From the IMG/VR virus record IMGVR_UViG_3300010885_028065, positions 1 to 28,829 of that record: a stretch of 28,829 nt of DNA. The stretch is one strand, 5' to 3'. A program made the position numbers and the translations under genes. The notes under the pieces were generated by a model that worked only from the letters and a program-made list of their open reading frames with translations, was not told the DNA's origin and did not search any database. Source of the DNA: a virus. This document shows positions 1 to 28,829 of this stretch, piece after piece; position 1 is the first letter of the stretch; each line of letters starts with the position of its first letter.

Positions 1-44
1 ACATCAGCTTTTATTAGTTCCATGCCATTTATTGTAGCACTCAT
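1..44 (-). CDS. Small protein, N-terminal fragment cut by window edge
   Basis: An ATG on the minus strand at 44-42 opens a frame that stays open to the window edge (14 codons, beginning MSATINGMELIKAD). An AGGG sequence lies about 11 nt upstream, a weak ribosome binding site. It follows the minus-strand gene ending at 111 and fits the run of small genes to its right. Too little is present to assign a function, and it could be a chance frame. Confidence 0.4.
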   Translation of the reverse strand, partial: MSATINGMELIKAD

Positions 45-110
45 TTTATCTGCCCTGTGAAATCATCTTTACTACAAATATAACTGTGACTGAAGTCAAT
101 AGTATTGCCA

Positions 111-371
111 TTAGGATTCCTCCTCCTCATCAGAGTATGCTACTGGCTCAATAAACCATGATAGGTGGTGTTGTTCTACGATAGCCCATGCAGGCGCTTG
201 CTTGCTTCCCTTATAGAGAATCTGAAAACTACCAACCATAGGCATGTCAATCATTCTATCCCAATCTTCATCATAGTACGCGTCAATGGCTTCAATGCAT
301 GGTGCGACCATTTCTGCAGGTACTGGAGGATAGTGATTACCCTTGAGATGATAAAGAATCTGAGTTTCCAA
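111..371 (-). CDS. Hypothetical small acidic protein (86 aa)
   Basis: I do not recognise this protein. It is soluble-looking, with several Trp and Tyr and a Glu-rich C-terminus (SDEEEES). The only start that fits the frame is TTG at 371. The frame is open further upstream to a stop near 410 without an ATG or GTG, so an unusual start such as ATT is possible. No clear Shine-Dalgarno precedes the TTG. It is the last but one gene of the leftmost minus-strand group and is separated from the next gene by about 50 nt. The coding call rests on length, composition and position. Confidence 0.6.
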   Translation of the reverse strand: METQILYHLKGNHYPPVPAEMVAPCIEAIDAYYDEDWDRMIDMPMVGSFQILYKGSKQAPAWAIVEQHHLSWFIEPVAYSDEEEES

Positions 372-420
372 ATCAAGTACTGTATCTTTAATTCCTAGTG
401 CGGTTACTGATCACATTATA

Positions 421-564
421 TTATTTCCAATCTTCTATTACGCCGTCAATAGCGTCTTGTATGTCTGCTTCAAATATTGCTAACTCATCTTGAGTCATAT
501 TGTCAATGAAAGAATTTTTATCATTAGGCTTCCATGTAATTACTTCTGCTTCAATCTTTATCAT
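421..564 (-). CDS. Hypothetical small acidic protein (47 aa)
   Basis: The protein starts MIKIEAEVITW and is rich in Asp and Glu (DELAIFEADIQDAIDGVIEDW), with no Cys and no membrane segment. Its ATG at 564 overlaps the TGA of the upstream gene (ATGA), the classic arrangement for translational coupling, and this decides the start. The second half looks helical. I do not recognise a family. Its size and coupling match its neighbours, which supports its being a real gene of this operon. Confidence 0.6.
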   Translation of the reverse strand: MIKIEAEVITWKPNDKNSFIDNMTQDELAIFEADIQDAIDGVIEDWK

Positions 565-773
565 TTTGTTGCCACCATTCCGCTACGATAAAAGTTTCTT
601 GTGTAACACTTGCCTGTGGGCGTGTAGAGATTAACTGTGGAGTATTCATCAGCCATTCCCCAATCAGTAAATAGGAAAAAGTTTTCCCATGCACCAAATT
701 CGTTTTCATAGCGTTGCTTCCAATGCGGAGCGTTTCCGTCATAGGCGCAGGTAATTAGATATTCATATTCCAT
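561..773 (-). CDS. Hypothetical protein (70 aa)
   Basis: The protein begins MEYEYLITCAYDG and is aromatic-rich, with a central WENFFLFTDWGMADEY segment and no transmembrane stretch. ATG at 773 overlaps the TAA of the upstream gene (TAATG), and AAAGGAAA lies about 10 nt before it. A second frame covers 551-742 on the same strand, but this one has both coupled neighbours and a good ribosome binding site. Function unknown; probably a small early phage protein. Confidence 0.65.
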   Translation of the reverse strand: MEYEYLITCAYDGNAPHWKQRYENEFGAWENFFLFTDWGMADEYSTVNLYTPTGKCYTRNFYRSGMVATK

Positions 774-877
774 TAGTTATAGTTTCCTTTACATTCTGAG
801 CACACATAGTTTATTTTGCAGTAGCAACCCACGGCAGTAGGCATATCAGTTTCATAGTAGTCGTCATAGGGGGTCAT
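773..877 (-). CDS. Tiny zinc-ribbon-like protein (34 aa)
   Basis: The frame encodes 34 residues with a Tyr/Asp-rich N-terminus (MTPYDDYYE) and a C-terminal CYC...CSEC pattern, four cysteines that could hold one zinc ion. It sits between coupled genes, with its TAA overlapping the next ATG by one base (TAATG). No named family is recognised. Such CxxC microproteins recur throughout the left part of the window. Confidence 0.55.
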   Translation of the reverse strand: MTPYDDYYETDMPTAVGCYCKINYVCSECKGNYN

Positions 878-878
878 A

Positions 879-1010
879 TTATTCTGTCCAATCTAGGGTG
901 AGGTCTGATTCTAACATGTCTGAGTAGTAGGTGTCAATTCCACATGACCAACAATAAAATCCATCTACATGCAAATCTTCATTACATGCAACGCATAAGG
1001 CTTCCATCAT
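879..1010 (-). CDS. Small zinc-ribbon protein (43 aa)
   Basis: MMEALCVACNEDLHVDGFYC is followed by WSCG and an acidic C-terminus ending LDWTE. CxxC-(11)-CxxC is the signature of a rubredoxin-type zinc knuckle and is visible in full. There are two adjacent ATGs at 1010 and 1007 and either could be used. The stop is one base from the following gene. It is likely a metal-binding adaptor or a DNA- or protein-binding microprotein; the exact role is unknown. Confidence 0.62.
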   Translation of the reverse strand: MMEALCVACNEDLHVDGFYCWSCGIDTYYSDMLESDLTLDWTE

Positions 1011-1011
1011 A

Positions 1012-1143
1012 TTACCCAAAGTACTCACCCATATTCTTTTCATCTTGCCAGTCACGATAGTGTGGCTCGCATAGTTCGTTGATCTTGATAGATATTGCAG
1101 AGATACTCATACGCTGAGCAAAACATACTTTGCATTCGTTCAT
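1012..1143 (-). CDS. Small Cys-containing protein (43 aa), first gene of operon
   Basis: The protein begins MNECKVCFAQRMSIS and later carries CEPHYRDW, a CxxC...CxxH arrangement compatible with one zinc site. ATG at 1143 has AGAAGGA about 9 nt upstream. It is the promoter-proximal gene of the operon running leftward, about 40 nt from the TGTCAG-type promoter at 1181-1202. No family is recognised. Confidence 0.62.
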   Translation of the reverse strand: MNECKVCFAQRMSISAISIKINELCEPHYRDWQDEKNMGEYFG

Positions 1144-1180
1144 AGGGGGTTCCTTCTTTCTTAATTAACTTGATATAAAT

Positions 1181-1202
1181 ATCCTACACTATGGGGCTGA
1201 CA
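1181..1202 (-). promoter_or_regulatory. Minus-strand promoter P1 (TGTCAG-N10-TAGGAT)
   Basis: On the minus strand TGTCAG (1202-1197) is followed after exactly 10 nt by TAGGAT (1186-1181), a weak -10 box. The same TGTCAG-N10-TATAAT design heads three other minus-strand operons. This copy has the most degenerate -10. It would drive the genes at 1143 and leftward. Confidence 0.5.
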
Positions 1203-1250
1203 TGAGCAACTCTCAAAGGCACTTAATCTCAAAATATGACAAAATTTGGG

Positions 1251-1266
1251 TGTGAGTAATATCACA
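1251..1266. promoter_or_regulatory. CRP/GlxR-like palindrome
   Basis: TGTGA-GTAATA-TCACA is a perfect match to the inverted repeat TGTGA-N6-TCACA bound by CRP-family regulators. It lies in the space upstream of promoter P1. Binding is inferred from the motif only. Confidence 0.5.
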
Positions 1267-1276
1267 ACGTAAAGCC

Positions 1277-1285
1277 TGTGGATAA
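1277..1285 (-). promoter_or_regulatory. DnaA-type box TTATCCACA
   Basis: TGTGGATAA on the plus strand is the exact reverse complement of the DnaA box TTATCCACA. A partial second copy (TGTGGAC) follows directly. Two more perfect boxes lie at 3756 and 3797. Confidence 0.45.
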
Positions 1286-1306
1286 CCTGTGGACGACACG
1301 CCGTGG

Positions 1307-1319
1307 GGGTCGGGCCCCA
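1307..1319 (+). repeat. GGGTCGGGCCCCA element, copy 1
   Basis: This 13-nt GC-rich element stands out against AT-rich surroundings. It recurs inverted at 2943-2955 and, shortened, at 3811-3820. Each copy lies in the space between small-gene operons. It contains the palindrome GGGCCC. Confidence 0.6.
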
Positions 1320-1330
1320 TTTTTGAATGT

Positions 1331-1362
1331 TGAGCAGTTTTAAATCGTGCTCAGGATTTTTT
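1331..1362. terminator. Hairpin terminator between operons
   Basis: TGAGCA (1331-1336) pairs with TGCTCA (1348-1353) around an 11-nt loop. Six T follow on the plus strand, while the minus side has only a weak T tract. It lies just after the last gene (1365-1490) of the second minus-strand operon, so it probably ends that transcript even though its T run is better in the other direction. Confidence 0.45.
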
Positions 1363-1364
1363 AT

Positions 1365-1490
1365 TTATTTTCGCAAATCGTTTTTGATTTCAGCAAGATC
1401 ATTTTTTAAATCTTGCCACATTAAACGAAAACAAGCAAGCACTCCAAGAAATAAAGTTAGCTGCACAAGCGTTGTTAAAATTCTACTCAT
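1365..1490 (-). CDS. Small single-pass membrane protein (41 aa)
   Basis: The protein is MSRILTTLVQLTLFLGVLAC followed by FRLMWQDLKNDLAEIKNDLRK. Residues 4-20 form one hydrophobic segment, and the rest is a charged amphipathic helix with coiled-coil character. ATG at 1490 overlaps the TGA of the upstream gene (ATGA). It could be a small inner-membrane protein acting at infection or lysis. There is no direct evidence for either role. Confidence 0.55.
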   Translation of the reverse strand: MSRILTTLVQLTLFLGVLACFRLMWQDLKNDLAEIKNDLRK

Positions 1491-1669
1491 GTACTTACCT
1501 CCACTTTATAGCAAGCCTCAGAAAATTTACCTTCATGAAATCTTGGATTGTCAGAAAGAAACCATTCGCTAAATTCAAAAACTAAATCTTGAAAAACGTG
1601 AGGGTCCATATAGTCAAGAAATCCATTTAGAATTTTTGCAGTTTCTACATAGTCTTTTCTAGTCATCAT
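1487..1669 (-). CDS. Small conserved-looking phage protein (60 aa)
   Basis: It begins MMTRKDYVETAKILNGFLDY and contains FSEWFLSDNPRFHEGKFSEAC. The pattern (M)TRKDYV..A....F....NPRF...KF..AC is, from memory, that of a small protein found in many bacteriophages, function unknown. Two ATGs lie at 1669 and 1666. The first is coupled to the upstream stop (TAATG). The stop overlaps the next start (ATGA). Confidence 0.75.
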   Translation of the reverse strand: MMTRKDYVETAKILNGFLDYMDPHVFQDLVFEFSEWFLSDNPRFHEGKFSEACYKVEVST

Positions 1670-1830
1670 TATAGTTGCACCAACTTTTCTACATGTGCAG
1701 AAATTTGATTGTATGCATTAGCGCAATCGTAGCAATATGTTTCAGTAGGGATTCCACCTAGCATGAATGCGTCAATTCCAGAATATACAAGTGCAGTTGA
1801 TTCACAATTAACTATTAAACAAGTTTTCAT
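1669..1830 (-). CDS. Small cysteine-rich protein (53 aa)
   Basis: MKTCLIVNCESTALVYSG is followed by a central Gly-rich part and then YCYDCANAYNQISAHVEKL. C-(4)-C and CxxC pairs separated by about 25 residues suggest a small zinc ribbon. ATG at 1830 shares one base with the stop of the upstream gene, and its own TAA shares one base with the next ATG, so it is translationally coupled on both sides. No family recognised. Confidence 0.6.
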   Translation of the reverse strand: MKTCLIVNCESTALVYSGIDAFMLGGIPTETYCYDCANAYNQISAHVEKLVQL

Positions 1831-2036
1831 TATTCTGCCACCTTTAATACTGCGAAGTGATTGTTCTCGTTGAGTTCATCAAGTGTTGACTGAATGCGTG
1901 GAGCAAGCAATTCTTTTAGCATGGCTTCAAGCATAGCGACCTGATCTATTGTAGGTAGTGCAAGAAGTTGCTGAGAGATTGGATGTGTTTCGTCTAATTC
2001 AGTTACGAATTGTAGAGAGTGATATATTTTTGTCAT
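1830..2036 (-). CDS. Hypothetical helical protein (68 aa)
   Basis: I choose ATG at 2036 (MTKIYHSLQFVTELDETHP) because AGGAAA lies about 9 nt upstream. A longer frame back to 2117 would overlap the coding end of the next gene by 64 nt. The protein is predicted helical, with Leu/Met-rich segments (LPTIDQVAMLEAMLKELL) and no Cys. Its stop is coupled to the following gene (TAATG). Function unknown. Confidence 0.6.
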   Translation of the reverse strand: MTKIYHSLQFVTELDETHPISQQLLALPTIDQVAMLEAMLKELLAPRIQSTLDELNENNHFAVLKVAE

Positions 2037-2053
2037 TATTTTATTTCCTATTC

Positions 2054-2248
2054 TTAGTTTGATTTTGCTAGTGTTAAACTGCCACGAAGTGTGCCAGTAA
2101 TTCCAAGGGTGTCGCAAGCGACTTTTACGGATACGCCAACTGGTAGTTGTGTTGGGTAAGTGTTGATGAATTGTGCAACTGCACCTTTTGACGGAAGTGA
2201 AATTGTTTTAACTTCTCCGCTGAAAGTTTCTAGTTTGAGTTTGTACAT
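2054..2248 (-). CDS. Hypothetical protein (64 aa), paralogue of 4500-4676
   Basis: It begins MYKLKLETFSGEVKTISLP and later has VSVKVACDTLGITGTLRG. It aligns along its length with the plus-strand protein at 4500-4676 (shared M..L.T.SG..K.I.L, then V..FI, V.(I/V).CD.L.I.G...G). AAAGGAAAA lies upstream of the ATG at 2248, one base from the stop of the previous gene. The predicted fold is a small mixed alpha/beta domain. Function unknown. Confidence 0.68.
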   Translation of the reverse strand: MYKLKLETFSGEVKTISLPSKGAVAQFINTYPTQLPVGVSVKVACDTLGITGTLRGSLTLAKSN

Positions 2249-2249
2249 A

Positions 2250-2471
2250 TTAGTTTTCCTTTCTTACTGCTACGACTGCCCAAAAATCTTCGTGAAGAAT
2301 TGTTCCGTTATAGGTAGGGCGAACACGAACACGATAAGCAGTATCGTTTTCTCCGTACCAAATTTCTGGAGCAATTTCTGCTTCCTGAATAATTCCGTCA
2401 ATCTTGCGAGAAATTGAGCGATAGTATTTTCCCTCTAATAGGGCTGATGGTGTGTATATTTGTGCTGACAT
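2250..2471 (-). CDS. Hypothetical protein (73 aa), first gene of operon
   Basis: It starts MSAQIYTPSALLEGKYYRSI, has a middle part rich in beta-type residues, and ends DFWAVVAVRKEN. ATG at 2471 has AGAAGGTGA about 8 nt upstream, and promoter P2 lies 39 nt further. It leads the operon that runs to 1365. I recognise no family. The regular hydrophobic pattern suggests a compact beta-rich domain. Confidence 0.66.
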   Translation of the reverse strand: MSAQIYTPSALLEGKYYRSISRKIDGIIQEAEIAPEIWYGENDTAYRVRVRPTYNGTILHEDFWAVVAVRKEN

Positions 2472-2509
2472 TGGTTGTCACCTTCTTTTCTTTTTTTTGT
2501 TATATAACT

Positions 2510-2531
2510 ATTTTAGCAGATTGGACTGACA
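2510..2531 (-). promoter_or_regulatory. Minus-strand promoter P2 (TGTCAG-N10-TAAAAT)
   Basis: TGTCAG (2531-2526) is followed after 10 nt by TAAAAT (2515-2510), preceded by TGC as an extended -10. It is the same architecture as P1, P3 and P4 and drives the operon beginning at 2471. Confidence 0.6.
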
Positions 2532-2543
2532 AAATCAAATCCA

Positions 2544-2555
2544 AAAACGGACATT
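2544..2555 (+). repeat. AAAACGGACATT repeat, copy 1
   Basis: An exact 12-nt sequence that recurs at 2860, 3724 and 6861. Here a second GGACATTT follows 10 bp downstream, as if two half-sites lay on one face of the helix. It lies upstream of a minus-strand promoter. Confidence 0.6.
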
Positions 2556-2569
2556 TAGGACATTTGGAA

Positions 2570-2585
2570 TGTGATCTTGGTCACT
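2570..2585. promoter_or_regulatory. CRP/GlxR-like palindrome, one mismatch
   Basis: TGTGA-TCTTGG-TCACT matches TGTGA-N6-TCACA at 9 of 10 bases. It touches the stop codon of the gene at 2584-2760 and lies 55 bp upstream of promoter P2. Confidence 0.4.
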
Positions 2586-2760
2586 ATGGGCTGACTTTCC
2601 AGTCAGTCCACATAGCAAGACGCTCAGGGTCAGTATCGTTATACCAACGCTCAATGTTATTTTCACATTCTTGGCAGAATGTAAATTGCTCATCTCCAAT
2701 TTGTGAGATAGCAGATTTCATAGGCTTATGCTCTATGCATTTTATTTTTAATGAAGTCAT
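2584..2760 (-). CDS. Small zinc-binding protein (58 aa), single-gene transcript
   Basis: The protein begins MTSLKIKCIEHKPMKSAISQ and has FCQECENNIERWYND further on. C-x2-H plus CxxC would complete a zinc site. It has its own promoter (P3) and is the only gene between two regulatory spaces. AAGGAAG lies upstream of ATG 2760. A plus-strand frame across the same bases is judged a shadow. Function unknown. Confidence 0.66.
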   Translation of the reverse strand: MTSLKIKCIEHKPMKSAISQIGDEQFTFCQECENNIERWYNDTDPERLAMWTDWKVSP

Positions 2761-2793
2761 TTTTAACTTCCTTTCTTTTTGTTTATACCTAGA

Positions 2794-2815
2794 ATTATAG
2801 CATAGGGGTCTGACA
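2794..2815 (-). promoter_or_regulatory. Minus-strand promoter P3 (TGTCAG-N10-TATAAT)
   Basis: TGTCAG (2815-2810), a 10-nt spacer ACCCCTATGC, then a perfect TATAAT (2799-2794) with TGC in front (extended -10). It is nearly identical to P4. The -35 region is poor, as expected for an extended -10 promoter, so the TGTCAGACCCC part is more likely an operator or activator site. Confidence 0.68.
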
Positions 2816-2859
2816 TTTGCTCATGTTATGTAAAGTTGATTATCACCATAAACTGGGAT

Positions 2860-2871
2860 AAAACGGACATT
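2860..2871 (+). repeat. AAAACGGACATT repeat, copy 2
   Basis: An exact second copy of the 12-nt sequence, 8 nt before the CRP-like palindrome at 2879. The same order (repeat, then palindrome) is seen at 2544/2570 and 3724/3742. Confidence 0.6.
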
Positions 2872-2878
2872 CCGTAAA

Positions 2879-2894
2879 TGTGAATTAGATCACA
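2879..2894. promoter_or_regulatory. CRP/GlxR-like palindrome, perfect
   Basis: TGTGA-ATTAGA-TCACA matches both half-sites and has the central TA of the actinobacterial GlxR consensus TGTGA-NNTANN-TCACA. Confidence 0.52.
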
Positions 2895-2905
2895 CGTACG
2901 TAAAT

Positions 2906-2941
2906 GACTGATCATGGGTCTATGCGCCTATGACTGGTCAT
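2906..2941 (+). repeat. Two 26-bp iterons (GACTGRTCAT)
   Basis: GACTGATCAT at 2906 and GACTGGTCAT at 2932 are exactly 26 bp apart. The unit is the same as in the six-copy array at 3829-3967, including the ATGCGCC part of the spacer seen in its first units. They sit just before the GGGGCCCGACCC element. Confidence 0.68.
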
Positions 2942-2942
2942 T

Positions 2943-2955
2943 TGGGGCCCGACCC
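2943..2955 (-). repeat. GGGTCGGGCCCCA element, copy 2
   Basis: TGGGGCCCGACCC on the plus strand is the exact reverse complement of the element at 1307-1319. It abuts the T-tract of the terminator at 2956-2982 and the end of the two iterons. Confidence 0.6.
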
Positions 2956-2982
2956 AAAAAAACGCAGCTTTTTATTTCTGCG
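2956..2982 (-). terminator. Rho-independent terminator of the 3623-2998 operon
   Basis: Read on the minus strand, CGCAG (2982-2978) pairs with CTGCG (2967-2963) around a 10-nt loop and is followed by seven T (2962-2956). It lies 16 nt after the stop of the last gene of the operon (2998). Confidence 0.68.
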
Positions 2983-2997
2983 AAATTTTGTTTTTAT

Positions 2998-3099
2998 TTA
3001 TTTGTAGTCTTTAAATATTTCTTCTAAAGTTTTTATTTGCTCATCATTAAGATGATCAAGGTTAATTGCTTTATCAAATCCGAAAATATCTTTTTCCAT
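2998..3099 (-). CDS. Tiny acidic helical protein (33 aa)
   Basis: The protein begins MEKDIFGFDKAINLDHLNDE and ends TLEEIFKDYK. It is helical, Lys/Glu-rich and has no Cys. ATG at 3099 comes one base after the TAA of the upstream gene. It is the last gene before a clear terminator. The small size limits confidence, but the coupling supports translation. Confidence 0.55.
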   Translation of the reverse strand: MEKDIFGFDKAINLDHLNDEQIKTLEEIFKDYK

Positions 3100-3100
3100 T

Positions 3101-3274
3101 TTATTTATTCTCCATTTCGTCAAAATCTTTTTTGAAAAGTTTATAGATTCTTTCTTTTTCTTTATCTGAAGTGTTAGCCCATAGATAACCTAGCAGATAG
3201 TGTGTTCCACTATCACGATCATTGTTACGAATTTGACGGCAGATAGAAAGTGTATCTTGTAGTTCAATGCTCAT
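3101..3274 (-). CDS. Hypothetical protein (57 aa)
   Basis: It begins MSIELQDTLSICRQIRNNDR, has HYLLGYLWANTSDKEKERI in the middle and a Lys-rich end. It is predicted mainly helical with one Cys. ATG at 3274 shares a base with the stop of the upstream gene (TAATG). No family recognised. It belongs to the same four-gene operon as 3438-3623. Confidence 0.62.
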   Translation of the reverse strand: MSIELQDTLSICRQIRNNDRDSGTHYLLGYLWANTSDKEKERIYKLFKKDFDEMENK

Positions 3275-3438
3275 TACTTTACCCCCTTATAGAGAAAGTC
3301 CCATGCCTGACGGCAGATTAAAATAGATTTGCAATTATCGCAACAAGTAGCACCATTAGGATTAAAATTTACATCATATGGATCTACATAGAAAGTATTC
3401 TTTCCGCAGATAGATTTAAGTGTATAAATAGCATTCAT
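3274..3438 (-). CDS. Small CCxxC zinc-ribbon-like protein (54 aa)
   Basis: I choose ATG 3438 (MNAIYTLKSICGKNTFYVDP) because AAGGAGAT lies about 9 nt upstream and the ATG is coupled to the previous stop (TAATG). A longer start at 3477 would overlap that gene. Cysteines at residue 11 and in CCDNC...C near the middle could bind zinc. The motif resembles CIEC/CSC in the plus-strand protein at 4371, which also follows an MTTL-type gene. Function unknown. Confidence 0.62.
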   Translation of the reverse strand: MNAIYTLKSICGKNTFYVDPYDVNFNPNGATCCDNCKSILICRQAWDFLYKGVK

Positions 3439-3623
3439 TAGTTTATCTCCTTTACGGATACAAGGATGATTGTCCATCCTTCGCTTACCTTTTGATCAAG
3501 GTATTCATTTATAGATTGTTCATCTGAGAACAACCCACCTAAGTTAGAAGATGTATAACCGCTAAGGTTATGGAGACCCGTCCATGATAGAACGAATTGT
3601 TTAGTAGTAACTAGTGTAGTCAT
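3438..3623 (-). CDS. Hypothetical protein (61 aa), inverted paralogue of 4186-4368
   Basis: MTTLVTTKQFVLSWTG is followed by SSNLGGLFSDEQSINEYLDQ and KVSEGWTIILVSVKEIN. It is strongly similar to the protein encoded in the opposite direction at 4186-4368: over half of positions match by eye, and the ribosome binding region AAAGAAAGGTGGTC is also shared. A hairpin (AGAGG...CCTCT) lies in its leader. The fold is a small alpha/beta domain; function unknown. It is the first gene of the operon driven by P4. Confidence 0.75.
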   Translation of the reverse strand: MTTLVTTKQFVLSWTGLHNLSGYTSSNLGGLFSDEQSINEYLDQKVSEGWTIILVSVKEIN

Positions 3624-3679
3624 TTGAGACCACCTTTCTTTAGAGGATTTCTTTACCTCTTGTTTTTTGGTATGTAAGT

Positions 3680-3701
3680 ATTATAGCAGAGGGGTCTGAC
3701 A
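3680..3701 (-). promoter_or_regulatory. Minus-strand promoter P4 (TGTCAG-N10-TATAAT)
   Basis: TGTCAG (3701-3696), spacer ACCCCTCTGC, perfect TATAAT (3685-3680) with TGC in front. It differs from P3 by a single base between TGTCAG and TATAAT. It drives 3623-2998. Confidence 0.7.
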
Positions 3702-3723
3702 TCTACTAGCCAGTAACTATGAC

Positions 3724-3735
3724 AAAACGGACATT
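3724..3735 (+). repeat. AAAACGGACATT repeat, copy 3
   Basis: An exact third copy, again 6-14 nt before a CRP-like half-site and 23 bp upstream of a TGTCAG promoter. Confidence 0.6.
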
Positions 3736-3741
3736 TTGAAA

Positions 3742-3757
3742 TGTGATGTAGGTCATG
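3742..3757. promoter_or_regulatory. CRP/GlxR-like site, imperfect
   Basis: TGTGA-TGTAGG-TCATG has one perfect half-site, a central TA and a 3' half with two mismatches. It overlaps the start of the DnaA-type box at 3756. Confidence 0.38.
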
Positions 3758-3764
3758 TGGATAA
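3756..3764 (-). promoter_or_regulatory. DnaA-type box TTATCCACA
   Basis: TGTGGATAA on the plus strand is an exact reverse complement of TTATCCACA. It belongs to the longer repeated string CATGTGGATAACTT, which returns 41 bp downstream. Confidence 0.48.
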
Positions 3765-3782
3765 CTTGAGCGTGATTTAAGA

Positions 3783-3798
3783 TGTGATCTACATCATG
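3783..3798. promoter_or_regulatory. CRP/GlxR-like site, imperfect
   Basis: TGTGA-TCTACA-TCATG again has a perfect left half, a central TA, and two mismatches on the right. It overlaps the second DnaA-type box, exactly as the site at 3742 overlaps the first. Confidence 0.38.
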
Positions 3799-3805
3799 TG
3801 GATAA
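3797..3805 (-). promoter_or_regulatory. DnaA-type box TTATCCACA
   Basis: An exact TGTGGATAA on the plus strand, 41 bp after the box at 3756 and just before the GGGGCCCGA element at 3811-3820. Confidence 0.48.
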
Positions 3806-3828
3806 CTTTTTGGGGCCCGAGGTATTTT

Positions 3829-3967
3829 GACTGGTCATGAGCGCATGCACCCAGAATGGTCATAGGCGCATATGCACAAGACTGGTCATGAGCTGGGGAG
3901 CCTAAGACCAGTCATGAGCGGGGGAACCTAAGACTGGTCATAAGCAGGTAAGCCCAAGACTGGTCAT
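3829..3967 (+). repeat. Array of six 25-26-bp iterons
   Basis: Copies of GACTGGTCATGAGC or close variants start at 3829, 3854, 3880, 3906, 3932 and 3958. Spacing is 25, 26, 26, 26, 26. The fourth copy reads GACCAGTCAT, a two-base change that restores the inverted form of the core. Spacers are similar to each other (GGGGAGCCTAA, GGGGGAACCTAA), so the unit is the whole 26 bp. The period of about 2.5 helical turns is typical of initiator-protein iterons. Confidence 0.75.
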
Positions 3968-3984
3968 TTTTGCTCGGGCCAAAA

Positions 3985-4000
3985 TGTGACGGAGATCACA
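3985..4000. promoter_or_regulatory. CRP/GlxR-like palindrome, perfect
   Basis: TGTGA-CGGAGA-TCACA matches both half-sites. It is centred about 63 bp upstream of the -10 box of the plus-strand promoter, close to the distance at which CRP proteins activate class I promoters. Confidence 0.52.
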
Positions 4001-4031
4001 CAGAAAATGTCCAATTTGTCCGTGTCTAAAC

Positions 4032-4060
4032 TTGACTTTTTGACATTTTTGTGCTATACT
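4032..4060 (+). promoter_or_regulatory. Plus-strand promoter of the 4186-4676 operon
   Basis: TTGACT (4032-4037), a 17-nt spacer, then TATACT (4055-4060) with TGC in front. This is the best -35/-10 pair in the left part of the window. A second TTGACA overlaps inside the spacer. Confidence 0.7.
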
Positions 4061-4066
4061 TACAGT

Positions 4067-4160
4067 ATCAAAAAAATTAAATAACAAATCCTAGTGAGCC
4101 CTATCAAATAAGATAGGCAAATAACCTAGGTCAAGAAAAGCGATAGACACAAGGTCTATC
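4067..4160 (+). promoter_or_regulatory. Structured 5' leader of the plus-strand operon
   Basis: The transcript would begin near 4067 and run about 120 nt before the first start codon. Nested inverted repeats are visible: CCTAG (4090-4094) with CTAGG (4126-4130) outside CCTATC (4100-4105) with GATAGG (4112-4117), and then a perfect 7-bp hairpin GATAGAC (4142-4148) / GTCTATC (4154-4160). No known riboswitch class is recognised. The second hairpin ends 14 nt before the ribosome binding site. Confidence 0.45.
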
Positions 4161-4185
4161 ACATTAAAAGAAAGGTGGTCATCAA

Positions 4186-4368
4186 ATGACTACATTAACT
4201 ACTACTAAACAATACGTTCTATCATGGAGCGGAGAATTTCCTAAAGGAAATTACTCATCTACTAACCTAGGTGGATTATTCCAGTCTGAGGAATCTATTA
4301 ACGATTACCTTGATGAGAAAGTCTCTCATGGTTGGATAGTCCTAGAGACTTCCGTTAGGGAGATCTAA
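4186..4368 (+). CDS. Hypothetical protein (60 aa), inverted paralogue of 3438-3623
   Basis: MTTLTTTKQYVLSWSGEFPK is followed by STNLGGLFQSEESINDYLDE and VSHGWIVLETSVREI. It is a clear relative of the minus-strand protein at 3438-3623, and even the ribosome binding region AAAGAAAGGTGG is shared. ATG at 4186 follows that site by 9-10 nt. It is the first gene of the plus-strand operon behind a structured leader. Function unknown; the conserved GW and LGGLF motifs suggest a folded alpha/beta domain. Confidence 0.75.
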   Translation: MTTLTTTKQYVLSWSGEFPKGNYSSTNLGGLFQSEESINDYLDEKVSHGWIVLETSVREI

Positions 4369-4370
4369 GA

Positions 4371-4499
4371 ATGGGTAACATCATGGACGAATTAGGTTCT
4401 ATATTCATCTGCATAGAGTGTGACACACTCGCCACCGCTATCCGTCAGGGTAACACAATTACAATTAACCAATGCTCATGCACTAACAAAGGAAATTAA
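4371..4499 (+). CDS. Small CxxC protein (42 aa)
   Basis: MGNIMDELGSIFICIECDTL is followed by a spacer and QCSCTNKGN. CxxC plus CxC gives four cysteines for one zinc ion. The start lies 2 nt after the previous stop, and its TAA is adjacent to the next ATG (TAAATG). It follows an MTTL-type gene, as the CCxxC protein at 3274 does on the other strand, so the pair may derive from one duplicated module. Confidence 0.6.
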   Translation: MGNIMDELGSIFICIECDTLATAIRQGNTITINQCSCTNKGN

Positions 4500-4676
4500 A
4501 TGAAAGTAACACTAACAACAATGTCTGGCAATACTAAGAACATCAACCTCATGACTAAGCAAGAGGTATACGATTTCATTGAGGTATTTCAATCAACGCT
4601 ACACCCTAACCAACGTGTAAAAATTACATGCGATCTATTATGTATTGACGGATACATGCAGGGGGATACCTTTTAG
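4500..4676 (+). CDS. Hypothetical protein (58 aa), paralogue of 2054-2248
   Basis: It begins MKVTLTTMSGNTKNINLMTK and ends with VKITCDLLCIDGYMQGDTF. Alignment by eye with 2054-2248 shows conserved TMSG/TFSG, a central FI, and CDxLxIxG. The ATG follows AAAGGAAATTAA. The C-terminus is shorter by about 6 residues than the paralogue. Function unknown. Confidence 0.66.
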   Translation: MKVTLTTMSGNTKNINLMTKQEVYDFIEVFQSTLHPNQRVKITCDLLCIDGYMQGDTF

Positions 4677-4718
4677 ACATGGCACTCCCCTACTGATCAA
4701 ATACGGTAGGGGGTGGCT

Positions 4719-4892
4719 ATGCCTCACCATTACAAAGATGGCACTGGTACTAGTTACAATGCAGGCACTCCCATGGTGTGCTCACTATTATTTTTTTATT
4801 TATTTTTTTATTATATGTATCATACACATCTAGAAAATATTCAGATTTTTGCTATTTTGGTTTTTACAAAAATTTTCAGATTTCGTGTATAA
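4719..4892 (+). CDS. Doubtful small ORF with hydrophobic C-terminus (57 aa)
   Basis: A frame opens at ATG 4719 (MPHHYKDGTGTSYNAGTPMV), and the N-terminal part looks protein-like. It then runs through a T-rich tract (TTATTTTTTTATTTATTTTTTT) that yields CSLLFFYLFFYYMY, and ends inside the promoter of the next gene. Either it is a small membrane protein, or the T-rich tract is a terminator and the frame is chance. There is no good ribosome binding site. The rest of the 4677-4890 gap holds an unplaced hairpin, CCCCTAC (4687) / GTAGGGG (4706). Confidence 0.22.
   Translation: MPHHYKDGTGTSYNAGTPMVCSLLFFYLFFYYMYHTHLENIQIFAILVFTKIFRFRV
4765..4797 (+). terminator. Possible terminator of the plus-strand operon
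   Basis: GCAC (4765-4768) pairs with GTGC (4778-4781), with an internal CC/GG pair, followed within a few bases by a T-rich tract. The stem is short, so this is tentative. It conflicts with the doubtful frame at 4719-4892. Confidence 0.35.
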
Positions 4893-4893
4893 T
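4888..4893 (+). promoter_or_regulatory. -10 box of a leaderless gene (4900)
   Basis: A perfect TATAAT, preceded by GTG, lies 6 nt before ATG 4900, which places the expected transcription start on the A of the start codon. Confidence 0.6.
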
Positions 4894-4899
4894 AGAAAC

Positions 4900-5088
4900 A
4901 TGGGTATATTAGAAAACTTTGAAAACTGGGTTGAGGTAAATGAACCAGCTTGGGCAAACCTCTCTACAAAGATTTTTTCAGAAACGGTATGTGAGAACTG
5001 CCAATGCAAAACAGAATCAACCCCTATGATAGAAACAGACAATATGGGTAGAGAAAAATTCTGGGAACAAGAAAGTTTAAACTTCTGA
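4900..5088 (+). CDS. Small Cys-containing protein (62 aa), leaderless
   Basis: I place the start at ATG 4900 (MGILENFENWVEVNEPAWAN), not at an upstream ATG at 4849, because the TATAAT at 4888 would put the longer start outside the transcript. The middle has CENCQC, a possible metal site. The end overlaps the convergent gene at 5077 by 12 nt. No family recognised. Confidence 0.66.
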   Translation: MGILENFENWVEVNEPAWANLSTKIFSETVCENCQCKTESTPMIETDNMGREKFWEQESLNF

Positions 5089-5283
5089 CTTTAGATTCCA
5101 CATGCGGATATCTGTAACACCCTTACGAATAGCTTCTGACTCATCTGCATCCTTTGCATCAACAGTTAATGTTGCTTTACTAAAATCTACATTTCCTAAG
5201 TGTTCATAAATGTTCATTCCAGTATTTGACACAAAGGCAGTTTCAACCGCATCTTTATTCACGGTATAGGTATACTTAGGCAA
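5077..5283 (-). CDS. Hypothetical protein (68 aa)
   Basis: It begins MPKYTYTVNKDAVETAFVSN and includes TLTVDAKDADESEAIRKGV. The start is TTG at 5283, overlapping the end of the upstream gene by 8 nt, with only a weak AAAGAAG ribosome site. The beta-strand-like N-terminus and alternating pattern suggest a small alpha/beta domain. It converges on and overlaps 4900-5088. No family recognised. Confidence 0.62.
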   Translation of the reverse strand: MPKYTYTVNKDAVETAFVSNTGMNIYEHLGNVDFSKATLTVDAKDADESEAIRKGVTDIRMWNLKSEV

Positions 5284-5461
5284 TTATTTTAGCTTCTTTC
5301 ATCTTGGCATATAGAGCTGCGACTATCAAACCCATGCCAGGTCTGCTTTGTTCAATTTGCTGATCAATCTGCTCTGGAGACATTCCAGACTGCTCAGAGA
5401 GCAAACGATTTGTCTCATTTATAGACTTCATCATAAATGCAATTGCTTCTTGTTCGTTCAT
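5276..5461 (-). CDS. Hypothetical helical protein (61 aa)
   Basis: I choose ATG 5461 (MNEQEAIAFMMKSINETNRL) because AAAGAGGAT precedes it by about 6 nt. Upstream ATGs at 5488 and 5476 are too close to or inside the promoter. The protein is helical and Gln/Met-rich (MSPEQIDQQIEQSRPG), with a hydrophobic stretch near the end (GLIVAALYAKMK). Possibly an oligomerising phage protein. Function unknown. Confidence 0.6.
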   Translation of the reverse strand: MNEQEAIAFMMKSINETNRLLSEQSGMSPEQIDQQIEQSRPGMGLIVAALYAKMKEAKIIA

Positions 5462-5488
5462 TTTATCCTCTTTCATTTTGTTGTACAT

Positions 5489-5497
5489 ACTATATCA
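5489..5497 (-). promoter_or_regulatory. Extended -10 promoter for 5461-5077
   Basis: TGATATAGT on the minus strand overlaps the stop codon of the upstream zinc-ribbon gene. It fits the TGnTATAAT style used throughout the window and would give a short leader before ATG 5461. Confidence 0.42.
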
Positions 5498-5692
5498 CCA
5501 CTTACCAATCGGACACGTTGCTTTTTCTAATTTTGTTTTAAGCTTCATAAAACACCCACACTTCCTGCAAGTTTGATTTCCTTTACGAAAGAACTCACAG
5601 CCTCTACAAATATTCAAACGGTATTCCTCAAGCTCTTCTGGACTTCTAGGAGATCCATTAAACAAATCACAAGGACGAACTTCATCGCTCAT
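5495..5692 (-). CDS. Zinc-ribbon protein (65 aa), paralogue of 15727-15966
   Basis: The protein has CRGCEFF...CRKCGCFMKLKTKLEKATC and ends in CPIGKW. This CxxC-(n)-CxxCxCFM-K-(K/R)L-CPxGKW pattern is the same as in the protein at 15727-15966, which is 79 aa long. Such zinc-ribbon proteins recur in marine and freshwater phages (recalled, not checked). ATG 5692 overlaps the end of the nuclease-like gene by 4 nt (ATGA). It probably binds a nucleic acid or a partner protein; the exact role is unknown. Confidence 0.76.
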   Translation of the reverse strand: MSDEVRPCDLFNGSPRSPEELEEYRLNICRGCEFFRKGNQTCRKCGCFMKLKTKLEKATCPIGKW

Positions 5693-6294
5693 AGAATCTC
5701 CAATTTGGACGGTATATCAATGATATCACAAGAGACTGTTGTCCATAACTGATGAGACATAGTAGGACGTATAGTAGCAGACATACCTGGTATCTCCATT
5801 ATATATTTATATCCAGTTCCATGCTTAGATTCTTTTCTAGACCAATGCTCAATTGAGTAATCAAGGTTTGAAGCTTCAAATACAAATAGGTAATAGGTTT
5901 TAGTCTCAATTTTGGACGGTATAGAAGACCAATCCTGTTCTGCTTTTGCTAAACACACATAATAATCAGCATGTGTAGAAGCAACACTCTCAACCATCTT
6001 CTCTAGTGTTTCATGTTTGCCCAAGCGGGAACCGCTAATAACTAGAGTTTGCTTCACAGGGTCATATCTTCCTGACTTGACGGATATACTCTCTCCCTGG
6101 TCTAAAGTCATGTCTATGCTGACGCTATGGCTTCTATCGGGCTTCCAGTCATTTGGCATACCGTTTTCATTTAGGGCATCAGAAACCAACTCTTCTAGAA
6201 ATTCACTTGTGCAAGGAAGTCTATATACAGAGTGATGTATTTTTAATTTATCCAGTAAGCTGTCCAGTAGAATGTTTTTTATTTGTTCACGCAT
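5689..6294 (-). CDS. Probable PD-(D/E)XK restriction-type nuclease
   Basis: The protein is 201 aa. Its N-terminal third has a helix with Glu 31/34 (TSEFLEELVSDAL), followed by Asp 61 (SIDMTLDQG) and a strand SISVKSG with Lys 73. E...D...xxK-S-G in this order is the core of PD-(D/E)XK nucleases, here with Ser in place of the second acid next to the Lys. The C-terminal half (TYYLFVFEASNLDY, YIMEIPGM) looks like further strands and a DNA-binding part. It could cut host DNA or act as a restriction-like enzyme. No methylase gene lies nearby. The start at 6294 fits a leaderless transcript. Confidence 0.55.
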   Translation of the reverse strand: MREQIKNILLDSLLDKLKIHHSVYRLPCTSEFLEELVSDALNENGMPNDWKPDRSHSVSIDMTLDQGESISVKSGRYDPVKQTLVISGSRLGKHETLEKMVESVASTHADYYVCLAKAEQDWSSIPSKIETKTYYLFVFEASNLDYSIEHWSRKESKHGTGYKYIMEIPGMSATIRPTMSHQLWTTVSCDIIDIPSKLEIL

Positions 6295-6303
6295 AGTAAA
6301 TCC

Positions 6304-6312
6304 ATTGTATCA
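6304..6312 (-). promoter_or_regulatory. Extended -10 of a leaderless gene (6294)
   Basis: TGATACAAT on the minus strand lies 9 nt before the ATG at 6294. The spacing is as in 6440 and 27477, near the upper end for leaderless starts. The rest of the 6313-6424 gap, on either strand, shows no gene. Confidence 0.48.
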
Positions 6313-6421
6313 GACATGCTTGGATGAGTCAATCCATATGTTGTCTAGGGATGGTTTGTATGTTCTCTATTTCGGCGACGAATTAAGTGCCCCGCCCGAA
6401 CTTAAAAGATAAATTAAATAA

Positions 6422-6430
6422 TGATATAAT
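6422..6430 (+). promoter_or_regulatory. Extended -10 of a near-leaderless gene (6440)
   Basis: TGATATAAT ends 9 nt before ATG 6440. No Shine-Dalgarno is present between them. Confidence 0.6.
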
Positions 6431-6439
6431 AGTTTTATT

Positions 6440-6727
6440 ATGACTAATACTGATTGGGCACAATTCATTCTTACATTGCTTTCAATTGGAGCAATTGTAA
6501 TTAGCTCAATTCGCTGGTATATAAAAATTCAAGTAAAGCCAATTGCAGAAGCGGTAGCAGACATTAGAGCAGAGACTAAAACTAATGGTGGCACCTCTAT
6601 GCGTGATGAGATTAAGTACATTAAGCTTGAGCAAGAAAGATCTGCCAAAACAAGAGCAGCATATAATGACAAGCTAGATCACATGTATGAAATTCTTATA
6701 GCATATATTGCTAAAAACTCTAAGTAA
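6440..6727 (+). CDS. Holin-like single-pass membrane protein (95 aa)
   Basis: The N-terminus (WAQFILTLLSIGAIVISSI, residues 5-23) is one transmembrane segment, followed by a charged linker and a coiled coil (residues about 50-90, DEIKYIKLEQERSAKTRAAY). This one-TM-plus-coil layout and the TNGGTSMRD motif resemble small membrane proteins encoded near tail or lysis genes of actinophages, often called holin-like. No holin function is proven. It is transcribed alone from a TATAAT just in front of its start. Confidence 0.6.
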   Translation: MTNTDWAQFILTLLSIGAIVISSIRWYIKIQVKPIAEAVADIRAETKTNGGTSMRDEIKYIKLEQERSAKTRAAYNDKLDHMYEILIAYIAKNSK

Positions 6728-6860
6728 CCTAATTTTCCTATTTTCCTTTATATAAAATATATAAACTATCTTGTAAAAACCTAGTTTAGGCATACTTCTT
6801 TTCTTTATATATTTTAAGTATACACCACTCAATACCCTGGCTAATTACACATAACATAAC

Positions 6861-6872
6861 AAAACGGACATT
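6861..6872 (+). repeat. AAAACGGACATT repeat, copy 4 (distant)
   Basis: An exact copy of the left-arm repeat, 3.1 kb from the others, inside the 323-nt gap 6728-7050. It shares 15 nt with copy 1 (AAAACGGACATTTAG). Its presence next to the structural genes suggests that the same factor controls both regions. The rest of 6728-6958 shows AT-rich sequence and possible weak promoters only. Confidence 0.55.
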
Positions 6873-6955
6873 TAGTATTGTAACAATTTGATAACGATTT
6901 AAAAGTATAACGATAAGTTATAATTCTAGTATTTCCTGGATTATTTATAAACGAA

Positions 6956-6964
6956 TGTTATAAT
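6956..6964 (+). promoter_or_regulatory. Extended -10 for a short hairpin RNA
   Basis: TGTTATAAT is a perfect extended -10. The expected start (about 6971) lies just before a long hairpin with no coding sequence. Confidence 0.5.
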
Positions 6965-6970
6965 TTGTAT

Positions 6971-7030
6971 GGGTTGGTTCCTAGGCTTCTGCATACCCCA
7001 CCCCAACAGGGCTTAGGGACCAATTCTTTT
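6971..7030 (+). ncRNA. Candidate short RNA: 13-bp hairpin with U-rich end
   Basis: TTGGTTCCTAGGC (6974-6986) pairs over all 13 positions with GCTTAGGGACCAA (7011-7023), using two G-U pairs. The 24-nt loop contains two CCCC runs and TTCTTTT follows. With the promoter at 6956 this predicts an RNA of about 60 nt. It might be an sRNA, or an attenuator/terminator in front of the 7051 gene, which has its own -10. Not recognised as a known family. Confidence 0.5.
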
Positions 7031-7034
7031 ATTA

Positions 7035-7043
7035 TGGTATAAT
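7035..7043 (+). promoter_or_regulatory. Extended -10 of a leaderless gene (7051)
   Basis: TGGTATAAT ends 7 nt before ATG 7051, directly after the T-tract of the hairpin. Confidence 0.6.
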
Positions 7044-7050
7044 CATTGAT

Positions 7051-7470
7051 ATGTGCTCACCTACAATAGAAAAATTTGGGGCAACCCCAGCTAATATTCA
7101 ATGGACTGTTGTTCGTGGAGATTATGCTTCATTTACCGTTTCATTTCTTGAAAATGACGAAGTTGAAGAGTTTGATACTACTGGATGGAAATTTGCCGCC
7201 ACCGCATATGACCCATCAGTAAATCTTTTAGATGCATTAACTGTTGAAGTTGATGGCTCAGTGGTTACAGTCAGTGCCCCAGGATCAGTCACAAAAGACT
7301 GGGGTACCAAATATACATCTGTAGTTGCAGAGCTGTCGTTTGACCTTCAAGCAAAAGTTCCAGACGGAGGTTCAACATTTACTTGGACTCCAGTAATAGG
7401 AACAATTTGTGTTCTTGGAGATGTGTCTCCAATAAATGCAGTAAGTATTGGCGAAGGTGGGGTATCTTAA
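7051..7470 (+). CDS. Small phage structural protein, baseplate-like domain
   Basis: The protein (139 aa) has IQWTVVRGDYASFTVSF, a Trp-x-x-x-x-GD-x-x-x-F motif also seen in 9053-9496 (INWTAVIGDTVSFRIYV). Both continue with a D-x-TGW or D-x-SGW strand and end in a VxG-x-(I/M)-x-(V/M)-LG-(D/E)-V motif, so they are distant paralogues. This resembles the small beta-domains of N-terminal baseplate-attachment proteins (BppU-like), a similarity judged by eye. It is leaderless and starts the fibre region. Probably a virion component. Confidence 0.62.
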   Translation: MCSPTIEKFGATPANIQWTVVRGDYASFTVSFLENDEVEEFDTTGWKFAATAYDPSVNLLDALTVEVDGSVVTVSAPGSVTKDWGTKYTSVVAELSFDLQAKVPDGGSTFTWTPVIGTICVLGDVSPINAVSIGEGGVS

Positions 7471-7554
7471 ATGATAATTAAAATTAAAGATACAAATGTA
7501 CAGCTTCCACCAATCATAAAGGTAAACGGTACAATTTTTAAAGTAAAGAGATAG
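7471..7554 (+). CDS. Microprotein (27 aa)
   Basis: An ATG directly after the TAA at 7470 opens 27 codons (MIIKIKDTNVQLPPIIKVNG and a Lys-rich end). GGTGGGG lies about 9 nt upstream, and the stop is 3 nt before the next gene. It is AT-rich but free of rare codons. It might be a real coupled peptide or a chance frame filling an 84-nt gap. Confidence 0.4.
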   Translation: MIIKIKDTNVQLPPIIKVNGTIFKVKR

Positions 7555-7557
7555 CAG

Positions 7558-8292
7558 ATGGCTATATCAAAAAATATGGATGCTCCAAAAGCAAAATATG
7601 CAGATGCAATTCAGTCAACCAAAAACACAAATTCTCCAAATACTGAATACGTTGCTGTTCCAGGAGTTCAGGGCGAAAAGGGTGAAGTAGGACCAGCAGG
7701 ACCTCCAGGACCACAGGGTGAAAAAGGGGAAAGGGGAATCCAAGGCAAAGAGGGAAGAGAAGGTCCAAGGGGTCCAAAAGGAGATCCTGGTAAAGGTGGA
7801 GGACAAGGATACGATAGCCCATCTGGACAATATCCTGGTTGGGCGTACTATGAAAACAAAAATAAAAAAGCAATTTTCCTTGGCCCAGATAGAGGCGATG
7901 ATGGTTGGGTTAATATTTTCATGGACGATGATTTAGATAATAATATTTTAAAATTTCTTCCAGAAGGATCAGTATCTTTGTGGAACTCAGTTACTCAAAG
8001 AATTAACTTTAAGCAATTAAAAGTTGGGGCAAGAGTAGATATCAGATATGATATAGCATTAACTACAGATACAAATAGCACTGAGGCTTGGATAAGAACC
8101 TATATTCCAAAAGTAGAATCTCCAACGGGATATATTGGAATGTTAAAATATAAATATCCTTATGAGATGTCTGTTAACCAAACCTTATATGTAGACTTGT
8201 CAAAAATTAGATCAGAAGGTGCAATAATCCAAGCAAGAGCAGATAGCGAAAGCACCATACTTCTTAAGGGAATGTATATAGCAATTTCATAA
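7558..8292 (+). CDS. Collagen-like fibre protein
   Basis: The protein is 244 aa. Residues 36-80 form 15 uninterrupted Gly-X-Y triplets (GVQGEKGEVGPAGPPGPQG, then GEKGERG and on to GDPGKG), a collagen helix. Pro occupies the Y position, where collagen prolyl-4-hydroxylase acts, at P50 and P77, and the X position at P46, P49, P52, P70 and P73. A short N-terminal stretch precedes it, and a C-terminal beta-rich domain of about 160 residues follows (ending LKGMYIAIS). Collagen stretches are known as trimeric spacers in phage fibres. Seven prolyl-hydroxylase-like genes lie 8-14 kb downstream. Confidence 0.85.
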   Translation: MAISKNMDAPKAKYADAIQSTKNTNSPNTEYVAVPGVQGEKGEVGPAGPPGPQGEKGERGIQGKEGREGPRGPKGDPGKGGGQGYDSPSGQYPGWAYYENKNKKAIFLGPDRGDDGWVNIFMDDDLDNNILKFLPEGSVSLWNSVTQRINFKQLKVGARVDIRYDIALTTDTNSTEAWIRTYIPKVESPTGYIGMLKYKYPYEMSVNQTLYVDLSKIRSEGAIIQARADSESTILLKGMYIAIS

Positions 8293-8327
8293 AAAAAATA
8301 CCCCCAAGGCAGATAGCCAAGGGGGTA
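8291..8327 (-). terminator. Strong terminator for the lysozyme gene
   Basis: TACCCCC (8299-8305) pairs with GGGGGTA (8321-8327), with an inner GGC/GCC helix. On the minus strand eight T follow (A8298-8291). It ends the minus-strand gene at 8338. On the plus strand the stem is less well placed because no strong T run follows it. Confidence 0.78.
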
Positions 8328-8337
8328 CCTTTATATA

Positions 8338-8910
8338 TTAGTACGGAAACTTCTTCATCCAGTTTTTAGTTTTTGGAGTTATACCGTGCCAAGCAGACCA
8401 GTCTTTACCAGCATTGCTCATATGGTATGCAACCTGTGCATTAATAACGGGGTTTAGCAACTCACTATTAAAGTTTATGCCAAACTTATCTTTGCGACTT
8501 TCTTTAAGCATTCCCAGCATATTTATCTGAAAAATACCATAAGAGTTGTCGCCAGTTTTTTCATTTCCGTTAAAAGCCAAAGGTCTTCCGTTTGACTCTT
8601 TTTTAGCAACTGCCCAAGCTTTAACTAGCCCTTCTTTACGAAAGCCAACCCCATAGAGTAGCTCCTTAAGTTGCCTATCTGTAAGACTAACAGCATCTTG
8701 ATATTTATGTAGAACATTTAAGTTCTTTTTTACCTTAGTAAGACTTTTAGGCTTAGAAACCAAAAAAACCGCTTTGGCGGTTGAAGGTTCAGAAACTAAT
8801 GGCTTACTAAGATTATTCTCAGTACTTAAAGCATTGGCTGCATTTGTTAGTGGTGCAAGCAGCCCAATTGAAGCAAGGATTCCAATCCAAATCTTTTTAT
8901 CTCTTCTCAT
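8338..8910 (-). CDS. Secreted lysozyme/lytic transglycosylase-like enzyme
   Basis: The start is ATG 8910, 8 nt after a perfect AGGAGG; a TTG at 8913 is too close to it. Residues 7-27 (IWIGILASIGLLAPLTNAANA) form a signal peptide with a likely cut after Ala 27. The C-terminal half has KKESNGRP with catalytic-type Glu 105 and NSYGIFQINM (residues 122-131), the ES..(n)..GxFQI signature of lysozyme-like SLT enzymes. It would cut peptidoglycan outside the membrane. Length (190 aa) suits a small one-domain enzyme. It is the only minus-strand gene inside the virion-gene block. Confidence 0.8.
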   Translation of the reverse strand: MRRDKKIWIGILASIGLLAPLTNAANALSTENNLSKPLVSEPSTAKAVFLVSKPKSLTKVKKNLNVLHKYQDAVSLTDRQLKELLYGVGFRKEGLVKAWAVAKKESNGRPLAFNGNEKTGDNSYGIFQINMLGMLKESRKDKFGINFNSELLNPVINAQVAYHMSNAGKDWSAWHGITPKTKNWMKKFPY

Positions 8911-8937
8911 CAAAATAACCTCCTAGAGACTAAAGAT

Positions 8938-8953
8938 GCTACCTGCTGGTAGC
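8938..8953 (-). promoter_or_regulatory. Hairpin in the leader of the lysozyme gene
   Basis: GCTACC (8938-8943), loop TGCT, GGTAGC (8948-8953): a perfect 6-bp stem between promoter and start codon on the minus strand. It may tune mRNA stability or be a binding site for a regulator. Confidence 0.4.
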
Positions 8954-8961
8954 ACTAACTA

Positions 8962-8991
8962 AGTATAACATGGGATTGGCAGGAAAAGCAA
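8962..8991 (-). promoter_or_regulatory. Promoter of the lysozyme gene
   Basis: On the minus strand TTGCTT (8991-8986), an 18-nt spacer and TATACT (8967-8962) with TGT in front form a good promoter. Transcription starts about 45 nt before the ATG, so this gene has a true leader. Confidence 0.62.
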
Positions 8992-9037
8992 ACTTTATAA
9001 CATTTTTTTATAAAAGTTAATAATTGCTATTTTCAAG

Positions 9038-9046
9038 TGGTATAAT
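9038..9046 (+). promoter_or_regulatory. Extended -10 of a leaderless gene (9053)
   Basis: TGGTATAAT ends 6 nt before ATG 9053, which puts the predicted start on the codon itself. Confidence 0.62.
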
Positions 9047-9052
9047 ATAAAA

Positions 9053-9496
9053 ATGGCAACCTATAGAAACCCAAATGAAACCCCCATTACTGGAGTAGTT
9101 GCTCCAGCAACATATAACATTGGTAATAAACCACCTCTTATCAACTGGACGGCTGTAATTGGAGATACAGTATCTTTTAGAATTTATGTAGAAGATGATT
9201 TAGGAAATCCTTTAGATTACGACACAACTGCCGCTGGAGATACATCTGGTTGGGTTATCTCAGGAGATTTTAGAAGGTACTCAGATAATGACGGAGACGA
9301 CTTGTTATTTACAATTTATCCAGATCAAACCGTACTAGATGATGCTGGAGAGTTTACAGTAACTTTAACTGCAACGCAATCAAAACAATTGTTAACTGGA
9401 GATGTTTTTGATATTCAATTAAAAGATGGTGCTCGTGTTTGGACGGTATGCCAAGGCGAAATGATTATGCTTGGTGAAGTAACAGAACAGGCATAA
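9053..9496 (+). CDS. Small phage structural protein, paralogue of 7051-7470
   Basis: The protein (147 aa) has INWTAVIGDTVSFRIYVEDD, the same W-(x)n-GD-x-x-x-F pattern as in 7051-7470, then DTSGW, and ends GEMIMLGEVTEQA. It is almost all beta-strand. The family resemblance to baseplate or fibre-attachment domains is judged by eye. It heads a four-gene rightward run (9053-12052). Confidence 0.62.
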   Translation: MATYRNPNETPITGVVAPATYNIGNKPPLINWTAVIGDTVSFRIYVEDDLGNPLDYDTTAAGDTSGWVISGDFRRYSDNDGDDLLFTIYPDQTVLDDAGEFTVTLTATQSKQLLTGDVFDIQLKDGARVWTVCQGEMIMLGEVTEQA

Positions 9497-9501
9497 AGTC
9501 T

Positions 9502-9843
9502 ATGGCAACAACAGTAATTTCAGATATACAAACTAAAAAAACTATATCTGACATTAAACCAAGAATAACTGCAGGAAATATAACAAATGGAACATCTTTA
9601 GCCTCAAACATTGCTTTAGGGCTTGTAGTTTCAGCAGCAGCTCTATCTCCAATAATAACAATATCAGATCTTGCCCCAGAATCTAATTCTATTAGATTGG
9701 TAAGCTATGCAAAAATAGTTACACCAGCAGATATTCTTCCATTTAGACTAACCATAACTAATATTGGAATTGAGGGTGTTAGTCAAACTAATCCCCCAGG
9801 AATTGGCGTTCAGGTTATTGGTTTCTCTAACTATATACTCTAA
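9502..9843 (+). CDS. Hypothetical structural protein (113 aa)
   Basis: The protein is rich in Ile, Ser, Thr and Ala (MATTVISDIQTKKTISDIKP) and has a hydrophobic central run (IALGLVVSAAALSPIITISD, residues 37-56). It lacks charge clusters and Cys. It starts 5 nt after the previous stop without a strong ribosome site. It probably belongs to the fibre complex. It could also be membrane-interacting, but it reads better as a beta-rich fibre domain. Confidence 0.6.
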   Translation: MATTVISDIQTKKTISDIKPRITAGNITNGTSLASNIALGLVVSAAALSPIITISDLAPESNSIRLVSYAKIVTPADILPFRLTITNIGIEGVSQTNPPGIGVQVIGFSNYIL

Positions 9844-9849
9844 AATGTA

Positions 9850-9858
9850 TGATATAAT
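9850..9858 (+). promoter_or_regulatory. Extended -10 of a leaderless gene (9865)
   Basis: TGATATAAT ends 6 nt before ATG 9865. Confidence 0.6.
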
Positions 9859-9864
9859 TCAATC

Positions 9865-10311
9865 ATGGCTAAATTATCAATCGCAAGCATCAAGTCTCTG
9901 TTTCAAACTGGAGACCGTCCAAGTCAAGCAGATTATGTAGATTTGATTGACAGCACATCTGCAAGATCAACAGATCTTGGTTCAGATGGTAACAATGAGT
10001 CTACAATCAATGGCATTGAGAACTCAACAATTTTTGATAACTTTTTAGCAAGTGAGTGGAGATCTGTAAAGTATCTGATCTCAATTAAAAAGACTTCTGG
10101 AGGCGCAAATAAGTATTGGGCCACAGAACTAACCATAGTCCCTGACGCTACAGATGTAAATGTCAGTGAGTATGGAACAGTAGACAATGATGGGAATATT
10201 GGCACCATCTCCGTGTCTAGAGCAGGGGATACAGTTTCACTAACTGTAATTCCTGTAGGTGGGCAAACACCAATAACCCTACGCTATTTGCGTATTGGGT
10301 TAAAGGCCTAA
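9865..10311 (+). CDS. Tail-fibre-like protein (148 aa)
   Basis: The N-terminus (IASIKSLFQTGDRPSQADYV) is an adaptor-like helix common in phage fibre proteins. The C-terminal half (from about residue 55, DNFLASEWRSVKYLISIKK, ending RYLRIGLKA) aligns with the last 100 residues of the next protein (10325-12052: DTFSASTYTAAKYVIQMKK). This shared domain, with the motif (V/N)xVxEYxxVxxxGxxGT, is likely a trimerisation or receptor domain. It is transcribed from its own -10 box. Confidence 0.66.
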   Translation: MAKLSIASIKSLFQTGDRPSQADYVDLIDSTSARSTDLGSDGNNESTINGIENSTIFDNFLASEWRSVKYLISIKKTSGGANKYWATELTIVPDATDVNVSEYGTVDNDGNIGTISVSRAGDTVSLTVIPVGGQTPITLRYLRIGLKA

Positions 10312-10324
10312 CTAAGGAGATAAA

Positions 10325-12052
10325 ATGGCAACAGTAACAAAAGATTTTAGAGTAAAAGCAGGACTGGTGGTTGAGGGATCAACCGCGACTGTTAATGGAA
10401 AGAATATTATCACAGCAGGTGTCGTTGACGCTAAAGGTGATTTGATTGTAGGTAGTGCAGATGATGCAGTAGCTCGTTTAGGTGTTGGCACAAATGGTCA
10501 AGTACTTACAGCAAACTCAGGTGCAACATACGGCGTAGAGTGGTCAGCACCAGCAGCAGTTGGAGTATTTGGTTCAAGCATTGAGTTTGAAGGCTCTACA
10601 GCAAATAACTTTGAAACAACTCTTGCAGTAACAGACCCAACAGCAGACCGTACAATCACACTTCCAGATGCAACTGGTACAGTAGCACTTACTTCAGACA
10701 TTACTAGCGCAGCAAATGCACTTACAACAAGTGATATTGAAGAAGGCACAAACCTTTACTTTACAGATGAAAGAGCACAGGACGCTATTGGTAACAATGT
10801 CGGAACTGGTCTTTCATACAACGATACAACAGGTGCAGTTTCTGTAACAGCAAACACATATGATGCATATGGTTCAGCATCAACAGTTGCAGGCAATCTT
10901 ACAACTCACGGCAACCTTACAGAAGCACACGGCGCAACGGGTGCAGTAGTTGGAACAACAAACACACAGACACTTACAAATAAGACACTTACAAGCCCAA
11001 CACTTACAACACCAGCACTTGGTGTAGCAACTGCTACATCTGTTAATGGAACAACAATTCCATCATCAAAGACTCTTGTTGTAACAACAGATAAGCTAAA
11101 CGTACTTGCATCAACATCTTCTTCAGAACTTGCTGGAATCATCTCTGATGAGACTGGTACTGGAGCACTTGTTTTTGCTAACACACCAACACTTGTAACA
11201 CCAAACATTGGTGCTGCAACTGGTACATCTTTGGTTCTTTCAGGGGACCTAACAGTTAATGGTACAACAACTACAATTAACTCAACAGAAATTACAGTTG
11301 ATGACAAGAACCTTACACTTGGTTCAGTAGCATCTCCAACAGATGCAGGCGCTGACGGTGGTGGTATTACACTTAAAGGTGCTACAGATAAGACTATTAA
11401 CTGGGTAGATGCAACTGATGCATGGACCTCATCTGAACACTTCAACCTTGCTTCTGGCAAGGCGTTCTACCTAAACGGTACATTAGAAACAGCTGCAGCA
11501 CAGACTCTTACAAACAAGACAATTGATGGTGCAAGCAATACGCTTACAGTACGAATTGGAAACGATGTTTCTGGTCTTGGAACTGGCGTAGCTACATTCC
11601 TTGCAACACCATCTTCTGCAAACCTTGCAGCAGCGCTCACTGATGAATCAGGATCTTCAACAGTAGCATTTACTACTAGCCCAACTTTTGTTACACCAAC
11701 TCTTGGTGCAGCAGCAGCAACAAGCATTGCTCTACCAGATGCTCTTGTTGGTTCTGCTCTAGCAACTGCTGGAACTTCAGCAACAACAATTGATACATTC
11801 TCAGCATCAACATATACTGCTGCTAAGTATGTAATTCAAATGAAAAAGGGCACTGACATTGAAGTAATTGAAATGTTGGTAGCAATAGATGGATCAAACA
11901 ATGTTTATGTAACAGAGTACGCTGATGTACAAAGCAACGGTGAACTAGGAACAACAAATGCTGTTTATTCAGCTGGAAATGTTCTTCTTCAAGTTACTGC
12001 AGCAGCAGCAGATACAGCTGTTAAGGTAAGCAAGACATATATTGAAGCATAA
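10325..12052 (+). CDS. Large tail fibre protein A (575 aa)
   Basis: AAGGAGAT precedes ATG 10325. It begins MATVTKDFRVKAGLVVEG, like the next gene. The body is a string of short Thr/Ala/Ser-rich repeats: one FEG(S/A)TAN-F-ETTL-(A/T)-(V/I)-TDPTADRT unit, TLTNKTL-type units, and a module of about 80 residues near 301-380 (SGDLTVNGTTTTINSTEITV to SSEHFNLASGK) that is nearly identical to one in fibre 12566. Such repeats form long beta-prisms. The C-terminus is shared with 9865-10311. The virion role is inferred from composition and place. Confidence 0.78.
   Translation: MATVTKDFRVKAGLVVEGSTATVNGKNIITAGVVDAKGDLIVGSADDAVARLGVGTNGQVLTANSGATYGVEWSAPAAVGVFGSSIEFEGSTANNFETTLAVTDPTADRTITLPDATGTVALTSDITSAANALTTSDIEEGTNLYFTDERAQDAIGNNVGTGLSYNDTTGAVSVTANTYDAYGSASTVAGNLTTHGNLTEAHGATGAVVGTTNTQTLTNKTLTSPTLTTPALGVATATSVNGTTIPSSKTLVVTTDKLNVLASTSSSELAGIISDETGTGALVFANTPTLVTPNIGAATGTSLVLSGDLTVNGTTTTINSTEITVDDKNLTLGSVASPTDAGADGGGITLKGATDKTINWVDATDAWTSSEHFNLASGKAFYLNGTLETAAAQTLTNKTIDGASNTLTVRIGNDVSGLGTGVATFLATPSSANLAAALTDESGSSTVAFTTSPTFVTPTLGAAAATSIALPDALVGSALATAGTSATTIDTFSASTYTAAKYVIQMKKGTDIEVIEMLVAIDGSNNVYVTEYADVQSNGELGTTNAVYSAGNVLLQVTAAAADTAVKVSKTYIEA
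11228..11463 (+). repeat. Fibre module shared with 13754-13995
   Basis: A stretch of about 235 nt encoding SGDLTVNGTTTT, GSVASP, GGGITLKGATDK and LASGK recurs in the other long fibre gene. DNA identity is clearly lower than protein identity, so the copies are old or recombining. The two genes could exchange ends through it. Confidence 0.6.
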
Positions 12053-12071
12053 TTAAGAAAAGAGGATAGAA

Positions 12072-12524
12072 GTGGCAACTGTAGATAAAGATTTTAGAGT
12101 AAAGCAAGGGTTAAACGTAGCCCTAGGCGGTACTTTTGGAGGAACTGTTACAGTTGCTACTCCTACCCAAAACACACATGCAGCAACAAAGCTTTATGTA
12201 GATACGGCAGTTGGAACCCCAACAATTGGAACAACACAACCAGCATCCCCAGTAAATGGAAATCTATGGTTTGATACATTAACAGAGCGTGTGCATGTTT
12301 ATTATGATAATGCGTGGCTTGCCATTGCAACACTTGAAGATGCAGAAACTCTAACAAACCATATTCATGATACAGCTATTGATGGCACAGGATTAGTTGT
12401 AAGTACTTTCATTAGCGGTGGAGCATATAACGAGCCAGGGGTTCTTGTTAGTGCGGGGCTATATAATACAGCATCATTTGAAGCAACTTATGATGGCGGA
12501 ACGGCTATAGATAATTTTAATTAA
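12072..12524 (+). CDS. Tail fibre accessory protein (150 aa)
   Basis: The start is GTG 12072, with AGAGGA about 6 nt upstream. MATVDKDFRVKQGLNVALGG repeats the N-terminus of fibre A, so both probably attach to the same base. Further on, ATPTQNTHAATKLYVDTAVG and GNLWFDTLTERVHVYYDNAW are common in fibre proteins of many phages (GxLWxDT motif). The C-terminal part is unique. It is likely a short fibre. Confidence 0.7.
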   Translation: MATVDKDFRVKQGLNVALGGTFGGTVTVATPTQNTHAATKLYVDTAVGTPTIGTTQPASPVNGNLWFDTLTERVHVYYDNAWLAIATLEDAETLTNHIHDTAIDGTGLVVSTFISGGAYNEPGVLVSAGLYNTASFEATYDGGTAIDNFN

Positions 12525-12529
12525 TTATC

Positions 12530-12538
12530 TGATATAAT
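12530..12538 (+). promoter_or_regulatory. Extended -10 upstream of fibre B
   Basis: TGATATAAT ends 27 nt before ATG 12566, and GAGGAG lies between. Unlike most genes here, this one therefore has a leader of about 20 nt with a ribosome binding site. Confidence 0.52.
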
Positions 12539-12565
12539 ATTAACATAACACTAGAGGAGTTATAA

Positions 12566-14395
12566 ATGGCAACAAGAATGCAACAGCGCAGAGGTACTGC
12601 AGCACAATGGACATCTGCCGATCCAGTATTAAATGCTGGTGAAATGGGTTGGGAATCAGACACCAACAAGTTTAAGATAGGTGATGGAACAAACCACTGG
12701 GTTGACCTAGACTACTTTATTGACGCTAACTCAACAGCAAACCCATCTTTTGGTTCAAGCATTACATTTGAGGGTGCAACTGCAAATGACTTTGAGACTA
12801 CTCTTGCTATAACAGATCCTACAGCGGATCGCACAATCACATTCCCTAATGCTACAGGAACAGTGGTTTTATCTGACGGTAGTGGAAATGTTACAGTATC
12901 AGGAGACTTAACAGTAAGCGGTACAACCACCACTATTAACAGTACAACAATTAATGCTACAACAGGAATGGTTTTTGAAGGTGCAACAGCAAATGCCTTT
13001 GAAACTACCCTCACAGTAACTGACCCAACAGCAGATAGAACTCTAACTCTTCCAGATGCAACAGGAACACTTGCCACCACAGCAGACATTTCTACCCATG
13101 ACTCTGATACAACATCAGTACATGGTATTGCAGATACTTCACTTCTTGCAACAACAGCAAATATTTCTACACACAATTCCGATACAACAGATGTTCATGG
13201 TATTGCTGATACATCAGTTCTTGTTACTACATCAATTCTTTCATCAAATCTTTCATCAAAGGCAGACCTTGCTTCACCAACATTTTCAGGTACCGTAACT
13301 CTTCCAGCAGGAACTGTTACCTCTACAATGATTCTAGATGGAACAATTCTTGATGCAGATATCAATGCATCAGCTGCTATTGCTAAAACTAAGATTTCTG
13401 GAACAGCAGTTACAGTTGCCGATACTGGTACAGTAACAAGCACAATGCTTGCAGATGCAACAATCGTAAATGGTGACATATCTGCTTCAGCAGCGATTGC
13501 ACAGTCTAAGATTTCAGGTCTTTCAGATAGCTTCACAGCTAAAGCAGATGTTGCTGGACCTACATTTACTGGTACAGTGACAATTCCTACACTTGCTGTA
13601 ACAACAACAGCAACAGGTATTTCAAAATCAATGGTTGGGCTAGGAAATGTTGATAATACAGCAGATACAGCAAAGCCAGTATCAACTGCTCAGCAAACAG
13701 CACTTGACCTTAAGGCAAACCTTTCTGGAGCAACATTCACAGGAGCAGTTTCTGGAACTAGCTTGACTCTTTCTGGCGATCTCACAGTTAATGGAACTAC
13801 TACAACATTAAATTCAACATCACTTTCTATAGATGATAAAAATATTGAACTAGGCTCAGTTGCTAGCCCATCAGATGTAACCGCAGATGGTGGAGGTATC
13901 ACACTTAAGGGCGCAACAGATAAAACCTTTAACTGGGTAGATGCCACAGATTCTTGGACCTCTTCAGAGCACATCAACCTTGCTTCAGGAAAAGACCTAA
14001 AGGTAAATGGAACTGCAGTTATTAGCTCAACAGCTGGTGGATTTATCTTTACAGATGGAACACAGACACTTGAAGGAGTTCCATCAAGAACCACAATTAT
14101 TCAAAAGACAGCCTCTTATACACTTTCAGCACTTACTGAAAGAGATGATTTAATTGAAGTTTCTAGCGCAAGCGGTACAACAATAACTATTCCATTAAAC
14201 TCAGCAGTAGCCTTCCCAGTTGGAACATCAATTGATATTCTTCAAACTTCTACAGGACAAGTAACAATTGCGGGAGATGCTGGGGTAACGGTAAATGCAA
14301 CACCAGGATTAAAACTAAGAACTCAATGGTCATCTGCGACTCTCTTTAAGAGAGCAACAAATACATGGGTTGTTTTTGGCGACTTGACAGCTTAA
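12566..14395 (+). CDS. Large tail fibre protein B (609 aa)
   Basis: It begins MATRMQQRRGTAAQWTSADP and GEMGWESDTNKFKIGDGTNH, the N-terminal domain found in many phage fibres (Mtd/hyaluronidase-type, RRGTAAxW...GExGxExDTxxFKxGDG). Two FEGATAN-FETTL...TDPTADRT units follow, then repeats of HDSDTTSVHGIADTS, the (SSKAD or SFTAKAD)...FTGTV units, and the module shared with fibre A. The C-terminus (about residues 510-609) is a separate beta-domain ending VVFGDLTA. It is probably a receptor-binding fibre. Confidence 0.8.
   Translation: MATRMQQRRGTAAQWTSADPVLNAGEMGWESDTNKFKIGDGTNHWVDLDYFIDANSTANPSFGSSITFEGATANDFETTLAITDPTADRTITFPNATGTVVLSDGSGNVTVSGDLTVSGTTTTINSTTINATTGMVFEGATANAFETTLTVTDPTADRTLTLPDATGTLATTADISTHDSDTTSVHGIADTSLLATTANISTHNSDTTDVHGIADTSVLVTTSILSSNLSSKADLASPTFSGTVTLPAGTVTSTMILDGTILDADINASAAIAKTKISGTAVTVADTGTVTSTMLADATIVNGDISASAAIAQSKISGLSDSFTAKADVAGPTFTGTVTIPTLAVTTTATGISKSMVGLGNVDNTADTAKPVSTAQQTALDLKANLSGATFTGAVSGTSLTLSGDLTVNGTTTTLNSTSLSIDDKNIELGSVASPSDVTADGGGITLKGATDKTFNWVDATDSWTSSEHINLASGKDLKVNGTAVISSTAGGFIFTDGTQTLEGVPSRTTIIQKTASYTLSALTERDDLIEVSSASGTTITIPLNSAVAFPVGTSIDILQTSTGQVTIAGDAGVTVNATPGLKLRTQWSSATLFKRATNTWVVFGDLTA
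13754..13995 (+). repeat. Fibre module shared with 11228-11463
   Basis: The second copy of the shared module, in the same order and frame. Protein differences are conservative (INSTEITVDDKN versus LNSTSLSIDDKN). Confidence 0.6.
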
Positions 14396-14416
14396 GAAAA
14401 CATAGGGGAAAATAAA

Positions 14417-15247
14417 ATGGCAGCAGGCAAAAAAATTGGAAAAAAGTCACAAGCTTCAAATGACTTTTTGGCACCATCTCAGGTAACTTCATTAACAGCT
14501 ACAGATGTTGGTACAAGCAGACCATATTTAGCTACAGCTAATACAACATCTGCAGCATCAGCAGCAGGCACAGGAGGCTCTGTAAGCCTTGCCTGGACTC
14601 TTCCAGCGCTGTCTCCAGCTGCCACATCTTACACAATTACAACAACACCATCAACATATACTGTAACAACAGGAACTTCAACTCCTTCTTATACTTTTCA
14701 AGGACTTGCATCAAATACATCTTATACCTTTACAGTTAGTGGCACAAATGCTTCAGGTACTGGAACTGGAACAACATCCTCTTCTGTAACAGCAACAACG
14801 GTCCCCGCAACAATGTCTGCCCCTACCCCAACAGCTGGAGTTAATCAAAACTCAATTGCTTTTACAGCCCCAGCAACTGGTGGTAAGGCTATTACTGGTT
14901 TTACAGTTACTGGCAGTGATGCAACATCTGGGACAGGAGCATCGTCCCCTATTATCATTGCTGACACAGCAGGAACTTCACAGACTTATACAGTAAAAGC
15001 AACCAATGCTAATGGTTCTGGAATAGATTCTGCAGCATCTGCTTCAGTAACAACACTATCTCCGTTCTTCCCACCGTTCTTTCCGTTCTTTCCTCCTTTC
15101 TTCCCATTCTTCCCGTTCTTCCCATCATTTGGCCCATTCTTCCCATTCTTCCCAGGCTTTGGTCCATTCTTTCCATACTTCTGCCCGTCATGCCCTGGCG
15201 GTTGTGGATCAGGATTCTACTGTAATTGTGGTACTTGCGGCTTCTAG
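14417..15247 (+). CDS. Fn3-like surface protein with Phe/Pro-rich, Cys-rich tail
   Basis: The protein is 276 aa, with AGGGGAAAA upstream of ATG 14417. Residues 40-215 hold two fibronectin-III-like beta-sandwiches (GTGGSVSLAWTLPALSPAAT; GLASNTSYTFTVSGTNASGT; FTVTGSD). Residues 216-255 are a run of FFP and PFFP units broken by SFG and GFG. Residues 256-276 are CPSCPGGCGSGFYCNCGTCGF-like, with six Cys at 256, 259, 263, 269, 271 and 274. There is no signal peptide, which fits a virion protein. The tail has many prolines and could be a substrate of the hydroxylases encoded next door. Function inferred. Confidence 0.72.
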   Translation: MAAGKKIGKKSQASNDFLAPSQVTSLTATDVGTSRPYLATANTTSAASAAGTGGSVSLAWTLPALSPAATSYTITTTPSTYTVTTGTSTPSYTFQGLASNTSYTFTVSGTNASGTGTGTTSSSVTATTVPATMSAPTPTAGVNQNSIAFTAPATGGKAITGFTVTGSDATSGTGASSPIIIADTAGTSQTYTVKATNANGSGIDSAASASVTTLSPFFPPFFPFFPPFFPFFPFFPSFGPFFPFFPGFGPFFPYFCPSCPGGCGSGFYCNCGTCGF

Positions 15248-15251
15248 TAGT

Positions 15252-15260
15252 ATGGTAAGA
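15252..15260 (+). promoter_or_regulatory. Possible -10 box before 15285
   Basis: TGGTAAGAT has the extended -10 form with one mismatch in the hexamer and lies 24 nt before the GTG start. Confidence 0.38.
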
Positions 15261-15284
15261 TAGTAACTAGATTTAGAAAATGGG

Positions 15285-15725
15285 GTGGTAAAAATCAATA
15301 CTTATGCTCTTGCTGTTAAAATAGATGATAATTTATTTGAAATTTTTCATTTAGTAGATACTGAAAAAAATTCAGAGATGGATATACGATATCAAGAAAG
15401 CACAAAAAAAGAAACAAAGGTAATACCTCTTAGACCTAATGAACAATTTAATTTAGGCGCTTCTTGGAATGAAAAAGGCTTTACTCTTAATAATGAAAAA
15501 GAGCCAATTTCTTTTGATACAAACGCTGACACATATGTATTTTTATCAGAAAATATTGTTTTTGGAATGTTTAGAATAATCCATCAACATCCATTTGTTG
15601 AAAAATATAGGGCAGCTATAGAAAGTGATGTAATTGTCATTAATATTTCTAATTATCTTGATGCTGACTTAGGTGATTTGTGGAATGGAAAAGAAGTTTA
15701 TAGTGTAGAGGGGTTTAAAAAGTAG
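15285..15725 (+). CDS. Hypothetical protein (146 aa)
   Basis: The start is GTG 15285 (MVKINTYALAVKIDDNLFEI); an ATG at 15280 is out of frame. The protein is beta-rich with acidic loops, contains PNEQFNLGASWNEKGFTLNN and IVFGMFRIIHQHPFVEKYRA, and has no Cys. I do not recognise a family. It is the first gene after the fibre block and precedes the zinc-ribbon protein with only 1 nt between them, so it belongs with the modification operon more than with the fibres. Confidence 0.62.
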   Translation: MVKINTYALAVKIDDNLFEIFHLVDTEKNSEMDIRYQESTKKETKVIPLRPNEQFNLGASWNEKGFTLNNEKEPISFDTNADTYVFLSENIVFGMFRIIHQHPFVEKYRAAIESDVIVINISNYLDADLGDLWNGKEVYSVEGFKK

Positions 15726-15726
15726 T

Positions 15727-15966
15727 ATGTCAAAATGGAATGAATGGAAAAATAATTTAGGAGATGCAAGACCTTGGCATTTACTAGATCCAAACAGACA
15801 AATTAAAGATAAATCTATAGTTGAAAAAAGAATGGATTTATGTAATGGCTGTGAGTTTTTAACAAAAACAACAAAACAATGTGAAAAATGTGGTTGTTTT
15901 ATGACAGCAAAAACAAGGCTTGCTAATGCAGAGTGTCCTATTGGAAAATGGGGCAAAGAAGATTAA
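15727..15966 (+). CDS. Zinc-ribbon protein (79 aa), paralogue of 5495-5692
   Basis: CNGCEFL...CEKCGCFMTAKTRLANAEC ends in CPIGKW, with an N-terminal extension (MSKWNEWKNNLGDARPWHLL). It has the same CxxC-CxxCxCFM-CPxGKW pattern as 5495-5692. It lies between a hypothetical protein and the oxygenase operon. Zinc binding is inferred from the cysteines; it may be an adaptor or an RNA-polymerase- or DNA-binding factor. Confidence 0.75.
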   Translation: MSKWNEWKNNLGDARPWHLLDPNRQIKDKSIVEKRMDLCNGCEFLTKTTKQCEKCGCFMTAKTRLANAECPIGKWGKED

Positions 15967-15987
15967 TCTATCATAAATAATTTGATA

Positions 15988-15996
15988 TGATATAAT
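15988..15996 (+). promoter_or_regulatory. Extended -10 of the oxygenase operon
   Basis: TGATATAAT is a perfect extended -10. It lies 41 nt before TTG 16038, where AGGGGG provides the ribosome site. It would start the transcript for the oxygenase genes. Confidence 0.6.
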
Positions 15997-16037
15997 CATT
16001 ACATAAGAGTAGTTTTACATAATAGGGGGTAAATAGA

Positions 16038-16748
16038 TTGTACACAGAAGAAGAAAATCCTTGGTTTACTAAAGATAGATCAGAATCATTATCAAATAGA
16101 GTACATAGAGTACTAGATAATAAAAATGTTTCTAACCCAGCACTTGGATTAAATATTTATGAAAATGCTATAAGTGCTGAAGATATAGAATTAGTTATTA
16201 ATACCCTAGAAGGTAGCTTGTCCGATGGTTCAACTTATTCTTGGCAAGAAGCTAAGGTTACTAATTCTGAAAAACCCATCAAAGCAGCAAGAGATTGCTC
16301 TGACTTTAAGTATAATAGTAAAACTTTGGGACCTAAGAATGAAAGCAATGCTGGTCTAATTCATATCTATGAAAAAATGGAAGACCTAGTAAAAAAATGT
16401 GTCAATGATTATGCTATGTATTGGGGATTTAATGTTGTTTACTACGAGGTATTTAATTTTGTAAAATATCAGGGTGAGGGCCAAGAGTTTAAAATTCATG
16501 CAGATCATGGCCCACACTATAATACAACTGTATCTATTGTTGCTTATTTAAATGACGATTATGAAGGTGGAGAAATATATTTTCCAAGGTTAGACAACTT
16601 AACCTATAAGCCAAAAGCTGGAGACATTGCAGTTTTTCCATCAAACTATATTTATGAACATGCATCACTTCCATTAAAGTCTGGTACAAAGTATTGCATA
16701 GTTGTCATGTCAGATATTAATCTTCTAGGTCATCAAACATATAAATAA
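16038..16748 (+). CDS. 2OG-Fe(II) oxygenase 1 (prolyl-4-hydroxylase type)
   Basis: The protein is 236 aa and starts with TTG behind AGGGGG. The core is a jelly-roll: His 154 and Asp 156 (HAD) and His 208 bind iron, and Lys 218 (SGTKY), 10 residues on, is the 2-oxoglutarate anchor. YLNDDYEGGEIYF and PKAGDIAVFPS are the diagnostic P4H strands. It would use O2 and 2-oxoglutarate to hydroxylate a protein or small substrate. It is the first of seven related genes (16038-22504). The substrate is unknown; the nearby collagen-like and Pro-rich virion proteins are candidates. Confidence 0.85.
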   Translation: MYTEEENPWFTKDRSESLSNRVHRVLDNKNVSNPALGLNIYENAISAEDIELVINTLEGSLSDGSTYSWQEAKVTNSEKPIKAARDCSDFKYNSKTLGPKNESNAGLIHIYEKMEDLVKKCVNDYAMYWGFNVVYYEVFNFVKYQGEGQEFKIHADHGPHYNTTVSIVAYLNDDYEGGEIYFPRLDNLTYKPKAGDIAVFPSNYIYEHASLPLKSGTKYCIVVMSDINLLGHQTYK

Positions 16749-16769
16749 AATCTAATTTAAGGAGAAGGT

Positions 16770-17441
16770 ATGAATACAGATCAAAATACAGAAGTTTCTT
16801 GGAGTAGTTGCGAAGAGATAGCTCCAGGAATTATAGTTTATCACGATGTTCTTAAAGAAGATTTAGATATTATCAATAGACTAGAGTCAATTTTAGGTAG
16901 AGAAAGAACCAACTATAGGTGGCAACCAGCATATGTTGGATACAAACAAAGAATGCCAGAGTATAGAGATTGTGTAGATTTTAAATTTAAAAAAACAGAT
17001 ATACAAGGTGATCTATCTCCAGACTCAATAAAACTTCAGGAAATTTGGCAAGACTGTTTTGATAGACAAAACCTAGCAGTACAAGACTATTCTAAAAAAT
17101 TTAATATAAATAATTTAAGATATTGGGAAGCCTTTAATTTTATTAAGTATGAGGCAGGACATCACTTTATGGAGCACCATGATCATGGGTTTTCCTATAA
17201 CTGCACATTGTCTTTAGTAGCATACTTAAACGATAATTTTGAAGGCGGAGAGCTTTTCTTTAGACTGCAAGGAATCAACTACATTCCAAAAGCTGGAGAT
17301 GTTGTTTTATTCCCATCAAACTTTATGTATCCACATCAAGCAAAGGTTGTGCATTCTGGTATAAAATATTCTTTAGTTACTATGCTTGATTATAGTGATA
17401 AATATCATAAGCCAGAATTTTATCAAGAAACTGGATCTTAA
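16770..17441 (+). CDS. 2OG-Fe(II) oxygenase 2 (prolyl-4-hydroxylase type)
   Basis: AAGGAGAAGG precedes ATG 16770. It is 223 aa, with iron ligands His 136 and Asp 138 (HHD), His 189 (PHQAKV) and Lys 199 (SGIKY). YLNDNFEGGELFF and PKAGDVVLFPS are present. It resembles gene 1 most, by sequence and by Lys as the 2OG residue, and is its likely duplicate. Its TAA is shared with the ATG of the next gene (TAATG). Confidence 0.85.
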   Translation: MNTDQNTEVSWSSCEEIAPGIIVYHDVLKEDLDIINRLESILGRERTNYRWQPAYVGYKQRMPEYRDCVDFKFKKTDIQGDLSPDSIKLQEIWQDCFDRQNLAVQDYSKKFNINNLRYWEAFNFIKYEAGHHFMEHHDHGFSYNCTLSLVAYLNDNFEGGELFFRLQGINYIPKAGDVVLFPSNFMYPHQAKVVHSGIKYSLVTMLDYSDKYHKPEFYQETGS

Positions 17442-18145
17442 TGTCAATAATTACATGTTACAAAAAAGATCCAAATGGGCTGATTATAGCCCCAATGTCC
17501 ATTAAAAGAGATTGGATGGATGAAACACCGCAAGGTCATGCCTATAGGTGTCATCCAGTAACGTCTGCCAATGTTCTTGGATGGTATATCTATTCTAAAA
17601 AAGATTTTAGATTTATCTGGAACGGAATAAATGATACAAGTGGAGACAATGTAAAAATTATAGAAGGTGAATATAATGCCTACACAGGTAGAGGTCAGTC
17701 AACAGTAAGCTTCAATACTGGGTTTATGTTAAGGACAGATCAAAGTATGAGTGTTCTTACAATAACACCACCAAACTATTTTAGTAATGACTTTGAGGTG
17801 GTTTCATCTTTAGTTTCAACTTCTTTTTTAAGAACAGACTTTCCCTTAGCAATTAAATGTAAAACTGCAAATAAAGAAATAACTATAAAAGCTGGAACTC
17901 CAATAGCAACAATAATTCCAATTTCTGTTACATCACTTAAGGATGAATCAGTTGAAATATTAAATTTTGAGCCCACTGAAGAATATAACAATGATGCTAT
18001 AGCATATGGTTCTGCTGCTAGAAAAATAAATGAGTCTGGCCAGTGGACTGATTGGTATCGTAATGCAACAAATGAAAAAGGAGAATCTATTGGCTCTCAC
18101 GAAGTTAAAAACTTAAAGTTAAGTGTAATTGATAATTCAAGATGA
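17441..18145 (+). CDS. DUF6065-like protein
   Basis: The protein (234 aa) begins MSIITCYKKDPNGLIIAPMS and has IKRDWMDETPQGHAYRCHPV, the RDWMDxTPxxxAYRC pattern that I associate with DUF6065, and later IKAGTPIATIIPISV. Mostly beta-strand, possibly cupin-like in shape. Its function is unknown. It overlaps the previous gene by one base and the next by 4 nt (ATGA), so it is translated together with the oxygenases. No metal-binding HxD motif is visible. Confidence 0.66.
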   Translation: MSIITCYKKDPNGLIIAPMSIKRDWMDETPQGHAYRCHPVTSANVLGWYIYSKKDFRFIWNGINDTSGDNVKIIEGEYNAYTGRGQSTVSFNTGFMLRTDQSMSVLTITPPNYFSNDFEVVSSLVSTSFLRTDFPLAIKCKTANKEITIKAGTPIATIIPISVTSLKDESVEILNFEPTEEYNNDAIAYGSAARKINESGQWTDWYRNATNEKGESIGSHEVKNLKLSVIDNSR

Positions 18146-18867
18146 AAATAATAAATTTTATAAGCAATAGATATTGGCTAAAGAGCGATAGTGAGTCAAG
18201 ACCGCAATCAATGACAAAGCTTATTCCAAACTGGTACAGACAGGCAGACAGATTTGCTAAAATGCCAAATGGGGAATATTGGGTTGGGCCAGATACTGGA
18301 AAAGTTCCTACATGGAAAGCATGCCCAGCATTATTGGATATAATGACAACGGGATACAGCCTTGTAACTCCATGCGATATAGAATTTTTTCTTAATGACT
18401 CTGGCAACATTGCTGCAAAAATACATGATCCACTTTACCAAGATTTTGTTACAAGAAGAGATCCTATGCCACAATTTGAGCACCCACATGGATATTATAA
18501 AAATCACTTTGCATGGTTTCCAGAGTGGGCTATAAAAGTTCCAAATGGCTACAGCGTACTCTATTCTTCACCATTTAATAGATACGATCTTCCATTCATA
18601 ACTGTTTCTGGAATGATAGATAATGATAAGGTTAATCTTCCTGGATCAATGCCGTTTTTTATTAAAGAGGGTTGGGCTGGGACACTCCCAGCTGGAACAC
18701 CATATGCTCAAATGATTCCATTTTTAAGAGAAAACTGGAAGTCTGAAACAATAATTCCAGCAATAGATCAAATTCTTATAAATAATGTTACAAATAGCAA
18801 AAAGTATCGCATTCCAAATGGCGGTATTTATAAAAATAAAGTTTGGACTAAAAGATCCTATGAATAA
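18142..18867 (+). CDS. DUF6065-related protein
   Basis: The protein (241 aa) begins MKIINFISNRYWLKSDSESR and has FAWFPEWAIKVPNGYSVLYS, SPFNRYDLPFITVSGMIDND and LPAGTPYAQMIPFLRENWK. AGTP-(x)2-(Q/T)-(M/I)-IP matches the C-terminal part of 17441-18145, so they are probably distant relatives. It lies between the second and third oxygenase genes; the next gene starts from its own -10 box. I infer a structural or substrate-binding role in the same process; catalysis is not visible. Confidence 0.62.
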   Translation: MKIINFISNRYWLKSDSESRPQSMTKLIPNWYRQADRFAKMPNGEYWVGPDTGKVPTWKACPALLDIMTTGYSLVTPCDIEFFLNDSGNIAAKIHDPLYQDFVTRRDPMPQFEHPHGYYKNHFAWFPEWAIKVPNGYSVLYSSPFNRYDLPFITVSGMIDNDKVNLPGSMPFFIKEGWAGTLPAGTPYAQMIPFLRENWKSETIIPAIDQILINNVTNSKKYRIPNGGIYKNKVWTKRSYE

Positions 18868-18874
18868 GAAGAAA

Positions 18875-18883
18875 TGATATAAT
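18875..18883 (+). promoter_or_regulatory. Extended -10 of a leaderless gene (18890)
   Basis: TGATATAAT ends 6 nt before ATG 18890, so a second transcript probably starts inside the oxygenase cluster. Confidence 0.6.
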
Positions 18884-18889
18884 AAAGAT

Positions 18890-19555
18890 ATGATAGAACA
18901 AATTCAAAATAAAAACATGGTTAAATATGAATCAATAACGCCATCAGGGTTTTTTGGGCTATCCCCAGACAATATTCAATCTAGAGAAAATTTTATGACT
19001 GAAGAAGAAAGAACTTTTTTATTAGATGCAGCAGAGTCTATTACTGAATGGGACAAAACAGAGACGCACTATAATGATGATGGAGTCATTATCTATGATT
19101 CTACATACTGGGATAATCGTGTTGCTTCAAGACCTATACTAGATGCTATTAATCCAAAAATATCTAATGTTATTGAAAAACTTGTAGCAAGATTAAAGGT
19201 TGAAGTTGATAATCACTTTAATGTAGATGCTATGCCAACAAGTCCAGCTATTGTTAGATGGATGCCAGGATATAGGCAGGAGCCACACGCAGACAAGCAG
19301 TTACAGAATGGTGAACCAAATGATTTCCCATGGTATGATCTGGCTGGTTTATTTTATTTAAATGATAACTATGAAGGTGGTGAGCTTTATTTTTTGCATC
19401 ATAATATTGAGTTTAAGCCAAAGCCAGGAGCAGCTTATTTTTTCCCAGGGGATATAGGTTATAGCCATGGGGTAAAAGAAATTACTAGTGGCATCAGATA
19501 TGTAATACCATTTTTTTGGACAATACAAAAGCATACAGGAAAGATAAAGCCATGA
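18890..19555 (+). CDS. 2OG-Fe(II) oxygenase 3
   Basis: The protein is 221 aa. Iron ligands are His 133 and Asp 135 (PHADK) and His 193 (SHGVKE), with Arg 203 (SGIRY) replacing the Lys of genes 1 and 2. YLNDNYEGGELYF and PKPGAAYFFPGD are conserved. It starts a leaderless transcript and overlaps the next gene by 4 nt (ATGA). The Arg suggests a different subfamily from the collagen-type enzymes with Lys. Confidence 0.83.
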   Translation: MIEQIQNKNMVKYESITPSGFFGLSPDNIQSRENFMTEEERTFLLDAAESITEWDKTETHYNDDGVIIYDSTYWDNRVASRPILDAINPKISNVIEKLVARLKVEVDNHFNVDAMPTSPAIVRWMPGYRQEPHADKQLQNGEPNDFPWYDLAGLFYLNDNYEGGELYFLHHNIEFKPKPGAAYFFPGDIGYSHGVKEITSGIRYVIPFFWTIQKHTGKIKP

Positions 19556-20391
19556 CAGTTGATTTTATAGAGATATATCCAAAAATACTTGTATACCCAA
19601 ACTCTTTTGAAAATCCACGTTTTTGGATAGATGATTTTCTAAAGCAAGATGAAAGCAAATTGGGTGATTGGGGTATGTATGGAAGAATATACAATACTTC
19701 AAATTTTTTTCCAACACATAATAATTTCCCTAACTATGATGAGTTTATAAAAAATTACATACACAATAGCCAGTATCCTGAGTTTGCAGAAGAATATGGA
19801 AAAATCTTTTATAAGAATACAGAGCATTGGTTAAGCATGTATCCAATGGAGTTAGAAAATTGGATTGGTTCACCACCATCAATTGGTGAGTATGTAGTTG
19901 ATAAAGATAAAGGGCATAGTAAAACATTTTCAATGGCATATCATTCTGATGAAACAAAAGGAGAAGACTCTTGGCCAGGTCATAAGTTTGAGATAACTTC
20001 TACGTTATACTTAAATGATGATTATGAACAAGGAGAAATTTGTTTTTTAATTAAAGAAGAAGATGGATCAGATGCAAGATTTTCTTATAAGCCAAAATCG
20101 GGAGATATGATGATTTTTCCATCACGATCTCCATATTTTCATGCAGTAAAAAGAGCTTTTAATGTAAATAGATATATAGTAAGATCTTTTTGGAAGTCAC
20201 AATACGCAGGCGATCAATCTTGGCACGATGGGGCTAAAGAGTATGGTTTAGAAAAATGGAATGAAATGAAACAAATTGAAATCCATGAATATAGACAAAA
20301 GAATATTCCAAATCCAGAAAACTATGCTGATACCTATAACAGAGATAATGAAAAACTTGGCTTAAATCTAGACGGAACAATTAAGCATTAG
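19552..20391 (+). CDS. 2OG-Fe(II) oxygenase 4 (longest member)
   Basis: I choose ATG 19552 (ATGA overlap with the previous stop, GGAAAG about 9 nt upstream), not the longer frame from 19516. The protein is 279 aa. His 131 and Asp 133 (HSD), His 197 (FHAVKR) and Arg 207 (NRYIVR) complete the site, with YLNDDYEQGEICF and PKSGDMMIFPS. It has an aromatic-rich N-terminal domain of about 120 residues and a charged C-terminal tail with NPENYADTYNRD. Substrate unknown. Confidence 0.82.
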   Translation: MTVDFIEIYPKILVYPNSFENPRFWIDDFLKQDESKLGDWGMYGRIYNTSNFFPTHNNFPNYDEFIKNYIHNSQYPEFAEEYGKIFYKNTEHWLSMYPMELENWIGSPPSIGEYVVDKDKGHSKTFSMAYHSDETKGEDSWPGHKFEITSTLYLNDDYEQGEICFLIKEEDGSDARFSYKPKSGDMMIFPSRSPYFHAVKRAFNVNRYIVRSFWKSQYAGDQSWHDGAKEYGLEKWNEMKQIEIHEYRQKNIPNPENYADTYNRDNEKLGLNLDGTIKH

Positions 20392-20398
20392 GAATAAA

Positions 20399-21145
20399 AT
20401 GAACCTGAATAATAAAAAAAGACTAACAAAAGATATTGTGATTTATGAAAACTTTATTGATGATGACACTTGTAAAAAAATGATAAAAGCATTAGATGAT
20501 CAAGAAAATAAAGGAAAGATGTCTTGGATGCCAATATCATTTTATGAGTCTTATTCTTCTGTTCTGCCACAAGACAATGATCAAGAAGTAATTGATGCAG
20601 GTCTTGAGCCAACAATATTTTCAGATATTGAGAAGGTAATGTATGAAGCAATTGCTTCAGTGCACGACTTAGATCCAAATACAATATGTAAAATTGGCTA
20701 CCATACTCAAAAATGGGAGCCTGGAGCATATGCAAGAATTCATTCTGATAATACTGATGAGCATGGGAATTCAGGAGCATTTACAAGAAGCAGGTATGCA
20801 GGTTTTCTATATTTAAATGATGAATTTGAAGGTGGACTTCTTAGGTTTCCAGACCAGAACATAGAGATTAAACCACAGGTTGGGATGCTTGCTGTTTTTG
20901 ACGGGGGATTCAATAATATGCATGAAGTGACAATGATTAACAATGGTGTAAGATATACCATTGGTTCTTTTTGGGATGACCGTGAAGAGGATGCATACCC
21001 ACAAGAACTAAGAGATACTTGGGCTGTAGAAATGAAAGAAACTAGAGCTAAGCAAGCAAGTGAAAAAGCACAATGGCAAGAACTTCTTAAAGAAGGCTAT
21101 AAAATAGATACTGATGGAAATAAATACAAGGTGGGAGATCTATAA
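20399..21145 (+). CDS. 2OG-Fe(II) oxygenase 5
   Basis: The protein is 248 aa. His 115 and Asp 117 (HSD), His 175 (MHEVTM) and Arg 185 (NGVRY) form the site, with YLNDEFEGGLLRF and PQVGMLAVFDGG. After the catalytic core an extra helical tail (about residues 190-248, rich in Glu, Lys and Ala) ends in KIDTDGNKYKVGDL, which may bind a partner. An AGGAATAAA ribosome site precedes the ATG. The stop abuts the next ATG. Confidence 0.83.
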   Translation: MNLNNKKRLTKDIVIYENFIDDDTCKKMIKALDDQENKGKMSWMPISFYESYSSVLPQDNDQEVIDAGLEPTIFSDIEKVMYEAIASVHDLDPNTICKIGYHTQKWEPGAYARIHSDNTDEHGNSGAFTRSRYAGFLYLNDEFEGGLLRFPDQNIEIKPQVGMLAVFDGGFNNMHEVTMINNGVRYTIGSFWDDREEDAYPQELRDTWAVEMKETRAKQASEKAQWQELLKEGYKIDTDGNKYKVGDL

Positions 21146-21808
21146 ATGGATGTTTTTTTAAAAAAAGAGTTTGATGACGCTGGATACCAGACTGAGGTTT
21201 TACATGAGCAAATTCTTGCTGTAAAAGATTTTTTAAAAGAAGAAGAGATAGAAACTTTATTAGAAATAATTTCAACAACCCCTAATGAAGAGTGGTCTAT
21301 AGAATACACAAAAAATCTTGCTAGATTTTGTATGGAAAAGTTTGGAAGAGATGACGTAGACAACCTAGTTGCTGAAGGTAAATTTGAAATAACTCATGGA
21401 TGGCACGATAAAAATTTAAGCATAACTAATTATCAAATAAGCAAAACACTTCAAGCTAGGGTCGGAAAATTAATTAAATTATCAGATCCTTCATTAGAAC
21501 TTACTGGATTTGGAACACTTCAAAGAATGCAGCCAGGAGTTCAATTAATATCACATACTGATCAGCATACAGATCCAGCAATTAAGTATGCAACGATATT
21601 GTATATTAATGATGACTATAAAGATGGAACATTGTTTTTTGAAAATAAAGAAAACTCAGACTTAAAGCCAGCTCCAGGAACCTTACTTATCTTTCCAGGT
21701 AATGCAGAGTATGAGCATGGAGTTAGACACGTTGGAGAAGGACCTATAAGATATGTCACTGTAGGCTTTGTAAGAGTGGTAGGTTTTTATGAAAACAATA
21801 AATACTAA
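21146..21808 (+). CDS. 2OG-Fe(II) oxygenase 6
   Basis: The protein is 220 aa. His 137 and Asp 139 (HTD), His 191 (EHGVRH) and Arg 202 (GPIRYV) are present; the distal His to Arg distance is 11 rather than 10 because of one inserted residue. YINDDYKDGTLFF replaces the usual YLNDDYEGGE. The start follows the previous stop at once, with GGGAGA upstream. The most divergent core of the seven. Confidence 0.8.
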   Translation: MDVFLKKEFDDAGYQTEVLHEQILAVKDFLKEEEIETLLEIISTTPNEEWSIEYTKNLARFCMEKFGRDDVDNLVAEGKFEITHGWHDKNLSITNYQISKTLQARVGKLIKLSDPSLELTGFGTLQRMQPGVQLISHTDQHTDPAIKYATILYINDDYKDGTLFFENKENSDLKPAPGTLLIFPGNAEYEHGVRHVGEGPIRYVTVGFVRVVGFYENNKY

Positions 21809-21817
21809 GGACTTAAA

Positions 21818-22504
21818 ATGAAAAAAGAAATATTACACGAAAAAGTTTACTACTACGAAGATGGTGTTAAAAACTTTGATCAGCTTATGAAGTCTATTGA
21901 AAAGGTTAATGAATTAAACAATAATGAGCCCTGGGAAAACTGGACAGCTTCTAATGACAAGAACTTTATTTATGGAGAAACTAAATCATTTGACAAGCAG
22001 CAAATTGAGCAGTTAGAAGAGCCTCATCGCTCTGAAATGTTGTTTATATTTAAAACCATTATGGAATCTTTCTATGATGTTTCTAAAGACTTTGCTACCT
22101 CTATTGGAGATAATGACGAGCCAAGACTATTTCCAGTTTTTAATATTAAAAAGTATAAATCTGGAATTGGAATGGGTGCACACTTTGATCAACTAGACGG
22201 AGATCAAACTTTAAGATACTCTTTGGTTATGTACCTAAACGATGACTTTGATGGTGGAGAAATATCATTCAAGCTTTCTGAATATAAAAACCTTGGTGAG
22301 TTTCCATCTCCAAACCTTGACTATGATATTGCTGTAGCAAATAATGAAATTGATTTTGGCTTAAAGCCTAAAGCAGGAAGCATTATCATATTCCCATCTA
22401 TGGCACCATATCATCACACTGCCCATATTGTAAAAACGGGATTTAAATATATGGTTCCGAGCCACTGGATTCATAATAATATGCCACTACAACAAGGCAT
22501 GTAA
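21818..22504 (+). CDS. 2OG-Fe(II) oxygenase 7 (long insert)
   Basis: The protein is 228 aa. His 122 and Asp 124 (HFD), His 200 (HHTAHI) and Lys 210 (TGFKY). YLNDDFDGGEISF is followed by about 25 extra residues (from LSEYKNLGEFPSPN) before PKAGSIIIFPS, so the two iron-binding parts lie 78 residues apart instead of 53-66. AAGGACTTAAA precedes ATG 21818. Lys again as in genes 1 and 2. Confidence 0.82.
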   Translation: MKKEILHEKVYYYEDGVKNFDQLMKSIEKVNELNNNEPWENWTASNDKNFIYGETKSFDKQQIEQLEEPHRSEMLFIFKTIMESFYDVSKDFATSIGDNDEPRLFPVFNIKKYKSGIGMGAHFDQLDGDQTLRYSLVMYLNDDFDGGEISFKLSEYKNLGEFPSPNLDYDIAVANNEIDFGLKPKAGSIIIFPSMAPYHHTAHIVKTGFKYMVPSHWIHNNMPLQQGM

Positions 22505-22509
22505 TATTA

Positions 22510-23175
22510 ATGAAAACAGCAATAGTTACTGGGGCTAGTAAAGGTGTTGGGCTAGCAACAGTCAAGCATCTATCTCAAAATGGGTATAAGGTAATTGCTG
22601 TTTCAAGAGATCTGTCCAAGGTTTCTGAGCTTGTATCCGATAATTTTGAGACGTACAGCCTAGACATAACAGACTCTAACGCAATAGAAGGTTTTTTTGA
22701 AAAATATAAAGATATTACCTTAGACCTTCTAGTCAATAATGCGGGTGGTGGATCTGGACCAACTCACATCATAAATGAAACCCCAGAAAACTTTAGAAAG
22801 GCTTATGACATAAATGTCACTGGCCCTATGTATTTGTCTCAGCTATTTGTTCCTTGTATGGAAAGATCAGAGTCTCCAACTATTATTTTTATAACTTCCT
22901 TTGGTGGAAAAGTACCATATCGTGGAGGTGGAAATTATACAAATGCTAAAAGAGGGCAGAGGGGTTTGATAGAAACAATGAGGCTAGAGTTCCCTCAATT
23001 TGGCATTAAGATTACAGAAATCTGTCCAGCAACTATTGACACTCAAAAAGAAAAAAAAGAAAATGCTTTAGCTGCAGAAGATTTAGCAGAGGCAATATAT
23101 TGGGTTGGCTCTTTGCCAAACCACGTCAATATAAATCAAATAGAAATGTGCCACATAAATAGTAGTAAGTTTTAG
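22510..23175 (+). CDS. Short-chain dehydrogenase/reductase (SDR)
   Basis: The protein is 221 aa: TGASKGVG (residues 7-14) is the cofactor-binding TGxxxGxG, followed by NNAG and a central ITSFGG...YTNAK with the catalytic Ser and YxxxK. The Arg in VSRDLS (after the second strand) would favour NADP(H). It lies 5 nt after the last oxygenase and probably on the same transcript. It could oxidise or reduce a product of the oxygenases or a sugar, but the substrate is not indicated. It ends just before a terminator. Confidence 0.85.
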   Translation: MKTAIVTGASKGVGLATVKHLSQNGYKVIAVSRDLSKVSELVSDNFETYSLDITDSNAIEGFFEKYKDITLDLLVNNAGGGSGPTHIINETPENFRKAYDINVTGPMYLSQLFVPCMERSESPTIIFITSFGGKVPYRGGGNYTNAKRGQRGLIETMRLEFPQFGIKITEICPATIDTQKEKKENALAAEDLAEAIYWVGSLPNHVNINQIEMCHINSSKF

Positions 23176-23238
23176 TTTGTACATATTATACAACAACTTT
23201 TAATTATACAAAGTACTAACTCTAAACTAAAGATTTAT

Positions 23239-23267
23239 ACACTCTTATTGAGCGTGTTTTTCTTTTT
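23239..23267 (+). terminator. Terminator after the oxygenase/SDR operon
   Basis: ACAC-TC pairs with GA-(GC)-GTGT around TTATT, with one small bulge, followed by TTTTTCTTTTT. It lies about 65 nt after the SDR stop. Confidence 0.52.
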
Positions 23268-23274
23268 AAACCTA

Positions 23275-23283
23275 TGATATACT
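23275..23283 (+). promoter_or_regulatory. Promoter of the ribonucleotide reductase gene
   Basis: TGATATACT is an extended -10 that would start the transcript near 23290, leaving a leader of about 55 nt with a GAAAGG ribosome site before ATG 23345. Confidence 0.55.
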
Positions 23284-23290
23284 TAACACT

Positions 23291-23309
23291 ACTTCAGAAA
23301 TCTTGAAGT
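23291..23309 (+). promoter_or_regulatory. Hairpin at the 5' end of the reductase mRNA
   Basis: ACTTCA (23291-23296) and TGAAGT (23304-23309) form a perfect 6-bp stem with a 7-nt loop at the predicted 5' end. The leader is too short for a cobalamin riboswitch. The hairpin may protect the mRNA or serve as an operator. Confidence 0.4.
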
Positions 23310-23344
23310 ACTCACTTAATTTTACTTTGAAAGGTATATAATAA

Positions 23345-24340
23345 ATGTCAGAAAGCGTATTCTCATTCCGTCTATCAGAGGACTTTGTAAATAAGTACTC
23401 TACTATCCCAGCACCGTTTGGATTCTCAGATGCTGGGTCTAATTCATTAGGAGAGATTACGTTTATTCGTACTTATTCTCGTGTTAAAGAAGATGGAACA
23501 AAGGAACGCTGGCATGAAGTATGTCGTCGTGTAATTGAGGGTATGTATTCAGTTCAAAAGAATCATGCAAAAGATAACCGTCTACCATGGAATGATAACA
23601 AGGCTCAGAAGTCTGCACAAGAAGCATTCCAGAGAATGTTTGAATTAAAGTGGACTCCCCCAGGTCGTGGCCTTTGGGCATTTGGAACTCCTATGACTAT
23701 GGAGAAGCGTAACTCAGCGTCCCTTCAAAATTGTGCAATGGTTTCAACTCGTGACATTGATCGTAATGATCCAGGAGCTCTTTTTGCTTGGGTAATGGAT
23801 GCTCTAATGCTTGGTATTGGAGTTGGGTTTGATACCCTTGGACAAGACAAGCAAATGTCTATTTATGCTCCCACTGAGCCAGCCTCAATTTATGAAATTC
23901 CAGACACTCGTGAAGGATGGGTTGAATCAGTTAGATTACTTATTAATTCATTTCTTCGTGCAAACCAGTCTATTCAAGAGTTTACCTATGACCTTATCCG
24001 TCCCCTAGGAGTTCCCATTAAAGGCTTTGGAGGCGTTGCTAGCGGTCCAGAACCACTTCTTGATCTCCATACACGCATTCGCAATGTAATCGGCTCTAGA
24101 GCAGGTGAAGCTCTTGATAGCCGTGCTATTGTAGATATTGTAAATCTTATTGGTACCTGTGTTGTTTCTGGAAACGTTCGTCGTTCTGCTACCCTTGCAC
24201 TTGGCACAGCAGAAGATGATGGCTTTATTAATCTTAAAAACCCAGAAGTATTTCCTGAAAGAAATTCATATGATCCAGAAAAACCAGGATGGGCATGGAT
24301 GTCAAATAATTCAATCTCAGCTGAGGTTGGAACAAAGTAA
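23345..24340 (+). CDS. nrdJ: Class II ribonucleotide reductase, N-terminal part (ends at in-frame TAA)
   Basis: This encodes residues 1-331 of a monomeric adenosylcobalamin-dependent reductase that converts ribonucleotides to deoxyribonucleotides. TPPGRGLW and Cys 130 (LQNCAMV), one partner of the redox pair, are in place. The frame stops at TAA codon 332 (24338-24340), after SNNSISAEVGTK, and continues in the same frame with EDYVDLIADNGEPGF. The join matches the family without any gap, so only one codon is wrong. Alone this part lacks the thiyl-radical Cys. Arg codons are mostly CGT, unlike the preceding operon. Confidence 0.85.
   Translation: MSESVFSFRLSEDFVNKYSTIPAPFGFSDAGSNSLGEITFIRTYSRVKEDGTKERWHEVCRRVIEGMYSVQKNHAKDNRLPWNDNKAQKSAQEAFQRMFELKWTPPGRGLWAFGTPMTMEKRNSASLQNCAMVSTRDIDRNDPGALFAWVMDALMLGIGVGFDTLGQDKQMSIYAPTEPASIYEIPDTREGWVESVRLLINSFLRANQSIQEFTYDLIRPLGVPIKGFGGVASGPEPLLDLHTRIRNVIGSRAGEALDSRAIVDIVNLIGTCVVSGNVRRSATLALGTAEDDGFINLKNPEVFPERNSYDPEKPGWAWMSNNSISAEVGTK
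24338..24340 (+). other. In-frame TAA inside the reductase gene
   Basis: Codon 332 reads TAA where related enzymes, as I recall them, have an aromatic residue (Tyr). A single base change from TAT or TAC would explain it. TAA is also the normal stop of many genes here, so general reassignment is not supported. Confidence 0.9.
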
Positions 24341-24391
24341 GAAGATTATGTAGATTTAATTGCAGATAATGGAGAACCAGGTTTTATCTGG

Positions 24392-25378
24392 TTGGATGTT
24401 GCTCGCAGTTATGGCCGTCTTGCCGATGCTCCAGACTATAAGGATGCTCGCATTATGGGCTTCAATCCTTGTGCGGAGCAGCCATTGGAGTCATACGAAC
24501 TTTGTACACTTGTAGAAGTGCACTTAAATCGTCATGAGTCCAAGGAGGACTTCCTGCGTACCCTTAAGTTTGCATACCTTTATGGAAAGACTGTAACACT
24601 TGTTCCGACACACTGGCCACAAACAAACGGAATCATGCAACGTAATCGCCGTATTGGAACATCTTTGACAGGTATTGCTTCATTTGCTGATGAGAATGGA
24701 CTACCAACAACTCGTGAGTGGATGGATGAAGGATATAATAAGATTCGTCATTATGATCACAAGTATTCAGAATGGCTATGTGTTCGTGAATCAGTTCGTG
24801 TAACAACTGTTAAGCCATCAGGATCTGTGTCACTTCTTTCTGGTGCTACCCCTGGAGTTCACTGGGGACCTGGCGGAGAGTTCTATCTTCGTGCTATTCG
24901 CTTTGGAAACACTGATCCAATGCTTCATTTGTTTAAAGCAGCGGGATATAAAATTGAAGCAGATCTAGTATCAGCAAATACACAGGTAGTTTATTTCCCA
25001 GTTGCATCTGGACATAGACGTGCTGAGAAGCAGGTAAGCTTATTTGAAAAGATTGGTTTGGCAGCAACTGCTCAGAAGTACTGGTCAGATAATGGTGTTT
25101 CTGTAACACTTTCATTTGATAAGGAAACTGAAAAGCAGTTTGTTGCTCCAGCACTTAATATGTATGAGGGCCAGCTTAAGGCAGTCTCGTTCCTTCCAAT
25201 GGGAAATAAGACATATCCTCAGCAACCATACAGCGAGATCACAAGAGAAGAATATAACGCATATGTTGGCAAGATTGGCAAGATTGACTGGTCTGCTATT
25301 TATGATGGTGTAGAAAATCTTGAGGCTGAAGGCGAAAGCTACTGCTCAACAGACGCTTGTGAGATTAAGCTGTATTAA
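24392..25378 (+). CDS. nrdJ: Class II ribonucleotide reductase, C-terminal part
   Basis: The frame is open from 24341, and the first ATG is at 24392 (MDVARSYGRLADAPDYKDAR) without a clear ribosome binding site. Counted from the full-length start, Cys 376 (NPCAEQPLE) is the thiyl-radical residue, Cys 387 (SYELC) its redox partner, and Cys 667/672 (CSTDAC) the C-terminal shuttle. The 11- and 5-residue spacings equal those of the Lactobacillus enzyme (C408/C419, C731/C736). No other damage is visible, so the lesion is recent, suppressed, or a sequencing error. Confidence 0.85.
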   Translation: MDVARSYGRLADAPDYKDARIMGFNPCAEQPLESYELCTLVEVHLNRHESKEDFLRTLKFAYLYGKTVTLVPTHWPQTNGIMQRNRRIGTSLTGIASFADENGLPTTREWMDEGYNKIRHYDHKYSEWLCVRESVRVTTVKPSGSVSLLSGATPGVHWGPGGEFYLRAIRFGNTDPMLHLFKAAGYKIEADLVSANTQVVYFPVASGHRRAEKQVSLFEKIGLAATAQKYWSDNGVSVTLSFDKETEKQFVAPALNMYEGQLKAVSFLPMGNKTYPQQPYSEITREEYNAYVGKIGKIDWSAIYDGVENLEAEGESYCSTDACEIKLY

Positions 25379-25409
25379 TGGTTAAGGGTAGTTCACTTTA
25401 ACATCATTA

Positions 25410-25418
25410 TGGTATACT
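25410..25418 (+). promoter_or_regulatory. Extended -10 of a leaderless gene (25426)
   Basis: TGGTATACT ends 7 nt before ATG 25426. The ATG at 25420 lies too close to the box to be in the transcript, which decides the start. Confidence 0.62.
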
Positions 25419-25425
25419 TATGGTT

Positions 25426-25833
25426 ATGAGTACAACAAACAATCCATTAATTAATCAAAAGACTGGCTTGCCTATTGTAGGTAATGTTAGAAAAAAGGTC
25501 ATTGAAAAGAACTATGACTGGGGCCTATATGTGTACAAGAAGTCCACTGGAAAATGGTTTACAGACGGCGACGGTAATGTTTTAAACATTGAATCAATGC
25601 GTGGTGATATTGCCAAGATTACAGAACTAAAGAGTGCAGCAAGACACTATGGAGATCCTGGAGATGGTGACGCAGTATTTGTTCCAGGACTAACCAGGAT
25701 TACTGAAGAAGAACACTCAGAGCAACTTGATCGTATGGTTAATGGTTTGATTCCATCAAGAAATGATTTAGGTGCATGGCATGCAGCACAACAGACTCTT
25801 AAGACTCACGGGAAAGAAGCATTTGATGAGTAA
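25426..25833 (+). CDS. Hypothetical head-module protein (135 aa)
   Basis: It begins MSTTNNPLINQKTGLPIVGN and has NYDWGLYVYKKSTGKWFTDG, a Trp/Tyr-rich beta region, then a helical end with HGKEAFDE. No family is recognised. It sits immediately upstream of the portal gene and overlaps it by 8 nt, which makes co-translation with the portal likely. Possibly a small head or packaging accessory protein. Confidence 0.62.
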   Translation: MSTTNNPLINQKTGLPIVGNVRKKVIEKNYDWGLYVYKKSTGKWFTDGDGNVLNIESMRGDIAKITELKSAARHYGDPGDGDAVFVPGLTRITEEEHSEQLDRMVNGLIPSRNDLGAWHAAQQTLKTHGKEAFDE

Positions 25834-27436
25834 TGACCAAGACTATACATATATTTCTGCCAGCTTAAATACACAAGAAGAAAAAGATAATCCATTTAAA
25901 GAACAAGATCCATTCAATAAGTCTTGGGACATTCTAAAAGATTATTCTGGACTAGATCAAAACTTTCGTAGAAGAACTGCAAGAAATATTGGCAAAGCCC
26001 TAGACATAAATAATCCAGCATATCTTGACTCAGCAAATGCAACTCCTGCAGGTGTAGATGCGGGATCAAAATCTATAAATCCTGGTACTGTATATCGCAA
26101 TGGCTATGGAATCTATGATGTAATTACTCCACCTTGGAATTTATATGAACTTGCAAGTTTCTATGACACATCATTTGCTAACCACGCAGCCATTGATGCT
26201 AAGGTAGCTAATATTGTTGGACTTGGTTATTCATTTGAAGTAACAGATCGTACAATGCTAAGTCTTGAAAATAAAGATGACGAGTTAGCAGTTGGTCGTG
26301 CTCGTAAGCGTATTGAAAGAATGAAGCTTGAAATGCGTGATTGGCTAGAAAATCTTAATGACGATGATTCTTTTACTAAGACAATGGAAAAGGTTTACAC
26401 AGATGTTGAGTCTACTGGAAATGGATATATTGAAGTAGGTCGCACTGTTAACGGAGATATTGGATATATTGGCCACATCCCTTCAACTACTGTTCGCGTT
26501 CGTCGTTTACGTGATGGATACATGCAAATTATTGGACACAAGATTGTTTACTTTAGAAACTTTGGTGCAAGGAATGTTAACCCAGTAACAGATGATCCAC
26601 GTCCAAATGAAATTATTCATATTAAAGAATATTCTCCATTAAATACATACTATGGAATACCTGACATTATTGCAGCACTACCCTCATTAATTGGCGATCA
26701 ACTTGCATCACAATACAATATTGATTATTTTGAGAACAAGGCTGTTCCACGATATGTCGTAACACTCAAGGGCGCAAAACTATCTGGAGAGGCAGAAGAT
26801 AAGATGTTCCGCTTCTTACAGACAGGTCTAAAGGCTCAGTCACATAGAACTCTTTACATACCGCTTCCTGGGGATACAGATCAAAATAAAGTTGAGTTTG
26901 ATATGAAGCCAATTGAGAATGGTATTCAGGATGGATCGTTTAAAGAGTACCGCAAGCAAAATCGTGATGATATTCTTGTTGCACATCAGGTTCCAATTTC
27001 AAAACTTGGCGGTACTGATTCAGCAGCAATCGCAGCTTCAATTGCACAGGATAGAACATTTAAAGAGCAGGTATCTCGTCCAGCCCAAGGACACTTGAAT
27101 AAAGTCATTAGCAAAATCATCAAGGAAAAAACAGATATTCTTGAACTTAAGTTTAATGAGCTAACCTTAACTGATGAAATTACTCAGTCACAGATTCTTG
27201 AAAGATATGTAAAGACTCAGGTAATGATGCCAAATGAGGCTCGTGAAGCTATTGGTCTTCCTCAACATCCAGACGGAGATGCTCCTTTTGTTATGTCTCC
27301 AAGACAGGCAACAGATGCTGCAGCCAACCTTGCTGGTAACAGATCAAGAGATTCAGAAAGAACAAACAGCCAATCCGATGGTCCTGCAACCACAAGTGGT
27401 CGCAATGCACAGGGTGAAGGTAGATCGTCTCAATAG
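25826..27436 (+). CDS. Phage portal protein
   Basis: I choose ATG 25826 (MSNDQDYTYISASLNTQEEK) with GGGAAAG upstream; the longer frame from 25772 lies within the previous gene. The protein is 536 aa. PPWNLYELASFYDTSFANHA and IDAKVANIVGLGYSFEV (residues about 100-150), YYGIPDIIAALPSLIGDQLA, and YRKQNRDDILVAHQVPISKL are hallmarks of portal proteins of PBSX/HK97-type phages: a 12-subunit ring through which DNA enters the head. The C-terminus is Ser/Asn/Gln-rich and disordered. It anchors the head module. Confidence 0.88.
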   Translation: MSNDQDYTYISASLNTQEEKDNPFKEQDPFNKSWDILKDYSGLDQNFRRRTARNIGKALDINNPAYLDSANATPAGVDAGSKSINPGTVYRNGYGIYDVITPPWNLYELASFYDTSFANHAAIDAKVANIVGLGYSFEVTDRTMLSLENKDDELAVGRARKRIERMKLEMRDWLENLNDDDSFTKTMEKVYTDVESTGNGYIEVGRTVNGDIGYIGHIPSTTVRVRRLRDGYMQIIGHKIVYFRNFGARNVNPVTDDPRPNEIIHIKEYSPLNTYYGIPDIIAALPSLIGDQLASQYNIDYFENKAVPRYVVTLKGAKLSGEAEDKMFRFLQTGLKAQSHRTLYIPLPGDTDQNKVEFDMKPIENGIQDGSFKEYRKQNRDDILVAHQVPISKLGGTDSAAIAASIAQDRTFKEQVSRPAQGHLNKVISKIIKEKTDILELKFNELTLTDEITQSQILERYVKTQVMMPNEAREAIGLPQHPDGDAPFVMSPRQATDAAANLAGNRSRDSERTNSQSDGPATTSGRNAQGEGRSSQ

Positions 27437-27458
27437 TTAAGAAAAGTTATAAAAGGTT

Positions 27459-27467
27459 TGGTATAAT
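27459..27467 (+). promoter_or_regulatory. Extended -10 of a near-leaderless gene (27477)
   Basis: TGGTATAAT ends 9 nt before ATG 27477. No Shine-Dalgarno intervenes. Confidence 0.6.
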
Positions 27468-27476
27468 AGAAACGCT

Positions 27477-28769
27477 ATGAATATAAATAAAGCACACTGG
27501 ACCACTGATGGCGACAAAGTTCGCTTATCCATGCCTCTTACAAAAGTTGATGAAGGCCGTCGTATTGTCTCTGGTTTTGCATCTCTAGACAATCTAGACA
27601 AGCAAGATGATATTGTAACAACAGAAGCATCTATGGATGCCTTTGCAAAATTCCGTGGGAACATTAGAGAAATGCATCAGCCATCAGCAGTAGGCAAGAT
27701 GGTTTCATTTAAAGAAGAAAAGTATTTTGATCCAGAGTCAAAGAAGTTTTATAAAGGTGTTTTTGTTTCAGCATATATTTCTAAGGGTGCACAGGATGCA
27801 TGGGAAAAAGTTCTAGACGGAACCTATACTGGTTTTTCAATTGGTGGAAGAATGAACAAGTGGGATGATGCTTATGATGAAAAATCAGATAAGACAATTA
27901 GGGTTATTAAAGAATACGATTTGATAGAGTTGAGTCTTGTTGATTCCCCTGCAAATCAGTTTGCAAATATTATGTCAGTTGAAAAAGTTGACGGTGTAGA
28001 CACACTAACTGGTTCATCAGCAAACACTGTTGTTGAAAATGTATTTTGGGATAAAGAGTCTGGCATTGTTACAGTCTCTCAAAATGAAACAGAGCTTAGC
28101 CCAGTCTCTGGAGAAGAAATGAAAAATATTGGATTTGTTGAAAAAAATGATTCAGAAAAAACCACAATGATAAAGTTCTTAGTTGATAGTGCAAAAGGCA
28201 TTAGAACAATTAAGATAGCAAAGGAGGATAATCCTATGACAGAAAACGCAGATGTAGTTGCAGAAGCAACTCCAGAAGTTGAAAAAGTTGAGGTTGCTCC
28301 AGAGGCTCCAGCAGAGATTGTAGCAGAAACACCAGAGGTTGCAGCAGAGGCTGTAACTGAAAAGTCAGATGTTGCAGTTGAAGAGGTTAGTGCTCCTTCT
28401 ATTGAAGAAGTAACAGAGAAGGCTGATGAAGCAATTGTTGAGGTTGCGTCAGCAACAGCAGAAGTTGCAAAAGCAGTTTCTGATATTCAGAGCTCTGTAA
28501 CTAATGCCTTGAGCGATCTAGCAGCAACAGTAAAGACTATGCAGTCTAATGTTGATGCAATCACAAAATCTCTTGAATCCGTAACCGCTGAGGTTAAGGA
28601 AGTTAAGGGAAGCTTTAATGAGTTTGGAAAGACAGTTGATGCCGTAGTTGCAGATACAGCTTTCCGCAAGTCTGGCGATCTCGGCGAGATTGTGCAGGAA
28701 TCACCAAAAGTGATTCAGAAATCCCTATGGGGCGGACGTTTCCTCAAAAATTCCGACCTATTTAACTAA
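27477..28769 (+). CDS. Prohead protease fused to scaffold
   Basis: The protein is 430 aa. Residues 1-180 are the protease: REMHQPSAVGKMV with the catalytic-type His, YTGFSIGG with the nucleophile-type Ser, and DLIELSLVDSPANQF, a hallmark of XkdF/HK97-type prohead proteases. Residues about 254-400 are Glu/Ala/Val-rich coiled coil without Cys or Trp, a typical scaffold; the end (GRFLKNSDLF) may be a capsid-docking tail. It would direct shell assembly and then be degraded. An internal ribosome site and ATG divide the two parts. Confidence 0.85.
   Translation: MNINKAHWTTDGDKVRLSMPLTKVDEGRRIVSGFASLDNLDKQDDIVTTEASMDAFAKFRGNIREMHQPSAVGKMVSFKEEKYFDPESKKFYKGVFVSAYISKGAQDAWEKVLDGTYTGFSIGGRMNKWDDAYDEKSDKTIRVIKEYDLIELSLVDSPANQFANIMSVEKVDGVDTLTGSSANTVVENVFWDKESGIVTVSQNETELSPVSGEEMKNIGFVEKNDSEKTTMIKFLVDSAKGIRTIKIAKEDNPMTENADVVAEATPEVEKVEVAPEAPAEIVAETPEVAAEAVTEKSDVAVEEVSAPSIEEVTEKADEAIVEVASATAEVAKAVSDIQSSVTNALSDLAATVKTMQSNVDAITKSLESVTAEVKEVKGSFNEFGKTVDAVVADTAFRKSGDLGEIVQESPKVIQKSLWGGRFLKNSDLFN
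28236..28769 (+). CDS. Nested scaffold protein (internal in-frame start)
   Basis: AAAGGAGGA (28220-28228) and an 8-nt spacer precede an in-frame ATG at 28236, residue 254 of the longer protein. The site is stronger than almost any in the window and occurs exactly where the protease region ends. The product (177 aa, MTENADVVAEATPEVEKVEV...) would be free scaffold. Nested protease/scaffold genes are known from lambda (C/Nu3) and other phages. The long form would then be the minor product. Confidence 0.62.
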   Translation: MTENADVVAEATPEVEKVEVAPEAPAEIVAETPEVAAEAVTEKSDVAVEEVSAPSIEEVTEKADEAIVEVASATAEVAKAVSDIQSSVTNALSDLAATVKTMQSNVDAITKSLESVTAEVKEVKGSFNEFGKTVDAVVADTAFRKSGDLGEIVQESPKVIQKSLWGGRFLKNSDLFN

Positions 28770-28795
28770 AACAAAATCACTAGGAGGTGAACAAT

Positions 28796-28829
28796 ATGTC
28801 AGAACAAAATAACACAGATATCCAAAAGT
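28796..28829 (+). CDS. Probable major capsid protein, first 11 codons
   Basis: AGGAGGTGA (28782-28790) lies 5 nt before ATG 28796, a strong ribosome site befitting a highly made protein. Only MSEQNNTDIQK is visible. Identity is inferred from position directly after portal and protease/scaffold. Confidence 0.55.
   Translation, partial: MSEQNNTDIQK

Follow-up and report, generated by a model that had tools for sequence, protein, structure and literature searches.

A phage Fn3-like protein with a Phe/Pro stalk and an exchangeable cysteine-rich tip, encoded beside a cluster of prolyl-hydroxylase-like genes

Viral prolyl hydroxylases and modular phage fibres are both already known, each on its own. 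A 2022 survey of Baltic Sea viruses counted a prolyl 4-hydroxylase gene among the abundant auxiliary genes of water-column viruses and described the viral use of this enzyme as one that “remains cryptic” (PMC9301287). Outside the phages, the same survey cites Paramecium bursaria chlorella virus 1 (PBCV-1) for a prolyl 4-hydroxylase and for hydroxyproline in viral proteins (Eriksson et al. 1999, cited in PMC9301287). Collagen-like and other repetitive-stalk phage fibres offer the nearest architectural likeness to the protein described here: a conserved base, a repetitive stalk, a variable C-terminal tip and a tail-fibre neighbourhood.

The locus lies in a viral record of 28,829 bases, called the window below. 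Its features are collected in Table 1. A stalk built of Phe and Pro, swappable tips with even numbers of cysteines, and the pairing of this protein with a hydroxylase cluster were not found in Pfam, PHROGs, NCBIfam, the GenBank phages or the literature searched. The portal protein has its nearest counterparts in Streptomyces phages (45% identity), which makes an actinobacterial host plausible. Two oddities of the record may be mentioned here. A class II ribonucleotide reductase (NrdJ-like) gene at 23345-25378 is interrupted by one in-frame TAA, at a site where the 24 other distinct sequences found have no stop, and this may be a sequencing error, an assembly error or a broken gene, which look alike here. 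With the standard bacterial code, neither strand of positions 1-5700 has an open frame of more than 135 codons, which is odd for a phage contig, and reading any one stop as sense opens no clear gene there.

Table 1. Features of the candidate adhesin gene and its surroundings in the window
Feature	Position	Strand	Evidence
Tail-fibre gene with Mtd_N domain, about 20 bp upstream of the candidate adhesin gene	12566..14395	+	Pfam Mtd_N E 3e-13; PHROG tail families
Fn3-like candidate adhesin gene with Phe/Pro stalk and six-Cys tip, complete	14417..15247	+	276 aa; fn3 Pfam; at least 343 relatives
First Fn3-like beta sandwich, about residues 25-126	14489..14794	+	Pfam fn3 51-122; AF2 strands; Foldseek
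Second Fn3-like beta sandwich, about residues 137-212	14825..15052	+	AF2; tandem FnIII fold matches
Phe/Pro stalk, residues 216-255, FFP and PFFP units with SFG and GFG breaks	15062..15181	+	Translation, composition, relatives
Six-Cys tip, residues 256-276	15182..15244	+	Translation; Cys spacing class; Cys parity
Small ORF, only in few relatives	15285..15725	+	5/98 FFP loci
Small CxxC protein, DUF6171	15727..15966	+	PF19668 E 2e-6; 42/98 FFP loci, 0/120 random
2OG-Fe(II) oxygenase 1 (prolyl-hydroxylase-like)	16038..16748	+	PF13640 E 2e-12; HxD..H..K
2OG-Fe(II) oxygenase 2	16770..17441	+	PF13640 E 5e-12; HxD..H..K
DUF6065 protein, travels with the stalk gene	17441..18145	+	PF19541 E 3e-30; 95/98 FFP loci, 0/120 random
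DUF6065-related protein (phrog_7084)	18142..18867	+	AF2 pLDDT 91; 95/98 FFP loci, 0/120 random
2OG-Fe(II) oxygenase 3	18890..19555	+	PF13640; HxD..H..R
2OG-Fe(II) oxygenase 4	19516..20391	+	PF13640; HxD..H..R
2OG-Fe(II) oxygenase 5	20399..21145	+	PF13640 E 7e-9; HxD..H..R
2OG-Fe(II) oxygenase 6	21146..21808	+	PF13640; HxD..H..R
2OG-Fe(II) oxygenase 7	21818..22504	+	PF13640; HxD..H..K
Short-chain dehydrogenase, cluster end, not generally conserved	22510..23175	+	PF00106 E 3e-40; 17/98 FFP loci

The stalk-bearing protein and its relatives

The protein begins with a short N-terminal part, followed by two Fn3-like sandwiches, the stalk and the tip. The first sandwich places it in PF00041, with 40.7 bits (E 3e-10) against a gathering cut-off of 25 and a sandwich fold, and its best Foldseek matches are tandem FnIII domains (best E 1e-8). 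The second goes unrecognised by Pfam and is predicted by AF2 with pLDDT mostly around 80-90; for the stalk the prediction yields no structure, at low pLDDT. The stalk reads PFFPPFFPFFPPFFPFFPFFPSFGPFFPFFPGFGPFFPYF, with F or P at 35 of its 40 positions, and the tip reads CPSCPGGCGSGFYCNCGTCGF, with six cysteines. Translation and composition thus bear out the Phe/Pro tail with a six-cysteine end that an earlier note on this DNA had placed at 15062-15247: given the composition of the other window proteins, an F/P content this high has a binomial chance of about 1e-33, and so many cysteines one of about 1e-10. The stalk codons are mixed (TTC 16 and TTT 5 for Phe; CCA 8, CCG 4 and CCT 2 for Pro), which argues against recent slippage at the DNA level.

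Two objections foreseen in the earlier note, a frame error in the repeat and the lack of the tail in related genomes, can be set aside, as can a sequencing artefact. The nearest relative among the matches listed (L002), whose head is 83% identical, codes for the same 61-residue tail through 21 synonymous and 0 nonsynonymous nucleotide differences, so that the tail peptide itself is under purifying selection. The stalk is likewise present in nearly all relatives examined, and is C-terminal in nearly all of them, at lengths of 39-110 residues between the 10th and 90th percentiles. These relatives form a large group in uncultured viral contigs, at least 343 in one scan. A DNA pattern scan for the repeat recovered stalks on about 15 unrelated head types, with 113 of about 154 stalk-bearing heads in one cluster.

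Among 50,697 GenBank phages, tblastn with the window protein and two other stalk proteins (L083, L156) gave no match, and for a further stalk protein (L191) the sole match was to part of a tail fibre in an Erwinia phage; blastn with a stalk-rich stretch gave nothing there, under a low-complexity filter that may hide stalks. Plasmids gave no match. Bacterial and archaeal genomes of 84,980 species yielded only 8 stretches, a mixture of the same stalk and look-alikes. Four contigs with the same stalk (L200, L202, L205, L206) come from bacterial MAGs binned as Verrucomicrobiales, Gammaproteobacteria and Chitinophagaceae, and are probably binned phage or prophage. A text search of the literature for the strings PFFPPFFP and FFPPFFPP found no match, and other literature searches returned no relevant phage paper. 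The earlier remark that no named family has this ending holds for the libraries searched (Pfam, PHROGs and NCBIfam, the last without a match to the window protein).

Tip exchange and cysteine parity

Among 102 distinct complete relatives, the 84 tips of at least 12 residues form 33 unrelated clusters, and tips are unrelated in 300 of the 350 pairs whose heads are at least 80% identical. One contig (L006) carries two tandem copies whose tips differ although their heads are 94% identical. The base is thus conserved and the tip a module that can be exchanged, and its replacement on conserved heads is what would be expected of a host-facing part; the host-binding role suggested earlier fits this pattern, receptor binding being a probable function. 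No tip of at least 12 residues recurred, at 90% identity or more, on heads of 70% identity or less. Among shorter tips, the ending GMGDIEV recurs by eye in two loci (L015 and L023).

Some stalks are followed by no more than a few residues, while others run on into a short Cys-rich domain, a Hint/intein-like domain, further Fn3 or an S74 fibre chaperone. The Hint/intein-like domains make up long tips (L003, L039, L057, L191 and others), some retaining the Cys start and the HN end and others without both, and part of them may be non-cleaving folds that serve as tips. At one locus (L112:1085-1771) an FFP stalk runs into an S74 endosialidase-type intramolecular chaperone (Pfam E 4e-11). Such chaperones are typical of trimeric phage fibres, and this one suggests that the stalk-bearing fibres are trimeric. 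Diversification of the tips by a retroelement is unlikely, as reverse transcriptase (PF00078) was found in 0 of 29 long records, which may be fragments; on this count the window protein does not qualify as the variable protein of a diversity-generating retroelement. The lasso-like form raised in the earlier note finds no support, and none of the window ORFs searched was recognised as a gene for lasso maturation.

The number of cysteines is even, from 4 to 12, in all 75 distinct Cys-rich tips, 27 of which were added to an initial 48 to check the pattern, and 94 of 95 Fn3 heads have no cysteine at all. Random viral ORF C-termini with at least 4 cysteines were even in 72 cases and odd in 44. The prefilter for tips, set at 3 or more cysteines, could bias parity, and none with 3, 5, 7, 9 or 11 appeared. 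Within the Fn3 family alone these tips fall in about 25 unrelated clusters, so even parity is not one inherited fact. The six-cysteine spacing class of the window tip is shared with two relatives (L002 and L049). Searching ten Cys tips against Pfam gave nothing above cut-off, and the window tip had no match; one other tip (L032) has by eye a knottin-like C-C-CC-C-C spacing, its best Pfam match falling below cut-off (E 0.04). The disulfide-stapled module proposed in the earlier note gains strong, if indirect, support from parity and from the nearly Cys-free heads, and full pairing of the tip cysteines into disulfides is the simplest reading.

Linkage of the stalk to oxygenase genes

The gene comes after a run of tail-fibre genes identified by Pfam and PHROGs, and the first 2OG oxygenase begins 0.79 kb downstream, in agreement with the operon that the earlier note had put at about 0.8 kb. 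All seven window oxygenases belong to PF13640, each scoring above the 27-bit cut-off and carrying the HxD..H..R/K motif. Among solved structures, bacterial prolyl 4-hydroxylases (3itq/5hv0, E 2e-16) come nearest to them in sequence, followed by prolyl 3-hydroxylase 1. PHROGs classes most oxygenases of the superfamily among auxiliary metabolic genes; for the window enzymes, gene linkage points to proline within a polypeptide as the likely substrate. The DUF6065-related product encoded among them is predicted to adopt a dUTPase-like beta fold, with a best VIA Z of 8.8 (moderate) to dUTPase 2y8c and an rmsd of 2.7 over 120 residues.

The pairing recurs far beyond the window. Viral contigs were searched for FFP-repeat genes beside prolyl-4-hydroxylase-like genes, a check that the earlier note had proposed, and a 2OG oxygenase lies within 3 kb downstream in 91 of the 94 distinct stalk genes that have at least 3 kb of downstream sequence. 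Near stalk genes there are 3.8 oxygenases per 10 kb; the corresponding density is 0.049 for a baseline of 120 random viral loci, of unmatched habitat and phage group, none of which contains an FFP gene (0/120). Long records agree: of 29 (28 with a Phe/Pro stalk and one from a lineage that has lost FFP), 28 have oxygenases, usually at least six. In four loci (L448, L449, L450 and L451) the first FFP gene seemed distant from the cluster, and another FFP gene lies at or near it. The reverse test leads to the same place. Fetching 76 loci by oxygenase similarity alone, with a query itself derived from phages of the same stalk-bearing group, recovered 53 FFP stalks and 12 of a PPGFFA type (65/76); none of the 11 loci without a stalk reaches 12.3 kb, and the majority are fragments of 4.6-6.7 kb.

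These counts have limits. A single phage group is the source of most loci, and the gene order they inherited from it inflates the numbers and explains part of the association. Three FFP genes (L086, L133, L194) have no oxygenase within the available sequence, and one 53-kb record (G024) has FFP and no oxygenase at all. In one lineage (L207/L208/L211) the stalk has turned FAPFG-like, and FFP units and adjacent oxygenases are both gone; the order there is adhesin, DUF6065-like gene and NrdJ with no oxygenase between, and two oxygenases remain elsewhere. This joint loss is a single, unreplicated case. Independent support for the linkage comes from stalks on unrelated heads that also have oxygenases nearby (L083, L104, L116, L129, L138, L154 and a second head cluster) and from the variant stalk PPGFFA.

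The variant is itself a second stalk class, PPGFFAPPGFFA, which in L425-L440 accompanies less closely related oxygenases of that family.

Linkage of the stalk to hydroxylase-like genes makes it a strong candidate for the target of those enzymes. The dense target for proline hydroxylation imagined in the earlier note is thus well supported, indirectly, by association in both directions, and hydroxylation itself is probable. Collagen was considered as a target and rejected, since none of the 76 oxygenase loci yielded a collagen-like ORF that passed the filter. The window does encode a collagen-like Gly-X-Y protein (7558-8292, Pfam E 8e-8), a conceivable hydroxylase substrate that is not common to oxygenase loci.

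A proposed hydroxylated fibre among known systems

We think it probable that the protein is an adhesin of the phage tail or virion surface, with a conserved Fn3-like base, a Phe/Pro stalk that varies in length and is probably hydroxylated, and a host-facing tip that can be exchanged. The upstream tail-fibre genes, the S74 ending and tip replacement all count for this reading. The Fn3-like base would dock on the tail-fibre apparatus and the stalk would keep the tip away from the particle. The phage-encoded oxygenases downstream would probably hydroxylate stalk prolines, possibly other residues too, before or during assembly, which could give a very hydrophobic stalk (almost 90% Phe and Pro) polarity, solubility and an extended, rigid form. 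The 21-residue tip would probably form three disulfides once outside the reducing cytosol and bind the host surface. Recombination between related phages would replace tips while head and enzymes stay, changing host specificity without rebuilding the fibre.

Could the oxygenases have nothing to do with the stalk? The adhesin and its tip swapping may be right and the enzymes act elsewhere, on another virion protein, nucleotides or host proteins, their adjacency being that of an inherited late or auxiliary region. Much of the linkage does lie within one phage group, cyanophage members of the superfamily sit in replication modules, and the PHROGs classification would suit such a role. We nevertheless hold this unlikely: the enzymes also accompany stalks on unrelated heads, their distant relatives pair with the different PPGFFA stalk, the lineage that lost FFP retained its DUF6065-like neighbour and not the adjacent oxygenases, and a collagen-like ORF did not pass the filter in any of the 76 oxygenase loci.

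The other alternatives concern the stalk and the tip themselves, and we give each a slim chance. A segment so extremely hydrophobic, and C-terminal in nearly all relatives, could be a membrane-active or pore-lining tip that inserts during DNA delivery, with the Cys domain as its cap or plug. Its widely varying length argues against one fixed transmembrane use, however, large soluble Hint or S74 domains often come after it, dense proline is unfavourable for transmembrane helices or strands, and the co-located hydroxylases would suggest a need for polarity. For the cysteines, binding of a metal such as zinc is the weaker rival to disulfides. The CxxC and CxC spacings of the window tip would suit it and metal clusters are also compatible with even counts, but the tips include counts of 6, 10 and 12 cysteines, in no fixed layout and with almost no His, and disulfides are usual in extracellular surface proteins.

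If the adhesin reading is right, the Phe/Pro stalk would be a new kind of phage fibre stalk, and the even-Cys swappable tips would make up a natural collection of tiny disulfide domains with a possible part in setting phage host range. We lean, with somewhat less assurance, towards a wider view, in which many uncultured phages make a hydroxyproline-rich fibre with a dedicated multi-enzyme cluster and use it to recognise hosts through a display of interchangeable disulfide micro-domains. There would then be a structural substrate for a large class of phage prolyl hydroxylases so far counted as auxiliary metabolic genes, and the linkage names a concrete candidate for one large group of such enzymes. 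Hydroxylation, if proven directly, would be a new class of phage structural modification.

How does this compare with what has been described? PBCV-1 is also a virus with its own prolyl hydroxylase, reported, in the citing survey, with evidence of hydroxyproline in viral proteins. It is a eukaryotic algal virus with what is presumably a single such enzyme, whereas the contigs here are from phages and often place at least six oxygenases beside a Phe/Pro stalk. T4-like cyanophages have 2OG-Fe(II) oxygenases (PHROG 61 and relatives) that share the superfamily of the window enzymes, at only about 26-38% identity to the window enzyme compared; several sit in replication modules and the Phe/Pro stalk was not found in those phages, which shows that the superfamily as a whole is not bound to stalks. 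In Synechococcus phage S-SCSM1, a single example, four 2OG oxygenases adjoin tail-fibre genes, including a short tail fibre (L442:6090-7355) with a Pro/Arg/aromatic repeat (RQPRNFRQPR, RAPFNFRAP), possibly a second type of stalk with hydroxylases.

The remaining likenesses are those of design. The window stalk has no Gly-X-Y triplet repeat and so is not a collagen-like fibre; FFP and PFFP units take its place, the tips include tiny domains with all-even cysteines, and hydroxylase genes cluster next to it. An analogy can be drawn with hydroxyproline-rich extensins and collagen, in that a repeated proline sequence would be given polarity and extension by hydroxylases, but there is no sequence relation, Phe stands where Ser or Gly would, and the setting is a bacterial virus in which hydroxylation is a prediction. 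Tropism switching by Mtd and its diversity-generating retroelement likewise joins an Mtd_N domain, here on the upstream fibre, to a variable receptor-binding end. Unlike in that system, the 29 long records contain no reverse transcriptase, and variation takes the form of wholesale tip replacement rather than point changes.
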